The position numbers were made by a program, and so were the translations under genes. A stretch of DNA of 64,000 nt from a virus, in the IMG/VR virus record IMGVR_UViG_3300049005_000030, positions 1 to 64,000 of that record, one strand, 5' to 3'. The notes beneath the pieces were generated by a model. The model saw only the letters and a list, made by a program, of their open reading frames with translations. It did not search any database and had not been told where the DNA came from. The number at the start of each line of letters is the position of its first letter. The first letter of the stretch is position 1. Positions 1-64,000 of the stretch are shown here, in pieces.

Positions 1-18
1 GGCCGGGCGCTGACTGGC

Positions 19-327
19 TCAGGCCAGCACGTAGGCCAGGGCGGAGCTGAGGGCCGCCTCGACCGTGCGCGTGCTGTCGACGTCGACGAACTCGGCGTCG
101 TCGCCGGCCCCGACGACCGTGGCCACGTTCCAGTCGCGGACACCGGCGGCCGGGAGCGTCTCGTGCTTGACCGTGCAGCCGATCATGTAGTCGCCGTTCT
201 CGGCGCGCTGCGAGATGCCCCAGCCCTCGTGCCCGTACCGCTTGACCTGGACGAACTTGCCGCCGTCGGCGACGAACTCGAAGGACGTGCGGGGGGCCAT
301 CTCGGCGATTGCGGCGATCTGGAACAT
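19..327 (-). CDS. Hypothetical protein, 102 aa
   Basis: I do not recognise the family. The product is small and soluble, with no membrane segment and no cysteine cluster. The start is supported by a strong Shine-Dalgarno (CGGAGG) about 6 bases before the ATG. It lies directly downstream of a palindromic promoter (373-402) on the same strand and appears to be a single-gene unit unless it continues leftward out of the window. Coding potential is judged from high-GC third positions, a good RBS and the dedicated promoter. Confidence 0.7.
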   Translation of the reverse strand: MFQIAAIAEMAPRTSFEFVADGGKFVQVKRYGHEGWGISQRAENGDYMIGCTVKHETLPAAGVRDWNVATVVGAGDDAEFVDVDSTRTVEAALSSALAYVLA

Positions 328-372
328 GGTGGCCTCCGGGTGGTTGGGGCGGTGGGTTCCGCCGGTAAGAGA

Positions 373-402
373 AGACTAGCCGCCCGATGGACGGCTAGTC
401 AA
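373..402 (-). promoter_or_regulatory. Palindromic sigma-70-like promoter P1
   Basis: On the minus strand it reads TTGACT, an 18-bp spacer (AGCCGTCCATCGGGCGGC) and TAGTCT. The spacer ends AGCCG/CGGC are inverted repeats shared with about 14 other sites in the window. It reads toward the gene at 19-327. Confidence 0.8.
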
Positions 403-421
403 TACCCTTTGCCGAAGATCT

Positions 422-1291
422 TCAGCGGGCCAGTTGAGCCAACGCCTTCGCGTTCTCGCGCCGCTCGCTCGCGATCTTCCTGGCGACCTTGCCGGCCAGC
501 CGCTTCCGCGCCGCCTCCACCGTTTCGTCGTGCTTGGCCGCCAACGCGTCCAGCAACCGCTCGGCGTAGGCCGTCTCGCGGGCGGAGAACTCGGCCCAGC
601 GCTGCGGGTAGTTCTCCTTGGCTGACTCGTCGGTCCAGGTGACCGCCTCGGCCGCCGCCTTCACGTAGGCGATCTCGGCGGTGCGCTCCGTCTTGATCTC
701 CCAGCCCAGGTCATCCAGCAGCGGCGCGCCGTCCCGCGTGGTGATGGCCTTCACGGCCGCCGCCGCGCGCTTGACGGCCAGCTCGGCCTGCCGCTTCTCG
801 GCAGCCGCGCGACGCTGCGCGATCGGGCCGAACTTCGCCGGCCGCGCCCGCACCTCGACCGGGGCGTCCGGGTAGCAGACGGTGCACGCGGCCTCTCCGG
901 CCTCGCCCACGATCTCGTCCTGGGCCAGCCCGGACAGCTGGGGCAGCAGGCCGATGGTGGTCGACCAGCGCAGCGTGTGGCAGTGCCGGGAGCTGTGGAT
1001 GTGGCCGTCGGAGCTGGTCACCAGCCACGCCTGCGTCCAGCCGTGGCGCCGGTTCCACTCGGCGTCGTAGTCATCGGCGTCCGAGTCGGTGGCCAGGATG
1101 ACCTCGGTGGCCTTCTGCACCGCCTGGTAGGCGCGGTTGGCCTTGCGCACGTCGGCCGACTTGGTCGAGTCCTTGTGCTGGGCCAGCACCCAGCCCTCGT
1201 GACGGCGGGTCTGAAGGGCGCGCAGGCGGCGGTCCCAGATCGGGGCGTACCAGGTGTCGATCTCGGCCGGGGTGCTGGTCGTCAGGTCCAT
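422..1291 (-). CDS. Hypothetical protein with His/Cys metal-site motif, 289 aa
   Basis: The N-terminal half carries a His/Cys-rich stretch around residues 95-140: GHIHSSRHCHTLRW, then a CTVCYPDAP turn. The spacing suggests a zinc-binding knuckle. The pattern (histidines, then a CxxC before PDAP) is familiar to me from actinophage hypothetical proteins, but I know no function. The C-terminal 130 residues are Ala/Arg/Glu-rich and probably form long helices. The start is supported by GAGGGAG upstream of the ATG, and promoter P2 lies immediately upstream. Confidence 0.8.
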   Translation of the reverse strand: MDLTTSTPAEIDTWYAPIWDRRLRALQTRRHEGWVLAQHKDSTKSADVRKANRAYQAVQKATEVILATDSDADDYDAEWNRRHGWTQAWLVTSSDGHIHSSRHCHTLRWSTTIGLLPQLSGLAQDEIVGEAGEAACTVCYPDAPVEVRARPAKFGPIAQRRAAAEKRQAELAVKRAAAAVKAITTRDGAPLLDDLGWEIKTERTAEIAYVKAAAEAVTWTDESAKENYPQRWAEFSARETAYAERLLDALAAKHDETVEAARKRLAGKVARKIASERRENAKALAQLAR

Positions 1292-1322
1292 CGCGGTCTC
1301 CCTCGTCTGCGGAACTAGGGAT

Positions 1323-1352
1323 AGTCTAGCCGGTCAGTCACCGGCTAGGCAA
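1323..1352 (-). promoter_or_regulatory. Palindromic promoter P2
   Basis: Minus strand: TTGCCT, 18-bp spacer AGCCGGTGACTGACCGGC, TAGACT, followed seven bases later by GTTCCGC, a tag repeated after several of these promoters. It drives the gene at 422-1291. Confidence 0.8.
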
Positions 1353-1361
1353 CCCCCAATT

Positions 1362-1676
1362 TCAGATGACAGGCGTCAGCTCGGCCAGGTGCGCCGCGAC
1401 GTGGCCGGCCACGTCCTCCCCCGGTGCGTCGCCGAACCGGTCATAGTGGTCGTCCCTGCGGCACAGCTCGGCCTCACGCCCGGCCAGCTCGGTCCGCATG
1501 AGGCGGGTACGCCGCTCGATCGTCCACAGGTCGAGCGACACCGGCCGCATCTCGGCCGGGCGCAACAGCCAGCGGCGCAGGTCGACATCACGAGCGAAGC
1601 GGTAGTAGCGCTGAGCGTTGCGGTCGGCGCGGTCCACCGAGTACGCCTCGGCCTCTGCGGTGGTCAGGTCCTGCAT
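1362..1676 (-). CDS. Hypothetical protein, 104 aa
   Basis: The protein is Arg- and Glu-rich and probably mainly helical; I recognise no family. It has a very strong Shine-Dalgarno (GGAGGAG) and its own palindromic promoter (P3). P3 is back to back with P4, so this gene and the DUF6011/SWIM gene at 1826 are divergently transcribed from one control region. Confidence 0.7.
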   Translation of the reverse strand: MQDLTTAEAEAYSVDRADRNAQRYYRFARDVDLRRWLLRPAEMRPVSLDLWTIERRTRLMRTELAGREAELCRRDDHYDRFGDAPGEDVAGHVAAHLAELTPVI

Positions 1677-1708
1677 GGCTTGCTCCTCCGGTCGGGCGGA
1701 ATGGCAAT

Positions 1709-1738
1709 AGCCTAGCCCCTGACTCGCCGGTTCGTCAA
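1709..1738 (-). promoter_or_regulatory. Palindromic promoter P3 (divergent with P4)
   Basis: Minus strand: TTGACG, 18-bp spacer AACCGGCGAGTCAGGGGC, TAGGCT. Its right half-site is degenerate compared with the family. Only 25 bp separate its -35 from that of P4. Confidence 0.75.
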
Positions 1739-1763
1739 ACCCGAAAGTTAGTCCATTCGGGTA

Positions 1764-1793
1764 TTGACTAGCCGTCGACCCACCGGCTAGGCT
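1764..1793 (+). promoter_or_regulatory. Palindromic promoter P4
   Basis: Plus strand: TTGACT, spacer AGCCGTCGACCCACCGGC, TAGGCT, then GTTCCGC at the expected transcription start. It drives the small plus-strand operon beginning at 1826. Confidence 0.8.
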
Positions 1794-1825
1794 TCACCTT
1801 GTTCCGCTCGATCAGGGAGGCCCCG

Positions 1826-2173
1826 ATGACCGCCACCATCACCCCCAAGCCCAGCATCCGCTGCCGCAAGTGCCACCGCGTCCTGCGGTCGGCCGCCTCA
1901 ATCGAGCTGGGCCTGGGCCCGACCTGCCACAAGAAGGTCGTCGCCGAGGCCAAGGCCAAGGCCGCCGCCTCGGTCAAGCCGGAGCAGTTCGCCAAGGCGG
2001 TCGAGCTGATCCAGCTGGGCGGCGTGGTCCCGCTGCGCCCCCACGTCTGGCGCACCGTCGCCAGCAAGGGCACCGGCACCTACCTGACCGCCGCCACCAA
2101 CTGCAACTGCCCCGCCGGCCTGCGCGGCCGCACCTGCTATCACCAGCTGGCCGCCCGCCTGCTGGCCGCCTGA
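1826..2173 (+). CDS. DUF6011-like plus SWIM-type zinc-binding protein, 115 aa
   Basis: Two metal-binding parts are visible. The N-terminal part has CRKCHRVLRS...GLGPTC (residues about 12-35), the pattern of DUF6011-type zinc knuckles. The C-terminal part has CNCPAGLRGRTCYH (about 94-107), matching the CxC...CxH pattern of SWIM zinc fingers, which usually bind nucleic acid or protein. ATG 1826 is preferred to the in-frame codon at 1799 because AGGGAGG sits just before it and 1799 is too close to the promoter. A role in nucleic-acid binding is inferred from the families only. Confidence 0.8.
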   Translation: MTATITPKPSIRCRKCHRVLRSAASIELGLGPTCHKKVVAEAKAKAAASVKPEQFAKAVELIQLGGVVPLRPHVWRTVASKGTGTYLTAATNCNCPAGLRGRTCYHQLAARLLAA

Positions 2174-2190
2174 ACCGAGGGAGTCCCACG

Positions 2191-2628
2191 ATGTCGCAGT
2201 CCCGCCCGTTCGCCCACCTGGACACCGACCTGATCAGCGCCATGATCGGGGTGCAGAAGACCAACCTGGACCAGCTGGACCGCAAGCGCGCCACGTCCTG
2301 GGCGGTCCCGCGTAGCGAGGCCACCCTGAACTATGAGGCCCAGGCGCAGGCTGAGATGGAGTCCGTGCTGGCCTGCGCCTACGCGGAGCTGCGCAGCAGG
2401 GCGCAGAACCTGATGGAGCAGGAGATGACGCCCAAGCCGCAGTGGATGGCCGACGCCGAAACGGACCCGTTGGTCGTGCTGCTCAGCGGGCCGGCCACGT
2501 CCGACGTTCCGATGACTGCCGGCCCGAATCCCATTCCGGTGCACGAGCTGCTGAACTCGGAGACTCCGTACGAGCAGTTGTCCGGGTTCATCGGTATGGG
2601 TGAGTACCAAGCCCGTTGGGGCCAGTGA
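2191..2628 (+). CDS. Hypothetical protein, 145 aa
   Basis: I do not recognise this protein. It is acidic, mixed helical, without membrane segments. ATG 2191 follows GAGGGAG at a good distance and lies 17 bases after the SWIM-protein stop, so the two are probably co-transcribed from P4. The open frame extends upstream through the previous gene, but that part is a shadow. Confidence 0.65.
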   Translation: MSQSRPFAHLDTDLISAMIGVQKTNLDQLDRKRATSWAVPRSEATLNYEAQAQAEMESVLACAYAELRSRAQNLMEQEMTPKPQWMADAETDPLVVLLSGPATSDVPMTAGPNPIPVHELLNSETPYEQLSGFIGMGEYQARWGQ

Positions 2629-2677
2629 GAGATCGCCGTCCACCTCGGACGGCTCAACCAGAGAGAAGGACACGCAC

Positions 2678-2851
2678 ATGCCTGGACGAAACCGAGGGTC
2701 TCGCTACGAGGCCAACGAGGGAAGCATCGTCGACACCCACCGCAACTGCGAGGTTGTGCCGCTGCCCAAGGGTGTCCGCGCCGGCGACCCCGGCGGCGTG
2801 CACCGCGAGGAGGACGCGCGCGACTACGCGGCCGAGCTGAACCACAGCTGA
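2678..2851 (+). CDS. Small hypothetical protein, 57 aa
   Basis: A short charged protein with a PLPKGVRAGDPGG loop and no known family. The RBS GAGAGAAGGA precedes the ATG. Its stop overlaps the next start (TGATG), so the two products are likely translated together. Confidence 0.6.
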   Translation: MPGRNRGSRYEANEGSIVDTHRNCEVVPLPKGVRAGDPGGVHREEDARDYAAELNHS

Positions 2852-2985
2852 TGCTCGCGGGCAGGGAGGTCGAGACCGAGGACGGGGTCATCACCGTCCA
2901 GGTCGAGGTGTGCGAGCACCGGGTGCCGGTGGACGCGGAGTGCGCGGCCTGCGAGTACGAGGCATGGGACACCTGCGAGAGTTGA
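2851..2985 (+). CDS. Cysteine-rich mini-protein, 44 aa
   Basis: It begins inside the stop codon of the previous gene (TGATG), a classic coupling. The C-terminal half has four cysteines and a histidine (C21, H23, C31, C34, C42), suggesting a small zinc-binding fold. It is the last gene before the 3004-3052 terminator. The case rests on coupling, codon choice and the Cys pattern. Confidence 0.5.
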   Translation: MLAGREVETEDGVITVQVEVCEHRVPVDAECAACEYEAWDTCES

Positions 2986-3003
2986 TCTATCCCTACGATA
3001 CGA

Positions 3004-3052
3004 GCGAGCCCCCATCGACCGGTCCGCCTAGGTGCGGTCGATGGGGGCTCGC
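3004..3052. terminator. Bidirectional intrinsic terminator
   Basis: A perfect 18-bp stem (3004-3021 with 3035-3052) with a 13-base loop, placed between the plus-strand gene ending at 2985 and the convergent minus-strand gene ending at 3117. Confidence 0.85.
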
Positions 3053-3116
3053 CGTTCCGGTCGGATGACCGGATGAGGGGGCTTTCAGCCTAGCATTTGA
3101 ATGGTCAACAACCAGC

Positions 3117-3314
3117 TCAGTGCACCCAGCTTTTGATCCAGTTGTCGAGCCCTGCGGCCATGCCGGTCAGGTTGGAGATCACGCTGTGGCCGAAGTCGGT
3201 GCCGCCCAGGGCGATGCCGGCAACCAGGATGATGGCCACGGTGATCCAGCGGTCACGGCTTTTGACGCCGAGGACGATCGCCGCGATGACGAACAGCGAG
3301 GTGATGGCGATCAT
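3117..3314 (-). CDS. Small membrane protein, 65 aa
   Basis: Two hydrophobic helices are visible (about residues 1-17 and 26-42), separated by a short basic loop (KSRDR), followed by an amphipathic tail. I cannot assign a family; small Spd-like membrane proteins of actinobacterial plasmids are one possibility. AAGGA lies somewhat far (about 12 bases) upstream of the ATG. It is transcribed from a weaker copy of the palindromic promoter (3366-3395), divergent from the gene at 3449. Confidence 0.65.
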   Translation of the reverse strand: MIAITSLFVIAAIVLGVKSRDRWITVAIILVAGIALGGTDFGHSVISNLTGMAAGLDNWIKSWVH

Positions 3315-3365
3315 GACTAGGGTTGGTCCTTTCGGTCGGGACGGATTGCGTACGGAACAGCGCCT

Positions 3366-3395
3366 AGTGTAGCCGCCCTGTGGCCGGTTTCGCGA
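3366..3395 (-). promoter_or_regulatory. Palindromic promoter P5a, weak -35
   Basis: Minus strand: TCGCGA, spacer AACCGGCCACAGGGCGGC, TACACT, followed by GTTCCG. It has the palindromic spacer and -10 of the family, but its -35 differs from TTGACK in the same way as its divergent partner P5b. Confidence 0.6.
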
Positions 3396-3412
3396 CTCCC
3401 CCGGTACGGTGA

Positions 3413-3442
3413 TCGCGCAACCGGTGGGATAGCGGCTACACT
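3413..3442 (+). promoter_or_regulatory. Palindromic promoter P5b, weak -35, leaderless start
   Basis: Plus strand: TCGCGC, spacer AACCGGTGGGATAGCGGC, TACACT. The -10 ends 6 bases before ATG 3449, so transcription would start at or next to the start codon. Confidence 0.6.
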
Positions 3443-3448
3443 ACGCGC

Positions 3449-3892
3449 ATGACTGAATCCGTCACCGAAGCCCCCGACCAGGTCGGCCTGCGCAGCCAGA
3501 TCCGCGAGGCCCTGCGCACCGTCGCCGACGACATGGCCGCCGCCAGCACCCGCGTCGCCATCGCCGTGCCGGTCAAACAGATCACCAACGCGCTGATGGC
3601 CTTGCTGCCCCAGCTGGCCGACGTCCCCGACTACGACCACAGCCTGGCCGAACAGCGCGTGTGGGCCGCCATCCCCCAGGCCGTCGACGACACCGACCCC
3701 GAGTTCGACGACCTGGACGTCATCGGCCCCGAGGTGTCCGTGCGCGCCGTCGGCGGCGAAGTCGTGATCACCGTCACCGCGCCGGCCATCGGCCGACTGG
3801 AGATCCCGCTGACCGCGCTGGACGCCCGGGAGTTCTTCCTGGCCGGGGTGTCCGCCGCCGAGCACCTGCGGGCCAACCGCAAGGCTGGCTGA
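3449..3892 (+). CDS. Hypothetical protein, 147 aa, probably leaderless mRNA
   Basis: A soluble acidic protein with a helical N-terminal half and a beta-rich middle (EVSVRAVGGEVVITVTAP). I recognise no family. There is no Shine-Dalgarno; instead a TACACT -10 box ends 6 bases before the ATG, as expected for the leaderless mRNAs common in Actinobacteria. It is followed after 39 bases by the gene at 3932. Confidence 0.75.
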   Translation: MTESVTEAPDQVGLRSQIREALRTVADDMAAASTRVAIAVPVKQITNALMALLPQLADVPDYDHSLAEQRVWAAIPQAVDDTDPEFDDLDVIGPEVSVRAVGGEVVITVTAPAIGRLEIPLTALDAREFFLAGVSAAEHLRANRKAG

Positions 3893-3931
3893 GCTATGCC
3901 GCCGACGTCAATCCCAAGGGAGGCAACAGAA

Positions 3932-4666
3932 ATGCCAGGAGAAAACCTTTTCTACGGGCACGATGGCGGCAAGCGTCACCTGACGCGCGCGTTTGTCGAC
4001 GAGGCGGCCGAACTGGACTGGACTGGTCTCGACAAGGTGCGCCAGGAACTGGATGTCGAGCGGGCAACGCCCGTCGTCGACAGGCTGGCCGAACGGTGGG
4101 ACCCCCTCAAGCACAGCGCGCTGGACAACGGCCGGTTTGCGTTCTGGTCCGACGAGGCCGCCCTGGTCGAGCGAGAGCAGACCGACCTCGAACGAGGCCG
4201 TGCCCGCCTCGGCCTGTCGCTGGCGGTTGCGGTCAAGGCCGAGCGTGCCGGCGCCGCTCGGCCGCCGGCCGCCGATCCGGGCAAGATCACCTACGCGCCG
4301 ATGGTCGAGCACTGGCTGCTCGAACACGCGCACGAGCCCGCGTGGCGGGAGGACTTCCGCGCGCACCACCAGAATCTGTGGCGGCTGTGGGAGTGGATGA
4401 CCCGGCCCCTGAGCGACGCCGAGATCTTCACCTATCTGGCCAAGGCGGCGCGCAAGCGCGGTGTCACCGTGGACGCCGAGGACGAGGTGCGGGAGCGCAC
4501 CGGCCTGGTGGTCAACGATTCGGACTGGCACCACTTCCTGTCCGATGGCGTTCCGTTTTCCGCCGTGCTCGATCCCATGGAGAGGGTGATCTTGTCGCGC
4601 ACGTGGGACACCGAGGGCGAGACGACCGGCATACCCCCGGAGGGTACGTTTGACGAGTCGCCGTAA
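3932..4666 (+). CDS. Hypothetical protein, 244 aa
   Basis: I do not recognise this protein. It is rich in Trp, Glu and Arg and looks helical (VEHWLLEHAHEP and NLWRLWEWMTRP around residues 130-165), with no transmembrane segment. ATG 3932 is chosen over the upstream in-frame codon at 3896 because GGGAGG lies 8 bases before it. Its last codons overlap promoter P6. Codon use is like its neighbours. Confidence 0.75.
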   Translation: MPGENLFYGHDGGKRHLTRAFVDEAAELDWTGLDKVRQELDVERATPVVDRLAERWDPLKHSALDNGRFAFWSDEAALVEREQTDLERGRARLGLSLAVAVKAERAGAARPPAADPGKITYAPMVEHWLLEHAHEPAWREDFRAHHQNLWRLWEWMTRPLSDAEIFTYLAKAARKRGVTVDAEDEVRERTGLVVNDSDWHHFLSDGVPFSAVLDPMERVILSRTWDTEGETTGIPPEGTFDESP

Positions 4667-4679
4667 CAACGGCTAGGAT
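4650..4679 (+). promoter_or_regulatory. Palindromic promoter P6
   Basis: Plus strand: TTGACG, spacer AGTCGCCGTAACAACGGC, TAGGAT. It overlaps the 3' end and stop codon of the gene ending at 4666 and drives 4728-5761. Confidence 0.75.
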
Positions 4680-4686
4680 TCACCCC

Positions 4687-4731
4687 ATGCGCGTCCCGCG
4701 CACCCCAGAACGAGAGAGGAGCACCAGGTGA
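4687..4731 (+). CDS. Possible 14-codon leaderless leader peptide
   Basis: An ATG sits 7 bases after the P6 -10 box, exactly where transcription should begin. The 14-codon Arg-rich frame (MRVPRTPERERSTR) ends in a TGA overlapping the GTG start of the next gene, so it could couple translation. It may be chance; no homologue is known to me. Confidence 0.25.
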   Translation: MRVPRTPERERSTR

Positions 4732-5288
4732 CCACCGCGAAGACTCGCGTTGCACGCTGGGAGGCCGATGCGCGCGACCTGTCCGACGACTTGGCCACGG
4801 CCGCGACCTACCTGCCCGTGGGCAAGGTGTCGGACCAGACCGGCCTGTCCACCGAGACCATCCTGGACTCGCTGACCCGCGAGCCGATCACCAACGAGGC
4901 CAACCCGCGCGGCGCCCTGTGCAACCCGGCCGCCCGCATCGGCCGACTGCCGCTGTGGCACCCCAGCCAGGTCGCCGAGTACCGCCGCCGCGTCGACATG
5001 GCGGCCGCCGAGCCGACCCCGGACTGGCCCACGGTCAGCAAGGAAGAGGCCGAGCAGCGCGGCTGGGTCGACATCGTGACCGCCGCCGCACGGTTCGGCA
5101 AGCACGAGCAGACCCTGCGCAAGGCGCAGCGGTTCGACGCGACCTACCCGCAGACGGTGGCGGTGCGGGCCCGTGAGGGCCGGCCGGGGCCGCCGGAGCA
5201 CCTGCGTTCGTGGGCGGCCATCCGCGCCTGGGGCGAGGCCCGGGGCTACACCGTGGTCTCCGAGACCGAGACCGCCGAGGCCGTCTGA
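4728..5288 (+). CDS. Putative DNA-binding protein with two helix-turn-helix-like repeats, 186 aa
   Basis: Two similar halves are visible, each resembling the MerR/excisionase winged-helix layout: LPVGKVSDQTGLSTETIL (about 28-45) ending in IGRLPLWHPSQVAEY, and WVDIVTAAARFGKHEQTL (about 112-129) ending near AIRAWGEARG. That suggests DNA binding, possibly regulation or excision, but this is inference from pattern. The GTG start has AGAGGA 7 bases upstream. It is the only candidate regulator I see among the palindromic-promoter units. Confidence 0.6.
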   Translation: MTTAKTRVARWEADARDLSDDLATAATYLPVGKVSDQTGLSTETILDSLTREPITNEANPRGALCNPAARIGRLPLWHPSQVAEYRRRVDMAAAEPTPDWPTVSKEEAEQRGWVDIVTAAARFGKHEQTLRKAQRFDATYPQTVAVRAREGRPGPPEHLRSWAAIRAWGEARGYTVVSETETAEAV

Positions 5289-5332
5289 TCCACTACGTTC
5301 CGCACATCCGATCAAGATCAACCCGAGGAGAC

Positions 5333-5761
5333 ATGGCAACCACCACCCCCATCCCGGAGCTCCAGTTGTCCGGCTGGCCGCGTGAGCAGATGCAGCCGGT
5401 CATTCGACTGGAGTACGACCGGGCCTACCCCGAAGGGGCGCCGCTGCGAGTCGAGGCTTACCCGATGCTGCCCGCCCGGCCCTTCTACGGCACCGATCCG
5501 TGGCCGCCGATGCGTGACGCCCTGGCCGACACACTGGACTTCCTCTGTGCCGTCGCCCACGACCTGAGCGTGCGCGGCCTGCACTGCCTGGAAGTCTCGG
5601 TGCAGCACGGCACGGGGCCGATGGCGAAGGGGGCCACCGAGCAGGGCTGGCAGTACCACGCGACGGTGCTGGCGGTCCCGACCACGGTGGTCCAGGCCCA
5701 GCGGCTGGCCTTCGACGAGGCCGAGCGGGTCAAAGCGGAGCAGGTGGCCCCCGCCCAGTAG
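5333..5761 (+). CDS. Hypothetical protein, 142 aa
   Basis: No family recognised. The protein is Pro/Ala-rich with a middle helix (DALADTLDFLCAVAHDL). GAGGAG precedes the ATG at 5333. The 44-base gap after the HTH gene contains a GTTCCGC tag at 5297-5303, the same heptamer found at the predicted transcription starts of the palindromic promoters. It is followed by a strong terminator. Confidence 0.7.
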   Translation: MATTTPIPELQLSGWPREQMQPVIRLEYDRAYPEGAPLRVEAYPMLPARPFYGTDPWPPMRDALADTLDFLCAVAHDLSVRGLHCLEVSVQHGTGPMAKGATEQGWQYHATVLAVPTTVVQAQRLAFDEAERVKAEQVAPAQ

Positions 5762-5781
5762 TCACTCCGTTTTCGCAGGTC

Positions 5782-5810
5782 AGCCCCCGGTCGTACTCCG
5801 ATCGGGGGCT
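5782..5810 (+). terminator. Intrinsic terminator
   Basis: A 12-bp stem (5782-5793 with 5799-5810, one G-U pair) and a 5-base loop, followed by TTCTTGT. It ends the P6 unit. Confidence 0.85.
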
Positions 5811-5826
5811 TTCTTGTCGCCAGCAT

Positions 5827-5856
5827 TTGACGAGCCGCCCACTCACCGGCTAAGCT
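5827..5856 (+). promoter_or_regulatory. Palindromic promoter P7
   Basis: Plus strand: TTGACG, spacer AGCCGCCCACTCACCGGC, TAAGCT, then GTTCCGC. It drives the gene at 5889. Confidence 0.8.
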
Positions 5857-5888
5857 ATCTCCAGTTCCGCAGCACATGGGAGGCAGAG

Positions 5889-6695
5889 ATGGTCACCGAG
5901 ACGGTCAACGGGATGCCGGCGGCGATGTTCGGCAAGGCCGCCCGCAAGCACCAGCCCGGCGAGCTGCGCACCGTGAACGGTGTCGAGCAGATCTGGGAGC
6001 CGTGCCAGCGCTGCAACGGCACCGGCAACTTCCCCTCCCCGGTCGAAGGCGGCCGCTGCTTCGCCTGCCCCCGCGACGCCCGCAACAACACCCTGGGCGG
6101 CAGCTGGGTCGACGTCGCCGACTTCGAGCGCCGCAAGCACAACCGCGAACTGGCCGCCGCCCGCCGCGAGCGCAAGGCCCGCGAGTTCGCCGAGAAGCTG
6201 CCCGCCCTGATCGAGGCGTTCCTGGCCGAGCACCCCCAGCTGGTCATGCTCACCAAGCTGGCCGACTACTCCGGCGTGCTTGGCGACATGCGCCGCACTC
6301 TGGAGACCCGGGGGATGCTGTCGCAGTCCCAGGTCGACTACGCCACCAAGCTGGTCGCCCGCGAGCTGGCCGACGCCGAGACCGCCGCCTACCGCGAGGC
6401 CGGCCGGCGCGCCGAGGTGTCCGAGCCGCTGGGCGAGGTCGGGGAGCGCATCACCATCGAAGGCGTCATCACCTGGTTCAAGCACGACGTCTACGCCGTC
6501 ACTCCGTGGAAAGACGCCTACTCCACGGTCATGATCATCAAGACCGACCGGGGCGCCGCCCGCTGGAAGGCCAGCAGCACCCTGGACATCGAGGTGGGTC
6601 AGACGATCAAGATCAAGGCCACCGTCAAGGACCTGACCGTGAACGACAGCAGCCGCATCACCACCGTGGTCACCCGGGGCAAGATCCTGGACTGA
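5889..6695 (+). CDS. Zinc-knuckle protein with C-terminal OB-like domain, 268 aa
   Basis: Residues about 43-68 carry CQRCNGTGNF and a later CFACP, the CxxCxGxG type of knuckle seen in DnaJ and in nucleic-acid-binding proteins. A long charged helical middle follows (RRKHNRELAAARRERKAREF). The last 85 residues are beta-rich (ERITIEGVITWFKHD, TVMIIKTDRG, GQTIKIKATVKDL) and look like an OB-fold. This combination suggests ssDNA/RNA binding, by inference. GGGAGG precedes ATG 5889. Confidence 0.7.
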   Translation: MVTETVNGMPAAMFGKAARKHQPGELRTVNGVEQIWEPCQRCNGTGNFPSPVEGGRCFACPRDARNNTLGGSWVDVADFERRKHNRELAAARRERKAREFAEKLPALIEAFLAEHPQLVMLTKLADYSGVLGDMRRTLETRGMLSQSQVDYATKLVARELADAETAAYREAGRRAEVSEPLGEVGERITIEGVITWFKHDVYAVTPWKDAYSTVMIIKTDRGAARWKASSTLDIEVGQTIKIKATVKDLTVNDSSRITTVVTRGKILD

Positions 6696-6703
6696 CCGCC
6701 CAC

Positions 6704-6738
6704 ACGGCCCCGCCCGGACTCCTCCCGGACGGGGCCGT
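6704..6738 (+). terminator. Intrinsic terminator or attenuator hairpin
   Basis: A 9-bp stem ACGGCCCCG/CGGGGCCGT with an inner CCCGG-rich loop, followed by TCCCGTCTCCC. It lies in the 74-base gap between the genes at 5889 and 6770. No promoter is visible between them, so it may only partly terminate. Confidence 0.7.
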
Positions 6739-6769
6739 TCCCGTCTCCCCCAACACCAAGGAAGTGACC

Positions 6770-7453
6770 ATGACCAAGCCGACACGGCCAGACGTCCGCT
6801 ACAACGAGATCATCATGGGCCCCGATATCGCCGTGTCCTGCGGCCGCTGCGGCGACGACATGGACTACGAGGACGGGTTCCAGTGCGACCGCTGCGGCCT
6901 CGACTACGGCTCGGACCCCGGGCCGGCGCCGACGTTGACGCACGACTGGAAGTACTACGCCCAGACCACCTTCCCCGAGGCCACGGCCGAGAAGCCTGGC
7001 CACCTGCTGGTGTGGCCACACAGCAGTGAGTACGCCCGGCCCAGCGAGCATGCCTGGGTGTTGCACGTCGGCTGCGAGCACGGCTCCTGGGACGGTGTGA
7101 CGTGTGCCCTGGGCGACGCGGCCCGGGTCTACCGCGCGATGGACGCCATGGAGATCGCCGAGAGCATCCCCTTCGAGCTGGCCGACCACTTCGGCAGCCA
7201 GGTGGTCCGACTGCTGCCCGGGGTCTACCGAGTCGAGCTGACCGGCGTGCAGCTGGTGCCGTTGCGGGTGGTCGAGTGCGTGGCCGTGGTAGACGAGAGC
7301 TACGGCAGCGGCACCCACCCGCACCCGGACAACCTGGTCGAGCTGACCGCCGGGATGGCTGAGGCCGCGTTCTCGCCGGCCGGGAAGGTGCGGCCGGCGG
7401 TGTCTCCGCGTACCGCGCTGACCACGGTGGCGGCGTCGGAGAAGTTCCTCTGA
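6770..7453 (+). CDS. Zinc-ribbon protein, 227 aa
   Basis: Residues about 24-43 contain CGRCGDDMDYEDGFQCDRCG, a two-CxxC zinc ribbon. The rest is mixed alpha/beta with no motif I can name. AAGGAAG precedes the ATG. No palindromic promoter lies directly upstream, so it is probably transcribed by read-through past the 6704 hairpin. Confidence 0.7.
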   Translation: MTKPTRPDVRYNEIIMGPDIAVSCGRCGDDMDYEDGFQCDRCGLDYGSDPGPAPTLTHDWKYYAQTTFPEATAEKPGHLLVWPHSSEYARPSEHAWVLHVGCEHGSWDGVTCALGDAARVYRAMDAMEIAESIPFELADHFGSQVVRLLPGVYRVELTGVQLVPLRVVECVAVVDESYGSGTHPHPDNLVELTAGMAEAAFSPAGKVRPAVSPRTALTTVAASEKFL

Positions 7454-7460
7454 TTGCCTA

Positions 7461-7490
7461 TTGACTAGCCGGTGAGCCACCGGCTAACCT
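7461..7490 (+). promoter_or_regulatory. Palindromic promoter P8, best dyad
   Basis: Plus strand: TTGACT, spacer AGCCGGTGAGCCACCGGC, TAACCT, then GTTCCGC. It has the most complete inverted repeat in the family: TAGCCGGTG and CACCGGCTA around a 3-base centre. It drives the three-gene unit 7531-8260. Confidence 0.85.
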
Positions 7491-7530
7491 ACAGAGGTTC
7501 CGCACCACCGAGCATCCCCCGGAGGCCGAG

Positions 7531-7635
7531 ATGCCGAAGATCGAGAACTACGACAACGTGGCCGACTACTACCAGGCCGTGGACGAGTTCTGGTCCGCCG
7601 CGCTGGACAGCCTGGACACCGAGATGGCGGCCTGA
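7531..7635 (+). CDS. Acidic mini-protein, 34 aa
   Basis: A 34-residue acidic helical peptide (MPKIENYDNVADYYQAVDEF...). GGAGG lies just upstream, and it is the first gene after P8. The next ATG follows two bases after its stop. Function unknown. Confidence 0.55.
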   Translation: MPKIENYDNVADYYQAVDEFWSAALDSLDTEMAA

Positions 7636-7637
7636 TC

Positions 7638-7742
7638 ATGACCAAGCACACCGCCGAACAGGTCGCCGAGCTGGCCGAGGTCGCCGGGGTCGACCCGGAC
7701 GAACTGGCTGAGGCCCTGACCCAGATGGAAGACGACGAGTGA
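7638..7742 (+). CDS. Acidic mini-protein, 34 aa
   Basis: A second 34-residue acidic helical peptide (MTKHTAEQVAELAEVAGVDP...). Its stop overlaps the GTG start of the next gene (GTGA), so translation is coupled. The tight packing from 7531 to 8260 supports all three as real. Function unknown. Confidence 0.55.
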   Translation: MTKHTAEQVAELAEVAGVDPDELAEALTQMEDDE

Positions 7743-8260
7743 TCGAGCCCAACGGCTGCCGGTGGTGCGGCCTCCCGAAGAGGTCGCACCACCAGCGGTG
7801 GAAACACTCGATCGGCTGGCACCTCCACGTGCAGCCCACCGACCAGCAGCGACTCCAGAGAATGCGCGACAGGCGAGCAGAGAGCGGGAAGACCATGCCG
7901 AAGAAGGGCGAGACCTTGCCGTTCAAGGTGGCGTTCACCTACCACGCCAACCCGGCCGCCGGCCGCGACAAGGCCATCAACGGCACCCTGCCGTTCCGGA
8001 CCGAGGACGAGGCCATGCGTGAGGCGACCGAGCTGGCCCGGCGCGGCGCGTTGGTCTTCGTCGACAAGCGAGTGGGCCCGGTCACGCACCACCTCGCACA
8101 GCTCTACCCCTGGACCGATGAGCAGCGCCGGCTGGCCGAGCTGGCCGACGAGGTGACGGAGTTGCAGCACTACGACGGCGGTCACCAGGTCCAGCGGATG
8201 TTCGACATCCAGAACGAGATGACCACGCTGATCGCCGGCATCGGCGTGAAGCACTTCTGA
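7739..8260 (+). CDS. Two-part protein with HNH-like zinc motif, 173 aa
   Basis: Residues 7-40 carry CRWCGLPKRSHHQRWKHSIG followed by WHLHVQPT, a Cys/His zinc motif that recurs in small actinophage proteins. A second part from M53 (MPKKGETLPFKVAF) looks like a separate domain with an alpha/beta pattern. An internal ATG at 7895 has GGGAAG upstream and may give a shorter second product. GTG 7739 overlaps the previous stop. Function unknown. Confidence 0.65.
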   Translation: MIEPNGCRWCGLPKRSHHQRWKHSIGWHLHVQPTDQQRLQRMRDRRAESGKTMPKKGETLPFKVAFTYHANPAAGRDKAINGTLPFRTEDEAMREATELARRGALVFVDKRVGPVTHHLAQLYPWTDEQRRLAELADEVTELQHYDGGHQVQRMFDIQNEMTTLIAGIGVKHF

Positions 8261-8276
8261 CCAGCACCAACGCGAC

Positions 8277-8304
8277 AGCCCCTACTCCATCGGAGTGAGG
8301 GGCT
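8277..8304 (+). terminator. Intrinsic terminator
   Basis: Stem AGCCCCTACTCC with GGAGTGAGGGGCT, a 12-bp stem with one bulge and a 3-base loop, 16 bases after the stop at 8260. It ends the P8 unit just before P9. Confidence 0.75.
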
Positions 8305-8315
8305 ATCGCCATGGG

Positions 8316-8345
8316 TTGACGAGCCGGTGAGTGGTCGGCTAGTCT
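8316..8345 (+). promoter_or_regulatory. Palindromic promoter P9
   Basis: Plus strand: TTGACG, spacer AGCCGGTGAGTGGTCGGC, TAGTCT. It drives the single gene at 8385. Confidence 0.75.
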
Positions 8346-8384
8346 TCTCCTATCAGCACGACAGAGCGAGCCCCGGAGGCCAGG

Positions 8385-8621
8385 ATGACCGCCCAGACCG
8401 CCCCCGCCCCCACCGCCAGCGACCTCGACGAGATGTTCACCCACCTGTTCTGCCCGATCTGCAACCCGGCCCCCCGGCCCGGCGACTCGGTCCCCGCCCT
8501 CTGCGGCTACGTCCGCCACTACGTCGGCCACCACCTTGAGACCATCGACGACGAGTGCCCGGTGTGCCTGGCCTTCGAGGTGGAGTTCCAGCAGACCAGC
8601 CGCTGCCCCCGCTGCTCCTGA
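8385..8621 (+). CDS. Cysteine-rich zinc-binding protein, 78 aa
   Basis: Three CxxC pairs are visible (CPIC, CPVC, CPRC) plus a GYVRHYVGHH stretch, so it probably binds one or two zinc ions. No family name is recalled. GGAGG precedes the ATG. It is a single-gene unit between P9 and the 8635 terminator. Confidence 0.65.
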   Translation: MTAQTAPAPTASDLDEMFTHLFCPICNPAPRPGDSVPALCGYVRHYVGHHLETIDDECPVCLAFEVEFQQTSRCPRCS

Positions 8622-8634
8622 CCCCCGACACGAC

Positions 8635-8665
8635 GAAGCCCCCCGGCCAGTAGCCGGGGGGCTTC
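8635..8665. terminator. Bidirectional terminator
   Basis: A perfect 13-bp stem GAAGCCCCCCGGC/GCCGGGGGGCTTC around CAGTA, between the convergent genes ending at 8621 and 8693. Confidence 0.85.
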
Positions 8666-8692
8666 GCTGCGAACAGGACGAACAAGACCCGA

Positions 8693-9550
8693 CTACAACC
8701 CTACCAACGCCAGCGCCGGCCACAGCAGGCCCGTCACGTCGCCGAGCACCACCACGTTGGCCGCCGTCAGCAGCGGCATCACCGCCCGGCGCTCGAACGC
8801 CTTGCCCGCGTGGAAGCGCAGCGGGTACGGCAGCAGGGCCACCTCACGCCAGCGCTGCCCGCGCACCCGCAGCGGCCACCAGAACGGCAGGCCGGCCACC
8901 GTGTGCCCGTCGCCCCAGCAGTGCACGTAACAGCCCAGCGCCACCACCGCGCCCAGCCATGCTCCGACCGGCGCGGGCACGTCGCCGAGCCAGCTGGCGG
9001 TCAGTGCGGTCAGGCCGGCGGCCGTGACGCTGACGGCCACCCAGCCGTTGGAGCGCAGCCACCGGGGCAGCGCGCGGCGCGCGGCGCGGCGCAGCCGCCC
9101 GTGGGGCTTGTCGTGGCCGAACCGGGGTGCGAGGCCGCGCACGGCCAGGGACAGGAAGACGAACAGGCACGCCAGCACGGCGACGCGTCCGCCCCAGCCG
9201 CAGGCCAGCGCGACCAGGCCGCCGAGCACGAGCGGGAACGGCCAGGTGTGGGTGATCTTGCGGTGGCCGTCACGGCACTCCGGCTTGTCGTAGCGGGTGC
9301 GCGTGCGGTGGTAGGCCCAGACGCCGAGGCTGTCCAGGCCGCGCGCGGCCGCCTCGCTCACGGGCCCGAACGCCCGGGAGACGGTGGCGCCCGGGTGGTC
9401 GAGGTCGGGCAGCAGGGCGGCCCCGGCGCACAGCGCGCCGGCCACCAGCTGGACCAGGACGCTGAGGTGGACGCCGAGCAGCGCCGGCAGCAGGTGGGCG
9501 GCGGCGGCGCCGATGACGCTGCCGTGCAGCGCGTGGCCAGGTGCCATCAT
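8693..9550 (-). CDS. YdjM-like membrane metal-dependent hydrolase family protein, 285 aa
   Basis: The family signature of YdjM/DUF457-type membrane proteins is visible: HALHGSVIGAAAAH near the N-terminus, PDLDHPGAT, GHRKITHTWPFPLV, and HCWGDGHTVAGLPFWWP. These His/Asp positions are the conserved putative metal ligands. Four or more hydrophobic helices place it in the membrane. ATG 9550 is preferred to the longer in-frame start because GGGAGAGA lies just before it. Phages carry such genes, but the role is unknown. No palindromic promoter points at it. Confidence 0.8.
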   Translation of the reverse strand: MMAPGHALHGSVIGAAAAHLLPALLGVHLSVLVQLVAGALCAGAALLPDLDHPGATVSRAFGPVSEAAARGLDSLGVWAYHRTRTRYDKPECRDGHRKITHTWPFPLVLGGLVALACGWGGRVAVLACLFVFLSLAVRGLAPRFGHDKPHGRLRRAARRALPRWLRSNGWVAVSVTAAGLTALTASWLGDVPAPVGAWLGAVVALGCYVHCWGDGHTVAGLPFWWPLRVRGQRWREVALLPYPLRFHAGKAFERRAVMPLLTAANVVVLGDVTGLLWPALALVGL

Positions 9551-9568
9551 GTTGATCTCTCCCGGTTG

Positions 9569-9598
9569 TTGACTAGCCGTTAGGACACCGGCTACTCT
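9569..9598 (+). promoter_or_regulatory. Palindromic promoter P10
   Basis: Plus strand: TTGACT, spacer AGCCGTTAGGACACCGGC, TACTCT, then GTTCCAC. It drives the gene at 9640. The operator could also affect the divergent hydrolase gene at 9550. Confidence 0.75.
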
Positions 9599-9639
9599 AC
9601 AGGAGTTCCACACGCGAGAGAATCCCACCGGAGGCTGAG

Positions 9640-9879
9640 ATGTCGGACTACGTGCAGCGACTGCTGGATAAGGACAAGGCACTGCGCAAGGGTTCGGGCG
9701 AGGTGTACCTGGCGATCTTCGGTGAGTACGACGACTCCTATCCGATGGCCGCGTTCGAGGTGAAGGCGGAAGCGATCAAGTACCGCGACAAGCAGAACGA
9801 GACGATCATCGACGCGCACGACCGCGTTCGACTCGCCACGATCCCGTTCTACCCGCGCGGCACCTACACCGCCGAGTAG
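9640..9879 (+). CDS. Hypothetical protein, 79 aa
   Basis: A short charged protein (VKAEAIKYRDKQNETIIDAHDRV) with no family I know. GGAGG precedes the ATG. It is a single-gene unit between P10 and the 9892 terminator. Confidence 0.65.
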   Translation: MSDYVQRLLDKDKALRKGSGEVYLAIFGEYDDSYPMAAFEVKAEAIKYRDKQNETIIDAHDRVRLATIPFYPRGTYTAE

Positions 9880-9891
9880 ACGACAATGACC

Positions 9892-9934
9892 ACAGCCCGC
9901 TTTCCGGTGATCATTCACCCGGGGGGCGGGCTGT
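9892..9934 (+). terminator. Intrinsic terminator with nested hairpin
   Basis: Outer stem ACAGCCCGC/GCGGGCTGT, with an inner CCGGTGA-tcat-TCACC stem. Confidence 0.75.
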
Positions 9935-9953
9935 CCCATGTGAGGAGAAGTGA

Positions 9954-10226
9954 ATGGGTAAAGAGATCGCCGGCATTGGGCTGGCGCTGGCCGGGTTCAT
10001 TGGCCTGGAAGTGATCGGTTTCATGTTGGCCGGATGGCCCTTCCCCGCCATCAGCGGGTGCATTGTGGCCATGGTCTGGGGCGCGTCGATCGCTACCGTC
10101 ACCGGGAACGCCGGAGCGGAGCGGAGCGGGAACGCCACCGGGAACGAGCAGGAAGGCGACGACGGCGGCATGGTCGTGCGCTTCGACCCCGACGACCCGG
10201 AGGCGTTGATCCCGGGGCGGAGCTGA
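9954..10226 (+). CDS. Small two-helix membrane protein with repeat-encoded tail, 90 aa
   Basis: Two hydrophobic helices (about residues 4-25 and 28-50) are followed by a polar tail containing SGNATGNEQEG. That tail is encoded by the repeat GAGCGGGAACGCCACCGG, also present in the downstream intergenic region and in the linker of the FtsK-like gene. AGGAGAAG precedes the ATG. It may be a partner of the translocation cassette; function unknown. Confidence 0.65.
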   Translation: MGKEIAGIGLALAGFIGLEVIGFMLAGWPFPAISGCIVAMVWGASIATVTGNAGAERSGNATGNEQEGDDGGMVVRFDPDDPEALIPGRS

Positions 10227-10345
10227 GCGGGAATCGGAGCGGAGCGGTTCCCGATGCAGCGGGAACGCCACCGGGAACGAGCGAGAATCGCAGGTCAGCG
10301 GAGCGGGAACGGGAAGCGGGAAGGTCGGGGACGTGAGCGGGAACG
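10100..10345. repeat. GAGCGGGAACG-type direct repeats
   Basis: A core of about 25 bp (AGCGGGAACGCCACCGGGAA and following CGAGC) occurs at 10124-10149 and 10258-10282, and inverted at 11226-11248 inside the FtsK-like gene. Shorter GCGGGAACG units lie around 10299 and 10335. The first and third copies are coding, in the same frame (SGNATGN); the second is non-coding. Confidence 0.7.
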
Positions 10346-10362
10346 GAACGCCGGAGTGGATC

Positions 10363-10572
10363 ATGCTTCGGGTGGTCGCGGGAACGGAGTCCGGAGCGGT
10401 GACCGATCACGTCGACGGACGCCTGATCGATCCGGAGGACTGCCCACGGCTGCTGTTCGACCCCAAGTCGGGGTGCGTCATGAACGGCTGGGGGTTAGCC
10501 GAGCGCACCGAGCAGATGGTGGAGGTCAAAGGCCGGCCGGCGCGGGTCTGGACGGTCCGACGAGCCACCTGA
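10363..10572 (+). CDS. Hypothetical protein, 69 aa (79 aa from GTG 10333)
   Basis: A small soluble protein (PRLLFDPKSGCVMNGWG) of unknown family. ATG 10363 is chosen because GGAG lies 6 bases upstream; the in-frame GTG 10333 lies inside the repeat region without an RBS. The 136 bases between 10226 and 10363 hold repeats and no other gene I can support. Confidence 0.55.
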   Translation: MLRVVAGTESGAVTDHVDGRLIDPEDCPRLLFDPKSGCVMNGWGLAERTEQMVEVKGRPARVWTVRRAT

Positions 10573-10586
10573 CCCCCTGAGACGAC

Positions 10587-10625
10587 CACGGCGCCCGTCC
10601 CTCCGATCGAGGGGCGGGCGCCGTG
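10587..10625 (+). terminator. Intrinsic terminator
   Basis: A stem of at least 11 bp, CACGGCGCCCG/CGGGCGCCGTG, extended internally by CCC/GGG pairing. It closes the accessory block before the repeat array. Confidence 0.85.
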
Positions 10626-10646
10626 TCCTGTTCACTGTCCGTTGCT

Positions 10647-10791
10647 GTGGACGGTCGGACCGTCCACTGGACGGTACGAAGGGGGCTGGGGGAAGTATTT
10701 ACGGGTAGAAGGCCCTTTCGGACCGTCCGTGGACGGTTGGTGGACGGTGGCGGTGGACGGTTGGTGGACGGTCCGACCGTCCACCGTCCAC
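10647..10791. repeat. GTGGACGGT iteron-like array (origin or transfer locus candidate)
   Basis: Ten copies of GGACGGT occur on both strands. Full GTGGACGGT copies are at 10647, 10729, 10740, 10753 and 10764 (plus) and 10659, 10776 and 10783 (minus); 7-bp cores are at 10669 and 10722 (minus). Plus copies 10729-10764 are spaced 11, 13 and 11 bp, about one helical turn. The two groups flank a relatively AT-rich stretch (10691-10709). The array touches the stop of the FtsK-like gene. Short repeats beside an FtsK/TraB-type gene resemble clt loci of Streptomyces plasmids; replication iterons are the alternative. Confidence 0.85.
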
Positions 10792-12795
10792 TCACTCAGT
10801 GTTACCGTTGACCGCAGCGAGTCGCGGCCCGCACCACGCCCAGCGCCCGTGCTCACCCGTGCGCTTCACCTTCTTGTCCGCCTCCCAGACGGCCATCAGG
10901 TTGTAGAACCAGCTCGACTTGCGCCCGGCCGCCCGGTACAGCTCGACCGCCTTCACCCCCTGGCCGTCGGCTTCCATCAGCAGCCGCCGGACGATCTTCT
11001 CCGCGTCCTCATCGGAGCGGGAATCCCCCTCCGCCTCCGCGATGGCCTCCGCCCGGACCCGGTCGGACTCCTCCCGCTGCTCCGGGGTCATCGCTTCCCG
11101 CCGCCGCGCGATCACCTCCGCCAGGTCCACGTCCGGATCGTTCTCGCCCCACACCGTGACGTTCTCGCTCACGTCGCCCTCATCGCCTGCCACCTGGTCC
11201 TCCGCTCCGTTGGCGTTCCCGTTCCCGTTCCCGGTGGCGTTCCCGCTCGGTTCCCGCTCCGGCTCCGCCTGGTCGACGGGAACCCAGCGAACCCGCTCCG
11301 CCCACAGCGGACACACGGCGGAAAAACTCTCCTCCATTTGCGGCAACATTTTCGCCGTCTGCCCGCACCGTTCCTCGGCCACCGCGTCCCGCGTCGCATC
11401 GCTGATCCAGAAAATGCGGATCGGGGCTCGGTCTACCACCGCACCATCCTTCGCGTAGCACGTGCCCTGGCGGTTCGGGTCGATCAGATGGGCGCGCACC
11501 CCCGGCGTGCCACCAAAAACGTAGCTCTCGCCTTCGTCGTCCTCCATACGGAAACAGAACTTGTGCCGGATCTGCTGCCGAATCTGCGAAGAGCCAATCG
11601 CCTCCAACGTCGGGTATTGGGTGGCCAAAACGAATCGGACACCCAGACCGCCGCCCTTGTTGGCGATTTCCGCGAACCAGTGCACGATCAGGCCGTCGCC
11701 GGAACCCAGTAGCGTCTTGGCTTCATCGACGACGATTTGGGTGATCGGACCGTGCTTGCTGGTGTCCCACACCCGGTCACCGGTCGAGGCCATCAGCGCC
11801 GCGTTCTGGTCGAGCAGGCCGCCCGGCTCGGCGATCGCGCGCAGCACTTCCTTGGCCTCTGCGACCGTGGACACCACCAGCTCCATGCACTTGCGCCACG
11901 GGCCCAGCTCCACGCCGCCCTTGAAGTCGAAGCCGATCTGTTGCACGTCATCGGTGCAGGCGTCGCTGGCCACGATCAGGTTGATGAGCCCCGACTTGCC
12001 GCTGCGGGTGGCGCCGCCGATCAGCAGGTGGCGGACCCCGTCGCCCTTGACGTAGCGCTGGATGGTGCGCAGCTGGCCGTCGGCGCGCGGGCCCAGCACC
12101 AGCGGGTCGGTGGCCTTGCCCACGTGCGTGGGCAGCGGCCAGTTCTGGGCGGCCGCGTGCGGGTCGCGCTCGATCACCCGGAACCGGACGCTGCTGGTGG
12201 ACTTGCCGTCCTGCTCCATCTGCAACGTGCCCATGTCGGCGCCCAGCACGCTCTCCACCCGAGCGATGTTGGTCTTGCTCAGCACGTCGTCGACCTGATA
12301 GGTGCCCGGTGCCCAGGTGAATTTCCCGCTGTAGCCGGTCACGTCCATGGTCACCTCGACCGGGCGGGCGCGGTCGAAGTTGATCCGTTGCGCCACCGTG
12401 GGCCAGTCCTGCAACGTGGCCTCCATGCGCACCTGCTGACGCTTCACGTGGCTGGTCCACCACGGGATGCCGCCCACGAGGATGCCGGCGCCCAGGGACA
12501 ACCACGTCCACTGCGGCGACATCCACCCTTCGTAGGCGCACATCACCCACGAGGTGGACGCGCCCAGCACGCTGTAGGCGTACATCCGGCGCATGGGGTC
12601 GCCGATGCGGCTGCGGATCCAGGCGTAGCCAGCGAGCGCGCCCGCGCCGAGGCCGACCCCGCTCTGGACGAGGTCGGTCCCGGCCCAGTGCATCGTCCCG
12701 TCCAGCGCTGCGACACCAGCCCCCACATAGAAGGGGCCGAGCGCCAGGCGCTTGCGGCGCAGCACTTCCCAGAGGTTGATGTCGTCGTCACGCAT
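10792..12795 (-). CDS. FtsK/SpoIIIE-like (TraB-type) DNA translocase, 667 aa
   Basis: The N-terminal 115 residues hold about four hydrophobic segments, so it is membrane-anchored. The motor domain has Walker A GGATRSGKSG (about 260-269), DFKGG near 290, Walker B QIVVDEAK (353-360) and ATQYP (391-395), typical of FtsK/SpoIIIE. A low-complexity linker (SGNATGNGNGNANG, about 505-520) leads to a C-terminal region (about 598-667) with a winged-helix look. TraB proteins of Streptomyces plasmids use such a domain to bind short repeats, and the repeat array at 10647-10791 abuts this gene. It lacks the layout of a terminase. Last gene of a minus-strand unit; a transfer or segregation role is inferred. 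Confidence 0.9.
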   Translation of the reverse strand: MRDDDINLWEVLRRKRLALGPFYVGAGVAALDGTMHWAGTDLVQSGVGLGAGALAGYAWIRSRIGDPMRRMYAYSVLGASTSWVMCAYEGWMSPQWTWLSLGAGILVGGIPWWTSHVKRQQVRMEATLQDWPTVAQRINFDRARPVEVTMDVTGYSGKFTWAPGTYQVDDVLSKTNIARVESVLGADMGTLQMEQDGKSTSSVRFRVIERDPHAAAQNWPLPTHVGKATDPLVLGPRADGQLRTIQRYVKGDGVRHLLIGGATRSGKSGLINLIVASDACTDDVQQIGFDFKGGVELGPWRKCMELVVSTVAEAKEVLRAIAEPGGLLDQNAALMASTGDRVWDTSKHGPITQIVVDEAKTLLGSGDGLIVHWFAEIANKGGGLGVRFVLATQYPTLEAIGSSQIRQQIRHKFCFRMEDDEGESYVFGGTPGVRAHLIDPNRQGTCYAKDGAVVDRAPIRIFWISDATRDAVAEERCGQTAKMLPQMEESFSAVCPLWAERVRWVPVDQAEPEREPSGNATGNGNGNANGAEDQVAGDEGDVSENVTVWGENDPDVDLAEVIARRREAMTPEQREESDRVRAEAIAEAEGDSRSDEDAEKIVRRLLMEADGQGVKAVELYRAAGRKSSWFYNLMAVWEADKKVKRTGEHGRWAWCGPRLAAVNGNTE
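11226..11248 (-). repeat. Third copy of the GAGCGGGAACG repeat, inside the FtsK-like gene
   Basis: The minus strand reads GAGCGGGAACGCCACCGG and continues GAACG, matching 10124-10149 and 10258-10282. It encodes SGNATGN in the linker of the ATPase. Confidence 0.75.
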
Positions 12796-12812
12796 GGTCG
12801 TTCGCGCCTTTC

Positions 12813-13802
12813 TCAGCTGGTCAGGGTCTGGTCGTCGACTACCGCGCCGGCCTTGCGGGCCTGGGCGGCCTTGATCTCGGCGGCCATGTTCTCCTTCACC
12901 GTCGCGATGAAGTTGGCGAAGTAGGCGCCGGTTTCGGTCAGCGAGTCGCTGGCCCGGGTCAGGTTCTGGATGTCGCCGGGGTCGAATCCGGCCTGGACCA
13001 GTCGCAGCTTGTAGGCGCGGACGTGTTCGGACGCCTGGGCCAGGGCCTTCTCCAGGCCGAGCGCGTCGGCCTCGATCTGGCTCAGCCTCAGTCGGCCGGT
13101 CCCGCTGGCCGCGTACTCGGCGAATCCCCGTGCGACGAGGTTGGCCGCCGTGCTGTCTCCTGCCACTGCCTTGGCTCCGATCTTGTCCATGTGCGCCCGG
13201 TTGGCGGCGACGATCTTTTCGGCCCGGCGGTCCTCCGGGGTCTTGGCGGTGCTGCGGTGCCGCCCGCTCGGCTTGCCCTTGACCGGCTTGACGATGACCT
13301 TGCCGTTGGTCTTCTTGGTGGTGCCCAGGTGGAGCGCGGGCTGCTCCGCCTTTTTCTTGTAGATCATCTTTTCGTTGGCGTGAGCCAGGATGAAGTGCTG
13401 ATTGAGCAGCTCGGCGGACTCGAACATGGTCGAGCAGCTAAAACAGGTGAAGCTGCGCCGGCCGAACCTGCGCTTGTGGATCTTGGTCGGGTCCGGGACG
13501 ATCTTGCCGCCCAGCGTCCGCTCCGGGTGGTCTTCGTCGTAGACGATCTCGTGCCCACGCCGGGCGGCTACCTCGCGATCCACCGCGTTGCGCGTCTTGC
13601 GATAGGTGCGCTTGACCTGCCCGGGGGCGGTGAACACCGCGTAGTGCGCTGTGGCCTTCGCGGTGCCCACCGCCACCCGCACCAGCAGGTGGCGGTTGCG
13701 GGCCGGCTTCTTGCGCAGCCAGCCCCGCATCCGACGGCCGACCTTCACGCCGGGCGCCTCTTCCAGCCCGTCGCCCTTGGTGGTTTTGACTACACGTCCC
13801 AT
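12813..13802 (-). CDS. C2H2 zinc-finger protein of translocation cassette, 329 aa
   Basis: A single C2H2 finger is visible near residues 117-142 (FTCFSCSTMFESAELLNQHF then ILAH). The flanks are strongly basic (KKTNGKVIVKPVKGKPSGRH). The C-terminal third is helical (LEKALAQASEHVRAYKLRLV), perhaps coiled coil. The likely role is DNA binding or a partner of the FtsK-like protein, whose ATG lies 17 bases downstream. No family name is recalled. It begins 6 bases after the DUF2637-like gene stop, so it is co-transcribed. Confidence 0.75.
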   Translation of the reverse strand: MGRVVKTTKGDGLEEAPGVKVGRRMRGWLRKKPARNRHLLVRVAVGTAKATAHYAVFTAPGQVKRTYRKTRNAVDREVAARRGHEIVYDEDHPERTLGGKIVPDPTKIHKRRFGRRSFTCFSCSTMFESAELLNQHFILAHANEKMIYKKKAEQPALHLGTTKKTNGKVIVKPVKGKPSGRHRSTAKTPEDRRAEKIVAANRAHMDKIGAKAVAGDSTAANLVARGFAEYAASGTGRLRLSQIEADALGLEKALAQASEHVRAYKLRLVQAGFDPGDIQNLTRASDSLTETGAYFANFIATVKENMAAEIKAAQARKAGAVVDDQTLTS

Positions 13803-13808
13803 GTCTCC

Positions 13809-14630
13809 TTACTCCTGCCCGGTCGCGTCGGCCTCTGCTGCCAGCGCCGCCTTGAAGTCGCGGACGATCTGCCGCCCGCGCCCGGTGTCCTTGGTGGCGC
13901 CGAAGTAGGGCACGGCGACCAGTCGGTGCAGATCCGCACCGGTCACGTCCGCGCTGACGTGGCGCAGGTAGGCGGCCATGGCGTCACCGATGGTCGCGTC
14001 GGCCGGCATCCAGTCGGGGCGTCCGTCGGCGATCGGCGGCTTGGGCTCGGCGGCCGGCTTCGGCTTGGCGGTCGGCGCGGTCAGCACGACCGGGCGGGCG
14101 GCGACCCGGGTCTGCTCGCGGTCGGCGCGCTCGCGCAGGCGACGCACGAACCGGAACAGCAGCTCGACCAACGCGGCCATAGCCAGGGGCGGCCAGCCGG
14201 CGATGATCCACGCGGCCTTCTGGTCGATCCAGTCGTGGCCGATGTTGGCGAACACGGTCATACCCATGCCGCCCAGCGCGATCAGGTAGGCCAGCGGATC
14301 GGTCTTCTTGGTGCGGCTGTCCGCGTAGATGATCATGGACGCGGCCAGGATCGCGCCGTCCACGCTGATCGGGAACAGCGCCGCACGCCAGTCCGGCTCG
14401 TGGTTCTTGGTGGCCCAGTCCTGCATGTGCGAGTAGGAAATGGCCGCCGCGATGCCGACCACGGTCAACGTGGCGAGCAGGGCGACGCCGATCACCAGCC
14501 GCAGCTCCCAGCGACGCACATGGCCGCCGGCCGGTGACGTCGGACGCCTGAGCCGGAACCCGCGAAGCTTCGACAGCACGCGGCGGGTTGCCCCAGGCGC
14601 GTCGTGAGCACTACGACGCGCGAACTTCAT
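13809..14630 (-). CDS. DUF2637-like membrane protein, 273 aa
   Basis: The central region has the DUF2637 look: a helix (VIGVALLATLTVVGIAAAIS), then FPISVDGAILAASMIIYADS, LIALGGMGMTVFANIGHDW, and IIAGWPPLAMAALVELLF. That gives four transmembrane segments between residues about 44 and 165. Such proteins sit with tra/spd genes on actinobacterial plasmids and AICEs. A Pro/Lys-rich linker leads to a small C-terminal domain. ATG 14630 is chosen because AAAGGAGA lies upstream and the start overlaps the previous stop (ATGA). Confidence 0.85.
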   Translation of the reverse strand: MKFARRSAHDAPGATRRVLSKLRGFRLRRPTSPAGGHVRRWELRLVIGVALLATLTVVGIAAAISYSHMQDWATKNHEPDWRAALFPISVDGAILAASMIIYADSRTKKTDPLAYLIALGGMGMTVFANIGHDWIDQKAAWIIAGWPPLAMAALVELLFRFVRRLRERADREQTRVAARPVVLTAPTAKPKPAAEPKPPIADGRPDWMPADATIGDAMAAYLRHVSADVTGADLHRLVAVPYFGATKDTGRGRQIVRDFKAALAAEADATGQE

Positions 14631-14929
14631 GATCCGGTCGTCTCCTTTCGGCGGGCCGATCGCCTGCGCCATGTGCTGGCCGGCACCTGTGTGCAGTTGG
14701 CCAGGACATTCCACGACGTCCCGTTGTCTCTGTTGATCTTCAGTACCGCGTCGCGCACCCCGGTCAGCGTGCTGACCATCCGGTCCAGCGTCCGCAGGTC
14801 GCCCAGCGGATCGGAACCGAGCGCGACGGCGGAACCGAGGGCATCGACCCGGTCAGCGACAGCGCGCACTTGGGCGCTGAAGTCGAGGGGTTCGGTGTCC
14901 ACGTAGTCGCTCCGTTCTGGGTTGCGCAT
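14627..14929 (-). CDS. Small helical protein, first gene of translocation unit, 100 aa
   Basis: Helical heptad-like patterns (VRAVADRVDALGSAVAL, LRTLDRMVSTLTGVRDAV) suggest a coiled coil. The family is unknown. There is no clear Shine-Dalgarno; a -10 box (TAGGGT) ends 8 bases before the ATG, so the mRNA is probably leaderless. Its stop overlaps the DUF2637-like start by 4 bases (ATGA). Confidence 0.7.
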   Translation of the reverse strand: MRNPERSDYVDTEPLDFSAQVRAVADRVDALGSAVALGSDPLGDLRTLDRMVSTLTGVRDAVLKINRDNGTSWNVLANCTQVPASTWRRRSARRKETTGS

Positions 14930-14937
14930 TTACACAT

Positions 14938-14967
14938 ACCCTACCCCGGTATAGATGCCGCCGTCCA
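14938..14967 (-). promoter_or_regulatory. Promoter of the translocation unit (P15)
   Basis: Minus strand: TGGACG, 18-bp spacer, TAGGGT. Spacing and -10 fit the palindromic family, but the inverted repeat in the spacer is degraded (left GGCGGC, right ACCGGGG). It ends 8 bases from the start codon at 14929. Confidence 0.55.
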
Positions 14968-15096
14968 ACCGGATACACAACCCCACCCGAGCAGGCGACA
15001 CCCCCGTCACCGCGCGTCACCCGACCGCGTGGCGGGGCCGGCGGGAACCCGCGCGCGGCTACCCTCACCGCAGGTGATCGTGGAAAGGGGTGGCCG

Positions 15097-16719
15097 GTGG
15101 CGGTGACGTTCGCGCCGAACCTGCGCCGGAAGGTGGTGGCCACCACCCCCGCTCGGGAAACCAAAGGTCTGGCCGACCGGGTCAAGACGTTTTTCCGTCA
15201 GTACGTCATCCCCGGCCAGCCCTACTTCGTCCCGTGGAACACCGACCGCGCCGTCCGCGAGGGCTTCGAGACCAACCCGTGGATCTACCGCGCCGTGCAC
15301 GTGATCGCGTCCAAGTCGCTGGACCTGCCGATCGTGCTGCGCCAGAACGACGGCGACAAGGGCGATCCGCTGGCGCCGGAGCTGGACCCGACCCGGCTGC
15401 TGTACCTGCTCAACGTGGAGGCCAACCCCTGGGAGCGGGCCAAGATCTTCCGCTACCGCCTGATCGCCCAGTTCCTGCTGTCCAGCAGGGGCGTGTTCAT
15501 CGAGGTGGTGCGCACCCGCGCCGGCCGCATCGGGCTGCTGAGCCTGCTGGACCCGGACAAGGTCGAGATCATCCCGACCAAGGAAATCCTGCCCGACGGC
15601 ACCGAGAAGATCGACCCTATCGGCACGTTCCGGATCACCCTGCAAGGCGGGGAACGCACGTTCGACTACCTACCCCGCTTCGACCCCAAGGGCAGTTACG
15701 ACAGCCAGGCCAGCAGCGTGTTGTGGGTGCGCTCACCGCACCCCACCCTGATGTTCCAGGGCATGACGCCTACCCAGGCCGCCGCCATGAGCGCCGACAT
15801 GGACCGCGCCGCCCGGCTCTACAACCGCCGTTTCATGGACTCCGACGGCCGGCCGGGCACGGTGATCGCCGTCAAGGGTACCGCCACCCGCGACACTCTG
15901 GACGTGGTCGAGAGCCGGATAGCCGGCAAGGCCCGGATCGACGGCCCTGGGGGTGTCGTCGCCATCCAGGCCGATGGGCTCAGCATTGCCGACACCTCCG
16001 GCAACCCTCGGGACACCCAGTGGGCCGAGACGATGGACCGGATGCGCAAAGAGGTCAGTATGACCTTCGGCGTCCCAGAGTCGATCTTGGGCGACGCGTC
16101 CGGACGCACCTTCGACAACGCCGACGCCGAAAAAGAGAACTTCTGGGAGGACACCGAGTCCCCCCTGCTGGCCATCCTGGACGACCAGCTGGACGTGCTC
16201 ACCGGCGGCTATGACGACTCCCTGTTCCTGCGCCACGACAAGTCCGGCGTGTGGGTGCTCGGCCGGCACCGGCGCATGGAGCTGGACCGCGCCTCGGCCG
16301 AGGTCGACACCGGCAAGCGCACCATCAACGAGTACCGCGCGCTGGCCGGCCTGGACGAGTACGAGAGCCCGCTGGCCCGCGTGCTGCTCATCCCCGGCGG
16401 CAAGATCATCGGCGCACTCAACGCCGAGGACGAGGCGGCCGCCGCCAAGGCCCCGATCCTGGGCAACCGGCTGCCTGCGGGCAACGTCGAAGCGCAGCAG
16501 GCCGCAGCCTTGAGCGGCCAGGCCGGCGCGGCCATCGGCTCGCTGGCCGGGGTGAACGCGGCCAACAACATCAACAACGCCAACAGCCTGCGCGCCCTGC
16601 CGCCCGGCGACCGCCAACCCACGGCGCTGGCCGGCAAGGACGGCGAGCCCCCGGACTTGGAGGGTAAGCAGGGCGGCGCGCGAGACCGAGGCGGGCGCAC
16701 CGCCACTGTCTGGCGATGA
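15097..16719 (+). CDS. HK97-type portal protein, 540 aa
   Basis: The portal forms the dodecameric ring through which DNA enters and leaves the head. The sequence fits the phage_portal family: NPWIYRAVHVIASKSLDLPI near the N-terminus, IAQFLLSSRGVFIEV, a long stem/wing region, and MRKEVSMTFGVPESILGD followed by the NADAEKENFWEDTESPL helix. The length is normal. The C-terminal 100 residues are Ala/Gly-rich and probably disordered. The GTG start follows GGAAAGGGG. A possible -10 (TACCCT, 15060-15065) lies upstream. No terminase gene precedes it. Confidence 0.93.
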   Translation: MAVTFAPNLRRKVVATTPARETKGLADRVKTFFRQYVIPGQPYFVPWNTDRAVREGFETNPWIYRAVHVIASKSLDLPIVLRQNDGDKGDPLAPELDPTRLLYLLNVEANPWERAKIFRYRLIAQFLLSSRGVFIEVVRTRAGRIGLLSLLDPDKVEIIPTKEILPDGTEKIDPIGTFRITLQGGERTFDYLPRFDPKGSYDSQASSVLWVRSPHPTLMFQGMTPTQAAAMSADMDRAARLYNRRFMDSDGRPGTVIAVKGTATRDTLDVVESRIAGKARIDGPGGVVAIQADGLSIADTSGNPRDTQWAETMDRMRKEVSMTFGVPESILGDASGRTFDNADAEKENFWEDTESPLLAILDDQLDVLTGGYDDSLFLRHDKSGVWVLGRHRRMELDRASAEVDTGKRTINEYRALAGLDEYESPLARVLLIPGGKIIGALNAEDEAAAAKAPILGNRLPAGNVEAQQAAALSGQAGAAIGSLAGVNAANNINNANSLRALPPGDRQPTALAGKDGEPPDLEGKQGGARDRGGRTATVWR

Positions 16720-16798
16720 CTTCCCGCCGATCACCGGCAATACCCTGGCCGTCGGCGAGGCCACCCCGGAACCGCCGCCCGGACCCGACCGTGACCAG

Positions 16799-18010
16799 AT
16801 GGTGGCCGGCAACGAGAACCGCGCCGACCACAACGAAGTCCTGATCACCGCCATCATCACCGCCTACCTCGCGCGAACCCTCGGCGTCACCATCAGCCGG
16901 CTACGCGGCCCCGCCGCGCGCAAGGGCACCCGGTTCTGGGAAGGCGACGGGGCAGGCACGCGAACGCTCGACCCCGCCTACGTGCTGCCCGACAAGCTGA
17001 TACGCGAGCTGGAAAGCCAGATCACGCCGGTGTTCCAGCGCATCGCCGAGAGCGCCGCCGCCGAGACCGCCCAGCGCATCGACGGCGAGGGTGACGACCT
17101 GGTGCCCTACAGCGCGCAGGACATCGGCGACGCCGTGGCCGCCGCCGTCGGCCGCGTCATGGTCACCGCCGAGCGCTACGCCGACGAGGTGCGCCAGGCC
17201 ATCGCGCAGGCCGAGCACGACCACACCGCCGACCTGGACGCGGTCACCCGACAGGTGGAGGCGGCCAACCGGCGCGGCGGCGCGTGGCTGTCGACATCGG
17301 CGCGCACCCTCGGCTTCGCCCTGTCGAACGAGGCCGCCCGCCGTGAAGCCATCCGGCGCGGAGTCACCCACCACCAGTGGGTGGCCAAGGATGACGATCA
17401 CGTCCGCGCCTCGCATGTCGTCGCCGACGGCCAAGTCCGGCTGATCGACGACCGGTTCGAGGTCGGCAAGGCCCGGCTGCTCTATCCCGGCGACCCGTCC
17501 GGCCTGCCCTCCACCTGGGACGAGGTCGCGAACTGCCGGTGCGGGCAGGCATTCGGAATGCCCGCCATGGCCACCCAGCGCATGTTCGCCCTGATGCGCG
17601 GCCAACGGCACAACCCCGACGCGCCCGGCAACACCTCCACCGCATTGGCCATTGCCGTCGCGGCCGCCGCCGATCAGCCCGGTGGCGCGACCATCACCGC
17701 CAGCCCGCACGGCTTCCCGGACCTGCCGCCGGTGGCCACCCTGCTGTCCGCGCCCACCGACCTGGTGGGCTACCGGGTGCTGGACAAGCCGCCGCAGGTC
17801 ACCCCCGGCCAGTGGCTCACCCTGCCCGGACAGCTCGTGCTGGGCATGGCCCCGCCAGCCTCGGCCGCCGCGATCCTGCTCACCGTGCTGATCCCGGCCG
17901 GCACCACCATCGGCGTGGCCGGCGGCGCGATGCTGCTGCCTGGTGACGTCCCGCTGGAAGTGCTGGGCGCCGGCATCGACGGCATCCGCGCTCAGGCTGT
18001 GACGCCCTGA
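16799..18010 (+). CDS. MuF-like minor head protein with C-terminal ART-like region, 403 aa
   Basis: Residues about 190-260 carry the MuF pattern: HHQWVAKDDDHVRASHVVAD, then DRFEVGKARLLYPGDP and EVANCRCGQAF. MuF proteins sit at the portal vertex and can be injected. The last 110 residues (LVGYRVLDKPP ... ILLTVLIPAGTT ... LEVLGAGIDG) resemble the strand order of ADP-ribosyltransferase domains attached to MuF proteins, but no clear STS motif is seen, so it may be inactive. ATG 16799 has no RBS, yet the frame is open and protein-like back to about 16554, so a frameshift fusion with the portal is possible. Confidence 0.8.
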   Translation: MVAGNENRADHNEVLITAIITAYLARTLGVTISRLRGPAARKGTRFWEGDGAGTRTLDPAYVLPDKLIRELESQITPVFQRIAESAAAETAQRIDGEGDDLVPYSAQDIGDAVAAAVGRVMVTAERYADEVRQAIAQAEHDHTADLDAVTRQVEAANRRGGAWLSTSARTLGFALSNEAARREAIRRGVTHHQWVAKDDDHVRASHVVADGQVRLIDDRFEVGKARLLYPGDPSGLPSTWDEVANCRCGQAFGMPAMATQRMFALMRGQRHNPDAPGNTSTALAIAVAAAADQPGGATITASPHGFPDLPPVATLLSAPTDLVGYRVLDKPPQVTPGQWLTLPGQLVLGMAPPASAAAILLTVLIPAGTTIGVAGGAMLLPGDVPLEVLGAGIDGIRAQAVTP

Positions 18011-18156
18011 GTCAGCACGATCACCAGCGCGACGATCGCCAGTGCGGCGCCCACGATCAGCGCTATCTGGTAGCCCGGACGCGGCCCGACCGCCACCGCG
18101 ATCAGGCCCAGCACGACGGCGACGGACAGAAACAGCAGCGCGAGGTGGTCGGTCAT
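17992..18156 (-). CDS. Small two-helix membrane protein on the opposite strand, 54 aa
   Basis: Two clear hydrophobic helices (LALLFLSVAVVLGLIAVAV and IALIVGAALAIVALVIVL) are separated by GPRPGY. It runs against the surrounding genes and overlaps the MuF gene tail by 19 bases. A plausible minus-strand promoter lies at 18264-18293, with a hairpin between promoter and start. No Shine-Dalgarno is evident. The clean hydrophobic pattern argues for a real gene; a holin-like or Spd-like role cannot be distinguished. Confidence 0.5.
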   Translation of the reverse strand: MTDHLALLFLSVAVVLGLIAVAVGPRPGYQIALIVGAALAIVALVIVLTQGVTA

Positions 18157-18176
18157 GGGACTGGAGTACCCAGAAA

Positions 18177-18210
18177 CGACGAAACCCCCGCCGTAGACGG
18201 GGGCTTGTCG
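18177..18210. terminator. Hairpin between convergent/divergent genes
   Basis: Core stem CCCCCG/CGGGGG with outer CGAC/GTCG pairing. On the minus strand it is followed by TTTCGTCGTTTC, a better terminator tail than on the plus strand. It could end the portal-MuF transcript or a short minus-strand RNA started at about 18257. Confidence 0.55.
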
Positions 18211-18263
18211 GTTCCGCACGTACCCGTGACCTTCCGAGGTGAAAGCCAGGCTGTGCGCAAAAC

Positions 18264-18293
18264 AGCATAGCAACCGCCCACTTCGCGTGTCGA
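18264..18293 (-). promoter_or_regulatory. Candidate sigma-70-like promoter, minus strand
   Basis: Minus strand: TCGACA, 18-bp spacer, TATGCT. It lacks the palindromic spacer of the main family. It would drive the 54-aa membrane protein gene or a short RNA ending at the 18177-18210 hairpin. Confidence 0.45.
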
Positions 18294-18357
18294 CCACGTG
18301 GCCGCCGATACGGCTGCGACGATGGCGCGAGCGCGCATAGATCGTGAGGAGACAGCG

Positions 18358-19860
18358 ATGGCAGACGGGGCTCGAACCTCGGGAATGGTCGCGCTGGTGC
18401 CCAGTGCCGACGATGTGGACAAGCTGGCCATAGGCGGCGGCGAGGACCCCGGGGAGCTGCACCTGACGCTGGCCTACCTCGGCGACGATGTGTCTCAGCT
18501 TTCACCGCAGGAGCGCAACGGGCTGGCCGGCGCCATCCTCGACCACGCGCAGAACCTCGCGCCGATCACCGCGCGCGTCATGGGGCACGCCTCGTTCAAC
18601 CCCGACGGCGGCGCCGAGGGCGACATGGACCCCTGCGCCGTCTACCTGGTCGGCGACTCCCCGACCATCCCAGGCTTGCATGACGACCTGGCCACGCGCA
18701 CCAGCGCCGAGCAGCACACTCCCTTCATCCCGCACGTCACCGCCGGCTACGGCAAGAGCGCCGGGGACCTGTCCTACTCCGGCCCGGTCACCTTCGATCG
18801 GATGCGGCTGGCCCTGGGCGACCAGGCGTACGACTTCCCGCTGGGCGGGGTCGACCCGGACGCCGAAGACGACGACGCCGAAGAGGACCTGGCCGACGGC
18901 GGGGCCGACGAGGCCGCCGAGGGCGAGGATCCCGAGGATGACGACCGTATTTTCGAGGATGACGGGGTGGATCCCGAGGATGACGACTATGGCCTGAAGG
19001 GCCTGGAGTCGTTTCGCCAGTACGAGACCAAGCGGGTATTCAGCTCGGATCGCCGCAAGAAGCTGGCCCTGTCCGGGCACGCCATGTCCGACGGGTCGTA
19101 CCCGATCGAGACGGTGGGCGATCTGTCCAACGCCATCCGGTCCTACGGCGAGGCCCCGGCGGCCAAGCGCCCCGCCGTGCGCGCCCACATCGTCAAGAGC
19201 GCCAAGAAGCTGGGCGCGCGAAAGATGATCCCGACGAAGTGGCCGGAGCACCCGGCCAACAAGGGCAAGAAGCAGCTGACGGTGGCCGAGATCGAGCAGA
19301 AGGTGGCCAGTCCGGATCCGCGCGCGGCCAAGCTGCGCAAGTACTGGGCGCACAACCCGAAGGCGCGGGCCAAGTGGCAGCCCGGGGTCCCGGGCGACTT
19401 CAACCGGCTGCGAACGCTGCTGGCCAAGTACGTGCATGACCCGCACATCCTGGCCGGGCTGACGGCGAACATCCACAAGATGGCGACCGGCGCATGGCCC
19501 GGCCACGAGAAGTCGGTGCGGATCAGTGTGGCGCAGTTCAAGGCCGCGCTGGCTATGGCCGACCCGGACGCCGAGCAGCCTTCGGCGGATGTGTTCGCCG
19601 ACCTTGGGAGCGTCGACGAGGACGCCGGGGAGCGCGGCGACGACGCGCCCGACGAGGACCCGGACGACGAGGACGCCTACGAGCAGGCGCTGGCTGACGA
19701 GGTGGACTGGAACATCACCCCGGATGGCGTGCTGGTCGAGGGTGGCGACACCGGCGCGGTGTCCAACCTCGGTGAGGACGAGGACGAAGAGGACGACCCG
19801 GTGGGCCCGACGCCGCGTGATGACGGGTCGGATCTGTTCAGCGTCGCCGGTTTGGGTTGA
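18358..19860 (+). CDS. 2H phosphoesterase plus DUF6582-like virion-block protein, 500 aa
   Basis: The N-terminal 165 residues are a 2H phosphoesterase (2'-5' RNA ligase-like) domain, with the two required HxT motifs H35-L-T37 and H126-V-T128. An acidic linker follows (about 180-215). The middle (about 240-310) has DGSYPIETVGDLSNAIRSYG and HIVKSAKKLGARKMIPTKWP, a pattern I associate with DUF6582 in actinophage head genes. The C-terminus is highly acidic. ATG 18358 follows GAGGAGA. The family cuts 2'-5' or cyclic nucleotide bonds (Acb1 of T4 is a 2H enzyme), so an anti-defence role is possible; a structural role is equally likely. Confidence 0.8.
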   Translation: MADGARTSGMVALVPSADDVDKLAIGGGEDPGELHLTLAYLGDDVSQLSPQERNGLAGAILDHAQNLAPITARVMGHASFNPDGGAEGDMDPCAVYLVGDSPTIPGLHDDLATRTSAEQHTPFIPHVTAGYGKSAGDLSYSGPVTFDRMRLALGDQAYDFPLGGVDPDAEDDDAEEDLADGGADEAAEGEDPEDDDRIFEDDGVDPEDDDYGLKGLESFRQYETKRVFSSDRRKKLALSGHAMSDGSYPIETVGDLSNAIRSYGEAPAAKRPAVRAHIVKSAKKLGARKMIPTKWPEHPANKGKKQLTVAEIEQKVASPDPRAAKLRKYWAHNPKARAKWQPGVPGDFNRLRTLLAKYVHDPHILAGLTANIHKMATGAWPGHEKSVRISVAQFKAALAMADPDAEQPSADVFADLGSVDEDAGERGDDAPDEDPDDEDAYEQALADEVDWNITPDGVLVEGGDTGAVSNLGEDEDEEDDPVGPTPRDDGSDLFSVAGLG

Positions 19861-19886
19861 TTACCCGCCGCCAGGGCGGCTAGTAT
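19857..19886 (+). promoter_or_regulatory. Palindromic promoter P11
   Basis: Plus strand: TTGATT, spacer ACCCGCCGCCAGGGCGGC, TAGTAT, then GTTCCG. Its -35 contains the TGA stop of the preceding gene. It is the only family member reading into the capsid genes (19923). Confidence 0.8.
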
Positions 19887-19922
19887 TTCGCTGTTCCGTT
19901 CGACCGCAGGAAGGCGCAGGCC

Positions 19923-22900
19923 GTGACCGCACCCCCGATCCCCGCCCTGGAATACAAGACCCTCAGTGCCACCCTGGCCGCGCCGACCGCGCTCAACCCC
20001 AGTGACACCGGGGACGCCGTGGTGGTCGGCTACGACGACGCCAAGGGCACCGTCGACGCCGTAGTGGCCGTCACCGGCACTCGCGACGAGGTGGGCGACA
20101 TCGTCACCCCCGGCGCGTTCAAGTCGAGCATCGCTAGCCGCCACCCCAAGATGTGCCTGGGCCACGACTGGAACCGACCCATCGGCTGGCCCATCGACTA
20201 CAAGGAACTGCTGCCCGGAGACCCCGGCCTGCCGGCCGAGACCGCCGACGGCAAGCCGTGGCCTGCCGAGGCCGGCGGCCTGTGGACGCGCAACCAGTAC
20301 ATGCTCGACACCCAGGACGGCCGCGACGCCTACGCGCACGCGAAGTTCTACGGCAACAAGACGGCCTACTCCATCGGCTACGTCGTCACCAAGTCCCGCA
20401 AGGCCCTGGTCGACGGCCTGCCCACCCGGATCATCGACGAACTCGACCTGTACGAGTACGGCCCGGTGCTGCACGGAGCGCACCCGCTGGCCACCCAGCA
20501 GTCGGTGAAGACCGCCGCGCCGCAGGGTATCGAGAACAAGGTGCGGCTGGTTCACGACGCCCACTACTGGGGTCTGCCGATGGGCACCCCGATCCACCCC
20601 GGCATGAAGCCGCGCGGCGCGAAGGCGCAGAAGCTGGAACGGGCCGGGCACGCCGTGTCCGAGACCGAGGGCGCGGTGGACATCCCCAATGACAAGCTGC
20701 GGATCAAGCCGACCGCGCGGGGCAAGTCGAAGTTCAAGCCGGACGGCGCGCTACAGGCCCAGCTCTACGGCGAGATCATGTCGAAGATCGACGAGGGCGA
20801 GGCTCCCGAGGACTTCTCGGTCGACGACCCGAACGGCCTGAACAAGAAGGAAGGCGAGTACAACCCGCTGGACCTGATGGTGGCCAACGGCGTCACCCCG
20901 GCCGAGATGGAGAACACCCTCCGCAACGCCAACTGGGACGACAGCCGGGTGGGCGACTCGGCCGACAACCAGGACCAGATCAACACTTTCGTTGACGACG
21001 TGGTGGGCGTCTACCGCGAGAAGTACAACGCCGCCCTGGTCCAGCAGAACGGCAACAAGGACACCGCCACCGTCGCCGACCCCGCCGACACCGGCACAGA
21101 CTCGGCCGGTGTCGAAGGCCCCACCCCGGACGTGCCTGACACCACCGCGCCCGGAGACGCCAATGCCGGCGACACCACCGCGCCGGCCGCGCCCGAAGCG
21201 ACCGCGCCGGACCACCCGCAGGCAGCGCCGGGGTCGACTCCCCCGGCCGCGCCGGCAGCCGCGCCGGGGCAGCCGGACGCGCCCGGCATGTCCACCACGA
21301 AGCTGACCACGCTGCCCAAGCACGAGGCGGCGGCCGCCGCCGGCTCCATGTCCGACCAGGAACTGGCCGCGCACGACACCGAGATGGCCTCGCGTGCCAC
21401 CCAGCTCGGCCGCGACGGCCAGGTCAGCCCCAACCATCAGACCGTCAAGGACGAGGTCGCCCGGCGTGCGGGCAACCCGCCGCAGGCCCCGGCGGCCGGG
21501 CCCGCCGCCCCGGCCGCGAACGCGCCGGCTCCGACGACGGCCAAGCCGCCGCGCAAGCTGGCCGCCAAGCCGGCCGCCGCGATCGGCGCGGCCAAGCCCG
21601 GCAGCGTCACCCAGCACCCGACCGGCCCCGACGGCAAGCCCGACACCACCGCCGAGCCCGTGGCCAAGCAGGGCCTGGTCACCGACAAGGTGCCGCCGAA
21701 GATGGCCGACGGCCTGGCCAAGGCTGGCCTGGCCGAGCACACCGCCGAGCCCGGCAAGATGGTGCTGACCCCGCAGGGCGAGCAGCACCACCATGCCATC
21801 AACGGCACCACGCCGCCCGCGCCGAACGGCGCGCCAGGGGAACAGGCCCCTACCGCGCCGACGATGTCCACGAACAAACTGGCCTCGCTGAACAAGCAGG
21901 ACGTGGCCACAGCGGTGGGCGCGATGTCCGACCACGAGCTGGCCGGACACGACCAGGAGTTGGCCAGCCGCGCCTCCCAGCTCGGCAAGCCAGGTCAGGT
22001 CACCCCCAACCACCAAGCGGTCAAGGACGAGATCGCCCAGCGTCCCGCACCGGCCCCCGGCGGGATCCCCCCGACCGCCGCCGTGGGAGCGCCGGGGATG
22101 GCTCCGGCCGTCCCCGGCGCATCGGCCGTCCCTGGCGAGCCTGCGCACGCCAATGCCGTGGCCGCCGAGACGTTGCGCACCCTGCCGCGCGACGCCTCCG
22201 GCCGCGTCGACCTGGTCAACGCGCCCACCTCGCTGGTTCAGACCATGCGACAGGCCGGCATCGACGACAGCGGCGGCGCGGAACAAGATGAACAGTCGTT
22301 TACCCGCGCGCTGGACGCGCTGGACCAGCAGTACGGCCAGGACCCGGCCATGGCGCACGCGCTGACCACCGCACGCGGCTTCGTCACTGGCGAGCAGCCC
22401 GGCGCCCGCGTCATCCAGAAGCAGGCCGCCGCCGACGCCAAGCAGCTCCAGACCGATGAGACCCCGGTGGGCGACCGGGCCGACGCCGCGCGCGTGCTGG
22501 CCTCCGCCCTGAACAAGTCCGGCATGGCTTACATGTCCGACCCGTCCGGCAACGTCCGCGACAGCCGCCCCATCCCGAACGCCCTGTCGAAGTACGCCCA
22601 GGCCCTGGTCAGCTATCACGGCGCGCTGCCGCCCGCGAAGGTCGCCAAGCCCTCCGGCGCGCCCGACTACACCCCGACCGGCGACGCCAGCCGCCTCGGC
22701 GAGCTGACCGACAGCCAGTTGGCCGCCGAGGTTGGCCACGCGCAGGGCAAGCTGGACGAGATCACCAAGGCCGACCCCCGCCGCGAGTCCGGCCAGCACG
22801 CTGACGCCAAGCTGAAGCTGGACGCCTTCCAGGGTGAGCACAGCCGACGGCAGCAGGCCGGGGAGACGCGCCCGGACGAGACCGCTCCCGACGCAAGCGG

Positions 22901-25900
22901 AGGCACTCCTCCGAATCCGGAGGCCGTTTCGGCGACGTCCACACAGGACGGACAACCGGCCGCCGTTCCCAACGCTGCCAACGAAACCGGCATCCCCGGC
23001 ACACCCGCCGCACCGCCGGCCACCCCGCACTCCGACACTGTTCCGACCCCACAGGAAGCCGCCCAGATCACCGCCGACGAACAGGGCGACGTCCAGGACA
23101 TCGGCGACTCCGCTCAAGGCGTGGTCGAGTCCGACGACGGCGAGTTCGAGGTGGAACCCGACATCGCCGAACGCCAGGACCGCATCGCCACCCTGCTCGG
23201 CCAGTCCGATAGCGGCAACCTCGACCTGGGCAGCCAGAACGACGACCAGTTGCGCTCAACCCGAGGCGACATCGTCGGCGAGATCCAGTTGCAGCGGTAC
23301 CTGGACAACCGCAACCGCCAGCGCGCCAACCCGCAGCCCACCACACCGGAACCGCCGCACGCCCCGGAGGGCGCCGCACCGGCCCAGGGAACCGTCGACG
23401 GCCACACCCCCGGCACCCAGGCGACGCCCGGCGCGCCGGTGCCGGCCGTTCCGGCCGAATCGGGGCCGCCGCCGCAGCGCCCTGGCGTCGCGGGCGCGGC
23501 CGAGGACTTCGCCGACGCCCTGGAATCCGGCGACAGCGAGAAGATCGACGCCGCGCGGGCCCGGCTGGCGTCCAGCCTGCGCCGGTCCAAGACAGACGCC
23601 GCCTCGGTCGGCGCGATGCGCGAGCTGGCCTCCGGCGAAGGCGACCCGAGTGCGGAGGACCTGCGAGCCGGCGCCCAGACGGTGCGCACGGAGGTGCGCG
23701 AGCGGCGCAACACCCAGGCTCGCAGCCGCCGCACCGCGCGCCGCTTCGAGCGCGACCACCTGCGCAACCTGCTGCACCAGGTCGAAGGCGAGATGGACCG
23801 CCGCAACATGCGGTACGACCCGGTGGCGCCGGAGTCCGGCGACGGCGCGGCCGCCTCCGGGACGTGGCGGACCGAGCTGCGCAAGCATTCCTGGTCCAAT
23901 CTCGGCTTCCAGGAAGACCATCTGAGCGGGGCCAACTTCACCGCCATGGTCTCCACCCCGGTCGACGCCAAAAACAACCCCACCGCTGGCGCGAACTACA
24001 CCTGGAAGACCATCGACAACGATGGCAACACCATCACCCAGGGCAATGGCACCGTCGACAACGCCACCGGCGCCCGCGACGCCATCGTCACCGCGCTCAA
24101 GGCGCAGCAGGCCCTGGGCAACCTGCCCGCCGACGCCGGGGTGCCCGAACCCAGCACTCCCCAGACCAGCTCGGCGCGCACCCATGCCGACGTGGCCGCC
24201 GCCGTCAGCCAGATGCAGGAGCGGCTGAGCACGGCCGAACGCGCCGTCAACCCCATCACGGGGGCCCGCGATCCGCTGGGCAAGCGCCCGACGCTGACCC
24301 CGCCCGCGCGACCCGCGTTCACCAGCCCCGACCAGGTGCGCCAACACCTGGCGACCCTGGCCGCCGACGGGTCGCAGACCCGCCAGCTCATCGCCCGGCG
24401 AGCCGTGAACGTGCAGTGGGACAACGTGCAGCTCACCCCCGGCGGCGGCCTCATGGTCGTCACCGTGGCCGGCGAGAAGGACCCGCAGCTGTGGCACACC
24501 GGCAGTGGCCGCTCGGCCATGTCGCTGATCTACCGGGGTTCCGGCGGCGCCTCCCGCCTGTCCGCGCCGGATCTGCTGCGCGCCGGCACGCTCATGGAGT
24601 CGCTGCCCGACGACAACGGGCACACCGTCGACTTCTCCAGGTCCGACGACAACAGCGTGATGACCAGCACGAGCGACTACACCGTGGGCGACCGCAGCGG
24701 CGTCGACGCGTTCGCTCGCAACGTCATGAGCGCGCTGGTCGCCGAGAAGATCAAGAACGGCCAGTGGGGCAGCCCCGTGGTCAGGGGCATGTCCTCCGAC
24801 GTCGCTCCGTTCTCGCCGGGCAGCAACCACACCCGCGCCGGCTACGTGCAACAGAACCGCGACGCCCTGACCACAATGCTGTCCAACTCCCTGACCGGCC
24901 GCCGCGTCAAGCCCACCGGCGAGGACGCGGACACCCTCAACGTCGCCACCGCCGCCCAGACCCTGACCAACCTGGGCGCGCCCGACGCGGCCGCCGTGCT
25001 GCTGCGCCGCCGCGCCGCCGAGGTGCGCGCCACCTTCGGCGGTGAGGCCGACGCGCACGGTGCGAGCACCCTGGACAACCTGGCCGCCGGCCACCTGTCC
25101 ACCTACTCACCTGTCCTGTCCCCCGGCGAGCGGCTGCTCAGCATCACCCAGGGGGAACGCGTCACCGTGGCCGACCCCGACGGCAACGCCCGTAGCTACC
25201 GGGTGCTGTCGCCGCCGCGCACCGGCACGTTCCCCGCCTATCGCACCGCCACCGTCATGGACGAGTCGACCGGCGAGACCGGCGTGCTCACCGTCGCCAA
25301 CAATGCCGCCGAGCAGCCGCAGATGACCATCAGTCCCAGCGCGGACCTGCCGGCCATGGTGCGCATCGACCTGCACTCGCCCACCTTTACCGTGACCGGC
25401 GCGGACGAACCGGCCCCCGCCAACGCCGACGAGGTGCGCGCGAACGCCATGGCCGAGGTGGACGCCATCCCGCATGAGGTGCTGGACGCGGCCGCCGCCG
25501 CCCTGCCCTCCACCAACACCGAGACCGCCGCGCGTCGGGCTCTGCCGGCCGACCAGCGGCCGCCCCGGCGCACCAGCCCGCGCGCGGTCCCCAAGACCGC
25601 GCCGGAGGCCAAGCCGGGCACCCCGGTCGCTGGCGAGCAGCACCTGGCGGCCACCCAGGCCAGCACGCTCAGCTCGTGGGTGGGCGCCGAGCACACGCTG
25701 TCCGACTCGGCCCCTGCCGGTGGATTTGACTCGCTGGCCTCATGGCGGGAGTGGGCCAGGGAGGCCGCCAGCGACCCGAACACGCCGCCGAAGGTGCAGC
25801 AGGGGCTGACCAATGCGTTGCTCAACGACGACTACCTGGAAGCGAACGGGGCACGTCTGTCACCGGGTGGTCACATGATCGTGTTCGGAAAGAACGGACA

Positions 25901-27005
25901 CGTGGTCTACGCCCGCGCTGGCATGACCGTGTTCCCGGCCGGCGTCGGCGCGGCATCCGCCATCGGCGTGGACAAGATCCCGCCCGACACCGGTATGGCC
26001 ATCGCCGACGGGATCGAGCGCAGCTCGTGGAACGGGCAGACCATCCGCTGGGGCGATGGGTACACAGCCGCCACCTCCGACATCAAGAAGGTTATGGAAA
26101 ACCTGCCGCGCGCCAGCGACAAGGTGGGGTACCGGGATCCGATGCTGTCCCCGGCCAAGCTGGCGTTCGCCGGCCAGGTGGCCGACGCCAAGACGCCCCG
26201 CGTGGGCGACATCGAGGCGCTGGAAGCACTGGCCAGCGGATCGGCCTCGCCGAACATGGCGAGCCCGGACGCCATCGGCGGCCTGCATCTACAGGACCGG
26301 GAGAACGCCTACCGGCAGATGGCCGGTGTGCGCGCCCGGGTGTTCTACTCCACCCCGGTCAAGCGGAACGAGCCCGCCGACACCAAGGCAGGCCAGAACC
26401 TGGCGAAGCGGGTGGCCACGGAAATGCGGATCGCCCAGTCGCTCTCGCAGGTCGCTCCGCTGGACGCCTCGCGCCGGCTGAACCGGGTGGCCGACGAGAT
26501 CGACGGCCAGAAGATCACTGAGGCCAACGGCGGTTCCGAGCACAACCCGGCCGCCGAGATGCGGGCGGCGGCCCGCGCGATCGCCGATGCCTACGACGAG
26601 AACAAGGTGACGCCGTTCGGGAAGCTTCGCCGCGCCGGAAATGTCGGTCTGGTCATGCCACGCTCGGCTCCGAAGGTGACGGCCGTTGGCGCGGGTACCT
26701 ACAGCCGTGACGACCGGGCCAAGGCGCTGGGCGAGATGCTGGCCCAGGGGGTCCAGTTCACGCGCGGCGAGGACGGGGCGACCATCGCCCGGTTCGGCGA
26801 CCAGGCTGTGACGACCTCGAACACGCCGGGGCAGTTCACCACCGCGTACGCGGGCGGCAACGGCAAGCCGGTGCAGGGCGGCATCGGGCTCCAGCCGGAC
26901 GGCAGTATCACGATGCGCTGGCAGGACCGGCTCACCCGCACCACGGTTCAGGCCACGATTCCGGCGGGCGGCTGGGATTTCCAGGACTCCACAGCCGAGG
27001 AATAA
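19923..27005 (+). CDS. Prohead protease fused to giant virion (polyvalent-type) protein, 2,360 aa
   Basis: Residues about 30-185 are an HK97-type prohead serine protease: TGTRDEVGDIVTPGAF, catalytic H81 in LGHDW, nucleophile S150 in KTAYSIGY, and DLYEYGPVLHGAH. Stand-alone members are usually about 200 aa; here 2,100 more residues follow without a stop. These include Pro/Ala-rich linkers, two 60-residue direct repeats starting at M456 and M648 (MSTTKLTTL and MSTNKLASL), coiled-coil stretches and several unrecognised globular regions (for example about 1300-1560 and 1900-2360). This suits a polyvalent protein that is packaged and cleaved. The GTG start follows AGGAAGG; P11 lies upstream. Confidence 0.85.
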   Translation: MTAPPIPALEYKTLSATLAAPTALNPSDTGDAVVVGYDDAKGTVDAVVAVTGTRDEVGDIVTPGAFKSSIASRHPKMCLGHDWNRPIGWPIDYKELLPGDPGLPAETADGKPWPAEAGGLWTRNQYMLDTQDGRDAYAHAKFYGNKTAYSIGYVVTKSRKALVDGLPTRIIDELDLYEYGPVLHGAHPLATQQSVKTAAPQGIENKVRLVHDAHYWGLPMGTPIHPGMKPRGAKAQKLERAGHAVSETEGAVDIPNDKLRIKPTARGKSKFKPDGALQAQLYGEIMSKIDEGEAPEDFSVDDPNGLNKKEGEYNPLDLMVANGVTPAEMENTLRNANWDDSRVGDSADNQDQINTFVDDVVGVYREKYNAALVQQNGNKDTATVADPADTGTDSAGVEGPTPDVPDTTAPGDANAGDTTAPAAPEATAPDHPQAAPGSTPPAAPAAAPGQPDAPGMSTTKLTTLPKHEAAAAAGSMSDQELAAHDTEMASRATQLGRDGQVSPNHQTVKDEVARRAGNPPQAPAAGPAAPAANAPAPTTAKPPRKLAAKPAAAIGAAKPGSVTQHPTGPDGKPDTTAEPVAKQGLVTDKVPPKMADGLAKAGLAEHTAEPGKMVLTPQGEQHHHAINGTTPPAPNGAPGEQAPTAPTMSTNKLASLNKQDVATAVGAMSDHELAGHDQELASRASQLGKPGQVTPNHQAVKDEIAQRPAPAPGGIPPTAAVGAPGMAPAVPGASAVPGEPAHANAVAAETLRTLPRDASGRVDLVNAPTSLVQTMRQAGIDDSGGAEQDEQSFTRALDALDQQYGQDPAMAHALTTARGFVTGEQPGARVIQKQAAADAKQLQTDETPVGDRADAARVLASALNKSGMAYMSDPSGNVRDSRPIPNALSKYAQALVSYHGALPPAKVAKPSGAPDYTPTGDASRLGELTDSQLAAEVGHAQGKLDEITKADPRRESGQHADAKLKLDAFQGEHSRRQQAGETRPDETAPDASGGTPPNPEAVSATSTQDGQPAAVPNAANETGIPGTPAAPPATPHSDTVPTPQEAAQITADEQGDVQDIGDSAQGVVESDDGEFEVEPDIAERQDRIATLLGQSDSGNLDLGSQNDDQLRSTRGDIVGEIQLQRYLDNRNRQRANPQPTTPEPPHAPEGAAPAQGTVDGHTPGTQATPGAPVPAVPAESGPPPQRPGVAGAAEDFADALESGDSEKIDAARARLASSLRRSKTDAASVGAMRELASGEGDPSAEDLRAGAQTVRTEVRERRNTQARSRRTARRFERDHLRNLLHQVEGEMDRRNMRYDPVAPESGDGAAASGTWRTELRKHSWSNLGFQEDHLSGANFTAMVSTPVDAKNNPTAGANYTWKTIDNDGNTITQGNGTVDNATGARDAIVTALKAQQALGNLPADAGVPEPSTPQTSSARTHADVAAAVSQMQERLSTAERAVNPITGARDPLGKRPTLTPPARPAFTSPDQVRQHLATLAADGSQTRQLIARRAVNVQWDNVQLTPGGGLMVVTVAGEKDPQLWHTGSGRSAMSLIYRGSGGASRLSAPDLLRAGTLMESLPDDNGHTVDFSRSDDNSVMTSTSDYTVGDRSGVDAFARNVMSALVAEKIKNGQWGSPVVRGMSSDVAPFSPGSNHTRAGYVQQNRDALTTMLSNSLTGRRVKPTGEDADTLNVATAAQTLTNLGAPDAAAVLLRRRAAEVRATFGGEADAHGASTLDNLAAGHLSTYSPVLSPGERLLSITQGERVTVADPDGNARSYRVLSPPRTGTFPAYRTATVMDESTGETGVLTVANNAAEQPQMTISPSADLPAMVRIDLHSPTFTVTGADEPAPANADEVRANAMAEVDAIPHEVLDAAAAALPSTNTETAARRALPADQRPPRRTSPRAVPKTAPEAKPGTPVAGEQHLAATQASTLSSWVGAEHTLSDSAPAGGFDSLASWREWAREAASDPNTPPKVQQGLTNALLNDDYLEANGARLSPGGHMIVFGKNGHVVYARAGMTVFPAGVGAASAIGVDKIPPDTGMAIADGIERSSWNGQTIRWGDGYTAATSDIKKVMENLPRASDKVGYRDPMLSPAKLAFAGQVADAKTPRVGDIEALEALASGSASPNMASPDAIGGLHLQDRENAYRQMAGVRARVFYSTPVKRNEPADTKAGQNLAKRVATEMRIAQSLSQVAPLDASRRLNRVADEIDGQKITEANGGSEHNPAAEMRAAARAIADAYDENKVTPFGKLRRAGNVGLVMPRSAPKVTAVGAGTYSRDDRAKALGEMLAQGVQFTRGEDGATIARFGDQAVTTSNTPGQFTTAYAGGNGKPVQGGIGLQPDGSITMRWQDRLTRTTVQATIPAGGWDFQDSTAEE

Positions 27006-27048
27006 AAGCCGATAATAGCGCGGCTAACAATTCAATAATTGGGCGACA

Positions 27049-27076
27049 CGCCGGGCGGCTACGAAAGCGCCCGGCG
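27049..27076 (+). terminator. Intrinsic terminator before major capsid gene
   Basis: Perfect 9-bp stem CGCCGGGCG/CGCCCGGCG with a 10-base loop, followed by TTTCCCGTCT. It separates the giant protein from the capsid gene. The rest of the 156-base gap is relatively AT-rich and may hold a capsid promoter (TTGGTA at 27106), but no convincing -10 is seen. Confidence 0.8.
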
Positions 27077-27161
27077 TTTCCCGTCTAATCTGCCCCTTAG
27101 CGCGCTTGGTACTGACCGGCGCGGAGTAGCCGTATCCCTCCGTGTTGAGAGGACACACACC

Positions 27162-28487
27162 GTGTCGACCATTGCCAAGGAACGCGACTCGCTGCGCAAG
27201 GTGCTCACCGAGAAGAAGGCACTACTGGACCAGATCGAGACCAAGGGACTGAAGGACGAGACCGGCAACGGCCACTACGTCATCAGCGCCGAGGCCGCTG
27301 GCGAGTTCCGCAAGGTCATCGGCGAGTGCAAGGACATCAAGGCCCGGCTGGGCGAGCTCGGCGAGTACGCCGAGATCGACGCCTACCTGAACAACCCGGG
27401 CGCCGAGTCCAAGGCCGCCCAGATCCCGGTGCAGCGCGGCATGATGGAGCGCAAGAGCATCGGCCAGCGGTTCACCGAGTCCGCCGAGTTCAAGGACCGC
27501 AGCTCCACCGGCGTCATGCACACCGCCTTCGAGCTCGGCGAGGACCTGACCTCCCTGGAACGCAAGGACATCTACACCGCCGCCGGTGGCACCCTGACCC
27601 GCTTCGGCTTCGGCACGGTCGAGCAGGAGCCGGTTGTCCAGCGGCCCTACCGCACCGACCGGGTGCGCGACCTGTTCCCGCAGGCCAACACCAACGCCAA
27701 CCTGATCGAGTACATGCGCGTCCTGGGCTACCTGGACGGCAACAACAACGCCGCGCCGGTCGCCGAACGCGACGCCGGTAGCCCGCAGAACTTCGGCCTC
27801 AAGCCCCAGACCAAGCTGAAGTTCCAGCCGGCCCAGTCCCCGATCCGGACCCTGGCCCACTGGGAAGTCGCGCACCGCAACACCCTCGATGACGAACCGA
27901 TGTTGCGTTCGATCATCGACAACGAACTGCTCTACGGCCTGCGGCTGGTCGAGGATGACCAGTTCCTCAACGGCGACGGCACCGGCGAGAACCTGCTGGG
28001 CATCCTGCGCACCCCCGGCGTGCAGGACTACCCCGGTTTCCCGCTGCCCAGCCCGTCGCCGGTGCAGGCCCTGGACACCCAGATCGACGCGGTGCGCCGC
28101 GCGGCCACCCGCGTCATGCTCGCCTACTACTCCCCGACCGGCGCCGTGGTCCACCCGTACGACTGGGAGACCATGGAGACCACCAAGACGACCCAGGGCC
28201 AGTACGTGATCGCCCTGAACGTCGCGGTGGGCGCGGAGAAGCGGATCTGGCAGATGCCGGTCGTGGCCTCCCCCGCCATGCAGCAGGGCGTGGGCCTGGT
28301 CGGCGCGTTCGGCCTCGGCGCGAAGATCTACGACCGCCAGCAGTCCAACATCCGCGTGGCCGAGCAGCACGAGGACCTGTTCATCCGCAACGCGGTGCTG
28401 ATCCTGGCCGAGCAGCGGGTGGGCCTGACCGTGTCCCGCCCGGAGTCGTTCGTCAAGATCGACCTGGTGGCGGGCGTCCACAGCTGA
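27162..28487 (+). CDS. Major capsid protein, HK97 fold, 441 aa
   Basis: An N-terminal helical scaffold-like arm (residues about 5-80: LRKVLTEKKALLDQIETKG and LGELGEYAEIDAYL) precedes the capsid domain. The latter has AAGGTLTRFGFGTVEQEPVV, AHWEVAHRNTLDDEPMLRSI, DDQFLNGDGTGENLLGIL, and a beta-rich C-terminus (VGLTVSRPESFVKIDLV). This is the phage_capsid/HK97 layout, and the arm is probably removed by the protease encoded just upstream. GTG 27162 follows GAGAGGA; the upstream in-frame ATG at 27039 is rejected because it lies before the terminator. Confidence 0.93.
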   Translation: MSTIAKERDSLRKVLTEKKALLDQIETKGLKDETGNGHYVISAEAAGEFRKVIGECKDIKARLGELGEYAEIDAYLNNPGAESKAAQIPVQRGMMERKSIGQRFTESAEFKDRSSTGVMHTAFELGEDLTSLERKDIYTAAGGTLTRFGFGTVEQEPVVQRPYRTDRVRDLFPQANTNANLIEYMRVLGYLDGNNNAAPVAERDAGSPQNFGLKPQTKLKFQPAQSPIRTLAHWEVAHRNTLDDEPMLRSIIDNELLYGLRLVEDDQFLNGDGTGENLLGILRTPGVQDYPGFPLPSPSPVQALDTQIDAVRRAATRVMLAYYSPTGAVVHPYDWETMETTKTTQGQYVIALNVAVGAEKRIWQMPVVASPAMQQGVGLVGAFGLGAKIYDRQQSNIRVAEQHEDLFIRNAVLILAEQRVGLTVSRPESFVKIDLVAGVHS

Positions 28488-28500
28488 CCGAGCACGACAC

Positions 28501-28529
28501 GACGGCCCCCGCCGGGTGCGGGGGCCGTC
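28501..28529 (+). terminator. Intrinsic terminator after capsid gene
   Basis: Perfect 11-bp stem GACGGCCCCCG/CGGGGGCCGTC with a 7-base loop, 13 bases after the capsid stop. Confidence 0.88.
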
Positions 28530-28555
28530 GCACGTCCCGACCTACCCTGAACCGC

Positions 28556-29008
28556 ATGGCCCAGCAGAGAAACCCCGACAGCGCGGCACTGAAGAACCGC
28601 CGCACCGCAGCCGCCAACGCGAACACCCCGCCAGCTGAACCGCCACTGGCCGACGTCCCCGTCTCCATCGGCGAAGAGGCGGCACGCCGGTACCCCGTCC
28701 TGTTCGACCCGCGCGAACCCGCGTTCCAGCCGGTCGAGGCGTCAGGGTTCGCACCGCCCGGGATCGTCGACGACCGGTACGTCATCGCGCCGTGCGACGC
28801 CAGCGAGCACATCTACCCGCCCGGCTGCCGCACGCCGGTCACGCGCAGCCTGTGGCGCGCCGGCCAGCACGTGCCCCGGCACGTGTTCGAGGCGTGGGAG
28901 GTCCGACAGCAGGCGCTAGCCGAGGACCAGGCCGAGGCCGAGACGCCGCCCGTCCCGCAGCCGGAACCGTCGGCCGACACCACGACCGTCGCGCCCGCCA
29001 CGTCCTGA
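28556..29008 (+). CDS. Hypothetical virion-block protein, 150 aa
   Basis: The protein has disordered N- and C-termini rich in Ala, Pro and Thr, and a central part (YPVLFDPREPAFQPVEAS ... PPGCRTPVTRSLWRAGQHVP). The family is unknown; by position after the capsid gene it may be a head accessory protein. There is no Shine-Dalgarno; TACCCT ends 7 bases before the ATG, suggesting a leaderless transcript starting just after the terminator, though no -35 is evident. Confidence 0.65.
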   Translation: MAQQRNPDSAALKNRRTAAANANTPPAEPPLADVPVSIGEEAARRYPVLFDPREPAFQPVEASGFAPPGIVDDRYVIAPCDASEHIYPPGCRTPVTRSLWRAGQHVPRHVFEAWEVRQQALAEDQAEAETPPVPQPEPSADTTTVAPATS

Positions 29009-29057
29009 CCGGCGCGCCCACCCGGGCTGGTCCGCGCCCTGTGCGACGATCACGGCC

Positions 29058-29531
29058 GTGAGCGTGCGCCGCGACAGACTGGTGATTCCCCAGGGCAGTT
29101 ACTGGGAAGCCAGCTGGCGCGTGCGCGACGCGGCCGGCGCCCCCGTGACCGACCTGTCCGGGTGGAGCGTGCGTGGCCAAATCCGAGCCACTGTCGATTC
29201 CGACGTGGTGTTGTACGAGTGGAGTGTTGCCGCCGGCAACGCCGCCCTGTATGCCCCGTTCGTCAGCCTGATCGTGTTCGACACCGACTCGGACGCCTGG
29301 ACGTGGCAGGACGGTGTGTACGACATCGAGGTCACCGATCCGGGCGCGCGGGTCTACCGGCTGGCGGAAGGTGACGTGTTCGTCTCCCGCGAGGTGACCC
29401 GCGACCCCGGCCGCACCCCGGCCGCCGCACTGTGGACCGGTTCCGGTGCACCCAGCGGCATCGTCGGAGCCGTAGCCGGCGACGACTACCTGGACACCGC
29501 CAGCGGCGACATCTACACGTTGGAGGCGTGA
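29058..29531 (+). CDS. LtfC/BppU-like beta-sandwich fibre or baseplate protein, 157 aa
   Basis: The N-terminal 115 residues match the pattern of fibre-associated beta-sandwich domains in actinophages: IPQGSYWEASWRVRDAAG, LSGWSVRGQIR, AWTWQDGVYDIEVTD, YRLAEGDVFVSREVT. The C-terminus (SGAPSGIVGAVAGDDYLDT) is Gly-rich, as in fibre linkers. The GTG start has no good RBS; GACGAT ends 7 bases upstream. It directly precedes a fibre gene, so a role in fibre attachment is inferred. Confidence 0.65.
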   Translation: MSVRRDRLVIPQGSYWEASWRVRDAAGAPVTDLSGWSVRGQIRATVDSDVVLYEWSVAAGNAALYAPFVSLIVFDTDSDAWTWQDGVYDIEVTDPGARVYRLAEGDVFVSREVTRDPGRTPAAALWTGSGAPSGIVGAVAGDDYLDTASGDIYTLEA

Positions 29532-29533
29532 CC

Positions 29534-31096
29534 ATGACGGCCACGTGGGTCAAGGTCGGCAACATCAAGGGCCCGGCGGGCGACCCCGGACCACCCGGTG
29601 GCGGGCCCGCCACCCCGACCGTGCTCGGTGGCGTCAAGCTGGCCGGCGACCTGACCGGCGACGCCAACGCGCCCACCGTTGTCGGGCTGGCCAACAAGTA
29701 CGTCAAGCCCGGCCCCGGTATCCCGTACGCCGACCTGGTGACCGCCGTACGCGCCAGCCTGGACAAGGCCGACTCGGCGGTGCAGCCGGCCGGCCTGACC
29801 ACAGCGCTGTCGACCAAGGCCGATCTGGTGCACGTCCACGTCCAGTCCGACGTCACCGGGCTGGTCACGGCACTGGCGGCCAAGGCTGATGTGTCGGCCC
29901 TGGTCACCAAGGCGGACCTGGTCGGCGGCACCGTTCCGCAAGCCCAGATACCGGCCATCGCCATCACCGAGTTCCTGGGCGCGCCCGCCAGCCAGTCCGC
30001 GATGCTCGCGCTGACCGGCCAACGTGGCGACTGGTGCACGCGCAGCGACACCGGCACCAACTGGCAGCTGATCGCCGACGATGCCAGCCAGCTGAGCAAC
30101 TGGCGTGAGCACACATACCCGGCCTCGCCGGTGAGCAGCGTCGCCGGCCGCACCGGCACGGTCGTGCTCGCGCGCGGCGACGTCGGACTGGGCGCCGTCG
30201 ACAACACCGCCGATGTGGACAAGCCGGTGTCGACGGCGCAGGCCACCGCCATCACCGCGAAGTACACCAAGCCCGGAACCGGCATTCCGGCCACCGACTT
30301 CGCGGCCGCCGTGCAGACCAGCCTGGGCCGGGCGGACACGGCGCTGCAATCCGCGCCGGTCACCAGCGTGGCCACCAAGACGGGCGCGGTCACCCTGGCC
30401 AAGGGCGACGTCGGGCTGGGCAACGTCGACAACACCGCCGACACGGCCAAGCCGATCAGCACCGCCACCCAGGCCGCGCTCGACCTCAAGGCCGCCTTGA
30501 CCGTCACCGACGGGCTGAACACCCGCCTGACCGTCGTGGAGGCCAAGCCGTCGCTGCCCAGCTCGGTCTACCCGGCTTCGGCCTACGGGTTTTTCACCGC
30601 CTCGGCCAACCTCGACTCGTTCGGCAAGGACCCGAGCTCGGCCAACGAAGCGTTCTTCGCCCGGATTTTCGTGCCCGCAGGCAAGGCCATCAGCGCCATA
30701 GCCGCCTACGTGGTCGCCGCCGGCACGTTCGGCGGCACCCCCGCCCTGAACGGCTTCTCGATCTTCGCCGACGACGGCCAGACCCAGCTCTACACCTCAC
30801 CCAACGACGACACCATGTGGCAGGCGGCCGGCTGGGTCGTCAAAACCCTGGGGTCCCCGATCCCGGCGCAGGGCGCCGACCGGTTCGTCTACGCGGGCAA
30901 GTCCGTGCGCGGCTACAGCGTGCAGCCCAGCATGGCCTACCTGGTGTTGCCGGCCACCATGACCGAGGGCGGCGGCAACGGCGTGAGCAACCGTCGCGCC
31001 TTCTACAACACGATCTCGGCGTGGCCGGCCACATTCACTCCCAGCACCTACGGGAACGCCTCCGCTGGCTACATCCCGTGCATCGCGCTGGGCTGA
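29534..31096 (+). CDS. Tail fibre-like protein with collagen-like start and repeats, 520 aa
   Basis: A short collagen-like stretch (KGPAGDPGPPGGGPATP) near residue 12 leads to repeated shaft modules: GDVGLGAVDNTADVDKP and GDVGLGNVDNTADTAKP, the GLGNVDNTSD-type repeat typical of fibre shafts. The C-terminal 180 residues form a probable receptor-binding domain. ATG 29534 follows the previous stop by 2 bases. It is unusual to find a fibre between capsid and connector genes; another fibre set lies at 45293-50852. Confidence 0.85.
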   Translation: MTATWVKVGNIKGPAGDPGPPGGGPATPTVLGGVKLAGDLTGDANAPTVVGLANKYVKPGPGIPYADLVTAVRASLDKADSAVQPAGLTTALSTKADLVHVHVQSDVTGLVTALAAKADVSALVTKADLVGGTVPQAQIPAIAITEFLGAPASQSAMLALTGQRGDWCTRSDTGTNWQLIADDASQLSNWREHTYPASPVSSVAGRTGTVVLARGDVGLGAVDNTADVDKPVSTAQATAITAKYTKPGTGIPATDFAAAVQTSLGRADTALQSAPVTSVATKTGAVTLAKGDVGLGNVDNTADTAKPISTATQAALDLKAALTVTDGLNTRLTVVEAKPSLPSSVYPASAYGFFTASANLDSFGKDPSSANEAFFARIFVPAGKAISAIAAYVVAAGTFGGTPALNGFSIFADDGQTQLYTSPNDDTMWQAAGWVVKTLGSPIPAQGADRFVYAGKSVRGYSVQPSMAYLVLPATMTEGGGNGVSNRRAFYNTISAWPATFTPSTYGNASAGYIPCIALG

Positions 31097-31139
31097 CCAG
31101 GGGTTTCGCGACAACTGCGAGAGAGAGAAGGGAAATCCA

Positions 31140-31481
31140 GTGGCATTCACGAACAACGCTAAGAATGCTGCGGTGGACGGTATCGCGGCTGCCGCGACCT
31201 ACATTTCACTGCACACCGCCGACCCGGGCACGACCGGCACCAGCGAGGTTTCCGGCGGGTCGTATGCCCGCGTGCAGACCACGTGGGCGGCCGCGTCCGG
31301 CGGTTCCCGCGCGGGCAGCCAGGCCGTGATCAACGTCCCGGCGTCCACGACCATCACCCACTGGGGCATCTGGTCGGCCAGCACCGCCGGCAACTTCCAT
31401 TTCGGCGGCACGCTGCCCGCCTCCGAGACCTACGGATCGGCCGGCACCTACGGCCTGACCCCGACGATCACGGTGTCCTGA
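31140..31481 (+). CDS. Tail fibre/decoration-like protein, 113 aa
   Basis: A small beta-rich protein (ISLHTADPGTTGTSEVSGGS, then ITHWGIWSASTAGNFHFGGT). This pattern is common in phage tail fibre-like or decoration proteins. The GTG start has AAGGGA upstream. Its stop overlaps the next ATG (TGATG). Confidence 0.7.
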   Translation: MAFTNNAKNAAVDGIAAAATYISLHTADPGTTGTSEVSGGSYARVQTTWAAASGGSRAGSQAVINVPASTTITHWGIWSASTAGNFHFGGTLPASETYGSAGTYGLTPTITVS

Positions 31482-31699
31482 TGGCGACCACGGCGAAGGT
31501 GACGGTGGCCCGCAAGGACCCGGCGGGCAGCGGTGAGACGGATCTGGTGTTCTCGGCCGACTACGCGGACGGCCGGAACAAGGAGTGGGCCAAGTACACG
31601 CCCAGCCTCGACCTGCGGATGCGTGTGCTGGACAGCGTGGCCGAGCAGTTCTCCCTCGGTCAGGCTTTCCTGCTGACCTTCGAGCCTGCGGACGAGTGA
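31481..31699 (+). CDS. Small hypothetical virion-block protein, 72 aa
   Basis: A beta-rich small protein (TTAKVTVARKDPAG ... VAEQFSLGQAFLLTFEPADE) without a family I can name. It starts inside the previous stop and its own stop overlaps the next GTG, so it is translationally coupled on both sides. Confidence 0.6.
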   Translation: MATTAKVTVARKDPAGSGETDLVFSADYADGRNKEWAKYTPSLDLRMRVLDSVAEQFSLGQAFLLTFEPADE

Positions 31700-31938
31700 G
31701 CGTGGTCGACAACCAGCACCGGAAGATCACTGGCTACCGGGACGCCCCGGACGGCGACATTCAGATGGTCAACCGCATCAAGGCCATGGAGATCTCGGTG
31801 GCCGCGCTGCACGCCGAGGTGCGCAGCACGTACGGGGCGAGCCACGTGCTCGGCCGGGCCGCCGACCAGCTCTCGCTCGGCTTCAGCGACATGGTCCGCG
31901 CGGTGATGAAGCCGCAGGATCCGTTCATCATCGACTAG
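31696..31938 (+). CDS. acb2: Acb2-like (DUF7681) cyclic-nucleotide sponge, 80 aa
   Basis: The N-terminal helix pair has the Acb2 signature DNQHRKITGYRD followed by VNRIKAME, and the C-terminus LGFSDMVRAVMKPQDPF matches the family's closing helix. From memory, the ligand-contacting residues of Acb2 from PaMx33 are Y11 and K26; Y14 and K29 here keep the same 15-residue spacing. Acb2 proteins bind cyclic di- and trinucleotides and block CBASS. The length is close to the usual 80-95 aa. GTG 31696 overlaps the previous stop, so it is translated with virion genes. Function is inferred from the family. Confidence 0.8.
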   Translation: MSVVDNQHRKITGYRDAPDGDIQMVNRIKAMEISVAALHAEVRSTYGASHVLGRAADQLSLGFSDMVRAVMKPQDPFIID

Positions 31939-31948
31939 GAGGTGAGAC

Positions 31949-34288
31949 GTGGCGGTATCGGTTCGATCGTCGACAGTGGCGACCGGTGACGCTGTCGCCA
32001 CGATCACCGTTGCCAAGCCGTCCGGCACCGTGTCGGGCGACCTGCTGGTGTTGTTCCAGTTCTGCGACCCCGATGTGACCCCGGCCAACATGACCGCGAC
32101 CGGGTTCACCCAGTCCGGCACGACCAAGACGGTCACCGGCGTGTCCACGTCAAAGGTCTGGACCAAGGTGGCGGGCGGCAGCGAGCCGTCCACCTACACC
32201 TTCGGCATGGACGTCAACACCTCCGGTGTCTACATCCTCGTGTGCGTCACCGGCCAGGACGCCACCACGCCGGTCAATATCGCGCCGACCTGGGGTAGCT
32301 CCACCACCGCCGCCCAGACCAACCATGTCGCGCCGGCCATCTCCCCCACCGTGATCAACACCTTGTTGCTGTGCGGCTTCACTAGCGGTTCATCCACCAC
32401 CGCGTCCTACACGCCGGCCAGCGGCATGACCGAGCTGCAAGACGCCTGGTCGAACTTCGAATTCGCCTCGGTCGACTCCCAGGCGCTGACCGCCACCGGA
32501 ACGACCGGGACCCGCACCGCCGTGGCCACCTCCGGCGGAAACGGCTGGATCGCGGTCAGCCTCGCCATCGCGCCCAGCACCAGCGCCACCTTTACCGGCT
32601 CCCCCTCGGCCACCGGCACCGCCAGTGCGACCCTGACCGGGGCCAAGAAGGTCGTCAGCAGCCAGTCACCCGGCCTGACCGCCTCGGCCACCCCGGTCGG
32701 CGCGAAAGCCGTCACCGGCACGCGCACAGCCTCGGCCACCGCCTCGGCCACCCTGACCGGCGGCAAAACCGAGACCGCCACCCTCTCGGCCACCGCCACC
32801 GCCTCGGCCAGCCGCACCGGCGTGCACGCTGGACACGGCGAGCCCGTCGCGACCGGACTCACCCTCGGCGCGAGCGTGACCGCCGGCCGGCTGTCCACCA
32901 CCGCCGCCGCGACCGCTGTCGCCACCGCCTCAGCCAGCCTTACCGGCACGCACACCACCGCCCGCACCACCACGGCCGCCGCGACGCTCGCGGCCACCGC
33001 CGCCGTCACCCGGGCCCAGGCCGGCGCGGCCACCGCCACCGCCACCGCAGGCGCGAGCGACACCGTGATCCGGACGCAGGTCTCCGCGCCGAGCGCGGCC
33101 ACCGCAACCCTGTCGGCAGCGGCAACCGGCGGCCTCGCGTTCGTCGGCTCCCCCAGCGCGGCCGCCACCCTGTCCGCCTCGGCCGTGGCCGGCAAGGTCG
33201 CCGCCGGCAGCCCGGCCGCCGCCACCGCCACCCTGGGCGCGTCCGCGATCGGCGCGGCGCAGCGCGGCGGCACGGTCACCGCGAGCGGACTCACCCTCGG
33301 CGCGTCCGCCGTCGCGGGCCGGCTGTCCACCACCGCCGTCGCCACCGCCGTCGCGACGCTCGCGGCCGGCGCCGCCGTCATTCGGGTCCAGACCGGCGCG
33401 GCCACCGCTGTCGCGACGCTCGCGGCCGGCCGGACCGGCATCCGAGCCCAGGTCGTCACCCGGGGAGGGGTGGCCACCCTCGGCGCGTCGTCCAGTGCGA
33501 CGAAATCGACATCCGTCGTGGCAACCGCCACCGCTGTCGCCACCGCTGTCGCCGTCGGATCGAAGGCGCCGGCCGATGTCGCCGTGACGGCCGCCGCGAC
33601 GCTTTCGGCCGGCGCGGTCGGGGTCAAGCGGATCGTCGGGGCCGGCACCGCCGCCGCGACGCTTTCGGCCGGCGCGACCGGCCTGCATCGTACCGGCGTG
33701 ATCGTGGCGGCCAACTCGATCGCGGCCGCCGCCTCGGCCGCCGGCATCAAGGCCACCGGGCGCGCGGCGACCGCCGGGGCCGTGCTGGCCGCCGTCGCCA
33801 CCGTCGTCAAGGCGGTCGTGGTCACGCGCGCCGCCAACGGCGTCGCGCTCTCGGCTACGCGGGTCGTGACGGGCAAGGCCGTGCCGGTGTCGAGGACGGC
33901 CGCCGGCATCGCAGCCGGCGCCTCGGCGGTGGTACGCACGGGGCGACTTGGCGCGCCGAGCGCGGCGGCGGTAATCACGGTGACCCGGTCGACGGTCGGC
34001 CGGCGATTCGGCGTGCGCACCGCCACCGCCACCGCGTCGGCCGCCAGCGCCGTCGACCAGAAGGCCGTCGCCACACGAGTCGTCGCCGCCGCGATGGCCA
34101 CAGCCAGAGCGGCCACCGTCACGCACCGGCCGGGCGGACCGGCCACCGCGCACGCCGCGCTGACGGCCACGATGCGCACGCGCAACATCACCGCGTGGCC
34201 GCCTCAGGCCACCGAGCCCCCGCAGGTCAGCACCGGCGTGCACGCTGACAAGCCAGTGATCAACGCACGACCGGGAGCGGGCACATGA
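31949..34288 (+). CDS. Large Ala/Thr-rich repetitive virion protein, 779 aa
   Basis: Residues 1-205 form a beta-rich domain of the kind seen in actinophage minor tail proteins (VRSSTVATGDAVATITVAKP ... SLAIAPS). The next 530 residues are imperfect repeats of roughly 20-25 residues built on ATATLSA/ATLAAG, ending in a short Pro-rich tail. Some DNA repeats are nearly identical, for example GTCGCGACGCTCGCGGCCGG at two places near 33352 and 33410, indicating recent duplication. It may form a fibre or a beta-solenoid shaft. GTG start after GGAGGTGAG. Confidence 0.75.
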   Translation: MAVSVRSSTVATGDAVATITVAKPSGTVSGDLLVLFQFCDPDVTPANMTATGFTQSGTTKTVTGVSTSKVWTKVAGGSEPSTYTFGMDVNTSGVYILVCVTGQDATTPVNIAPTWGSSTTAAQTNHVAPAISPTVINTLLLCGFTSGSSTTASYTPASGMTELQDAWSNFEFASVDSQALTATGTTGTRTAVATSGGNGWIAVSLAIAPSTSATFTGSPSATGTASATLTGAKKVVSSQSPGLTASATPVGAKAVTGTRTASATASATLTGGKTETATLSATATASASRTGVHAGHGEPVATGLTLGASVTAGRLSTTAAATAVATASASLTGTHTTARTTTAAATLAATAAVTRAQAGAATATATAGASDTVIRTQVSAPSAATATLSAAATGGLAFVGSPSAAATLSASAVAGKVAAGSPAAATATLGASAIGAAQRGGTVTASGLTLGASAVAGRLSTTAVATAVATLAAGAAVIRVQTGAATAVATLAAGRTGIRAQVVTRGGVATLGASSSATKSTSVVATATAVATAVAVGSKAPADVAVTAAATLSAGAVGVKRIVGAGTAAATLSAGATGLHRTGVIVAANSIAAAASAAGIKATGRAATAGAVLAAVATVVKAVVVTRAANGVALSATRVVTGKAVPVSRTAAGIAAGASAVVRTGRLGAPSAAAVITVTRSTVGRRFGVRTATATASAASAVDQKAVATRVVAAAMATARAATVTHRPGGPATAHAALTATMRTRNITAWPPQATEPPQVSTGVHADKPVINARPGAGT

Positions 34289-34896
34289 TCGTCACGCCGC
34301 AACAGCTCAACCACTTCATGTCCGATCCGAAGTGGACCGAGACCCAGACGCTGGCCGCTGAGGCCACGTTGGCCGGGGTCGAGGCCAGCTTGGAAGACAG
34401 GCTGTACGGCGCATACATCACCCTGCGGCCGGCGCGCACCGAGACCGCCATCGTGCTCGCCAGCGGCACCGTCGACACTCGCCAGCCGGTCCACTCGGTC
34501 ACCAGCCTCAACGGCGCGGCCGTCGACGACGCGCACCCGCTGGACGCCGCCGCCTGGTCGATCTACGACGGCAGGCTGCACAGCCTGACCCAGGCCGCCG
34601 CCGTTCCGTCCGGACCGGTCGGCACGCTGTGGCCAGGCTGGGACGGCTGGGGTTCGGGCCGCTCGACCCGCACCGCCGGCACGGTGCTGCTGACCTACGT
34701 GCCCGGCTGGGGCGACGTGCCGGCGCTGCGGCTGGCGATTCTGCGCAAAGCCAAGGCGATCATGGACAACTACCATGACGACTCGATCCTGGCTCGCAAC
34801 ACCGACGCCCAGAAGCCGCCGCCGCTGGTGCCGGAGACCTTCACCGATGACGAGATGGCGCAGTTGGGCACCTACCGCTGGCTGACGACGGGGTGA
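34285..34896 (+). CDS. Head-tail connector-like protein, 203 aa
   Basis: The N-terminal helices (LNHFMSDPKW ... AEATLAGVEASLEDRLYG) and C-terminal helices (LRLAILRKAKAIMDNYHDD) around a beta-rich middle are typical of gp6-like head completion proteins. Its position, before virion morphogenesis and tail terminator genes, agrees. ATG 34285 overlaps the preceding stop, with GGGAG upstream. Confidence 0.75.
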   Translation: MIVTPQQLNHFMSDPKWTETQTLAAEATLAGVEASLEDRLYGAYITLRPARTETAIVLASGTVDTRQPVHSVTSLNGAAVDDAHPLDAAAWSIYDGRLHSLTQAAAVPSGPVGTLWPGWDGWGSGRSTRTAGTVLLTYVPGWGDVPALRLAILRKAKAIMDNYHDDSILARNTDAQKPPPLVPETFTDDEMAQLGTYRWLTTG

Positions 34897-34900
34897 TGAC

Positions 34901-35407
34901 GTGGCCCGTGGAGCCTGGATCGACGTGGGATACGACCGTCCCACCTTCCTGCGGATGCGACGCAGGATCAGGGGCATGGTCGCCCGCTCGGCCAACGTCT
35001 CGCCCGCCTGGCAGGTGTTCCTGGACTGGTTCACCGACCAGAACCGCCAGCAGTTCGGTCAGCACGGCGGCCGCTACGGGCAGGGCTGGCGTCCGTTGAA
35101 ACCGGCGACCGTCGCGGCGAAGCGACGCCTGGGCTACACCGGTGACATCCTGGTGCGCGATCGCACGCTGGAACGCTCGGTCACCGACCGACCGCTGCCG
35201 ATCGAGCGGGTGGGCCCGCACGACATGGAGGCCGGCACCAACGTGCACTACGCGAAGTTCCACCAGTTCGGCGCGCCCCGGGCGCGGCTTCCGCAACGCA
35301 AGCTGTGGGACGTCTCGGTGATCGAGAGGGAGGGCGCGGCCACCTCGGCGCTGCGCACCTGGATTTCCAGCGGCAAGCCGCGCGTGGTCGTGCGGAAGGG
35401 GCGGTGA
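34901..35407 (+). CDS. Phage virion morphogenesis / tail completion protein, 168 aa
   Basis: The pattern of the phage virion morphogenesis family (Mu gpG, P2 gpS type) is clear: QGWRPLKPATVAAKRR, DILVRDRTLERSV, VGPHDMEAGTNVHYAKFHQF and an Arg-rich tail. The family acts at the head-tail joint. GTG start 4 bases after the connector stop. Confidence 0.85.
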   Translation: MARGAWIDVGYDRPTFLRMRRRIRGMVARSANVSPAWQVFLDWFTDQNRQQFGQHGGRYGQGWRPLKPATVAAKRRLGYTGDILVRDRTLERSVTDRPLPIERVGPHDMEAGTNVHYAKFHQFGAPRARLPQRKLWDVSVIEREGAATSALRTWISSGKPRVVVRKGR

Positions 35408-35410
35408 CCG

Positions 35411-36022
35411 GTGCGCGGAGCCAACGGCGTGCGTAACCAGCTGTGCGACCTGCTCTCGAAAGAGGTGCCGCGCAAGATCCCGCTGCTACGGGCAGCGTGG
35501 GAACTGCCGGAGCGGGACCTGATCGGCCCGGACGACGTCGTGTTCGTCTCCGGCGACGCCCCGGAGCAGACGATCAAGGAAACCACGGTGAACGTGGTTA
35601 ACCCCCGGCTGCTCAACACGGTGCGCACCGGCGATATCAACCCGCAGGGTGAGCCGGAGTACCACACCACCTACGCGTGCCGGATCTACGTGTGGGCCAT
35701 CGGTGAGGACTGGTTCGCCGCCGAGAACATGCGCGACAACCTGGCGGCCGCGTGCCGGCTGTCCTTCCTGCAATACCCGACGCTGACCCAGGCGGGCGGA
35801 GACACCGGATACCGGGTCGAAGAGGGCACCTACACCGAGGATTTCGGCGTGCCCTCGCGCGTCAACGGCTCCCGCTGCTGGTCGGCTGCGATCCTGTCGG
35901 TAGACGTGACGGTCGAGGAGTTCATCGACGACGGTTCGACCAGGCCGGGCCTGGGCACGGCCGACACGGTGACACCATCCGTCGCGGCCGTCGGACCGAT
36001 ACAACCATTGCCAGGAGAGTGA
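35411..36022 (+). CDS. Tail terminator-like protein, 203 aa
   Basis: By position between the completion protein and the sheath, and by its alpha/beta layout (IYVWAIGEDWFAAENMRDNL near the middle), this is the likely tail terminator. I see no diagnostic motif. GTG 35411 follows the previous stop by 3 bases. Confidence 0.6.
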   Translation: MRGANGVRNQLCDLLSKEVPRKIPLLRAAWELPERDLIGPDDVVFVSGDAPEQTIKETTVNVVNPRLLNTVRTGDINPQGEPEYHTTYACRIYVWAIGEDWFAAENMRDNLAAACRLSFLQYPTLTQAGGDTGYRVEEGTYTEDFGVPSRVNGSRCWSAAILSVDVTVEEFIDDGSTRPGLGTADTVTPSVAAVGPIQPLPGE

Positions 36023-36026
36023 CGAG

Positions 36027-36251
36027 ATGGCGACAGCACGCAAGGCGACCAAGGTGGCGCTGTTCAACCCGGGGCCCACGCCGGTGGTCTACAGCGACCA
36101 GGGGCACATCCTGCCCGGGGCCGAACACCGCGATGTGGACTCGCTGGACGAGGTTGGCCTGCGAGCGGTGGCCGAAGGGCTGCTGGTCAACGAGACCGAG
36201 CAGGCCAAGGACGCGGGCGACGGCGCGCCGAGGTCGGTCGACCAGGGCTGA
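36027..36251 (+). CDS. Small protein preceding tail sheath, 74 aa
   Basis: A short protein with a beta-rich N-terminus (KVALFNPGPTPVVYSDQG) and an acidic tail. Small proteins of this type often precede sheath genes in myoviruses, role unknown. AGGAGAG precedes the ATG. It is followed by a 95-base gap containing a minus-strand palindromic promoter. Confidence 0.65.
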   Translation: MATARKATKVALFNPGPTPVVYSDQGHILPGAEHRDVDSLDEVGLRAVAEGLLVNETEQAKDAGDGAPRSVDQG

Positions 36252-36297
36252 GGTGCCATGATTCGCTGCGAGTGCGCGAGCAACGCGGCGGCTAAAT

Positions 36298-36327
36298 AGC
36301 TTAGCCGGTAACGCGCCGGTAAGTCAA
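36298..36327 (-). promoter_or_regulatory. Palindromic promoter P12, antisense within the virion operon
   Basis: Minus strand: TTGACT, spacer TACCGGCGCGTTACCGGC, TAAGCT. It is a full match to the family but points away from the sheath gene and into the connector genes, with no minus-strand gene in reach. Confidence 0.75.
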
Positions 36328-36346
36328 TACCGAAGGGACGGGAACC

Positions 36347-37813
36347 ATGCCGGGAGTGGTGGTAACCACCGGCGCCGTTGCTGGACCGAGCGCGCCGACC
36401 ATCGCGCCGTCCGCCACCTACTTCGCAGTGGGGCTCACCGAGCGCGGCGCAGCGAACACACCGACGCTGATCACATCGTTCGCCCAGTTCGAAGCGGTGT
36501 TCGGGCAGGCGACCAGCTACAGCGCACTGCACGACGACGTCAAAATGTTCTTCGCCGAAGGTGGCACACGGGTCTACTGCCAGCGTGTGGTCGGAGCCTC
36601 GGCCACCACAGGCGTGCTCACCGGCGGACTACAGGACCGCAACGGCACGCCAGCCACCACGCTCAACGTGGCGGCCAAGGCCGCCGGGGCGTGGTCCACC
36701 CAGGTCTCGATCAAGGTGCTGGACGGCTCGACCTCGGGAACCTTCCGGATCCAGCTGTACCTGTCCGGCGTGCTGATCAAGGATTACACCAACCTGCACA
36801 GCCCGCAGGAAGCGGTCAGCCGCGTCAACGGCGACTCCACCAACTTCTATGTGGTGCTCTCCGACGCCGGATCGGCATCCTCGGCGCCCAACAACAACCC
36901 GGTGGCCCTGTCCAATCCGGTCGCGCTCGCCGCCGGCACCGACGACCGCGCCTCGGTCGTCGCCGCCACCTACGTCGCCGCCCTGGCCAACTTCGACTCC
37001 GGACTGGGCGACGGCGCGGTGTCCATCCCCGGCCTGGGGCCGTCGGTGCACGCCGGCCTGATCGCGCACGCCGACACCTACAACCGGATCGCGATCCTGG
37101 TTGAGGCGCGCACCGCCGACAAGGGCACGCTGGAAGGCACCGCCGCCGCCCTGGACGCCAAGCGCGCGGGGCTGTTCGCACCGTGGGTGCGTGTGCCTGA
37201 CGCGTTCGGTGGCACCAAGACCATCAGCCCTGAAGGCTATGTGGCGGCCAGCCGAGCCCGGGCGCACAACACCGTCGGCCCGTGGCAGTCGGCTGCCGGC
37301 GAGATCTCCAAGGCTCGCTACGTGCTCATGCCGGACATCATGTACTCCGCCGCCGACGGCAACGAGCTGGACGGCGCGAAGGTCAACGCCATCCGCACCG
37401 TGGCCGGCGCGGTCCGCGTCTACGGCTGGCGGTCGCTGTCGTCCGACACCGACAACTGGGCGTTCCTCAAGGACGCCGACGTCGTGAACCGGGTGGTCAC
37501 CGAGTCCTACGCCCGGCTGGAGCCGTACCTGTTCGCGGTGATCGACGCCAAGGGACAGCTCCGGTCGCAGATCGCCGGCACGCTGGAAGGCATCGTGCTG
37601 CCGATGGCAACGGCCAGCGGCCTTTTCCCGAGGATCGCCGCCGACGGGACTCAGCTCGACCCTGGGTACAAGGTCAACGTCGGCGACGACATCAATCCGG
37701 TGGCCTCGCTGGCACAGAACCAGATCCTTGCCACGCTCGGCATTCGGATCTCGCCCACCGCCGCGATGGTCTTCCTGACGGTCACCAAGGCCGCCGTGAC
37801 GGCCGCGCTGTGA
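36347..37813 (+). CDS. Tail sheath protein, 488 aa
   Basis: The contractile sheath of the tail. Family features: PGVVVTTGAVAGPSAPTIAP at the start, FVGLTERG-like AVGLTERGAAN, FAQFEAVFGQATSYSALHDD, FFAEGGTRVYCQRVVG, and the C-terminal domain with YARLEPYLFAVIDAKGQL and a final VFLTVTKAAVTAAL. Length is in the usual range. It identifies the phage as a myovirus type. GAAGGGACGGG precedes the ATG. Confidence 0.95.
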   Translation: MPGVVVTTGAVAGPSAPTIAPSATYFAVGLTERGAANTPTLITSFAQFEAVFGQATSYSALHDDVKMFFAEGGTRVYCQRVVGASATTGVLTGGLQDRNGTPATTLNVAAKAAGAWSTQVSIKVLDGSTSGTFRIQLYLSGVLIKDYTNLHSPQEAVSRVNGDSTNFYVVLSDAGSASSAPNNNPVALSNPVALAAGTDDRASVVAATYVAALANFDSGLGDGAVSIPGLGPSVHAGLIAHADTYNRIAILVEARTADKGTLEGTAAALDAKRAGLFAPWVRVPDAFGGTKTISPEGYVAASRARAHNTVGPWQSAAGEISKARYVLMPDIMYSAADGNELDGAKVNAIRTVAGAVRVYGWRSLSSDTDNWAFLKDADVVNRVVTESYARLEPYLFAVIDAKGQLRSQIAGTLEGIVLPMATASGLFPRIAADGTQLDPGYKVNVGDDINPVASLAQNQILATLGIRISPTAAMVFLTVTKAAVTAAL

Positions 37814-37826
37814 AAGGAGCGAGGAC

Positions 37827-38243
37827 ATGAAGGCAGCGAAGCGGCAATTTCTGGTCGCGGTGGACGGGATCAACGGCAACCGCCCGTACTTCGCCCAGAA
37901 GTCCGGCGGCGAGGTCACATCGTCGGCGACGAAGGTCTGGGACGGCGGATCGCTGACGCCGGACGTGATCGCCGCGCCGGCCGATATCGGCGACCTCACG
38001 CTGACCCGGCCGTACGACCCGGAGAACGACCAGGACCTGCTCAACCGCCTGGTGTCGCTGGTCGGCCAGTGGCGCACCACCGTGTCGATCCAGCCCACGG
38101 CCGGCGACCTGTCGGCCAGCAAGGTCAAGCCTCGGGTGTATCCGGACGCGCTGCTGACTGGCGTGCGTGAGCCGGAGACCGACGCCAGCAGCGGCGACGC
38201 CGCCGACTACCAGCTGACGTTCTCCGTGGGTGCGATCGGCTAG
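37827..38243 (+). CDS. Tail tube protein, 138 aa
   Basis: It directly follows the sheath gene, as tail tube genes do. The beta-rich pattern (FLVAVDGINGNRPYFAQKSG ... DLTLTRPYDPENDQDLL ... YQLTFSVGAIG) matches myovirus tube proteins. AAAGGAG precedes the ATG. It is followed by two hairpins. Confidence 0.88.
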   Translation: MKAAKRQFLVAVDGINGNRPYFAQKSGGEVTSSATKVWDGGSLTPDVIAAPADIGDLTLTRPYDPENDQDLLNRLVSLVGQWRTTVSIQPTAGDLSASKVKPRVYPDALLTGVREPETDASSGDAADYQLTFSVGAIG

Positions 38244-38250
38244 CAAGGCC

Positions 38251-38281
38251 CCGGCCTCGCGGTGAGCACCTGCGAGGTCGG
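38251..38281 (+). terminator. First hairpin after tail tube
   Basis: A 10-bp stem (38251-38260 with 38272-38281, one G-U pair) 8 bases after the tube stop. Confidence 0.6.
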
Positions 38282-38284
38282 TCC

Positions 38285-38361
38285 GTCGCGGCGGCGCGGG
38301 CCCGGCACGGGGGTTTCCAACCCTCCCGGTTGTCTCCCGTGCCCGGCCCCGCCGCCGCGAC
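38285..38361 (+). terminator. Long hairpin (attenuator/terminator) after tail tube
   Basis: Arms 38285-38311 and 38336-38361 pair over about 25 bp with small bulges, around a 24-base loop. It would reduce read-through from the highly expressed sheath/tube genes. No poly-T follows, so termination may be partial. Confidence 0.75.
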
Positions 38362-38387
38362 TTCCACACAACCGGGAGGAAGAGATC

Positions 38388-38972
38388 ATGAACGTGTTCG
38401 ACGGCTCCACCGGCGGTGGCCACGCGCTGCTGACCGGAGAGGACGACTCGCACGGCTTCGCCGAGTCCGGCACGTCCAGCCTGGACATGCTGCGCGACGC
38501 GCTGGCCCAGCAGCAGGACATCGAAGACATCACGGTCGAGGTGCCCGGCGTGCCGATCCGGCTCGTGTGCCACCCCGACATCCCGTCCAAGCAGATGAGC
38601 AACTGGCAGCGCAAGGCGTTGCCGGCACAGCTGCGCAACAGCCCGTCCGTCTCGCCACTGGCCATGGACCAGGGTCTGTTCCTGACCACCGTGCTGATCA
38701 AAACCACTGTGCGGGTCGAGGTCGAGGACCGCAGCCGGCCCGGCCAGTGGACGCCCATCACCGACCAGAACGGCGACGTGCTGACCTTCAGCGACGGTGC
38801 GCTACTGGCCACACTGGGCGCGCTGGACGCCAGCACCGCCATCAAGCGGCTGTTCCCCCGCGACGCCGACACCGCACGAGCCGCGCGCACCGTACTGGCC
38901 GCCGCCGGCTGGGACGAGGAGAACGAGGCGCGGCTGCTCGGCGGTGAGGACGACGAGGACCCTACGATCTGA
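38388..38972 (+). CDS. Tail assembly chaperone, first frame, 194 aa
   Basis: Position between tube and tape measure and the presence of an overlapping -1 frame identify it as the short tail assembly chaperone. The protein is alpha/beta (VPGVPIRLVCHPDIPSKQMS ... ALDASTAIKRLFPRD) with an acidic end. ATG 38388 follows GGGAGGAAGAG; the longer upstream frame runs through the hairpins and is rejected. Confidence 0.85.
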   Translation: MNVFDGSTGGGHALLTGEDDSHGFAESGTSSLDMLRDALAQQQDIEDITVEVPGVPIRLVCHPDIPSKQMSNWQRKALPAQLRNSPSVSPLAMDQGLFLTTVLIKTTVRVEVEDRSRPGQWTPITDQNGDVLTFSDGALLATLGALDASTAIKRLFPRDADTARAARTVLAAAGWDEENEARLLGGEDDEDPTI

Positions 38973-39211
38973 GCGGCGGCAACTCGATTCGGGCCGAACG
39001 CACCGATGACGCCCTGGACTTCCTGAGCCACCACCCCACGGTGATCCAGATAGCCCGCGTCGCGCACACGTTCAGCCAGGATCCGGTCGCGCTGCTCCGC
39101 GACGACGGAGACGAGTTCGTGACCCTGCTGCGCATCGCTGCGGCCCAGGTGATCGAGCGGGACGAGAAGGCCCAGCGGGCCGAGATGGAAGCGAACAGCC
39201 CGCGCCGGTAG
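38948..39211 (+). CDS. Tail assembly chaperone, -1 frameshift extension
   Basis: The -1 frame is open from 38948 (just after a TGA at 38945) to TAG 39209 and has no start codon of its own near its beginning. It encodes about 87 residues (PYDLSGGNSIRAERTDDALD ... IERDEKAQRAEMEANSPRR). A -1 slip must therefore occur between 38948 and the 0-frame stop at 38972. The best site is GGACCCT (38957-38963), where the Pro tRNA on CCT can re-pair with CCC. The result is the long chaperone form that works with the tape measure. Confidence 0.75.
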   Translation, partial: GRRGPYDLSGGNSIRAERTDDALDFLSHHPTVIQIARVAHTFSQDPVALLRDDGDEFVTLLRIAAAQVIERDEKAQRAEMEANSPRR

Positions 39212-39253
39212 CGTGATCGCCGCCGCAGGTCCGAGGGGAAGCGGACGGCGCAT

Positions 39254-39288
39254 GCAGCCGCCGAGGCTGGACGGACCTCGGCGGCTGC
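39254..39288 (+). terminator. Hairpin before tape measure gene
   Basis: A perfect 13-bp stem GCAGCCGCCGAGG/CCTCGGCGGCTGC with a 9-base loop, in the 158-base gap between chaperone and tape measure. Confidence 0.7.
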
Positions 39289-39369
39289 TGTCGTTCCCGG
39301 TGAGCCTGCCCGACCCGCCCCTGCCCCCATGCGACGATCACCCCGGCACAGCATGAGTGGAGGTGGGGC

Positions 39370-42300
39370 GTGGCCGGAGAGGACGAAATCCGGGTATCCG
39401 CCACGCTGACCGGCGACATCAACGCGGCGCTGACCAAGATGGAAGAGCGCATCAACGCCGTGGAGAACGCGCTCCAGTCCATGGGGCGATCGGGCCAGAC
39501 CGGCGGCCGCACCGGCGCCGAGGGGCTCGACAAGCTGGGCAAGTCGAGCAGGAAGACCGGCGACGAGTCCGAGACCGCCAAACGCAAGGTCAAGGGCCTG
39601 GGCGACGAGGCCGAGAAGACCGGAGTCAAGGCGGGGGCCGGCTCGAAGGGTCTGGACGAGTTCGCCAAGAAGGCCAAGAAGATGGGCGACAGCTCGGGTG
39701 GGCTGTCCAAGCTGCTGACCTTCTACAAGTTCGCCGGCATCGCCACCGGGATCTTCGCCGCTGCCGGTGGCCTCTCGGCGCTGGGCGCCGGCTCAGTCAT
39801 CGCGCTGGCACACCTCGCGCCGCTGCTGCTCAACCTAGCCAACCTCGGCCCGATCGGGCTGGCGTTCGCGGCGAGTATGGCCGTGATCAAACTGTCGGCG
39901 CAGGAGTTGCAGGGGCCCATCGGTCGCATCAAGCAGCAGTTCACCGACCTGGGGTCCAGTGTCGCCAACGCCGGCCTGGTGCAGGGGATGAACCAGCTGG
40001 CCACCGCGATCGCGCCGGCCGTGAAGGTGATCGGCGTCGGGCTACAGGGGATCTCGGCTGAGCTGGGCGGCGGCGCGTCCGCGTTGGGCAAGTGGTCGGC
40101 GCAGGCCACCACGCTGGCTTATCTGTCGGCCATCTTCGCCGGGCTGCGGCCGATCGTGAATTCGGTGCTGGGCGCGCTGCTGTCGTTGTTGACGCCCGCC
40201 CTGGCGCTGATCAAGGCCATCATTCCCACGTCGCAGATGATGGCCGCGAATCTCGCGCTGACCGCTGGCAAGCTGGGCGCATGGGTGCAGGCGGCCAGCG
40301 ACTCCGGCAAGATCACCCAGTGGTTGACCCAGGCGTGGTATCAGCTGCAAAACGGCGGGCACGCGCTCTGGAACATCCTGGTGGGCCTGTTCAACATTTT
40401 CCACGTCGCCTACGGCACAGTGCAGGACTTCGGCAAGGGTATCTTCTTCCTGACCGTCAAGTTCCGCGAGTGGACCGCCTCGGCGCAGGGGCAGGCGCGG
40501 ATCACCAAGTACTTCCAGGACGCGCTGCCCGCGCTGCATGAGATGGGTTTGATTCTCCAGGAAGTGTTGAGTTATCTGGGTCATCTGGGCGGCAGTATGA
40601 ATATCGCGCCGCTGCTTCAGCAGATCCGCGTGGAACTGCTGCCGGCCGTGTTCACGCTGTTGAACAGCCTCACCCAGAAAGACGGTCTCGGTCCGGTGCT
40701 GATCGACCTGGCCAGCGACCTCGCGCTGCTGTTCGCCGGAACCGACTTCGGCGGATTCATGACGCTGGCCAAGCTGGCAGACGACGCGGCCGGCGCGCTG
40801 CTGTGGTTCCAGAACACGGTACCCGGAGCCAACATCCTCATCTCCGCGCTGCTGTTCTCGATGCTGGGGTTCAAGCTGCTGGCCCCGGTGTGGACGATCG
40901 TGGGCAAGGGCGCTGAGGCGTTCAACTGGATCAAGGTGGCGACCAGCGACACCAAGGACCTGACGCTGGCCCAGAAGCTGTTCTCGGGGGGGCTCAATCT
41001 CCTGCCCAAGATCGGCGCGGCCGCCGCCTCGGCCTTCTCCGCCATGGGCTCCGCCCTGATCGAGATGGGCGCGGCCGCCCTGGCCAACCCCATCGTGCTG
41101 ATCGTCGTGGCGATCATCGCCGTGATCGCCGGCCTGGTGCTGCTCTACATGAAGTGTGAGTGGTTCCGCAACGCGGTGAATGCTATTTTCAAGGCCATCG
41201 CCGATTTCGCCGTTATGATCTGGGGCTTTATCGTCGCCGCTTTCTGGGCGTCCATAAACTTTATCGTCGGAATAGCGCAAGGTGTTGCTTCATTCTTTGT
41301 CGGCATCTGGTCCGTTATTTCCGGCGCGGCGGTTGCTGCCTGGAACTTTGTGGCCGATATCGTGAAATCGGTGGTTGACTTCATCGTTGGCGTTGTTATG
41401 GCGATTTGGACCTACGGCGTTCAGCCGGTAGTCAATTTCATCGTGGCTGCCTTTCAGGTCGAATTCGCCATCATCGCGTTCATCGTCCAGACCGCCGTGT
41501 ACATCATCGTCGCCATTATCGTCGGGCTGGCCTTGCTGTTCAAGGCGATCTGGGACGGAATCGTTTTCGTCGCCCAATGGGCCTGGCAGCAAATTGTCGA
41601 CGGTGCGCTATGGCTGTGGAACAACGGCATTAAGCCTGTCATCGACGGGATCGTTAATGAATGGAACGGTCTTGTTCAAATTGTCACCGACGCCTGGAAT
41701 TGGCTGACGAAAACCCTGGGTGACGCCTGGAATGCTTTCTATTCCACGTACATTCAGCCGGTAATCGACACTATCTCATATTACTGGAACGTCTCCGTTC
41801 TTACCTGGCAGATTATGTTCCAGGGATTCGTTGACGGCATTTCCGCTGCCTGGAACTGGATCTACTCGAATGTGATTCAGCCGGTGATCGACGGAATTAG
41901 CACTGCCTGGAACGGCTTGACTTCCGGACTGTCCACGGCGTGGCAAGCGGTAGTCGATTTCATCAGCCCGATTTGGCAGGGCTTCTCCGACTTCGTCGGC
42001 GACGTCATTAAGGGAATCGGCGGGGAATGGGATCAGTTCACCAAGTTCTTGAGTGACGCGTTTACTCCGGTCGGCCACGTCATCGGCGATATCTGGGACG
42101 GGATCAAAAAGGGCGCGGACGCCGTCGTCGACGGCATCAAGGGTGCCTGGAATGGTCTCATGTCCATTGTCAAGGGCGTGTGGAATTTCATCGCGAATGG
42201 CTGGAATTCGATTCCTTCCATCGTGGTTCCCGACTGGATTCCGGTGATCGGCGGCGAGACCTTCAGCCTGCCCAAGCTGCCCACCCTGTGGCACGGCGGC

Positions 42301-42735
42301 CGCGCCGACGGCACCGCCATCGTCGGCGAGATGGGCCCGGAGCCGCTCGTGGTCAACGGCAGCGTGCGCATGGTCGGTGCCAACGGCCCCGAAGTCGCCC
42401 AGATCCCGCGCGGCGGCTACGTCGTGCCCAACCTGAACACGCTGAACGCCCTGCCTGGCCTGACCAAGGCCATTCCCGCCAGTGTGGCCTCCGCCGTCGC
42501 CCGCTCCATCCCCAGCTACGCCGGAGCCCTGGGCGGGTCGTCCGCGCGCGGCGGCGACCCGATGCTGGCCCGCTCGGTCGGCCAGCTCGCCCGCGCCGTG
42601 GCCACCCAGACGCCCTCGGTCACCGTGCACGGCGACGGTGACGACGTCGGCCGCAGGGTGCTCTCGGCCATCAAGACCCTGCGCCGCGAGGATGAGGCGC
42701 GCGGCCGGTACAACTACACCGCAGGGAATGGGTGA
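39370..42735 (+). CDS. Tape measure protein, 1,121 aa
   Basis: The longest tail gene, placed after the chaperones. The N-terminus is helical (INAALTKMEERINAVENALQ), with several membrane-like segments between residues about 570 and 740 (VLIVVAIIAVIAGLVLLYMK). Then comes a Trp-rich stretch of about 20-residue repeats (GISAAWNWIYSNVIQPVIDG, AWNGLTSGL, AWNGLMSIV) to about residue 957. The C-terminal part is Gly-rich. Codons in nucleotides about 41160-42240 end in A or T far more often than elsewhere, suggesting a module of different origin. GTG start after GGAGGTGGGG. Confidence 0.93.
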   Translation: MAGEDEIRVSATLTGDINAALTKMEERINAVENALQSMGRSGQTGGRTGAEGLDKLGKSSRKTGDESETAKRKVKGLGDEAEKTGVKAGAGSKGLDEFAKKAKKMGDSSGGLSKLLTFYKFAGIATGIFAAAGGLSALGAGSVIALAHLAPLLLNLANLGPIGLAFAASMAVIKLSAQELQGPIGRIKQQFTDLGSSVANAGLVQGMNQLATAIAPAVKVIGVGLQGISAELGGGASALGKWSAQATTLAYLSAIFAGLRPIVNSVLGALLSLLTPALALIKAIIPTSQMMAANLALTAGKLGAWVQAASDSGKITQWLTQAWYQLQNGGHALWNILVGLFNIFHVAYGTVQDFGKGIFFLTVKFREWTASAQGQARITKYFQDALPALHEMGLILQEVLSYLGHLGGSMNIAPLLQQIRVELLPAVFTLLNSLTQKDGLGPVLIDLASDLALLFAGTDFGGFMTLAKLADDAAGALLWFQNTVPGANILISALLFSMLGFKLLAPVWTIVGKGAEAFNWIKVATSDTKDLTLAQKLFSGGLNLLPKIGAAAASAFSAMGSALIEMGAAALANPIVLIVVAIIAVIAGLVLLYMKCEWFRNAVNAIFKAIADFAVMIWGFIVAAFWASINFIVGIAQGVASFFVGIWSVISGAAVAAWNFVADIVKSVVDFIVGVVMAIWTYGVQPVVNFIVAAFQVEFAIIAFIVQTAVYIIVAIIVGLALLFKAIWDGIVFVAQWAWQQIVDGALWLWNNGIKPVIDGIVNEWNGLVQIVTDAWNWLTKTLGDAWNAFYSTYIQPVIDTISYYWNVSVLTWQIMFQGFVDGISAAWNWIYSNVIQPVIDGISTAWNGLTSGLSTAWQAVVDFISPIWQGFSDFVGDVIKGIGGEWDQFTKFLSDAFTPVGHVIGDIWDGIKKGADAVVDGIKGAWNGLMSIVKGVWNFIANGWNSIPSIVVPDWIPVIGGETFSLPKLPTLWHGGRADGTAIVGEMGPEPLVVNGSVRMVGANGPEVAQIPRGGYVVPNLNTLNALPGLTKAIPASVASAVARSIPSYAGALGGSSARGGDPMLARSVGQLARAVATQTPSVTVHGDGDDVGRRVLSAIKTLRREDEARGRYNYTAGNG

Positions 42736-43430
42736 GCACGGTGGCCGTCGTGGTGATTCGAGACCCCATCAGTGGAAAGACGTTCAACGGCATTGACGGC
42801 TTCCGGATGTTCCTTTTCAGCGAGAACGGATCGTTTTCGCTATCATTTCCGCTAGCCCCACGCGCCATCAGCTACACCAATTTCGGTAACGACTGGGTGG
42901 AGACGGACCGGTCCGGGAACACGCCGTTGCTGCTGCGCAAGGGCGCGAAGCTGAAGCAAATCCAGTTCTCCGCCCTGATCACCGACAAGACCCTGATGTT
43001 TTCCTCGCAAGCCGGTCAGATGAACGCGATCGAGGCGCTGGCGGTCACGACCGAGCGCGTGCTGGTCAAGTACAGCCAGCAGGAAGCCGGCCTGTGGCGG
43101 GTCGTCGACTGCTCGTTCGACTCCGAGCTGCGCCACCCAGACACCAACGAGGTGGTGCGCGGCACGCTGTCGGTGACGCTGAAGCGCGCCAACGATGCCG
43201 CGCCGGCCGTCGGCCCGGTCACCGGCGGGCCCGCGCCGGCCCCGACCGGGCCGGCGCCGGCACCACCGCCGCGCACCTACACCGTGGTGTCCGGCGACTG
43301 CCTGTGGAGCATCGCGCAGCGTTTCTACGGCAACGGCGCGGCCTGGCCGAAGATCTACGACGCCAACCGCGCCAAGATCACCAAGTCTCCAAACCTGATC
43401 TTCCCCGGCCAGGTCTTCGTCATCCCGTGA
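42732..43430 (+). CDS. LysM-containing baseplate/tail protein, 232 aa
   Basis: The first 155 residues form a beta-rich domain; a Pro/Ala linker leads to a LysM domain at the C-terminus (TYTVVSGDCLWSIAQRFYGN ... LIFPGQVFVIP). Such XkdP/gp53-like proteins link the tail tube to the hub. The GTG start overlaps the tape-measure stop. Confidence 0.88.
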   Translation: MSTVAVVVIRDPISGKTFNGIDGFRMFLFSENGSFSLSFPLAPRAISYTNFGNDWVETDRSGNTPLLLRKGAKLKQIQFSALITDKTLMFSSQAGQMNAIEALAVTTERVLVKYSQQEAGLWRVVDCSFDSELRHPDTNEVVRGTLSVTLKRANDAAPAVGPVTGGPAPAPTGPAPAPPPRTYTVVSGDCLWSIAQRFYGNGAAWPKIYDANRAKITKSPNLIFPGQVFVIP

Positions 43431-43443
43431 GGGGAGGTCACCG

Positions 43444-45291
43444 ATGACAACGTTGTCCGCCGCCCAGGTGGCCGCCCTGGTCAAGCAAGCCGGTTTCCCC
43501 ACGAACGACCAGGCCACCATGGTCGCCATCTGCCGCGCCGAGTCGGGCTACCGCGTCGACGCCATCGGCGGTCCGAACTCCAACGGCACCTACGACTACG
43601 GCCTGTTCCAGATCAACTCGGTGCACGGCTACGACACCCGCAAGCTGACCAGCGACGCCGCGTACAACACCCAGGCCGCCAAGAAGATCTACGACGGTCA
43701 GGGGCTGCGCGCCTGGGCGGTCTACAACTCGGGTAAGTATCAGCAGTACATGAACGAGGCGCGCCAAGGCGTCGCACAGGCGGCCAACGTCAACGGCAAC
43801 CCGAGCCTGCCCGGTTCGAGCGGCGGCGGCACCAACACCACCAGCCAGCCCTCGGTCACCTACGGTCCCAACGGACCCGAGATCACCAGCGCCGGCATCG
43901 GCTCCCCCTTGCAGGCGGCCGGTGAGACCAACTCGCCGCTGCACGGGCTGCGGATCTTCGGCACCGAGATCGGCGGCGACTTCGCCGACGTCATCATCGG
44001 CAACCCCACCTACCAGGCTGGCATCGAGACCGTGCCCAACCTGGTGTTCACCATCGCCGACCCCGGCGGCGACCTGCTGTGGCGCCTGCGCAACATCTGG
44101 GTGCAGGGCGCGCTGGTCCAGTACCTGGACATCGTGCTGCGTATCGACACCATCAAGTTCGAGCCCGGCACGCACACCACCGGCCAGCTGACCTTGTCCT
44201 GCGTCGACGACATCGTCTACCGGCTGATGCAGCTGACCGGCTCGCGCACGGCCGAGGGGATCTCCGCCACCCAGTGGATCTACCAGGAGCTTCAGCTGGC
44301 CGGGCTGAACCCCGATATCAGCTTCCTGGGCGAGTCCGTGCCCACCCAATCAGTGATCAGCCGCGACTCAAACGACCAGTCCGGACAGGCCGGTCAGGGC
44401 CAAAAACCTTCGTCCTGGACCACCATCACCCGACTGGGCAAGGAACTGGGCAAGCGCGTGTTCGTCACCGGCGGCCGACTCGTGTTCGGGTCCAGCCAGT
44501 TCGCCATGCGCTGGACCGCACCCGGGCCGCTGCGGCTGGCCTGGCAGGCACTGGAGCCGCCAGAGAAGTGGTTGACCCTGCCGACGGCCAGCGGCGCCTC
44601 GATCGGCGACCGCGCCAACGTGCTCCAGGTCGACGGCAAGGTGCCGCTCAACCGGGCCGCGTTCTTCCGCCCCGGCGTGCCGGTCGCCGTGTTCGACACC
44701 CCCGCCGTAGTCGGCGACGAGGGAAAGCTGCTCATGGTCGAAAAGGTCAGCTACGACCTCGGCACCGACACCGACGGCGCGGACATCACCCTGCTTGAAC
44801 CAGTCGACCCGCCGGCACAGCCGCCCACCCAGAACTCGGCCGGCACCAACGGCGGCAGCACCTCATCGGGCACGTCGACCTCTGGCGGCGGGGTCGACGG
44901 CCAGGTGGCGCGCATTGTGGCGCTGGCGTTGCAGCAGGCCGGCAAGCGCTACGTCTACGGCGCCCAGGCCCCAGCCTCGGATCCGAACCCCAGCGCGTTC
45001 GACTGCTCGATGCTCGTGCAGTGGTGTTGCGAGCGCAACGGCATCAATGACTGCCCGCGCACGAGCGAGGCGCAACAGGACTGGTGCTCGCGCAACGGCA
45101 CGCTGATCAGTCCGAACGACGCCATCCACGTCAAGGGCGCGCTGCTGTTCCAGCCTGGGCACGTCGCCATCAGCTTGGGCAACGGGTCCACGATCGAGGC
45201 GATGAACGAGTCGCAGGGCGTCCGGCAGGGCAACGCCGCCGGCCGGGGCTGGACGGCGGCCGGCCGCATCCCTCACGCACAGGGGTACTGA
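43444..45291 (+). CDS. Baseplate hub with N-terminal lysozyme-like and C-terminal NlpC/P60 domains, 615 aa
   Basis: Residues 1-110 are a transglycosylase/lysozyme-like domain with the catalytic-type Glu E33 in ICRAESGYRVD, then YDYGLFQINSVHGYD. The middle (about 165-455) is a hub domain of the gp27/XkdQ type (DPGGDLLWRLRNIWVQ). The C-terminal 145 residues are an NlpC/P60 peptidase with C521 in AFDCSMLVQW and H573 in QPGHVAIS. Together they could cut both glycan and peptide bonds during entry. A Gly/Ser linker separates hub and peptidase. ATG 43444 follows GGGGAGG. Confidence 0.9.
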   Translation: MTTLSAAQVAALVKQAGFPTNDQATMVAICRAESGYRVDAIGGPNSNGTYDYGLFQINSVHGYDTRKLTSDAAYNTQAAKKIYDGQGLRAWAVYNSGKYQQYMNEARQGVAQAANVNGNPSLPGSSGGGTNTTSQPSVTYGPNGPEITSAGIGSPLQAAGETNSPLHGLRIFGTEIGGDFADVIIGNPTYQAGIETVPNLVFTIADPGGDLLWRLRNIWVQGALVQYLDIVLRIDTIKFEPGTHTTGQLTLSCVDDIVYRLMQLTGSRTAEGISATQWIYQELQLAGLNPDISFLGESVPTQSVISRDSNDQSGQAGQGQKPSSWTTITRLGKELGKRVFVTGGRLVFGSSQFAMRWTAPGPLRLAWQALEPPEKWLTLPTASGASIGDRANVLQVDGKVPLNRAAFFRPGVPVAVFDTPAVVGDEGKLLMVEKVSYDLGTDTDGADITLLEPVDPPAQPPTQNSAGTNGGSTSSGTSTSGGGVDGQVARIVALALQQAGKRYVYGAQAPASDPNPSAFDCSMLVQWCCERNGINDCPRTSEAQQDWCSRNGTLISPNDAIHVKGALLFQPGHVAISLGNGSTIEAMNESQGVRQGNAAGRGWTAAGRIPHAQGY

Positions 45292-45292
45292 C

Positions 45293-46366
45293 ATGCCCAG
45301 CTACGGCTACGCCTACACCGGCCGCGTGCTCAACTACGACTCCGCCCGCCAGGGCTACTACCTGGAGTCGGTGGCGTTGGCGCCGGACTCGCGCTGGGGC
45401 CCGGTTCCCAGTTGCGTGCCGGGGCTGATCAAGGGCGATCGGGTGGTGATGGTGTCGACCGGCACCAGCCGCGACGATCTGATCATCGTGGCGAAGGTCG
45501 GCGCGGACTTCCCCGACATCGGCTCGATTCCGGGGTTGCAGGCCGCGCTGGACGCCAAACTGGACGACTTCCAGCTGGACCAGGCCAGTGGTGTCGCCGC
45601 ACTGGACGCCGGCCGCAAGGTGGCCTACGCGCGGCTGCCGATCGGCACTGTGGTCAGCACCGTCGCGGCCGGCGACGACGCCCGTATGACCAACGCGCGC
45701 ACCCCGACCGCGCACGCCTCCACCCACGCCACTGGCGGCACCGACCCGATCACCCCGGCGTCCATCGGCGCGGGCGACGCTGCCACCACCGCCACCAATA
45801 ACGCCAACATCGCCGCCATCGCCGGCCGCGAGGAGTTCGACGGCCAGAAGTACTTCCGCCTGTTCGGCGACGCGGTCACCAGCATGCCGCGCTTCCAGGG
45901 CACCACCGCCTCGGCCCTGATGTCCACTGGCAACGCCTACGCCTTCACGCTGGCCAGCTCGAAGCCCATCACCATGCTGAACGCTCACCTGTCGGTGCTG
46001 TCCGGCGGCGGCACCACGACAGCGGTGGCCTCGGTCTACCAGGGCGCGACCGCCGGCAGTCCCCTGTCGCTGGTGTCCACCGGACCTACGCAGACCCCGC
46101 TCAACGGCAACTGGCCGTTCCAGTGCGCGCCAACCGCCTCCCCGTTCGTGGTCAACGCCGGCTACGTCTTGGTGGTGATCCAAATCGTGTCGGGCTCGAT
46201 CATCGTCGGTGGCTCGGCCTCGCTGGACAGCACGATGCTGCTCGGCGCCGGCTCCATGCGGGTGGCTGCGGTCAAGGCGCTGACCGGCACGCCGCCGAGC
46301 ACCATCAACACCGCCGATGGCACCTGGTCGTACTTCAGCTCGATGCCCTGGGTGGCGCTGGACTGA
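45293..46366 (+). CDS. Baseplate spike-like protein with fibre-like C-terminus, 357 aa
   Basis: The N-terminal 75 residues are beta-rich (GRVLNYDSARQGYYLESVAL ... CVPGLIKGDRVVMVSTGTS), consistent with the OB-type domain of gpV/gp5 spikes. The rest resembles fibre tips: TPTAHASTHATGGTDPITP is a fibre-type motif, and the last 150 residues look like a receptor-binding domain. ATG 45293, one base after the hub stop. Confidence 0.75.
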   Translation: MPSYGYAYTGRVLNYDSARQGYYLESVALAPDSRWGPVPSCVPGLIKGDRVVMVSTGTSRDDLIIVAKVGADFPDIGSIPGLQAALDAKLDDFQLDQASGVAALDAGRKVAYARLPIGTVVSTVAAGDDARMTNARTPTAHASTHATGGTDPITPASIGAGDAATTATNNANIAAIAGREEFDGQKYFRLFGDAVTSMPRFQGTTASALMSTGNAYAFTLASSKPITMLNAHLSVLSGGGTTTAVASVYQGATAGSPLSLVSTGPTQTPLNGNWPFQCAPTASPFVVNAGYVLVVIQIVSGSIIVGGSASLDSTMLLGAGSMRVAAVKALTGTPPSTINTADGTWSYFSSMPWVALD

Positions 46367-46418
46367 CCCTCTCGCGTGCCTGCCCGGATCGGCGCGGCCG
46401 ACATGGGACGATGCGCGC

Positions 46419-46742
46419 GTGCGAGTGATCTCTTTTCCCTTCCGACTCGACGGCACCGGCGCGGTGGCCACGGTCGAGCAGGACAGCGACGCCGAGGTGG
46501 AAGAGCAGATCGCACTGGCCGCCCTGACCCGCACCGGGGAGCGAATCCAGGTCCCCACCTTCGGTATCGCCGACCCCGCGTTCAGCGGATTTCAGGCCGG
46601 CGCGCTTCAGCGGCACCTGCTCGACTTCGGGCCGAACGTCGCCATCCAGTCGGTCACGGTCACCCCCACCGTCGACGGGCGAGAGGAAGTCGTCATCGAC
46701 TGGGCCCGCATCGACCAAACCAGGAAGGTGCCTCCGTCGTGA
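46419..46742 (+). CDS. Baseplate wedge protein, gp25/GPW family, 107 aa
   Basis: The pattern FPFRLDGTGAVATVEQD, EEQIALAALTRTGERIQVP, GFQAGALQRHLLDF matches gp25/GPW baseplate proteins, and the length is normal. GTG 46419 has no RBS; GACGAT ends 6 bases before it. The previous gene ends 52 bases upstream. Confidence 0.88.
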   Translation: MRVISFPFRLDGTGAVATVEQDSDAEVEEQIALAALTRTGERIQVPTFGIADPAFSGFQAGALQRHLLDFGPNVAIQSVTVTPTVDGREEVVIDWARIDQTRKVPPS

Positions 46743-47878
46743 CCACACCCGACATCTCGGCGTACGTGGACCTGCGGATCTACGACATCACCGACCAGGA
46801 AATCGTCGACACGGCGATTGCGGCGGCCAAGCTGAACCTGCCGGGCTGGGTGCCGCGCGAGGGCAACAGCGAAGTTGTGATCATGGAGTCGCTGGCCCTG
46901 GAAATCGCCGAGGCCATCGTGGCCATCAACCGGCTGCCCGGGGCGGTCGTCCAGGCCCTGCTGCTGCTCGCCGGGGTCGACCGCGATTTCGGTATCGCCC
47001 CCATCGCCACCGTCACCTTCACCCTGGGCGACCTGCTGGGCCACTCCATCCCCGGCGGAACCAGGCTCTACCTCACTCTGGACGACGGCAGCACCGTCAC
47101 CTTCCTGGTCGAACCGCCCGGTGTCGACATCCCGCCCGGCTCCAACACCGGCACCTGCTCGGTCATCGGCGACGTGTTCACCGACCGGGCCAACGGCATC
47201 ACCGCCGGCACCCGGCTGACCCTCGCCGACCCGGTGCCGTTCATCGAATCCGTGGTGCTGGCCACCAACGTCGCCGACGGCGCGTCCCCGGAGACGGACA
47301 ACCAGTGGCGCGATCGGGGCGTCGCCCGGCTGTCGCGGCTGTCCGACGCCCTGGTGCTGCCCCGTCACTTCGAGGCCGCCGCGCTGGAAGACCCCGACGT
47401 GGCCCGTGCGGTCACCGTCGACCTGTACGACCCCGACAGCGGCCACAGCCCCGGCGGCGACCCCGGGCACATCACGGTGGCCGTGCTCGGCCCCGGCGGC
47501 GCCGCGCTGTCCACTGACGCGAAGGAAGCACTGCGCGTCAGCCTGGAAAGCCGCGCCGTGGCCATCCTTGTCGTGCACGTGGTCGACGCGACCATCGTCA
47601 ACGTCAACATCACCGGGCAGGTCGTGCCGCTGGCCGGCTTCACCTGGACCGTCGTGCAGGCCAACGTGATCGCGGCCGTGCGTGCCTACCTCGACCCGCT
47701 GGTCTGGACCTACGGAGCCACCGTCTACATCAACGAGATGATCTCGCTGGTGGACCGCGTTACCGGCGTGGACCGGGTCGTGTCCATCCAGATCAACGGC
47801 GTCAGCGCCGACTACACCCTTACCGGAGCCACGGCGCTGCCCAAGGCCAACACCGTCTCGTTCACCCAGGGGCCGTGA
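46739..47878 (+). CDS. Baseplate J-like protein, 379 aa
   Basis: A member of the baseplate J family: it follows gp25 and precedes tail protein I. Features include ITDQEIVDTAIAAAKLNLPG, the beta domain starting at FTLGDLLGHSIPGGTRLYL, NQWRDRGVARLSRLSDALVL and GHITVAVLGPGGAALSTDAK. GTG 46739 overlaps the previous stop, with AGGAAGG upstream. Confidence 0.93.
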   Translation: MTTPDISAYVDLRIYDITDQEIVDTAIAAAKLNLPGWVPREGNSEVVIMESLALEIAEAIVAINRLPGAVVQALLLLAGVDRDFGIAPIATVTFTLGDLLGHSIPGGTRLYLTLDDGSTVTFLVEPPGVDIPPGSNTGTCSVIGDVFTDRANGITAGTRLTLADPVPFIESVVLATNVADGASPETDNQWRDRGVARLSRLSDALVLPRHFEAAALEDPDVARAVTVDLYDPDSGHSPGGDPGHITVAVLGPGGAALSTDAKEALRVSLESRAVAILVVHVVDATIVNVNITGQVVPLAGFTWTVVQANVIAAVRAYLDPLVWTYGATVYINEMISLVDRVTGVDRVVSIQINGVSADYTLTGATALPKANTVSFTQGP

Positions 47879-49101
47879 TGACCACATCACTCGGCCACGA
47901 GCCGATGCCCGGCGACGGCACCGTGCCCTATATGTCGACCCTGGTGGACCGGCTTTACCGGCGGCTACCCGAGGTCTACCGGACCATGGACGCGGCGAAC
48001 TCGGACTGGCCGCTCAAGCGCTACCTGGCCGGGTTGCTCACCACGGCCGGCGCCATCGGCGACACGTTCGACGCGATCCGGGGTGACTTCCCCGTCGGCC
48101 CAAGCACTCCGCAGCCCTGGGCGCTCTCGCCCGACGAACTGGCCGTGTGGACAGCCAACCGGATCAACCGCCCTTCGGCGCTGGGCGACCCGAACCAGGC
48201 CGATCCCGCATGGCTGCCGTGGCTGGCCCAGCTGGTCGGCGCGCCGCTGCCGCCCGGGGCCAGCGTGCAGGAACAGCGCGACACCATAGCCTTCGCGACA
48301 TCCGGATGGCGCGGTGGCACCCGTCAGGCCATCGCCGACGCGGCCCGCACCGCGCTGACTGGCTCGATGTATGCCCAGGTCGCACCGCACACGATCCCCA
48401 CCGACAGCGGTGGCACACAGGCCGGTGGCGTCTGGGACATCACGATCATCACCCGAGACAGCGAGACGCCCGATCCTGCCGCCGTGCTGAACGCGGTGCT
48501 GAGCAAGGGCGTAAAACCGGCCGGCGCCGTGCTGCATCACGCCACCTACGGCGCGAGTTGGGCACAGGTCGAGGCTGTGTTCCCGACCTGGTCGGACTGG
48601 AACGCGGCCACCTGGTCGCAGATCGAGCAGGCCGGCTTGGCCTACGTCGCCAATCCCGCCAACCTGCTCACGTCCAACCCGTCGTTCGAGACCGACACCA
48701 GCGGCTGGACCAGCCTGGCCAACTCCACCACCTCGCGCCTGCTCGGTGGCGTCGACGGCCTGGGCGTGGGCCGCGTCACCGCCACCGCGTCCGGCACCAT
48801 CGGCACCACCTCACCGGAAGCGCCCATCACCTCCGGCAACGCCCGGGTGTCGCTGTCGATCCGGCCCGCCGTCACCCGTGACGCGGAGATGGTGACCGAG
48901 TTCCGCGACGCCAGCCATGCGGCGCTGTCCAGCGTCACCGACTCGTTCCCCGCCACCCCGGGCGGCCAGTGGACGCGGCTGGCCGGGCTGCACGCCGTGC
49001 CCGCCAGCACTGCCTACGTGCGGATCACCATCCGGCTGCTGTCGATGGCCAGCGGTGAGCACTTCGACATCGACGCGGTGGACATCCGGAGGACCACGTG
49101 A
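47878..49101 (+). CDS. Tail protein I with C-terminal carbohydrate-binding-like domain, 407 aa
   Basis: The first 245 residues match P2 gpI-like proteins (LVDRLYRRLPEVYRTMDAAN, PAWLPWLAQLVGAPLPPGAS, SGWRGGTRQAIADAARTALT). The remaining 140 residues (NLLTSNPSFETDTSGWTSLA ... FDIDAVDIRR) have the look of a carbohydrate-binding beta-sandwich, which would suit cell-wall attachment. The start is ATG 47878 (TGATG overlap) rather than GTG 47875. Confidence 0.88.
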   Translation: MTTSLGHEPMPGDGTVPYMSTLVDRLYRRLPEVYRTMDAANSDWPLKRYLAGLLTTAGAIGDTFDAIRGDFPVGPSTPQPWALSPDELAVWTANRINRPSALGDPNQADPAWLPWLAQLVGAPLPPGASVQEQRDTIAFATSGWRGGTRQAIADAARTALTGSMYAQVAPHTIPTDSGGTQAGGVWDITIITRDSETPDPAAVLNAVLSKGVKPAGAVLHHATYGASWAQVEAVFPTWSDWNAATWSQIEQAGLAYVANPANLLTSNPSFETDTSGWTSLANSTTSRLLGGVDGLGVGRVTATASGTIGTTSPEAPITSGNARVSLSIRPAVTRDAEMVTEFRDASHAALSSVTDSFPATPGGQWTRLAGLHAVPASTAYVRITIRLLSMASGEHFDIDAVDIRRTT

Positions 49102-50852
49102 CCGAGACCCGCACACCACGCTTCGGCTACCCGCAGTGGAACGCCGACACCGACTCGCCCAGCCGCCTGGACTTCGACGAGTGGTCGAACGTCGCCGAGG
49201 CCAAGAACGCCTACGACGACGGCGCCACCTTCGCCACGCTGCCGACCACGGCCCTTGTGCAGGGCCGCTACGCCCTGGTCAACGCCACCGGCAACTACCG
49301 GACGCTGTACCGGCGCGACGACGCCGGCAGCTGGCGGTTCGTCGGCGGCGACACCATCCCGGACACGCTGCGACTGCGGGCGCTGGCCGGGCAGGCCACC
49401 ACGGCGCAGGCCCTGGCGCTGAGCCACCCCACCCTGACCAGTGCGTCGCTGACCCTGGCCTATGACGGCTCGATCATGGCCGGCGGCAGCTTCCGCAGCT
49501 TCGACGCGAACGACGCGGCCAAGGGCGGCATCGTTGTCGGCTCGAACGCGGCCGTCGACCCCGTCAACAACGGCCGGCTCTACGTCACCACCCGCCAGAC
49601 CGGCGACCGGGGCCTGGTCATCCAGCCCTACCTGCCGACCGGCGTCGACCCCGGATCCGGGGACCTGTTCACGGTGCGCGACACCAGCGGCACCGGACTG
49701 TTGGTCGTCAACGCCTCCGGGCAGTTGCGCGAGCAAGCACCCTCGGCCTTCGGCGGCGCGTCCATCCAGTCCACTGCCATGCTGGCCGTGTCGCCGTCCA
49801 GCTCGAACAGCGACACCGTCACCACCGGCCTGCTGCTCTACGGCCAGACCGGCACCGGCGGCGCCAATCCGGCCAGCGCGAAATACCTGCTTCAGCTCTC
49901 GCGCGACTCCGGCGACCTCACTCCGGCGAACGCTATTGGCCTGGTCGCCCGCAACGGCATCACCTGGGGACGGCTGCCCTGGGGCACCCCCAACACCGAC
50001 GGCACCATCACGCTGGCCGCCAACACCCACTACCTGCGGTCCAGCTCGAACGCCTCCGCGTTCGTACAGTGGCGCTTCAGCGACCCCGCTCACGAGAACG
50101 ACCCATCCAAGGACACCCCGTACTTCACCGCCTCGGCCACCGCGATGGCCTGGCGTATCCCGGCCCAGATCTCCAACGAGTACAGCAACGCCCGTCCCGC
50201 GCTGGACCTCTACCGGTTCGTTGACTACTCGAACCCGTTCCTGCGCGTCATCCGCGCGGTGCGGGTCGACCCGAACACCATCACCAGCACGCTGGTCGGC
50301 CAGTGGGAGGCCGACGGCCGGCAGCAGACCGGCGCGCCCTGGCGTGCCATGGGCACCATCCGCGACGGCCGGCAGCAGATCGCCCACGTCTGCCACAAGA
50401 CGTTCGCCGCGCCGGGTGAGCCCGCAGACCACGGGCAACTCGTCAACCCGCTGGGCACCTTCGCCTACACCTGGCCGGTGATGACGCTGCATTCGGCCAG
50501 CGCGGCGGACATCGAACTGGACCTGATCACCGAATTCATGCTTGGGGCAGGGGCCAGTGGCCAGGACGACGCCCAGGCGGTCGGCCAGCAGTTCGCCATC
50601 TCGATCAACTCCGGCACGTTCTCCAACGTCGACACGGTGCGCGAGGTCGCCAGCGCCGTGCCCCGGGCGACCAACCGGCGCGCGGGCGCGACCTACCCCG
50701 CGCGGGTCCGCCTGCTGAACGTCGCGGCCGGCGCGCAGATCCAGGTCCGCACCACATTGAGCGTGGGCGACGCGGCTCCAGTCATCTATATCCGCTCCCT
50801 GGATCTCCGGGTGTCGGAATTGGTGATCGAGTCGTATTCGCCGATCGCGTGA
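49098..50852 (+). CDS. Tail fibre / receptor-binding protein, 584 aa
   Basis: The N-terminus (RFGYPQWNADTDSPSRLDF) is of a type common at the start of actinophage fibres. The rest is beta-rich and Gly/Ser/Thr-rich (GSIMAGGSFRSFDANDA, GRLYVTTRQTGDRGLVI) with a C-terminal beta domain. As the last large gene of the baseplate group it is the main host-recognition candidate. GTG overlaps the previous stop by 4 bases. Confidence 0.8.
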   Translation: MTETRTPRFGYPQWNADTDSPSRLDFDEWSNVAEAKNAYDDGATFATLPTTALVQGRYALVNATGNYRTLYRRDDAGSWRFVGGDTIPDTLRLRALAGQATTAQALALSHPTLTSASLTLAYDGSIMAGGSFRSFDANDAAKGGIVVGSNAAVDPVNNGRLYVTTRQTGDRGLVIQPYLPTGVDPGSGDLFTVRDTSGTGLLVVNASGQLREQAPSAFGGASIQSTAMLAVSPSSSNSDTVTTGLLLYGQTGTGGANPASAKYLLQLSRDSGDLTPANAIGLVARNGITWGRLPWGTPNTDGTITLAANTHYLRSSSNASAFVQWRFSDPAHENDPSKDTPYFTASATAMAWRIPAQISNEYSNARPALDLYRFVDYSNPFLRVIRAVRVDPNTITSTLVGQWEADGRQQTGAPWRAMGTIRDGRQQIAHVCHKTFAAPGEPADHGQLVNPLGTFAYTWPVMTLHSASAADIELDLITEFMLGAGASGQDDAQAVGQQFAISINSGTFSNVDTVREVASAVPRATNRRAGATYPARVRLLNVAAGAQIQVRTTLSVGDAAPVIYIRSLDLRVSELVIESYSPIA

Positions 50853-50881
50853 GTGAACGCAACAACCGGGAGGGTACCACC

Positions 50882-51145
50882 GTGTATGAATTTATCGACA
50901 AGAATTCGGCAAGCCAGTTGCGAGCCGAGAGGATCCACCACCTCGAAGCCCAGCACTTCCGCCTGGGGCTGGAATTGGAGGAAGTTCCCGGAAACGAAGG
51001 AATCAAGGGTCAGATGGCCGAGATTGAACGGCGGATCGACATGCACCGCCGCATCCTCGGAGCTGCCCCATTGAACACGTTGGAACAGGAGAACGGGCAA
51101 GAAGTCGTCACCGACTCCTCGGCCGAAGCGGCCGGGGGGGTGTAG
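50882..51145 (+). CDS. Small helical protein, 87 aa
   Basis: A charged helical protein (LRAERIHHLEAQHFRLGLEL) likely to form a coiled coil. The family is unknown. GTG 50882 follows GGGAGGG; an alternative GTG at 50849 overlaps the fibre stop without an RBS. Confidence 0.65.
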   Translation: MYEFIDKNSASQLRAERIHHLEAQHFRLGLELEEVPGNEGIKGQMAEIERRIDMHRRILGAAPLNTLEQENGQEVVTDSSAEAAGGV

Positions 51146-51159
51146 CCGAGGGGGAACGC

Positions 51160-51573
51160 TTGGACGGCAAGGGATCGCGATGGACCAACGTCCACACGAT
51201 GGTCAGCTGGCTGCGCCGATGGGGCCTGGCGGTGCTGAGTTACCTGCTGCTGTCCATGACCGGCGTGTTCGTGTTCACCGGCGATCCGTCGCCCACCCTG
51301 CTCAACCAGGGCGGCCCTGGCGTGGTCGTTGCATGGGGCCTGTTCTGCCTGGTCGGCGGCCTGCTCGCCGGGGCTGGATTCGTCATTCCCTACCCGCCGA
51401 TGGAGTTGGTCGGTCTCGGTTTGGGGGCGACGGCGAGTCTGACCTGGTGCGCAGCGCTGGTGTTGCAGGCTGTGCAGAACCAAACCACCACGTCGCTGAC
51501 GGCGGCGTGTATGGCGGCCGTGCTGGCCTTGGCCCAGGTGCAGCGCTGGATCGGGTTGCGGTCCCAGAGATAG
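51160..51573 (+). CDS. Membrane protein with four hydrophobic segments, 137 aa
   Basis: Four transmembrane helices are visible (about residues 21-40, 55-75, 83-103, 110-128). The start is TTG 51160 after GAGGGGG. Position among small membrane proteins after the fibre gene suggests a lysis or membrane role; no family is known to me. Confidence 0.65.
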   Translation: MDGKGSRWTNVHTMVSWLRRWGLAVLSYLLLSMTGVFVFTGDPSPTLLNQGGPGVVVAWGLFCLVGGLLAGAGFVIPYPPMELVGLGLGATASLTWCAALVLQAVQNQTTTSLTAACMAAVLALAQVQRWIGLRSQR

Positions 51574-51587
51574 GAAGGGGTGGGCGA

Positions 51588-51953
51588 GTGGTGATGACCG
51601 TGGCGGCAGCCAGTGACGTGTTTAGTTCGTCGGGAATCCTGAGCATTCTTCTCGGTGGCGGCCTGCTCACTGCGGTCATCGGTGCCTACCGATTCGTTGT
51701 GAACCTGCGCACGACGGAACGCGGGCTGGCCCGGAACCGGCTTCGCGACGCCAACAGCGAGGCGCGGCGCGCGGAATACGAGTCGTCGCTATGGCAGAGC
51801 CGATGCGGTGACCTTGAGTACCTGCTCCGACAGAACGGTGTCACCGTTCCGCACTACTCCAAGGAATTGCAGCGGCTGGTTGACTCGCCCGACAGCACCG
51901 AACTTGATCTGAGCAAGTTCGATGGGGGACCGAAGGGAGGCGCGAAGAAATGA
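51588..51953 (+). CDS. Single-span membrane protein with helical cytoplasmic tail, 121 aa
   Basis: One N-terminal membrane helix (ILSILLGGGLLTAVIGAYRF) is followed by a long charged helix (RLRDANSEARRAEYESSLWQ). The layout resembles spanin-like or holin-accessory proteins but is not diagnostic. GTG 51588 follows AGGAAGGGG. Confidence 0.6.
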   Translation: MVMTVAAASDVFSSSGILSILLGGGLLTAVIGAYRFVVNLRTTERGLARNRLRDANSEARRAEYESSLWQSRCGDLEYLLRQNGVTVPHYSKELQRLVDSPDSTELDLSKFDGGPKGGAKK

Positions 51954-52801
51954 GCACCGACAGCGACGCTGAGGCACGGCACGCCGAGCCGATCGACGTG
52001 GGCCGCTCGCGACGCGCCACGCGTGTCGCCCTCGCACTGCTGACCGGCGGTCTGGCCCTCGCGCTGGTGATGGCCATCCTGCTGATCGTCGGCAATCACC
52101 AGCAGAACCAGAAGATCGATTCCCAGGCGCAGGAGATCCGAACCAACGCCACCACCCTCGGCCAGCTCGGCGCGGTCGTCAGCCAGCAAAATGACCTGTT
52201 TCGCCAGGTCTGCGAGGTGGCCGGCGGTCAGGTCGACAAGAATCCCGCCGCCCAGCAGGTGTGCCAGCGCGTACAGCGCGGCGAGCCCGCCGTGCCCACC
52301 CCAGCCGCCGTGCCCAAGGATGGCGTCGGCATCGACTACACCCGCCAGCTGGACCGCTGTTACATCGAAGTCGGGCTGACCAACCACCAGGTCAACAGGT
52401 TCGGGCCGTTCTGCGGCGCCGACGGCGCGCCCGGCCCGACCGGGGCGACAGGCCCCGCCGGCCCCACGGGCCCGACCGGGGACAGCGGGCAGGACGGCCC
52501 GACCGGGGCGGCGGGACCCACCGGCGCGCAAGGGCAGCCCGGCGTCGGTATCGCCACCGTCGTCACCAGCTCTGACCACTGTTTCGTCGACGTCACCCTG
52601 ACCGACAACACAGTGCACGTGGTCGGTCCGTTCTGCGGGCCCCCGGTCGGGGAGTACACGATGACCCTGGCTGACGGCACCCAGCAGCACTGCACACGCT
52701 CCGGCGGGGCCGACACCGCCCCCAACTACACCTGCACGCTGGTCGTCCCGACCACCAGCACGGTGAACCCCGCTCGGCGCGGCACTACCACCCATCGCTG
52801 A
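51950..52801 (+). CDS. Membrane-anchored collagen-like protein, 283 aa
   Basis: One membrane helix (about residues 25-48), a helical stalk (QKIDSQAQEIRTNATTLGQL), then a collagen-like Gly-X-Y run at about 160-200 (GPTGATGPAGPTGPTGDSGQ) flanked by two related Cys-containing beta segments (DRCYIEVGLTNHQVNRFGPFC and DHCFVDVTLTDNTVHVVGPFC patterns). It is probably exposed outside the host membrane or on the virion. ATG overlaps the previous stop. Confidence 0.75.
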   Translation: MSTDSDAEARHAEPIDVGRSRRATRVALALLTGGLALALVMAILLIVGNHQQNQKIDSQAQEIRTNATTLGQLGAVVSQQNDLFRQVCEVAGGQVDKNPAAQQVCQRVQRGEPAVPTPAAVPKDGVGIDYTRQLDRCYIEVGLTNHQVNRFGPFCGADGAPGPTGATGPAGPTGPTGDSGQDGPTGAAGPTGAQGQPGVGIATVVTSSDHCFVDVTLTDNTVHVVGPFCGPPVGEYTMTLADGTQQHCTRSGGADTAPNYTCTLVVPTTSTVNPARRGTTTHR

Positions 52802-52869
52802 CCGGGCGTCACGATGAGGTCGAGAGGAACCCGCGCCGGAGGCTCCGGGCGGCCAGTGAGGAGAACACG

Positions 52870-53235
52870 ATGACCAACGGGTGGCTGTTGAAGACGGTGG
52901 CCGCGCTGATCGCGACCGCCCTGGTGGCGTTACAGACGGGCCTGGCCGATGGCGGTCTGTCCGTGCAGGACTGGATCATCACCGGGTCCACGGTGCTCGG
53001 CGCCCTGGGTGTGGCCATCGTGCCGAACACCCCGGAGCTGGGTGTGGCCAAGCTGGTGGTCGCAGCGATGACGGCCGGGTTCGTCGCGGCCCAGACGGCC
53101 ATCTCCGACGGGACGATCAGCGGGTCGGAATGGATCACCGTCCTGATCGCCGCGCTGGGCGCGCTGGGCGTGTGGGCGGCGCCGGGCGCGGCTTCGCTGT
53201 TCGCGAACCGTCGCAGCGGTACCGTACGGCCATGA
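52870..53235 (+). CDS. Holin candidate with internal duplication, 121 aa
   Basis: It has the layout of actinophage holins: hydrophobic segments (VAALIATALVALQTG, VLGALGVAIVPN, VAAMTAGFVAAQTA, LIAALGALGVWAAPGAASLF). The two halves are related (DGGLSVQDWIITGSTVLGAL and DGTISGSEWITVLIAALGAL), so the protein arose by duplication. No endolysin gene is next to it. GAGGAGAA precedes the ATG. Confidence 0.65.
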   Translation: MTNGWLLKTVAALIATALVALQTGLADGGLSVQDWIITGSTVLGALGVAIVPNTPELGVAKLVVAAMTAGFVAAQTAISDGTISGSEWITVLIAALGALGVWAAPGAASLFANRRSGTVRP

Positions 53236-53501
53236 GCGACGACACCCAGCAGGACCCGCATAGCGTCCGCCCCGAGGGGTTCGAGATCAAGTCGACCCCG
53301 GGCATCGTACCGGCCATGGTGCCGGCCATGGAGGGCGTGCACCACGGCGTGATGCACCCGGGCGCGAGCAACGCCCCGGGCAGCGACGACCAGCCGCGTT
53401 CGGTCGCGCGCACCGAGGACAATGCGCGCACCGAGGACGACGAGAAAAAGTCGGCCGGCACGGCGCGCAAGGCTCCGGCCAAGGCCGCCGACGCGAAGTG
53501 A
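53232..53501 (+). CDS. Small hydrophilic protein, 89 aa
   Basis: A disordered, charged protein with a Lys/Ala-rich C-terminus (KSAGTARKAPAKAADAK). It is the last gene of the virion block and overlaps the holin candidate by 4 bases (ATGA). A TACCGT hexamer ends 6 bases before the ATG, so a leaderless transcript is possible. Function unknown. Confidence 0.55.
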   Translation: MSDDTQQDPHSVRPEGFEIKSTPGIVPAMVPAMEGVHHGVMHPGASNAPGSDDQPRSVARTEDNARTEDDEKKSAGTARKAPAKAADAK

Positions 53502-53508
53502 TCCGCGA

Positions 53509-53555
53509 GGGCTGAACTTCCAACTAAAACAGCGTTCTTATTGGAAGTTCAGCCC
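53509..53555. terminator. Bidirectional terminator between the two large operons
   Basis: A perfect 15-bp stem (53509-53523 with 53541-53555) with a 17-base loop, where the plus-strand virion block meets the minus-strand DNA-metabolism block. The minus-strand gene stop (53524) lies in the loop. Confidence 0.9.
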
Positions 53556-53817
53556 CCAGTGGCAAGCCAGCTTGGATCCGGTCCAGGTCGTGCACGGCGT
53601 CCAGCAGCGCCAGCGTCAGCCGGCCGGCCTCCGTGGCCGGGTCGAGCGCTTCGACGCCACCCGGCAGCAGCAGACAGGCGGCCAGCATCTGCGCCGCGTC
53701 CACCACGCCGGACACCAGCCGCGCTACCGGGGGAGGTGGCGCGGCTGGTGATTGATCCATTGGATTGGCCAGACCGCCCTGCACCAGTCGAAGCTGCGGG
53801 CGGCCCGGCCCGTTCAT
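53524..53817 (-). CDS. Hypothetical protein, 97 aa, ending inside the terminator
   Basis: A helical, hydrophobic-rich soluble protein (VDAAQMLAACLLLPGGVEAL). The family is unknown. Its last codons (ELPIRTLF) and stop are encoded by one arm and the loop of the terminator. Its ATG overlaps the VRR-NUC stop by 3 bases. Confidence 0.6.
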   Translation of the reverse strand: MNGPGRPQLRLVQGGLANPMDQSPAAPPPPVARLVSGVVDAAQMLAACLLLPGGVEALDPATEAGRLTLALLDAVHDLDRIQAGLPLGAELPIRTLF

Positions 53818-54254
53818 CTCCCGCTCCCGTGCACTGCCGGGTCACCCGGTTCGGTCAGGGGATTGATCCACGGCACCGAGTCGTTCAGGTGGGCCAGGAT
53901 CTCCCGGGCGTGCTCCACCGTCTCCGCCCAGCCGACCAGCGCGCCGGCCTTCTGCCAGTCGATCAGCCGCTGGAACTGTCGCCCGTCGGGACGCTTGCCC
54001 GGTCGCTTCATCTCGATGGCCACCATGCGGCCCCGGCAGCAGGCCATGACGTCCGGGTGGCCGCCCTCGGCGCGGTGGTCGCCGCTGGTCTTGAAAGCGT
54101 ACGTGCACGGCAGGCTGTTCAACATCGCGATGACCTCGCGCGTGCGCGGCGTCTCCGACCGCCGGTCCCGCTCGGCCACCTTCTGCGCCCGCAGCGTCGG
54201 CGCCGGCCGCTCGTAGTCGTCGTCGTCGACCACCGTCATGAAGCCATCGGACAT
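53814..54254 (-). CDS. VRR-NUC domain nuclease, 146 aa
   Basis: The C-terminal 100 residues show the VRR-NUC pattern: TREVIAMLNSLPCTYAFKTS, GGHPDVMACCRGRMVAIEMK, RQFQRLIDWQKAGALVGWAE. The catalytic-type residues D (in HPD), E and K (in IEMK) are present. Phage VRR-NUC proteins act on branched or ssDNA. ATG 54254 follows GGAGG; an ATG at 54239 overlaps the helicase stop and is an alternative. Confidence 0.85.
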   Translation of the reverse strand: MSDGFMTVVDDDDYERPAPTLRAQKVAERDRRSETPRTREVIAMLNSLPCTYAFKTSGDHRAEGGHPDVMACCRGRMVAIEMKRPGKRPDGRQFQRLIDWQKAGALVGWAETVEHAREILAHLNDSVPWINPLTEPGDPAVHGSGR

Positions 54255-56041
54255 GTCGGCAGCACCTCCAAGTCCGGGGGCAGCAGGTCGACGCGCTTGA
54301 TGAAGTTGCGCGGGTTGTCCGGCGCGAGCACCCGCAGCTCCTCGCGGGCCCGGGTGACCGCCACATAGAACAGCCGGCGCATCTGGTCGCGGCCATTGAT
54401 CGAGTCCAGCTGACCCACTCCGGCCGCCGACAGATCCGGGCTGACGTAGACCACGTCCGACACGCCACCCTTGACCGAGTGGATGGTGCCGATCAGCACA
54501 CGCGGGTTGTCGGCCAACGCGCGCACCCCGCGCTTGCGGACCACCTGCAACGGGAACGCGCACAGCTTGACCTTGCTGGCCATCAGCGCGCCCGCGAACC
54601 ACTCCGGATCCGCCGACAGCACCCGGTCCAGATCGAACTCGTCCAGCCCGGGGAACAGCGCGGTGACGTCCTGCTCGCTGATCTCCCCCTTGGGCAGCGC
54701 GTCCAGGCTGGACTTGAGACCCCGACGCAGACCGGCCTTCTTGGTGTCCAGCAGCGGCACGAACGCCCGCAGGTCCTCGCCGGTCCACAGCCGGCCACGC
54801 TCCCCCATGCCCTCATGCGGCAGCAGGTAGCGGCTGACCCGCTCGGCGGTGGACATGCCGTTGGCCGCGTTGAACGGGTTCCACCGGCTCTCGGACGGGC
54901 GCAGCGGGTTCCAGTACGGGATGCCGGCCTCCCGCAGGCCCCGGATCATCTGCTCCAGCATGTAGGTGCAGCTGGCTATGACCATGATCGTGCGGTCGGT
55001 GGCGAGCAGCTCGGCGTCAATCTCGCTGATCAGCTCGGCCGAGCCTAGCGACTGCGGCACCAGGTAGGCGGCGCCCTCGACCTTCACGCCGGTGTCGCGC
55101 ATCGCCGGCCGGCCATCCTCGTCGACCACCGGTTTGCCGTTGTGTAGCAGCGGCTCCAACACGGTGCGCGGGTTGTAGACCTTCTCCTGCCGGGCGCTGA
55201 TCCGGTGCACCCAGCGGTCGGCGATACGGTGCACCGCCCAGGGCACGCGGTGCGACTTGTCCAGCACCAGCCGGTCGACCTCGAACCCCTGGGATTCCAG
55301 GTCCAGCAGCAGCGTGGGATTCGCACCGCGCCATTCCATGATCGCCTGATCATCGTCCAGCGCGATCACCACCGACTTCGCCAGCCGACCCCAGGCCAAC
55401 ACCAGCTGCACTTCCAGCGCGGTCAGGTCCTGGCCTTCGTCGACCACCAGCACCATCGGGTTGCCGGGCGCCGGCTCTCCTGCACGGGCCAGCTCCAAGG
55501 CCAGCTCGATCATGTCGGTATAGTCGACCGCCTGCACCTCGTCCTTCCACTTGTGCCAGGCGGTGGCGAATGAGGCCAGGTCGGGCGGGTAGTCGGCGGG
55601 GTCCTCGCCCATCGCGCGAGCCTTGTCCAGCGACGAGATCAGGTCGTCGCCGCTGGCGGGCATGACGGTGTTGCCCCCGCCGCCCTCGGTCGCGGCGGCC
55701 GCGCTGGCGCGCCGGTTGTCCGGCGTGATGCGCCACTCCGAGCCAACGTCCTGGTTCCAGCCGGCGAGCACCTTCGGGTCCAGGGCGACGTCCAGACTGT
55801 GCCCGATGGCCCGGTAGGCCAGGCTGTGCAGAGTGCCCACGGCGCGGTCGGGAAGGCCGAGGCCGCGTCCGCTGATCTCACGGGCGGCGGTGACGGAGAA
55901 GCTGACGACGACCAGCGATTCGGGGCCGTGCTGCTCGACCACGCGGCGCACCTGATTGGTCAGGTAGTGGGTCTTGCCGGTGCCGGGCGGGCCGAACACA
56001 AGGTGAACTCGCCCCCTTGTGGATGCCTCGCTTTCGCTCAC
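54236..56041 (-). CDS. UvrD/PcrA-like SF1 helicase, 601 aa
   Basis: SF1A motifs in order: Walker A GPPGTGKT (17-24), VVDEGQDLTALEVQLVL (motif II), ALDDDQAIMEWRGA (motif III), GTIHSVKGG (motif V) and FYVAVTRAREEL (motif VI). The length is shorter than full UvrD. It would unwind DNA in replication or recombination; its neighbours are a Cas4/RecB-like nuclease and a VRR-NUC nuclease. GTG 56041 follows GGAGG. A GTTCCGC tag lies in its leader. The 123 bases upstream contain no gene. Confidence 0.92.
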   Translation of the reverse strand: MSESEASTRGRVHLVFGPPGTGKTHYLTNQVRRVVEQHGPESLVVVSFSVTAAREISGRGLGLPDRAVGTLHSLAYRAIGHSLDVALDPKVLAGWNQDVGSEWRITPDNRRASAAAATEGGGGNTVMPASGDDLISSLDKARAMGEDPADYPPDLASFATAWHKWKDEVQAVDYTDMIELALELARAGEPAPGNPMVLVVDEGQDLTALEVQLVLAWGRLAKSVVIALDDDQAIMEWRGANPTLLLDLESQGFEVDRLVLDKSHRVPWAVHRIADRWVHRISARQEKVYNPRTVLEPLLHNGKPVVDEDGRPAMRDTGVKVEGAAYLVPQSLGSAELISEIDAELLATDRTIMVIASCTYMLEQMIRGLREAGIPYWNPLRPSESRWNPFNAANGMSTAERVSRYLLPHEGMGERGRLWTGEDLRAFVPLLDTKKAGLRRGLKSSLDALPKGEISEQDVTALFPGLDEFDLDRVLSADPEWFAGALMASKVKLCAFPLQVVRKRGVRALADNPRVLIGTIHSVKGGVSDVVYVSPDLSAAGVGQLDSINGRDQMRRLFYVAVTRAREELRVLAPDNPRNFIKRVDLLPPDLEVLPTCPMAS

Positions 56042-56164
56042 GGTGTGTGTCCTCCAAGTGAATGCGGAACCGTCGTCACGACGGAAGATAACCCCGGATC
56101 GGGTGGACGTGCCAGGGCTTCCGGCGTGTCTTGCTTGCCTTGTGATGTCCTGTGTAGACGGCCT

Positions 56165-56938
56165 CTACGGGGCCTTGTTGGTCCACACGGGACAGAGGGA
56201 GACGAAGCGGCACGAGCCGCACACCGAGGGTGACGGGGTCGGTGTCCAGACGCGGTCCGACTCTGCCCGCTCGGCCGTTGACTCCACCCGAGCTAGCGCC
56301 TCGATCGCCGCCGACTCGGGAAACTCCACCAACACCTCGCGCGCCGAGATGATCGAGTAGAGCCCGGCCGTGACGGTGTGGACCCACGGCCAGCGCTGCG
56401 CCACCAACGCCCGGTAGACGCCCAGCTGGTCGTCGTCCAACAGGTCCTCGGCCGCCGGCAGAGACGACACGTTGCGGTACTTCCAGTCCCGCACATGCAC
56501 GCTGTCCCGGCCGGTCCGCAGCACCAGGTCGGCCGACACCGCCAGCGGCGTACCCCACGGGGCCGGGGCCTTCATGTCCAGTTCGACGCCCAGAATTGCC
56601 TTGGGGTGAGGAACGGGCAGTGCGTCCAGCGTGGACGCGACTCTGTCGAGCACCGCCGGCAGCGCGGCCTCGTCGGCTGTCTGGATGCCCAGCGCCTCCC
56701 ACTTCGCGGTGACCGCGTCCAGCGCCTCGCCCTGGTAGCGCGACATCAAACCGGGCAGGTAGCCGGGAAAGGTCGCCGCCGACCGGTACGCCTGCTCCAA
56801 CCCGGCGTGCGCGGCCGTGCCGACCAGCAGGTGCGAGGCCATGCGGCTGGTCGGTGTCGCGCCGTTGACGTGCCGGAACCACCACTGGCGCGGACAGTCC
56901 CGATACATCCGCGCCTGCGACGGCGACCACGAACGCAT
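56165..56938 (-). CDS. Cas4/RecB-like PD-(D/E)XK exonuclease with probable Fe-S cluster, 257 aa
   Basis: The Cas4/PDDEXK layout is visible: SPSQARMYRDCPRQWWFRHV at the N-terminus (C15), a conserved His in VGTAAHAGLEQ, D in SADLVLR, DWK in VHVRDWKYR, and a C-terminal CGSCRFVSLCP giving three more cysteines. Four cysteines suggest a 4Fe-4S cluster. It is followed by the SF1 helicase, an AddAB-like pairing. No CRISPR array or cas1/cas2 is present, so the role is DNA processing in replication or recombination. Confidence 0.85.
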   Translation of the reverse strand: MRSWSPSQARMYRDCPRQWWFRHVNGATPTSRMASHLLVGTAAHAGLEQAYRSAATFPGYLPGLMSRYQGEALDAVTAKWEALGIQTADEAALPAVLDRVASTLDALPVPHPKAILGVELDMKAPAPWGTPLAVSADLVLRTGRDSVHVRDWKYRNVSSLPAAEDLLDDDQLGVYRALVAQRWPWVHTVTAGLYSIISAREVLVEFPESAAIEALARVESTAERAESDRVWTPTPSPSVCGSCRFVSLCPVWTNKAP

Positions 56939-57177
56939 CAGCGGAACTCGGAGGTGTCGGGGGTGATGTCGGCCTGGGCTTCGTTCTGCTCGAACGGCGA
57001 CTCGTAGGACAGGTTGTCGCCGTCCACGCTGATCTCTCGGATTCTGCCGATGCCCTTCAGTCGCACGGTGATGATGCTGCGGCCGGACAGCTGCGCCGCA
57101 CGAGCCTGCGCCACCACCTTCTCCAACTCGTCCAGGTTCATCTGTCCCACGATCTTGGGGCTAATGACGATCTTCAC
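56938..57177 (-). CDS. Small beta/alpha protein, 79 aa
   Basis: A short protein (VKIVISPKIVGQMNLDELEK ... ITVRLKGIGRIREISVDGDN). The family is unknown. GTG 57177 overlaps the previous stop and has GGGAGG close upstream; an in-frame GTG at 57189 is possible. Its stop overlaps the nuclease start (TGATG). Confidence 0.6.
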   Translation of the reverse strand: MKIVISPKIVGQMNLDELEKVVAQARAAQLSGRSIITVRLKGIGRIREISVDGDNLSYESPFEQNEAQADITPDTSEFR

Positions 57178-57401
57178 GGGTCCTCCCACAGTGTCGTTTG
57201 GTTTGGGTCGGGCGGCGCCGGCTTCTTCGGTGGCCGGGGAATGCCGCCGCGCGCGTCCAGCTCGGCCGCCAACTCGGACTGTGCTTTGAGCAGCCGGGAC
57301 ATATCGTCCGCGCTGTAGTAGACAAACTCCTCAGTGGACAGCGAACGGCAGGCAGCGGCGGCCCACCTCGCGATGAGTCGCCGTGCCTGCCGTTGATCCA
57401 T
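57174..57401 (-). CDS. Small helical protein, 75 aa
   Basis: Helical N-terminal part (QARRLIARWAAAACRSLSTE) and a Pro-rich C-terminus ending in NQTTLWEDP. The family is unknown. Its ATG follows the preceding stop closely and its stop overlaps the next start (GTGA), so it is coupled. Confidence 0.6.
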   Translation of the reverse strand: MDQRQARRLIARWAAAACRSLSTEEFVYYSADDMSRLLKAQSELAAELDARGGIPRPPKKPAPPDPNQTTLWEDP

Positions 57402-57402
57402 T

Positions 57403-57663
57403 TCAGCTCACCCGGAGCATCTGGTAAGACCAGGTGTCGCCCGGCTCGTTCGGAAACCGGTTCTCTACCTCGCACTCGTCACGGTCGGCCTGGGTGATGT
57501 GGCCGCGTCCGCAGGTCACACACAGGCAGTCGCCGCAGCACAGCTTGCCGTCGCCGTCGTCGCACACGACGCCATCCAGAATGGGGACGGCCTCGGCCAG
57601 CGCCTCGAAGTTCTGGCCGCAGAACGAGCAGTTGGCGGTGGCGCGAACGATGGTGCGCTGCAT
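57403..57663 (-). CDS. Cys-rich zinc-binding protein, 86 aa
   Basis: Cysteine pairs are visible at CSFC (12-15), CCGDC, CVTC and a later C in DECEVE, with a His in GRGHITQ. It probably binds two zinc ions. GGAGG precedes the ATG. It is the first gene after promoter P13. Confidence 0.65.
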   Translation of the reverse strand: MQRTIVRATANCSFCGQNFEALAEAVPILDGVVCDDGDGKLCCGDCLCVTCGRGHITQADRDECEVENRFPNEPGDTWSYQMLRVS

Positions 57664-57696
57664 TGGTACCTCCGGGGCTTGAGCGGAACAAGGTGA

Positions 57697-57726
57697 AGCT
57701 TAGCCGGCAACAGGGCGGCTAGTCAA
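57697..57726 (-). promoter_or_regulatory. Palindromic promoter P13
   Basis: Minus strand: TTGACT, spacer AGCCGCCCTGTTGCCGGC, TAAGCT, then GTTCCGC. The TAA of the -10 box is the stop codon of the upstream gene (57700-57702). It would boost transcription of 57663 through 53524. Confidence 0.8.
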
Positions 57727-57996
57727 CTCCCCGTTTCTGGCCAGCCTCGCCAGCACCGGCCACCGTCCCGCCAGCCGCGCATCCCGGTACCGGGCCAGAA
57801 ACAACGCCGTGGCCGGATCCGCTTCCTGCTCCGCGCGCGCCCGCTCCATCAGCTCCCGGAACGAGACCACCTCGCGATACGCCACCACGGCCGCCGCCTG
57901 GTCGAGCCCCTCACGGCGTCGGCGCACAGCGCCAACGGTCACCGCGCCACCCGTCAGCAGCCAGCCGAGAACGGCCGTGGTCAACTCGGCGCTCAC
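57700..57996 (-). CDS. Membrane protein with one helix, 98 aa
   Basis: One hydrophobic helix near the N-terminus (TTAVLGWLLTGGAVTVGAV) followed by basic RRRREG and a charged helical tail. Function unknown. GTG 57996 overlaps the exonuclease stop; ATG 58008 is an alternative start. Its stop codon is part of promoter P13. Confidence 0.55.
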   Translation of the reverse strand: MSAELTTAVLGWLLTGGAVTVGAVRRRREGLDQAAAVVAYREVVSFRELMERARAEQEADPATALFLARYRDARLAGRWPVLARLARNGELTSRPVAG

Positions 57997-58748
57997 GCGT
58001 GCGGCCATGGCGTGTGCTCGGCCCGCAACAGCCGCGCCGTCACCAGGGCCTCCACCACATCGTCGGCGGCGCGGTGTGCGACCAGGGTTGCCAGGTTGAA
58101 CTCGCCGGGGCCGAGCGCGTCCTTGAGCAGGTGCGTGCACACGTCGTCGATCACACCGGCCTGGCAGGCCACCACCTCGAACGGCTGGCCGTTAAGGCCG
58201 TACTGCAACACCGGCGTCTGGATGCCCAGCACACGGGCGGCCACCGAGACGTCGTGCTGAAAGTAGGCCACCTTAAACATCGGGTTCGGATCGTCGACCA
58301 TGTCAAAACCCATCACACGGTGAGCCGCCAGCACACGGTTGTCGAAGTGGCTCACGCCCCGGCCGCACAGCACGATGCGGCACTTGTCGGTGGTGCTAGA
58401 GATCTGGTCGGCCGCCTCTTCGAAATCGTCGGCGATCAGCCGGTGCAGTTCGGCGGCGTGCCCCAGGCGACTGGTGTGGGGAGCACTCAGCCACTGATCC
58501 CGGAGTCCGGACGCGTGATGCATGTCGCGGACGACGGGCTTCAGATTGATCCAGTCCACGAGCCTGCCCTGAAAAGCGGGCAGCGCCTCGGCGCCGCGCC
58601 TGGGCAGCAGATTGGTGTAGCGGCTGCGCAGCGGCGTCACCATGGACAGCTCGCTGGTGGTGAAACACCAGGCGCATTCCAGCACGGTGTCCGCGTCGGG
58701 GTCCAGGCCGGTCGTCTCGAAGTCGAGCCACAGGAAAAGGTCAGGCAC
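57993..58748 (-). CDS. DEDDh 3'-5' exonuclease (DnaQ/oligoribonuclease-like), 251 aa
   Basis: The exonuclease I motif LWLDFETTG supplies D9 and E11, and HRAADDVVEAL near residue 228 supplies the DEDDh His and Asp. A middle motif around SHFDNRVL supplies the other Asp. Oligoribonuclease and DnaQ proofreading subunits share this fold. It starts 8 bases before the end of the preceding membrane gene. It probably acts in DNA replication or RNA turnover. Confidence 0.82.
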   Translation of the reverse strand: MPDLFLWLDFETTGLDPDADTVLECAWCFTTSELSMVTPLRSRYTNLLPRRGAEALPAFQGRLVDWINLKPVVRDMHHASGLRDQWLSAPHTSRLGHAAELHRLIADDFEEAADQISSTTDKCRIVLCGRGVSHFDNRVLAAHRVMGFDMVDDPNPMFKVAYFQHDVSVAARVLGIQTPVLQYGLNGQPFEVVACQAGVIDDVCTHLLKDALGPGEFNLATLVAHRAADDVVEALVTARLLRAEHTPWPHA

Positions 58749-59055
58749 GCGATCGGGTCCTTTCGGGGTCGGACGGCACGATCTCGTGGTGGCGCTGTTC
58801 GATGTCGAACAGCCACGGCCGCACCATCGTGGTCAGGCGGACCACACCCCTTGTGGCGATCATGAAGGCCGACCACAGCGACAGCACGATGGTGCCCAGC
58901 ATCATCAGCGGGTTGACGCCGGTGATCGGCGCGACCAGCGCGTAGATGGCAAGGCCCAGGCCGACGGCCAGAGCGGAGGCCAGGACTCCGGCGACGATGT
59001 CCAGTCGGTCGTTGCCGGGGTGGCGGCCGCCGCGTGAAGCGGTCATGCGCGTCAT
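58741..59055 (-). CDS. Two-helix membrane protein, 104 aa
   Basis: Two hydrophobic helices (LDIVAGVLASALAVGLGLAI and LMMLGTIVLSLWSAFMIA) and a basic C-terminal tail. Function unknown. ATG 59055 follows GAGGGAG; it is the first gene after P14. It overlaps the exonuclease start by 8 bases. Confidence 0.6.
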   Translation of the reverse strand: MTRMTASRGGRHPGNDRLDIVAGVLASALAVGLGLAIYALVAPITGVNPLMMLGTIVLSLWSAFMIATRGVVRLTTMVRPWLFDIEQRHHEIVPSDPERTRSRA

Positions 59056-59089
59056 GGAGTTGTCTCCCTCGGGTTGCGGAACCAGGGGT

Positions 59090-59119
59090 AAATTAGCCGA
59101 CTCCACGGCGGCTTGTCAA
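59090..59119 (-). promoter_or_regulatory. Palindromic promoter P14
   Basis: Minus strand: TTGACA, a perfect consensus -35, spacer AGCCGCCGTGGAGTCGGC, TAATTT, then GTTCCGC. The TGA in its -35 is the stop codon of the gene upstream. Confidence 0.82.
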
Positions 59120-59955
59120 CGTCGACGCATCCCCTTGGGGAGTGAACGGCGGCGCGGAGTCTTGGTGAAATGCTCCGGTACCGCCAGGTCGCCCGGGTAG
59201 GGCGGATCGTCCGGCCACCGGCGCGGATCCGCCGTCTCGCCCGCCTTCACGCACTCCTGGCACCGACCGGCCACCGTCACGCACCCCGGCCAGGACAGCC
59301 GGTCGCAGCCGGCGCACTTCCCCCACTCCGACCGCCGCGACGACCATGCCCAGCGCGGGCTGCCCGGCGTCGGCGCGTCGCCCCAGGCGTCGCTGCACGC
59401 GCCGTCCGGGCCGACCACCACCGCGCCGACCGCGAACGTGCCGCCGATGGCCACCGGGTAGCCGCGCCCGGCGATCAGCTCCCACGAGCGGCACACCTTC
59501 CGGGCGTGCGCCTCGTTCGTTCCCGCCGGCACCGCGAGATGCCCCAGGTTCGTCTCGGCCAGCGCCACCCACGGCGCGCCCTCCGGCATCCCGGCAACGA
59601 AGTACGGCGACCCCGCGCCGGCCGGATACCGCGCGTCCGGGGACAGCGGGGCGACCTGGGTGGCCTCCACCGCCGCGCGGCGGCGGCCGTAGGCGCCTCG
59701 GCCGGCCGCCTTCAGCGTCACCGGCTCGTGCTCGGGTTCCTCCCCCGCCAGCACCGCGCGCCAGTGATCGAACAGCCGGCCCACGCACGCCTCGTGCAGC
59801 GGGTACAGCTGGCCGTCGGCGGCGTGCCAGTGCCATGCGGTGCGGTGGCAGGCGCAGCACGGTGCGGCCAGCCCGTGCCGCAGTCCCTTCACCACGTCCA
59901 GCGCCAGCACCGCCAGCGTGCCGGCATCGTCTTGGGGGACAGTCGGCCACGCCAT
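59116..59955 (-). CDS. Zinc-binding hypothetical protein, 279 aa
   Basis: CxxC pairs are visible near residue 28 (CCACHRTAWHWH) and near 220-245 (CAGCDRLSW, CQEC). It is probably a zinc-binding nucleic-acid protein, but no family is recalled. ATG 59955 overlaps the primase stop, so it is translated with the primase. Confidence 0.7.
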   Translation of the reverse strand: MAWPTVPQDDAGTLAVLALDVVKGLRHGLAAPCCACHRTAWHWHAADGQLYPLHEACVGRLFDHWRAVLAGEEPEHEPVTLKAAGRGAYGRRRAAVEATQVAPLSPDARYPAGAGSPYFVAGMPEGAPWVALAETNLGHLAVPAGTNEAHARKVCRSWELIAGRGYPVAIGGTFAVGAVVVGPDGACSDAWGDAPTPGSPRWAWSSRRSEWGKCAGCDRLSWPGCVTVAGRCQECVKAGETADPRRWPDDPPYPGDLAVPEHFTKTPRRRSLPKGMRRR

Positions 59956-62240
59956 CAGCCCACCGTCCGATCCGCGCCCAGCGACACGCCACCCTTGGCC
60001 GGGTCGTCGACCGCGTGCAGGCCGCGCTTCCCTATCGTGCGCTCGTAGGACGGGCGTATCATCTCGATAATCGCAGCCCATTCGGCTTTTGAGAACTGCC
60101 CAGCATCCACCTTGTACCAGGTACGTCGGCTGGACATTCCGGGCGTAGAGATACGTATGCGCTCCGGATTCAGCCGCAAAAGGTCGATAATGTCCACACT
60201 GTTACGTCCGATTACGGCACCGGCCTGCGATCTACAATAGGCGAGAAACACCTTTTTGTTGATATAGATATCCGGCGGCGTAGCGGGAAGCCAGTTGTTG
60301 GTCTCGCGGATCCACGGCTTGCCGAGCGAGCCGACCTCGTTGGGCTCACCGGTGCCGTGGATGTCCATCAGGTAGCTGAACAGCCACTCATGCGCGAAGT
60401 GGGCCAGGTCGCCCTCGGAGGAGTCGCGACGGATGACGGTCCCCAGGGTGCGAATGCACTGCTTCCAGTCCTCTTTGGGCCCATCCTCGCGAGCGATGAT
60501 CATAATGTCGCGCTGGATGGCCTTGATAAACCCCCCAGGGCTGTCGAACATGTCACGACGCCACCACTCGGTCGGCAACAACCGACCGGGCCGGTAACGG
60601 CTGGGCCGGTCAGTCGGCCACTCCATGTCTATCGGCATCCGCAGCAGCAATCGAACAAGCTGGTTCGAACCGTAGTCCCGTCCTTCGAAGCGCCAGACTC
60701 GCACACCGCGCTGAATATATGCCTTGTCGATCAGAAGGTCAGTCAAAATGTCGAGGTTCGCGGCTTCCAGGCTGGTGCGCTCCGGGAACGCCTCGAACGG
60801 ATTGCCGGGATCGGCGTCCGGGGCGACCGGGGTGGGCGGCGGCGCCACTCCGATCGCGTCGGCGACCACGACCTGTTCGGCGGCGATCGCGGCCTTGACC
60901 TCGGCGGGCTGGACGTCCTCGATCAGCTCGGCGGTGAACGCGGCGAACACGGCCTCAGCCTCGGCCGGGTCGCCGTGTCCGTTGGCGATCGCCATCACCG
61001 GCTCCGGCCGCACCTGCGCCGGCACCGCCAAGGTCAGCCCGGCCGCCCCGGTGATGCGCTGGTCAGCCTGGTCTCGGACGGCGGCCGCGTGCGCGGCGGT
61101 GGCCTGAAACTTGGCCACCGTCCGCGTGATGTAGTCCAGCCGTCGGCGCGGGTCCACCTTGTCGGTGTTGGCCCCGGCGGTGCGCAGCCGGCGGCACATG
61201 ACGGCCTCGATCAGGGCTTCGGTGTCCACCCCGTCGAACTCGCCCAGCAGCCTGGTCAGCGCCGCGTCGTAGCGGTTCTGGTCGTCCTTGAGGTCGGGGC
61301 GCTGCCCCTGCCAGGTGGCGATCAGCTTCTTGCCGACGTCATCGGCCTCGGCGGCCAACGCCAGGATCTCGGCCAGCCACGGCGGCGTGTAGTCGGCCGC
61401 CTTGTAGGTGGGTGAGGTGACCCGCGCCCACACGGCCGCGAAGTTGACGGCCTTGACCATCTCGCGCTCAACCTCGGACAGCGTCGCCGAGGTCTGGCCG
61501 AGCACGGGCGTGGAGTAGGCGGCCAGCACCGAGGCGTCGGGCAGGTACTCGTCGAAGTCGTCCGGGTCGTAGCGGGCATCCTCGTCCAGCCGCAGGATCT
61601 CCACCCGGCGCGGGTTGTCGGAGATCTTGCGGTTGGTGGTGCCGGCCGGGCGCATCAGCCGCGCCAGGTCGAACACCGAGTCGACTTTCCAGCGGCCCAA
61701 GGTCTCGGCGTGGAACCTCGCGGTCGCGTTCCACTCGGCCACCAGGGCGGCCATGCGCGCGCGCTCGGCGTCCGGGTCGGCGGCGTCGCGGGTCAGCCAC
61801 GGCTCCCGCAGCAGCCACCACACCTGCAACCCGCCACCGGAGTGCACCACCATCGTCGGCGGCAACCGCATCGCGTCCACGATGCGCAGCGCCGACTCGA
61901 CCGTGGCCGGATAGTGCTCACCCGCGTGGCCGGGCCCCAGGATGTCGATGTCCAGCCACAGGCCGGTAATGCCGGCGATCTCGTCGGCACGCGGCCTGGT
62001 CTTGTCCTCGCCCACGCGGTCGGACAGTCCCGTTCCCACGTAGACGGCGGTGGTTCCCTCGCGCTCGTCCAGTTCGGCGATGAGAGACGCAACGGCGCCG
62101 GGCTGATCCGCCCGGCGCCACTGCGTCCGCTTGCTCGATAGTTCCCAAACCGTCGCATACAGACCCGACAGCCGGTCATCGCCATCGTGCCCGCCGAACA
62201 GTGCCGAGCAGAACCGGGTGGCCTGCTCGGCGCGGCTCAT
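59955..62240 (-). CDS. Archaeo-eukaryotic-type primase (phage/plasmid replication protein), 761 aa
   Basis: The primase signature is in the first 150 residues: LWLDIDI (94-100) with catalytic D97 and D99, and VVHSGGGLQVWW (131-142) with H133. A helical region and a Pro/Ala linker (about 470-490) follow, then a C-terminal domain (about 500-745) of primase-C/helicase-associated type (IQRDIMIIAREDGPKEDWKQ ... WLPATPPDIYINKKVFLAYC). I see no Walker A, so no helicase domain is fused. This family primes phage and actinobacterial plasmid replication. ATG overlaps the previous stop (ATGA). Confidence 0.87.
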   Translation of the reverse strand: MSRAEQATRFCSALFGGHDGDDRLSGLYATVWELSSKRTQWRRADQPGAVASLIAELDEREGTTAVYVGTGLSDRVGEDKTRPRADEIAGITGLWLDIDILGPGHAGEHYPATVESALRIVDAMRLPPTMVVHSGGGLQVWWLLREPWLTRDAADPDAERARMAALVAEWNATARFHAETLGRWKVDSVFDLARLMRPAGTTNRKISDNPRRVEILRLDEDARYDPDDFDEYLPDASVLAAYSTPVLGQTSATLSEVEREMVKAVNFAAVWARVTSPTYKAADYTPPWLAEILALAAEADDVGKKLIATWQGQRPDLKDDQNRYDAALTRLLGEFDGVDTEALIEAVMCRRLRTAGANTDKVDPRRRLDYITRTVAKFQATAAHAAAVRDQADQRITGAAGLTLAVPAQVRPEPVMAIANGHGDPAEAEAVFAAFTAELIEDVQPAEVKAAIAAEQVVVADAIGVAPPPTPVAPDADPGNPFEAFPERTSLEAANLDILTDLLIDKAYIQRGVRVWRFEGRDYGSNQLVRLLLRMPIDMEWPTDRPSRYRPGRLLPTEWWRRDMFDSPGGFIKAIQRDIMIIAREDGPKEDWKQCIRTLGTVIRRDSSEGDLAHFAHEWLFSYLMDIHGTGEPNEVGSLGKPWIRETNNWLPATPPDIYINKKVFLAYCRSQAGAVIGRNSVDIIDLLRLNPERIRISTPGMSSRRTWYKVDAGQFSKAEWAAIIEMIRPSYERTIGKRGLHAVDDPAKGGVSLGADRTVG

Positions 62241-63148
62241 GCGGTCGTGACCACCTCGTCGTCATCCAGCGAGATGCCGGCCTCGGCCGCCACCGTGCCG
62301 GACCCGTTGACACCGCCGGTCTCGGCGGCGACCTCTTCGGCGGCGGCCTGGGTGGCCACGCTGTTGAGGATGGGCAGCATCAGGTTGCCGACCTCGATGG
62401 CGACCTGCTTGGCGGCCTTGCCCAGGTCCTCGCCCTGGGTGAACACGATGGTGTAGAAGGCGGGGACGCCCTCCTTCTTGACCTTCACCAGCGTCAGCTC
62501 GGTGACGACCTGGGCAACGCCCTTGAGCCGCTTGAACAGCGTGGCCCGGTAGTTCTTCAGAGCCTTCAGCGAAGTGCGCGGCACCTGGACGAACCAGGGG
62601 AACGCCTCGCCCTCGACCATGAGCAGCACGGCGGTCTGGTCCTTGCAGGCCGGCGGGATCCGCTCGCCGTTGGGGCCGTCGTTCCACTGGCCCATCGGAC
62701 AGTCGACGCACAGACCGGAGGGGTTGCCCTCGCTGTCCTTGGCGTACAGGCCGATACCGGTCACCCCGTCACGGCTGAAGCAGTCGGGGGCCGCGCCGGT
62801 GACCTCGGCGGACTCCCAGTAGTTCTTCCGCTCCTGCCAGGCGACGATGACGCCCTTGAGCAGCTTCTCCGCCGTGGTGTCGTCGCCGTCGACGACGGAG
62901 AACATGGCCGCGCCGTCGCCGCTGGGGACCTTGACCCGGGTCAGGTTGCTGACCGACAGGTTCTCGCCCTCGCGGAAGTTCTCCGCCAGCAGCTCGGTCA
63001 TCTCGCCGGCCATCTCCGGGTCGAGCGCCGGAAAGCGTTCGATGATGTCGGCCGGCACGGTGCCCGGGTCGCGGCGGGCCACGGCGGTGGTGGTGGGCGT
63101 GCCGCCGGTGGGCGGCGCGGCCACGGTGTCGATCGGGAACTCAGTCAT
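62237..63148 (-). CDS. Candidate ssDNA-binding protein with zinc site, 303 aa
   Basis: A central segment has four cysteines (APDCFSRDG, GLCVDCPMGQWND, PPACKDQ), a possible zinc site, followed by beta/alpha elements (FPWFVQVPRTSLKALKNY) and an acidic C-terminal tail ending in DDDEVV. An acidic tail and position next to a primase are typical of ssDNA-binding proteins; this is inference. ATG 63148 follows AGGAGAGG; an upstream ATG at 63181 is rejected. Confidence 0.65.
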   Translation of the reverse strand: MTEFPIDTVAAPPTGGTPTTTAVARRDPGTVPADIIERFPALDPEMAGEMTELLAENFREGENLSVSNLTRVKVPSGDGAAMFSVVDGDDTTAEKLLKGVIVAWQERKNYWESAEVTGAAPDCFSRDGVTGIGLYAKDSEGNPSGLCVDCPMGQWNDGPNGERIPPACKDQTAVLLMVEGEAFPWFVQVPRTSLKALKNYRATLFKRLKGVAQVVTELTLVKVKKEGVPAFYTIVFTQGEDLGKAAKQVAIEVGNLMLPILNSVATQAAAEEVAAETGGVNGSGTVAAEAGISLDDDEVVTTA

Positions 63149-63328
63149 GATGGGGATGCCTCTCCTGTTCTGGTTGTGCATGGACCGTCTGGGTGATCAT
63201 CGCGTCGTCTGCGATGTCGATCACCAGGCGCTAGGGTCCGGGCGCCGGTCGAGCCTAGCCCCGGAAACCGGTGGCCCCGGCCCGCGCCACGCGAGGCGGG
63301 CGCGTCACGGACTGGAAACCCCGGGGTC
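63149..63328 (-). promoter_or_regulatory. Intergenic control region with weak -10 and hairpins
   Basis: No gene is seen in these 180 bases. On the minus strand TAGGCT (63251-63256) follows a spacer like that of P3 (GCCACCGGTTTCCGGGGC), but the -35 (GCCGGG) is poor. An imperfect inverted repeat GTGATCATCGC/GCGATGTCGATCAC lies around 63192-63223 in the leader, and a GCCCGC/GCGGGC hairpin after the 63329 stop may be a terminator. Confidence 0.4.
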
Positions 63329-64000
63329 CTACTTGCGCCGCCTCACCTTCGGCGCGCCGACACGAACGGTGGGCTTCTCGCCGAGCTCCACAATGCCCGC
63401 GAGCACCGCCGGCAGATCCTCGTCACGATCCCGGTACTCGCGCAGGATCGCGCCCAGAGTCTGGTAGTTGACCGTCTCCGGCTGGATCTGGTGCGCCCGG
63501 CCGATGGCGCGCAACGCAGCCACCGCGTCAGCGGCGGTGTACTTCTCGCCGGGGGCCTTCTCCAGGTAATTGGCGTAGGTCGCGGCGTGGATGTAGACGC
63601 TGCGGCCATCGACCTCGGTGGTGCGCGAGCCGGACCGCTGGAACTGCGGCAGCAGCAGGTCGGAAAGCTGCTTCTCGCGGGCCTTGAGGTCGGCCACCTC
63701 GCCCTCGCGGGCCTTGATGGCGTCCTGCACCCGGGCCAGCTCACGGGCCAGGTCGGGATCGATGCCGACCACGTCCGGCGTGGGGGCCGGGACGATCAGC
63801 TGAAACGTGTCCTCAGGCTGGAAGGTCGACGCGGTGTTGAAGGTGCGGCCCGGCTCGCGAATCGTGACGTGCACCGTGTTGGTGACGGGCAGCTGCATCC
63901 AGCCGATGACCACGCCGGTGGCTCCGTGGGGCGTGACGATGGTCGCCCCGACCATGCTGTCCGGGTCGACCTCGCCGATGACCCGAGAGTTCGGATCGAC
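63329..64000 (-). CDS. Hypothetical protein with coiled coil, open at the window edge
   Basis: The frame is open to the right edge, so the N-terminus may lie outside. If it starts at ATG 63955 it is 208 aa. The N-terminal part is beta-rich (ATIVTPHGATGVVIGWMQLP), followed by a coiled coil (LARVQDAIKAREGEVADLKA) and a helical C-terminus with a basic end (VRRRK). No family is recognised. It is the most upstream visible gene of the minus-strand block. Confidence 0.65.
   Translation of the reverse strand, partial: VDPNSRVIGEVDPDSMVGATIVTPHGATGVVIGWMQLPVTNTVHVTIREPGRTFNTASTFQPEDTFQLIVPAPTPDVVGIDPDLARELARVQDAIKAREGEVADLKAREKQLSDLLLPQFQRSGSRTTEVDGRSVYIHAATYANYLEKAPGEKYTAADAVAALRAIGRAHQIQPETVNYQTLGAILREYRDRDEDLPAVLAGIVELGEKPTVRVGAPKVRRRK

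Follow-up and report, generated by a model that had tools for sequence, protein, structure and literature searches.

Streptomyces plasmids such as pIJ101, pSVH1, pWTY27 and pJV1 transfer double-stranded DNA between cells by means of TraB/clt modules, in which a membrane ATPase of the FtsK type with a C-terminal winged helix reads a repeat site. The clt of pWTY27 takes in 16 bp of the tra gene together with 159 bp next to it, and contains 7-bp repeats and inverted repeats (PMC3583192). A Tra protein of FtsK/SpoIIIE type is likewise found in AICEs of the pSAM2 type. FtsK-like genes of actinophages, to our knowledge, have usually been annotated and left unexplained.

We analysed the virus record IMGVR_UViG_3300049005_000030 (101,153 bp), of which bases 1-64000 constitute the window, the whole 64-kb stretch to which positions refer unless the record is named. 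The first and last 127 bases of the record are identical, the usual mark of a circular-mapping contig in a k=127 assembly, and the genome is therefore complete at ~101,026 bp and without host flank. Circularly permuted virion DNA yields an identical circular map; the map is thus not proof of a plasmid state and may merely reflect such permutation. The phage is contractile and a distant relative of Gordonia phage GMA6; the group to which it belongs is uncultured, with hosts that are probably actinobacteria. Matches to PHROG identified the portal, a MuF protein, a maturation protease, the tail sheath, the tape measure and the baseplate, so that the record holds the virion and packaging genes of a phage, as a phage-plasmid would. 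A Pfam search of the record revealed UvrD and SNF2 helicases. The AEP-type primase named in the preliminary description is backed by PHROG matches to DNA polymerase/primase; the protein had no match in Pfam.

Several other features of the record were observed. A 2360-aa protein (window 19923-27005) has an N-terminal maturation protease (PHROG E 4e-25) followed by a long unassigned remainder, and Gilgamesh encodes a 4624-aa protein nearby. GC content falls to 0.60 at window 40001-42000, inside the tape-measure gene, compared with ~0.69 elsewhere. A glycoside hydrolase family 26 gene lies at 96531-97634 of the record (L008:14531-15634; Pfam E 7e-22), and a 732-aa protein at 80207-82405 has no Pfam or PHROG match. 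At 83230-86390, two gene-poor stretches of ~1.1 and 1.2 kb flank a YitT-like membrane gene, and the same region gave one odd ARAGORN tRNA call without an anticodon (L008:3747-3818).

The minus-strand cassette and its ATPase

The preliminary description had placed an AICE- or actinobacterial-plasmid-type translocation cassette of four minus-strand genes beside a portal gene and virion genes. All four genes were recovered at 14929-10792, overlapping or closely spaced, with the portal at 15097 and the virion genes adjoining, and both gene homology and synteny across the related phages bear out a TraB-type module within a phage genome. The features are as follows:

10088 to 10355, no strand: array 2, made up of GCGGGAACG repeats that overlie the 3' end of a gene for a small membrane protein; may be iterons
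10587 to 10625, no strand: 17-bp inverted repeat, likely a bidirectional terminator bounding the array-1 locus
10647 to 10791, no strand: array 1, TGGACGGT units in two blocks that flank a core, two 21-bp palindromes among them; clt-like
~10680 to 10715, no strand: the core, GGGGGCTGGGGGAAGTATTTACGGGTAGAAGG, between the array-1 blocks; conserved across relatives and L179
10792 to 12795, minus: TraB/FtsK-type dsDNA translocase, 667 aa (Pfam FtsK_SpoIIIE E 2.2e-8)
11200 to 11260, minus: extra copies of the array-2 motif, within the ATPase linker
12813 to 13802, minus: C2H2 zinc-finger protein, 329 aa (C-x2-C-x12-H-x4-H)
13809 to 14630, minus: DUF2637 protein, 273 aa, multi-TM with a C-terminal HTH-like segment (Pfam PF10935 E 1.9e-19)
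14627 to 14929, minus: first cassette gene (cc100), 100 aa, predicted coiled-coil/charged; 30-46% in L117, L121, L122 and L123
15097 to 16719, plus: portal, adjoining the cassette (PHROG portal E 2.3e-40)
89912 to 91411 of the record: terminase (Pfam)

The ATPase displays the TraB architecture: N-terminal TM helices, called from the model and hydropathy only, an FtsK/RecA motor with Walker motifs (GATRSGKS), a linker, and a C-terminal winged helix at residues 595-654. It aligned collinearly from end to end with the NCBIfam plasmid_TraB profile NF041214 (24-661 on 17-638/639, E 1.7e-26), at 93 bits, far short of the curated (equivalog) cut-off of 800. Its match to PF01580 makes it a Tra of the FtsK/SpoIIIE type, as in AICEs, and pIJ101 TraB matched a profile of the ATPase and linear-plasmid homologues (E 8e-7). 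The AlphaFold model had a mean pLDDT of 65, with the motor region and the C-terminal domain mostly at 70-90; in Foldseek, its best PDB matches (E ~1e-13) were motor domains of FtsK and TcpA, a conjugation coupling protein, and its C-terminus folds as helix-helix-helix-strand-strand, a winged helix. Among the partner genes, the DUF2637 gene is kept near the portal in relatives and its product is a candidate Spd-like protein. Homologues of the C2H2 protein lie within the relatives' cassettes, and the C-x2-C-x12-H-x4-H finger is retained in L119 and L121.

Conservation in the phage lineage and beyond

Only profiles derived from the lineage itself retrieved relatives; querying IMG/VR with the ATPase or the portal as single proteins gave no matches, and neither did an IMG/VR scan with an ATPase/plasmid profile or a genome scan with the sheath profile. 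The portal profile recovered 45 loci in IMG/VR. The comparison with full relatives suggested in the preliminary description placed the cassette at the portal, with ATPase and DUF2637 genes nearby, in 12/12 distinct related genomes including the present one (portal identity ~45% or more). The eleven further genomes, with duplicates counted once, are L119, L121, L122, L123, L124, L129 (identical to G005), L132, L134, L135, L136 and L139; loci were counted only where the upstream sequence reaches far enough, leaving out L126-L128, L130, L131 and L138 as too short. The cassette is inverted in L132, and the contigs of L117 and L137 stop within it. Five complete circular maps carry the cassette, namely the present genome and four relatives with terminal repeats of 91-127 bp. 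It was not found in the examined loci with a portal below 40%, nor in Bendigovirus or Cantare. By its synteny, the cassette is evidently a fixed part of the phage lineage.

The complete G005 genome (128 kb) is collinear with the present one and carries a diverged cassette. This encodes TM proteins, a DUF2637-like protein (E 0.005) and an ATPase bearing GKTRSGKT, which hhalign matched to the profile at E 4e-6, together with a divergent GntR regulator. A search for the ATPase in 25 sheath-related records came back empty because these are mostly tail-region fragments and the G005 ATPase is too diverged; the latter was recognised later by synteny and hhalign.

The ATPase profile also led to two other settings, in which the virion genes of L179 and the genes of L174 were named by reading of the sequence. 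L179 (58-kb contig) has a matching cassette and array in a phage of different arrangement, where the terminase adjoins the portal; array 1 and its core thus accompany the ATPase into another phage backbone. L174, from an actinobacterial MAG, is an AICE-like element carrying GntR, TraB, excisionase-like and integrase-like genes and a DUF2637 gene near tra.

A repeat locus 3' of the ATPase gene

After the ATPase stop codon come a repeat block, the core, a second repeat block and the hairpin, with block-core-block spanning ~150 bp. Array 1 comprises ten copies of TGGACGGT, one of them mismatched. The repeat array reported earlier is real: of the nine copies of GTGGACGGT in the 64-kb window, eight fall at 10647-10791 (1.2 expected in the whole window), and the 21-bp palindrome occurs twice (0.01 expected). 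Among 137 gene 3' ends in the element, that of the ATPase ranked first by repeat score (19; mean 5.2), ranks 2 and 3 being array 2, and in G005 it ranked third of 174, after that genome's own array-2 loci. Repeats exceeded shuffles in 11 of 13 loci (60 shuffles each, none above the observed value, p at the floor of 1/61), the exceptions being L124 (p 0.07) and L122 (p 0.11). A hairpin stands at the matching place in L119, L121, L123, L124 and L179. Control FtsK/TraB genes (Gilgamesh, phage-plasmids, linear plasmids, an AICE and pIJ101) scored 5-8 at their 3' ends, near background; since these controls lack an array directly 3', the position is a trait of the phage lineage and not general for TraB. 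It is similar to that in pWTY27, where clt adjoins one end of traA (PMC3583192). Scanning IMG/VR with the core pattern returned, beside repeats, known loci only. As read from the sequence, array 1 and the ATPase, with a repeat cluster in cis adjoining the tra gene, are laid out like TraB and clt of Streptomyces plasmids.

The repeat units vary with the predicted recognition helix. The unit TGGACRRT with the helix SSW(F/L)Y is present in this genome, four relatives and L179; L124 pairs the unit CGGAACGG with KKSWVY, and the array-1 unit of G005 is GTGAGTGA. Across 12 related loci, with hand-picked repeat units and a hand-chosen nine-residue helix window, recognition-helix similarity tracked array-1 unit similarity (rho 0.73, Mantel p 0.0005), and a partial correlation of 0.56 persisted after removing the rest of the protein. 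Because units and window were chosen by hand, the covariation is suggestive, not proof, that the ATPase reads array 1 via its winged helix.

An array with other units lies in the position matching array 2 in relatives. In the present genome, array 2 (GCGGGAACG) resembles the iterons of pWTY27, GTGGGAAC (PMC3583192); that it could be a replication origin is a guess. As a site for the ATPase array 2 is disfavoured by a partial correlation with the helix of -0.10 (nine loci), and an FtsK-type KOPS reading is unsupported because the copies cluster and are not spread genome-wide. Near array 2, at window 8693-9550, lies a gene for a YdjM-type membrane hydrolase; several relatives have a probable homologue close to the cassette.

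Proposed function, alternatives and known systems

We put at roughly 55% the probability that the cassette is a TraB/clt module owned by the phage and used to pump its dsDNA through septa or contacts between cells. The ATPase would be anchored in the membrane as a hexameric FtsK-type ring motor; its C-terminal winged helix would bind array 1 just past its own gene, with array 1 acting like a plasmid clt; and the DUF2637 and C2H2 proteins would be probable Spd-like membrane and DNA-contact partners. Phage DNA, intact and double-stranded, could then be driven by the motor through a septum or a contact between cells, and phage genomes would thereby enter neighbouring compartments of a multicellular host without a virion, the host being, we assume, probably a filamentous, multicellular actinobacterium. 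The proposal draws on the homology and fold of the ATPase, the lineage-wide conservation and synteny, the non-random repeats at the clt position, the covariation of unit and helix, and a homologue found alongside Int, Xis and GntR in an AICE-like element. A bolder version, that the phage spreads between mycelial compartments or between cells as naked dsDNA by its TraB-like motor and own clt-like site besides its contractile virions, as a counterpart of plant-virus movement, is offered tentatively and we would sooner bet against it.

The preliminary description had also considered a phage-plasmid using the ATPase for partition. Domain searches of the present genome and its four complete relatives found no tyrosine integrase, resolvase, ParA or ParB: PF00589 and PF00239, searched for the integrase or serine recombinase expected of an AICE, were empty over the whole 101 kb, and PF13614 and PF02195, for plasmid maintenance, were empty in all five genomes. 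The same searches gave hits in the positive controls, for integrase and ParA in Gilgamesh phage and for ParA and ParB in the MBT27 plasmid. A classical phage-plasmid is therefore unsupported, and since temperate or plasmid life is not indicated, spread during infection is at least as likely as maintenance. Five Streptomyces plasmids of 130-133 kb (NZ_CP070374, NZ_CP108441, CP108533, NZ_CP122459 and NZ_CP107821) with a Gilgamesh-like portal and an FtsK/TraB-like gene look, from their gene content, like phage-plasmids of the Gilgamesh type; NZ_CP070374, the sole one tested, has both ParA and ParB.

These searches bear directly on the alternative that the ATPase is a segregation device, driving phage DNA across septa as they close at division or sporulation in the manner of SpoIIIE/FtsK, with array 1 as a loading or centromere site, so that carried genomes are kept in daughter cells or spores and no transfer takes place. 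The FtsK motor fold, the FtsK/SpoIIIE-like genes in other phages of spore formers (Bacillus phages, Gilgamesh) and the circular map are in keeping with it; nevertheless, with no ParA, ParB or integrase found in the present genome or the four complete relatives, stable carriage is not indicated, and the DUF2637 gene set and 3' repeat locus are closer to plasmid tra regions than to a segregation locus. We regard segregation as unlikely, though it is the strongest of the competing explanations. Array 1 and its core might instead be a replication origin or operator, adjacent to the ATPase gene for regulation or replication, with the ATPase serving some other role, as iteron-like repeats flanking a conserved core, the AEP-type primase and the likeness of the pWTY27 iterons to array 2 (PMC3583192) would allow. 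This is distinctly improbable given that the covariation implicates array 1 as the site read by the ATPase, that array 2 is the better origin candidate, and that array 1 and core travel with the ATPase to the L179 backbone. The observation named beforehand as a refutation, a foreign element beside a prophage with att sites or a junction between 14,929 and 15,097, did not materialise: there is no junction, and synteny holds in 12 distinct genomes. An inserted plasmid or AICE, or a chimeric assembly, would explain why the cassette differs from the virion genes in strand and gene content, but with the map circular and complete and the cassette in one position throughout the 12 distinct genomes, its probability is negligible, and conserved synteny rules it out.

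Our literature search returned no report of TraB/clt in phages, a weak absence given that many subscription papers were outside its reach. The present analysis places an FtsK-like actinophage gene in a conserved cassette of four genes, accompanied by a DNA site that looks cognate, lineage-wide and on a second backbone. It makes testable the plasmid-style transfer of DNA by a phage across septa or to new cells without a virion, which, if true, would link phages to conjugative elements and amount to a new way for genes to move in actinobacteria.

Compared with described systems, Thermobifida phage P1312, judged by its description, is an actinophage with an FtsK/SpoIIIE gene (ORF63) beside a large hypothetical gene, but it has a serine recombinase and no reported repeat locus (PMC4569894). 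Bendigovirus phages GMA6, DalanDe and FlyingTortilla and Brevibacterium phage Cantare share collinear contractile virion genes (sheath 42-46% identical), whereas they are without the cassette and their terminase lies ~1-2.6 kb from the portal. The Gilgamesh-type Streptomyces phage and phage-plasmids of 126-132 kb have a portal 35-38% identical and an FtsK-like gene between terminase and portal, and Gilgamesh also has DUF2637; they differ in that the sheath search gave no match, integrase or ParA/ParB was found, and no array lies directly 3' of the FtsK gene. AICEs of the pSAM2 type resemble the phage in their FtsK/SpoIIIE Tra, a candidate Prim-Pol-like protein and, in the chromosomal AICE-like L174, DUF2637 near tra, whereas the phage has portal, terminase, capsid and contractile tail, and no integrase or excisionase was found in it. 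Unlike the Streptomyces TraB/clt modules, the phage module resides in a tailed phage that has all its virion genes, uses other repeat units and shows 19-48% identity even between the present genome and related phages, and the replication and spread genes of those plasmids were not recognised in the phage. With them it nonetheless shares the membrane FtsK-type ATPase, the C-terminal winged helix and a repeat site that the phage ATPase would read, as well as the adjoining of clt and tra gene seen in pWTY27 (PMC3583192) and, in G005, the divergent GntR regulator of pIJ101.

What the first reader, a model, noticed from the sequence alone, without database searches (positions are those of the whole stretch)
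19923..27005. 2,360-residue protein that begins with a prohead protease
The protease active-site residues (H81, S150) are intact and more than 2,100 residues follow in one frame. This is far beyond a normal protease-scaffold fusion and fits the polyvalent-protein concept: large multi-domain proteins packaged in heads or transferred during conjugation. Most of the length matches nothing I recognise and may hold new effector domains.
Basis: partly seen in the sequence, partly recalled or inferred. Interest (0 to 1): 0.75.

Follow-up and report, generated by a model that had tools for sequence, protein, structure and literature searches.

The report
Capsid protease fused to exchangeable cargo
A phage of actinobacteria makes its head-maturation protease as the front end of a very large protein, and its relatives carry different enzymes or a toxin behind the same protease and the same short conserved tag, which suggests that the protease carries a swappable cargo into the virus head for delivery into the next host.

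Summary
The 2,360-codon ORF is real. It has an S78 prohead protease at its N-terminus, uniform coding signal, a ribosome-binding site, and single-ORF homologues in other contigs. It is not an assembly artefact.

The surprise lies in its relatives. In one clade of uncultivated actinobacterial phages the slot between the 2H gene and the major capsid gene always holds protease + ~30-residue tag (VRDaxYWGxPxGTPIxPGMkP) + linkers + conserved helical module. What follows changes: DarB-like methyltransferase-helicase, HExxH zincin, Zeta-toxin kinase, the window's own uncharacterised 1,050 residues, or nothing. The cargo-less version also lacks the tag. In cultured Gordonia phages with ordinary proteases the same tag sits at the N-terminus of separate proteins, including predicted ADP-ribosyltransferase toxins.

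Best explanation: a head-internal, polyvalent-type cargo carrier, with the tag as a capsid-targeting or processing signal. Packaging, cleavage and injection are inferred, not shown. The window's cargo holds two copies of a confidently folded domain with no match found in PDB or BFVD, and no recognisable enzyme.

The closest described case differs: assemblin-like peptidases in polyvalent proteins were reported always at the C-terminus.

The parts
19923..27005 (+). Giant prohead-protease fusion, 2,360 aa, GTG start
   Evidence: homologues
19908..19914 (+). Ribosome-binding site AGGAAGG, 8 bases before the GTG
   Evidence: sequence printed
20028..20522 (+). S78 prohead protease domain, residues 36-200; catalytic H81 (20163-20165) and S150 (20370-20372)
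   Evidence: Pfam PF04586; phrog_80; alignments
20529..20618 (+). Tag, residues 203-232 (IENKVRLVHDAHYWGLPMGTPIHPGMKPRG): conserved ~30-residue motif shared with N-termini of other head-operon proteins
20619..21062 (+). Post-tag extension, residues 233-380, conserved among window-type members
   Evidence: blastp to residue ~380-410
21063..23042 (+). Pro/Ala-rich linkers, residues 381-1040, with two copies of a ~60-residue helical repeat (about 455-515 and 647-705)
   Evidence: composition; repeat hits
23061..23336 (+). Constant module 1, residues 1047-1138 (DGEFEVEPDIAERQDRIATLL...), present in all cargo types and in cargo-less L013
23466..23828 (+). Constant module 2, residues 1182-1302, basic helical, ends ..LRNLLHQVEGEMDRRNMRYDP; only its tail is kept in L013
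23838..27002 (+). Cargo region of this phage, residues 1306-2360; replaced in relatives by DarB-like, zincin or Zeta-toxin domains
24315..24722 (+). Domain A copy 1, about residues 1465-1600; predicted fold pLDDT 90.7, pTM 0.85
25740..26117 (+). Domain A copy 2, about residues 1940-2065
15097..16719 (+). Portal protein
   Evidence: Pfam PF04860; synteny
16799..18010 (+). MuF-like head morphogenesis protein
   Evidence: PHROG hits (Pfam MuF below its cut-off); synteny
18298..19860 (+). 2H-phosphoesterase (2'-5' RNA ligase-like) protein with phrog_6439 motif near its C-terminus
   Evidence: synteny
27039..28487 (+). Major capsid protein, HK97 type
   Evidence: Pfam PF05065; synteny

Best explanation
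The protein is a head-internal cargo carrier. The S78 protease is drawn into the prohead, as prohead proteases normally are, and brings the long C-terminal chain with it. A ~30-residue tag directly behind the protease acts as a capsid-targeting or processing signal; the same tag sits at the N-terminus of separate cargo proteins in phages whose protease is not fused. Inside the prohead the protease matures the capsid and probably cuts its own linkers, leaving the cargo in the head to be ejected with the DNA. Relatives carry antirestriction, peptidase or toxin-kinase cargo in this place. The window's cargo, about 1,050 residues with two copies of a new domain A, most likely acts early in the next host as well, by binding DNA or host protein rather than as a recognised enzyme. 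Shown: gene integrity, family, invariant H and S, tag distribution, exchangeable cargo, synteny. Inferred: packaging, cleavage, ejection, and the action of this cargo.
For: Same operon order portal-MuF-2H-giant-MCP in all cargo types, as far as contigs reach. Cargo types behind the same protease, tag and constant module: DarB-like in L016, L018-L020, L022, L175, L178 (33-38% identity over ~1,450 aa to DarB-like phage proteins, motifs GSGSGTF, GNVPF, GAGKT, DEAH, QRDGRIMRQG intact); zincin HExxH in L006 and L008; Zeta toxin in L161=L169 (1e-13; Walker A GLGGAGKS); none in L013, whose chain ends ~20 residues after the constant module, 108 bases before the capsid gene. Giants form one clade (98/92) with L013 nested beside L006 (100/96). 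Tag: all 17 tag-bearing S78 ORFs with a determinable length class are at least 1,000 aa; 0 of 72 normal-length ones carry it (not corrected for relatedness). The tag is 64% identical among giants against about 20-30% in the sequence that follows it. It lies at positions 14-40 of Gray gp26 (VIP2-like ART), Gray gp27, GMA6 Orf13/Orf14 and Stormageddon gp19 (ART). Precedent: P1 DarB's N-terminal 30 residues suffice to send a reporter into the capsid (PMC9024508); T4's proheads contain gp21 protease, IPs and Alt together (PMC9958956).
Against: No virion proteomics; packaging and cleavage are untested. The window's own cargo has no recognised effector domain, and domain A shows no invariant catalytic-looking residue. 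Domain A also recurs in giant proteins of Streptomyces phage Gilgamesh's group that lack the tag. The tag is internal in Argie gp8 (residue 882 of 1,683), so it is not always an N-terminal leader. Tag presence and giant size are largely inherited in one clade, so their association is not a set of independent events.
Confidence: 0.68

Rival explanations
1. The long C-terminal chain is a structural core or scaffold of the prohead, fused to the protease and removed or retained during maturation, with no role in the next host.
For: The constant modules are helical and basic and are kept even where no cargo is present. Domain A has no catalytic-looking conservation. Fusion of protease and scaffold is common in phages (general knowledge).
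Against: Behind the same constant part relatives carry a methyltransferase-helicase with intact motifs, a zincin or a Zeta-toxin kinase, which are not scaffolds. L013 does without the whole region.
Confidence: 0.2
2. The tag is not a targeting signal but a docking site for the portal, MuF or capsid protein, or the protease's own cleavage site, so the proteins that share it are structural neighbours.
For: The tag begins 5-39 residues after the protease core, sits inside a MuF-protease fusion in Argie, and is as conserved as the protease.
Against: It is at the extreme N-terminus of ADP-ribosyltransferase proteins and other non-homologous proteins and is missing from cargo-less L013 and from normal proteases. 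Docking inside the head and targeting to it may be the same thing.
Confidence: 0.35
3. The cargo acts late in the producing cell, for example as a toxin or modification enzyme during lysis or against competing phages, and is not injected.
For: Zeta-type kinases and ART domains could also act in the producing cell; nothing here shows ejection.
Against: Covalent fusion to the capsid-resident protease and location in the head operon in every member; the DarB precedent is a head protein that protects injected DNA (PMC5512222).
Confidence: 0.12

Closest known systems
Polyvalent proteins (Iyer et al. 2017, PMC5512222)
   Same: Very large multi-domain phage proteins encoded with head genes; the same cargo kinds (DarB-type methylase-SNF2, zincin MPTase, ParB) occur in relatives of this gene.
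   Different: That survey states that assemblin-like peptidases are always at the C-terminus of polyvalent proteins; here the prohead protease is N-terminal, followed by a shared tag. The window's own cargo domains are not among recognised models.
Phage P1 DarB and its capsid targeting sequence (PMC9024508)
   Same: Large antirestriction protein inside the head; a short signal directs packaging; DarB-like domains are cargo in L016, L019, L022, L175.
   Different: P1 protease and DarB are separate genes; no shared consensus was found among P1 Dar N-termini, whereas here one motif recurs in unrelated proteins and lies behind the protease.
T4 internal proteins and Alt with cleavable capsid targeting sequence (PMC9958956)
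   Same: Effectors, including an ADP-ribosyltransferase, are placed in the prohead core beside the prohead protease.
   Different: T4 cargo is not fused to gp21 protease; no sequence relation of the tag to the T4 signal was tested.
Ordinary S78 capsid maturation proteases of Bendigovirus, Cantarevirus, Gilgamesh
   Same: Nearest annotated relatives of the protease domain, 41-47% identity, same place before the capsid gene.
   Different: 417-641 aa, no tag, no cargo; their giant or effector proteins are separate genes upstream.
Mycobacterium phage Argie gp8, annotated capsid maturation protease and MuF-like fusion
   Same: Cultured phage with a 1,683-aa head protein that carries the tag.
   Different: MuF-led; S78 profile does not match it; only the tag is shared with the window protein.

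Membership tests
S78 prohead protease | Pfam PF04586 above its curated cut-off | tested here: met
   32.8 bits against 21; phrog_80 3.7e-25
S78 prohead protease | Catalytic His and Ser conserved | tested here: met
   H81 and S150 invariant in the 12 giants and 7 more
S78 prohead protease | Encoded just upstream of the major capsid protein | tested here: met
   MCP at 27039-28487, 33 bases downstream
Polyvalent proteins | Several domains of disparate activity in one polypeptide | tested here: inconclusive
   Window protein: one known enzyme plus new domains. Relatives: protease plus methyltransferase plus helicase, or zincin, or Zeta toxin
Polyvalent proteins | Encoded with phage packaging/head genes | tested here: met
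   portal-MuF-2H-giant-MCP order
Polyvalent proteins | Carries at least one of the catalogued effector domains | tested here: inconclusive
   None found in the window protein by Pfam, PHROGs or PADLOC; found in relatives
Polyvalent proteins | Delivered into the host with the DNA | not testable with these tools
   needs virion and infection proteomics
Polyvalent proteins with assemblin-like peptidase | Peptidase at the C-terminus (as reported in PMC5512222) | tested here: not met
   S78 domain is at residues 36-200 of 2,360 (paper text)
DarB-like antirestriction proteins | Adenine methyltransferase plus SNF2-type helicase | tested here: not met
   Absent from the window protein; present in relatives L016, L019, L022, L175
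Capsid-targeted internal head proteins (T4/P1 type) | Short shared signal on otherwise unrelated head cargo | tested here: met
   Tag shared by S78 giants, ART proteins, Gray gp27, Argie gp8
Capsid-targeted internal head proteins (T4/P1 type) | Signal sufficient to package a reporter | not testable with these tools
   needs a reporter fusion

The most novel reading that the evidence does not exclude
Actinobacterial phages use a previously undescribed capsid-targeting motif (VRDaxYWGxPxGTPIxPGMkP), either on free effector proteins or in cis behind an N-terminal prohead protease that self-releases exchangeable cargo inside the head. The window's cargo is a new class of injected protein built on domain A, a fold without a match found in PDB or BFVD.
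Probability: 0.4. Interest if true: 0.85.

Novelty: new variant of a known kind. Interest (0 to 1): 0.72.

Why it matters
If true, a phage can load antirestriction or toxin proteins into its head simply by fusing them to the protease that is already placed there, and swap them freely. The shared tag gives a sequence handle for finding injected effectors in actinobacterial phages, which are hard to recognise otherwise, and a candidate packaging signal for delivering foreign proteins into these hosts. Both claims can be tested in cultured phages of Gordonia and Mycobacterium smegmatis. The domain A family also marks a large uncharacterised part of giant phage head proteins.

Tried and rejected
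Sequencing error or chimaera: rejected. Known effector domains in the window cargo: none by Pfam, PHROGs or PADLOC, none by tblastn in phages or plasmids beyond chance (best E 8 and 4), none in PDB sequences (one hit at 0.007 of no evident meaning). The weak TetR_C_20 hit at residues 790-861 (E 0.12, below cut-off) was set aside. Structure of the whole cargo: low confidence (pLDDT 58.5, pTM 0.31) and its Foldseek matches are meaningless. Domain A alone folds well but has no Foldseek match at E<=0.001 in PDB or BFVD, and VIA-align gives Z 2.5 at best, which does not prove a new fold. The PDB profile hit of domain A to PkwA (E 0.0005, no stretch passing on its own) was not believed. Prophages in GTDB genomes: only ordinary-length S78 relatives, plus a tag-bearing 284-aa protein in Dactylosporangium, so the host was not identified. 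The genome search has no relatives for a virus record. A scan with the full protein alone found nothing. The pattern hit L179 is chance.

Full report
OBSERVATION. The window (64 kb) is part of a 101,153-base IMG/VR virus record. The ORF 19923-27005 is intact: 2,360 codons, GTG start with AGGAAGG 8 bases upstream, third-position GC 0.81-0.97 along its whole length. Residues 36-200 are an S78 prohead protease. Downstream genes include tail sheath, tail tube, tape measure and baseplate wedge proteins, so this is a contractile-tailed phage. The neighbours are portal, MuF-like protein, 2H phosphoesterase, then the giant, then the major capsid protein 33 bases later.

ANNOTATED RELATIVES ARE ORDINARY. 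In 50,697 phage records only the protease domain is matched, at best about 47% identity. The owners (Gordonia phages Gray and GMA6, Brevibacterium phage Cantare, Streptomyces phage Gilgamesh) have proteases of 417-641 aa. The remaining ~2,100 residues of the window protein match no Pfam, PHROG or PADLOC model and nothing beyond chance in phages or plasmids.

UNCULTIVATED RELATIVES ARE GIANTS. A scan of IMG/VR with a protease alignment returned 60 loci. Their protease ORFs include 1,578, 2,044, 2,053, 2,957, 3,143, 3,259 and 3,563 aa, and at least 3,574 aa in one cut by the locus end. Four contigs (L009, L010, L011, L070) hold end-to-end homologues of the window's C-terminal half at 33-36% identity, each as one ORF; L009 and L010 are near-identical. 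L167 is a more distant fifth, 25% identical over part of it. That excludes a joined-frame artefact.

CARGO IS EXCHANGEABLE. In all the tag-bearing giants compared the gene order is portal-MuF-2H-giant-MCP as far as the contigs reach. The protease is followed by the same conserved elements: tag, linkers, and two helical modules (window residues 1047-1138 and 1182-1302). After them comes a variable part. (i) L016, L018, L019, L020, L022, L175 and L178 carry a DarB-like methyltransferase-helicase: PHROG DarB-like antirestriction at 1,274 bits for L019, 33-38% identity over ~1,450 aa to DarB-like proteins of other phages, and intact motifs EPGSGSGTF, GNVPF, GAGKT, VDEAH, GTP and QRDGRIMRQG. L175 and L178 are cut by contig or locus ends. 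(ii) L006 and L008 end in a HExxH zincin. (iii) L161 and L169 end in a Zeta-toxin kinase, E 1e-13, with Walker motif GLGGAGKS. (iv) The window, L009/L010, L011 and L070 share the uncharacterised ~1,050-residue cargo. (v) L013 has none: its 626-aa chain stops about 20 residues after the end of the second module, 108 bases before its capsid gene.

TREE. In a maximum-likelihood tree of the protease domain (82 rows) the tag-bearing giants form one clade (98/92) with subclades by cargo type. L013 sits beside the zincin-type L006 (100/96), and a 305-aa protease on a Saccharothrix contig also falls inside the clade. Long S78 fusions without the tag occur in a distant part of the tree. Two of them (L119, L131) carry ParB_N and KTSC domains, so fusing cargo to the prohead protease may have happened more than once.

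THE TAG. Between 5 and 39 residues after the protease core lies a ~30-residue motif, E.Kv..VRDaxYWGxPxGTPIxPGMkPxG. Among the giants it is 64% identical, against about 20-30% in the sequence that follows it. The same motif, with no further similarity detected, lies near the N-terminus of separate proteins in Gordonia phages: Gray gp26 (VIP2-like ADP-ribosyltransferase), Gray gp27, GMA6 Orf13 and Orf14, and Stormageddon gp19 (ADP-ribosyltransferase). It also lies inside Mycobacterium phage Argie gp8, a 1,683-aa MuF/protease fusion. Only 28 of 50,697 phage records match it, all phages of actinobacteria. A DNA-pattern scan of IMG/VR gave 26 stretches. Nearly all lie in S78 giants, in the two Gordonia phages named or in short tagged ORFs; one is a chance match. 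Of S78 ORFs held here, 17 of 17 with the tag and a determinable length class are at least 1,000 aa, and 0 of 72 normal-length ones have the tag. This is not corrected for common descent, but L013, inside the clade, lacks tag and cargo together.

THE WINDOW'S OWN CARGO. Residues 1306-2360 gave a low-confidence model with the five sequences available (pLDDT 58.5), and its structural matches mean nothing. One domain could be resolved. Domain A (about 1465-1600 and again 1940-2065) was aligned in 32 diverse copies, many of them in the giant proteins encoded just upstream of the ordinary protease in the Gilgamesh group (Gilgamesh gp48 is 4,624 aa). Its model is confident (pLDDT 90.7, pTM 0.85) and has no significant match in PDB or BFVD. 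Its conserved residues are glycines, a leucine and a glutamate, which does not suggest a catalytic site.

MECHANISM. Prohead proteases are built into the prohead core (in T4 about 55 copies of gp21, beside Alt and the internal proteins; PMC9958956). A chain fused to the protease would be enclosed with it. P1's DarB is a separate head protein whose first 30 residues are enough to send a reporter into the capsid (PMC9024508), and DarB protects injected DNA against type I restriction (PMC5512222). The most economical reading is that the giant brings its cargo into the head in cis with the protease, that the tag is a targeting or processing signal used both in fused and in free cargo proteins, and that the linkers are cut during maturation. 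Packaging, cutting and ejection are inferred.

COMPARISON. This is closest to polyvalent proteins (PMC5512222). That survey reports assemblin-like peptidases always at the C-terminus; here the prohead protease is N-terminal and followed by a shared tag. The paper searches made here found no description of this arrangement, but only open-licence papers are held. It is rated a new variant of a known kind.

LIMITS. The host is unknown. The function of the window's cargo is unresolved. The tag-size association rests mostly on one clade. Several giants are cut by contig ends, so their lengths are lower bounds.

Noticed in passing
window 18169-18210: A 42-base stretch between the MuF and 2H genes is 95-98% identical to intergenic DNA of Mycobacterium phages TClif and Shandong1; it can form a C/G-rich hairpin (ACCCCCGCCGTAGACGGGGGC), terminator-like but folding z-score only -1.9.
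   Followed up: partly
window 31949-34288: 779-aa protein with a roughly 500-residue Ala/Thr-rich, loosely repetitive tail after an N-terminal globular region; no PHROG match.
   Followed up: no
L067 7979-21853 (Streptomyces phage Gilgamesh gp48): 4,624-aa protein of unknown function between the portal/MuF fusion and the protease; carries domain A; no Pfam or PHROG match above threshold.
   Followed up: partly
window 18298-19860, C-terminal part (phrog_6439, residues 337-407): A second recurring head-operon motif (KYWAHNPKARAKWQPGVPGDFNRL...IHKMATGAWPGH), seen also in Argie gp8 (RYWLAGAGAAKIRWGQPGDFDRC...LHREATGAMPGK).
   Followed up: no
L059 9902-13588: The S78 protease domain is split (residues 53-164 and 497-549 of the stop-to-stop ORF) and the ORF has Pfam intein-splicing and LAGLIDADG hits further downstream: probably one or more inteins inside a prohead protease gene.
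   Followed up: no
L119 1849-10494 and L131 9893-16036: Giant S78 proteases of another lineage, GC about 0.55, with ParB_N and KTSC domains and without the tag.
   Followed up: partly
L133 and L151: S78 ORFs of at least 3,500 aa (GC about 0.61) with DUF6321 and sigma-70 region 4-like hits.
   Followed up: no
L079 10052-10903 (Dactylosporangium roseum chromosome): 284-aa reading frame with the tag at its N-terminus; possible prophage remnant cargo.
   Followed up: no
L185 4920-5759 (Gordonia phage VanLee gp128): 279-aa protein with a tag-like motif at residue 30, beside Ro-like and acetyltransferase genes and not beside annotated head genes.
   Followed up: no

Follow-up and report, generated by a model that had tools for sequence, protein, structure and literature searches.

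A predicted Acb2-type cyclic-oligonucleotide sponge encoded between the capsid and neck genes of an actinophage

The locus and its phage

We asked whether a small ORF lying among the head genes of an actinophage encodes a sponge for the cyclic-nucleotide signals of bacterial defences. The ORF occupies positions 31696 to 31938 of the window, by which we mean the analysed stretch of DNA; it covers the first 64 kb of an IMG/VR virus record that is 101,153 bp long. Acb2 is a hexamer that binds cyclic di- and trinucleotides (PMC12043709, PMC10419184) and, as reviewed, acts in induction and not in lysogenic maintenance (PMC12043709, PMC10419184). Our preferred reading, to which we give a probability of roughly 0.8, is that the ORF encodes a predicted Acb2-type cyclic-oligonucleotide sponge that is carried as optional late cargo. 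This reading is based on homology to Acb2, a predicted hairpin, conserved pocket residues, a location between head and neck genes, and optional presence.

The capsid protein of the contig is 43-52% identical to those of Gordonia and Brevibacterium phages, and its tail sheath is 42-46% identical to those of Gordonia phages GMA6, DalanDe and Gray and of Brevibacterium phage Cantare. By these relatives, the contig is a contractile-tailed actinophage, as a preliminary description of the sequence had supposed. Between the major capsid protein (27039) and the tail tube (37827), both included, all assigned genes run in one direction. For comparison we used 14 IMG/VR contigs encoding a related capsid protein (46-78%), which we call siblings. 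The features of the region are as follows.

27039 to 28487, plus strand: major capsid protein (phrog_10), the anchor of the module and the protein that identifies the actinophage relatives
28556 to 29008, plus strand: conserved left flank of an accessory slot, with a homologue in 12 of 14 siblings (sibling comparison)
29531 to 31096, plus strand: tail-fibre-like repeat protein (family matches)
31140 to 31481, plus strand: Gp80-like fibre or "head protein" (phrog_240, PF23140; family matches)
31481 to 31699, plus strand: upstream 72-aa ORF, phrog_6978, of no assigned function (phrog match)
31696 to 31699, plus strand: 4-nt GTGA in which the stop of the upstream 72-aa ORF and the start of the acb2-type ORF overlap (read from the sequence)
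31696 to 31938, plus strand: predicted Acb2-type protein (PF24729, NQHxKIxGYR subfamily), 80 aa, GTG start (homology, profile and fold model)
31936 to 31951, plus strand: stop codon, the Shine-Dalgarno sequence AGGAGG and the GTG with which the next ORF begins (sequence)
31949 to 34288, plus strand: repetitive 779-aa protein without a family match (ORF list and family search)
34285 to 34896, plus strand: right flank of the slot (neck/connector region); Neck1 comes next, at 34901, and 12 of 14 siblings have a homologue of the flank
36347 to 37813, plus strand: tail sheath of a contractile tail (44-46% identity to Gordonia phage sheaths)

The reading frame

The gene exists as it was first described, an 80-aa GTG ORF containing exactly the motifs that had been quoted for it (NQHRKITGYRD, NRIKAME and MVRAVMKPQDPF). 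Its G+C by codon position (0.66/0.39/0.96) is similar to that of its neighbours, which shows the ORF to be coding and adapted to its own genome. An alternative GTG is found at 31702, near the DNQH start of most relatives. Downstream, 10 nt with AGGAGG inside separate the TAG of the ORF from the GTG of the 779-aa ORF. Upstream, the GTGA overlap makes translational coupling to the 72-aa ORF plausible.

Homology to Acb2

We scored the ORF with a profile built from 36 relatives, leaving out the window protein itself. The match reached 61.7 bits (E 3.9e-16 at Z=100,000) and was the sole one among the 1013 six-frame ORFs of the window, while the best of 2000 shuffled sequences reached 8.7 bits. A phmmer search of PDB sequences recovered the Acb2 chains 8h2j (E 2e-5) and 8ixz (E 5e-5), and a second profile (A2), in which the window protein is included, recovered 8h2j at 9e-32, 8ixz at 1e-30 and T4 Vs.4 (7uq2) at 7e-8. 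The match to PF24729 (Acb2_Tad1_hairpin) is 17.7 bits, under the gathering cut-off of 27, which is a library threshold and not a family-defining property; the Pfam model begins past the NQH motif, leaving out the stretch that is conserved best. Judged by these comparisons, the ORF is a real Acb2 homologue, and the family membership first proposed for it stands.

A divergent sequence with a sub-threshold Pfam score might instead be a copy in decay, without function, or might resemble Acb2 by chance. We find this hardly credible, as the frame is intact, G+C at third codon positions is 0.96, the invariant residues described below are all kept, and 61.7 bits stand against a shuffle maximum of 8.7.

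Where, then, are the closest relatives of this protein? A tblastn search of 50,697 phage records returned 192 records at E <= 0.01, with Pseudomonas phage 5400 at the top (41% over 74 aa, E 5e-10). The matches listed come from Gram-negative phages and two cyanophages, and among those listed at E <= 10 the only actinophage is Gordonia phage Morgana, whose match (E 5) is at chance level. In a plasmid collection we found matches in Gram-negative plasmids only, the best at 37%. No close relatives were found by single-sequence search of IMG/VR; a search of the same resource with the pattern NQHRKITGYRD gave eight contigs, whose proteins are 27-50% identical to the window protein. The head and tail proteins of the window have no match in these eight contigs, save a short fibre repeat in one of them (L215). 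On a phylogenetic tree the window protein joins Pseudomonas phages with weak support, on a long branch (3.45) with no close relative, and the 80 residues give too few columns to date or orient any transfer.

The nearest proteins by identity (37-45%) and in the tree are NQH-type hypothetical proteins of 76-87 aa encoded by Pseudomonas phages and IMG/VR contigs (5400, Meara, L031 and L019). These share an "NSIKA" helix with the window protein and in most cases a "KPADPF" end, but they are encoded on contigs of about 51-61% GC, with Gram-negative hosts where known. Among proteins of known structure, the Acb2 of PaMx33 and PaMx35 (PDB 8h2j, 8h2x, 8ixz) has the same NQHxKIxGYR start, Y11/K26 pair and conserved RAxxxP end, and a two-helix hairpin like the one predicted for the window protein. 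It differs in being only about 30% identical and in having 93 aa, against 80 in the window protein, in which the hairpin turn is short. Its gene is also placed differently: acb2 of PaMx35 is at the end of the replication genes, whereas the window gene is between capsid and neck genes, and in an actinophage. T4 Vs.4 (Acb2; PDB 7uq2) is linked to the window protein by the profile match (E 7e-8), the same predicted fold, a GY motif and a C-terminal RAVxxP, but is without the NQH motif; its gene belongs to the early region of T4.

Conserved residues and predicted fold

The Acb2 homohexamer offers three sites for dinucleotides and two for trinucleotides. We compared the window protein with 37 relatives, among which nine columns are invariant (N6, Q7, H8, I11, G13, Y14, R15, N26 and K29), and found all nine residues kept. 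Y14 and K29, which had been put forward as ligand positions with the spacing of Acb2, indeed align with Y11 and K26 of PaMx35 Acb2, residues that contact the ligand in PaMx33 Acb2, and are invariant in 37 sequences. In T4 Acb2, changing the equivalent tyrosine (Y8A) reportedly disrupts cyclic-dinucleotide binding, and F82 is reported to stack on the base (PMC12657218). The F82 column is M71 in the window protein and Ala in most relatives. It is one of six near-invariant columns that are altered here (L17A, E21D, R50H, T57D, M64S and A71M).

Because several near-invariant positions are altered, the ligand is possibly other than that of the Pseudomonas-phage Acb2. Taken further, the protein could be a sponge that keeps the fold but has its pocket turned to a different signal, such as some other cyclic oligonucleotide or a gcADPR of Thoeris; it would then be Acb2 by descent, with a different defence countered. 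The long branch of 3.45 and the changes at L17, T57, M64 and A71 alongside a retained Tyr/Lys pair fit such a shift, and homologues are known to differ in ligand range, the related Tad1 binding gcADPR (review, PMC12043709). The counterparts of the residues known to contact cyclic dinucleotides, Y14 and K29, are nonetheless intact, as is the NQH motif, and we regard a shifted pocket as unlikely.

An AlphaFold2 model of the window protein (pLDDT 86) has helices at residues 19-46 and 50-71. The N-terminal segment that carries NQH and Y14 is modelled at low confidence (pLDDT 56-69), so that residues 1-20 are less certain. The 80-aa model contains no beta-strand, and the antiparallel beta-sheet that precedes the hairpin at the N-terminus of Tad1-type proteins is absent from it. 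With Foldseek, the five best PDB matches to the fold are without exception Acb2 or Vs.4 (prob 0.99-0.66), with E-values >0.1; weak E-values are common with short helical proteins. The helical hairpin expected of an Acb2 protein, two long antiparallel helices together with a short one at the N-terminus, is supported by two long helices and by the identity of the top fold matches, but less well in its N-terminal segment and by the Foldseek E-values.

An accessory slot between capsid and neck

A structural protein of the virion should have counterparts in the head modules of the siblings. The profile found an acb2-type gene in none of the stretches examined of the 14 siblings, and such a gene is likewise absent from the matching interval of Gordonia phages Chidiebere, GMA6 and DalanDe, Brevibacterium phage Cantare and six sheath relatives. 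The flanks of the slot (homologues of the genes at 28556 and 34285) are nevertheless kept in 12 of the 14 siblings. The distance between them is 22-82 bp in six siblings (L195, L196, L197, L199, L200 and L201) and 1.0-3.9 kb in others (L190, L191, L192/L193, L194 and L198), where the gap contains proteins resembling fibres (phage tail repeat, laminin-G fold). The window has 5.3 kb between the two flanks. Since the gene is absent from siblings whose flanks persist, we place it in an accessory slot within a core module. The acb2-type gene is optional cargo.

In L192 and L197, HNH endonucleases are found nearby, flanked by the capsid gene and the 28556 homologue. Across this group of phages, the capsid-to-neck accessory slots hold fibre-like repeats, a laminin-G fold, HNH, acb2 or, in six contigs, nearly nothing.

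The surroundings of the gene suggest another possibility, namely that the product is a helical-hairpin protein with a minor part in virion structure or assembly, its sponge function lost or never there. The gene does lie in the midst of head and fibre genes, and its reading frame is plausibly coupled to the preceding one. We consider this reading quite improbable, since the 14 siblings lack the gene but otherwise keep the head genes, with the flanks nearly abutting in six; since the pocket residues are conserved and not merely the hairpin core; and since the functional acb2 of phage JBD67 occupies the same slot.

The preliminary description had the gene overlapping a virion gene. The GTGA overlap is real and the run of head-neck genes is unidirectional, but the partner is the 72-aa ORF (31481-31699), for which we find no support as a virion gene. 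Its relatives (49-58%) are accessory ORFs of about 40 Arthrobacter phages. In the three phages that we examined (Mudcat gp1, GlobiWarming gp71 and Hestia gp87) they are located outside the virion modules, at the ends of the genome and close to genes for HNH, lysis or replication, and it is this location that leaves "overlap with a virion gene" unsupported.

Recurrence of the slot in other phages

In the B3-like Pseudomonas phage JBD67, the order is capsid gene, small overlapping ORF, acb2 and head-tail adaptor, a slot like that of the window, although the JBD67 protein has 108 aa and is 34% identical. Deletion and testing of JBD67 acb2 are mentioned in a passage of PMC13083879 that cites Huiting 2023. 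The gene order around acb2 in Leptolyngbya phage Lsp-JY19 is similar to that in JBD67. Elsewhere, acb2 is between portal and capsid in Vibrio phage D80, between terminase and portal in Marinobacter PS6, and before the portal in Microcystis Mwe-JY05; in the other phages examined it is among early or replication genes. Because the slot recurs in JBD67 and others, placement among virion genes is no argument against a sponge. The recurrence of acb2 in the capsid-to-neck gap of unrelated phages also makes this gap worth searching for late-expressed counter-defence cargo.

Proposed function

For the favoured reading, a sponge for cyclic oligonucleotides, the following sequence of events may be envisaged. 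The window protein would be made together with the virion proteins, late in infection, through translation coupled to the preceding ORF. It would then form the Acb2 hexamer and bind cyclic di- and/or trinucleotides that the host produces upon infection. With the host's cyclic nucleotides bound, the effectors of CBASS, and possibly those of type III CRISPR, would be kept from activation and so remain inactive.

Cyclic-nucleotide signals are also used by type III CRISPR and Panoptes-type systems, and the earlier suggestion that the gene implies CBASS-type pressure in these hosts was therefore overstated. What an NQH-type Acb2 in an actinomycete phage does predict is that cyclic-oligonucleotide defences are met in such hosts. 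The gene opens no new mechanism; with it, the best-studied branch of Acb2, that of phages of Gram-negative bacteria, gains a member in an actinomycete phage.

Hairpin proteins and 2H phosphoesterases in actinophages

Acb2 has been announced in mycobacteriophages Xandras and BigBubba (PMC11953737) and in Microbacterium phage Statler (PMC13348362), proteins of clusters E and EG being named Acb2 in these two papers. We considered whether the Xandras protein belongs to the window-type subfamily and rejected this: gp101 scores 59 bits with PF24729, yet only about 6 bits with the window-type profile, and therefore represents another subfamily. The same PF24729 hairpin is found in gp24 and gp14 of Gordonia phage Chidiebere, also of another subfamily. 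These proteins have in common with the window protein a PF24729 hairpin in an actinophage, but they are without NQHxKIxGYR, score about 6-12 bits with the window-type profile, and are encoded at other genome positions. Acb2 in actinophages as such has thus already been reported, and the novelty here is that an actinophage has an Acb2 of the NQHxKIxGYR type, which stands on a long branch.

A further ORF of the window bears a domain of possible relevance.

18298 to 19860, plus strand: ORF whose product carries a 2H phosphoesterase domain at its N-terminus (PF13563; HLTLAYLG...HVTAGYG)

This 2H domain is commonly annotated "RNA ligase" in actinophages. T4 carries both Acb1 and Acb2, and T4 Acb1 is a 2H enzyme (PMC11722364). 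The overlapping genes described below suggest that sponge and phosphoesterase may be paired in actinophages, and ORF 18298-19860 is a possible second nucleotide-acting protein in the same gene run. A bolder version, which we hold to be doubtful, is that an actinomycete phage took up a Gram-negative-phage-type Acb2 and fully adapted its codon use, and that this gene shares a late operon with a 2H domain (the Acb1 fold); the two would form a sponge-plus-cleaver pair against an actinomycete cyclic-nucleotide defence, whose signal would be mirrored in the shifted pocket.

ORF 18298-19860 occupies the head-protease position, with no adjoining hairpin ORF in the window. Between this 2H/protease ORF and the capsid gene is a 2360-aa ORF (19923-27005), to which the siblings are 26-46% identical over parts only. 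In Chidiebere (MN586022.1 11838-13044; L222:7339-8545) and in the L195 contig (L220:122-1725), a PF24729 hairpin ORF overlaps the start of a 2H-phosphoesterase gene. These overlapping hairpin ORFs are of another subfamily (FTYHPP...ANAxIAR) and are located within actinophage head modules; related ORFs are found in 299 phage records, and phages of Mycobacterium, Paenibacillus and Gordonia account for many of these. Chidiebere gp14 (MN586022.1 5685-5897), a PF24729 hairpin at 45.6 bits, is encoded two genes ahead of the terminase, and a third, weak PF24729 hairpin of this phage (20.4 bits) is found at 8845-9003.
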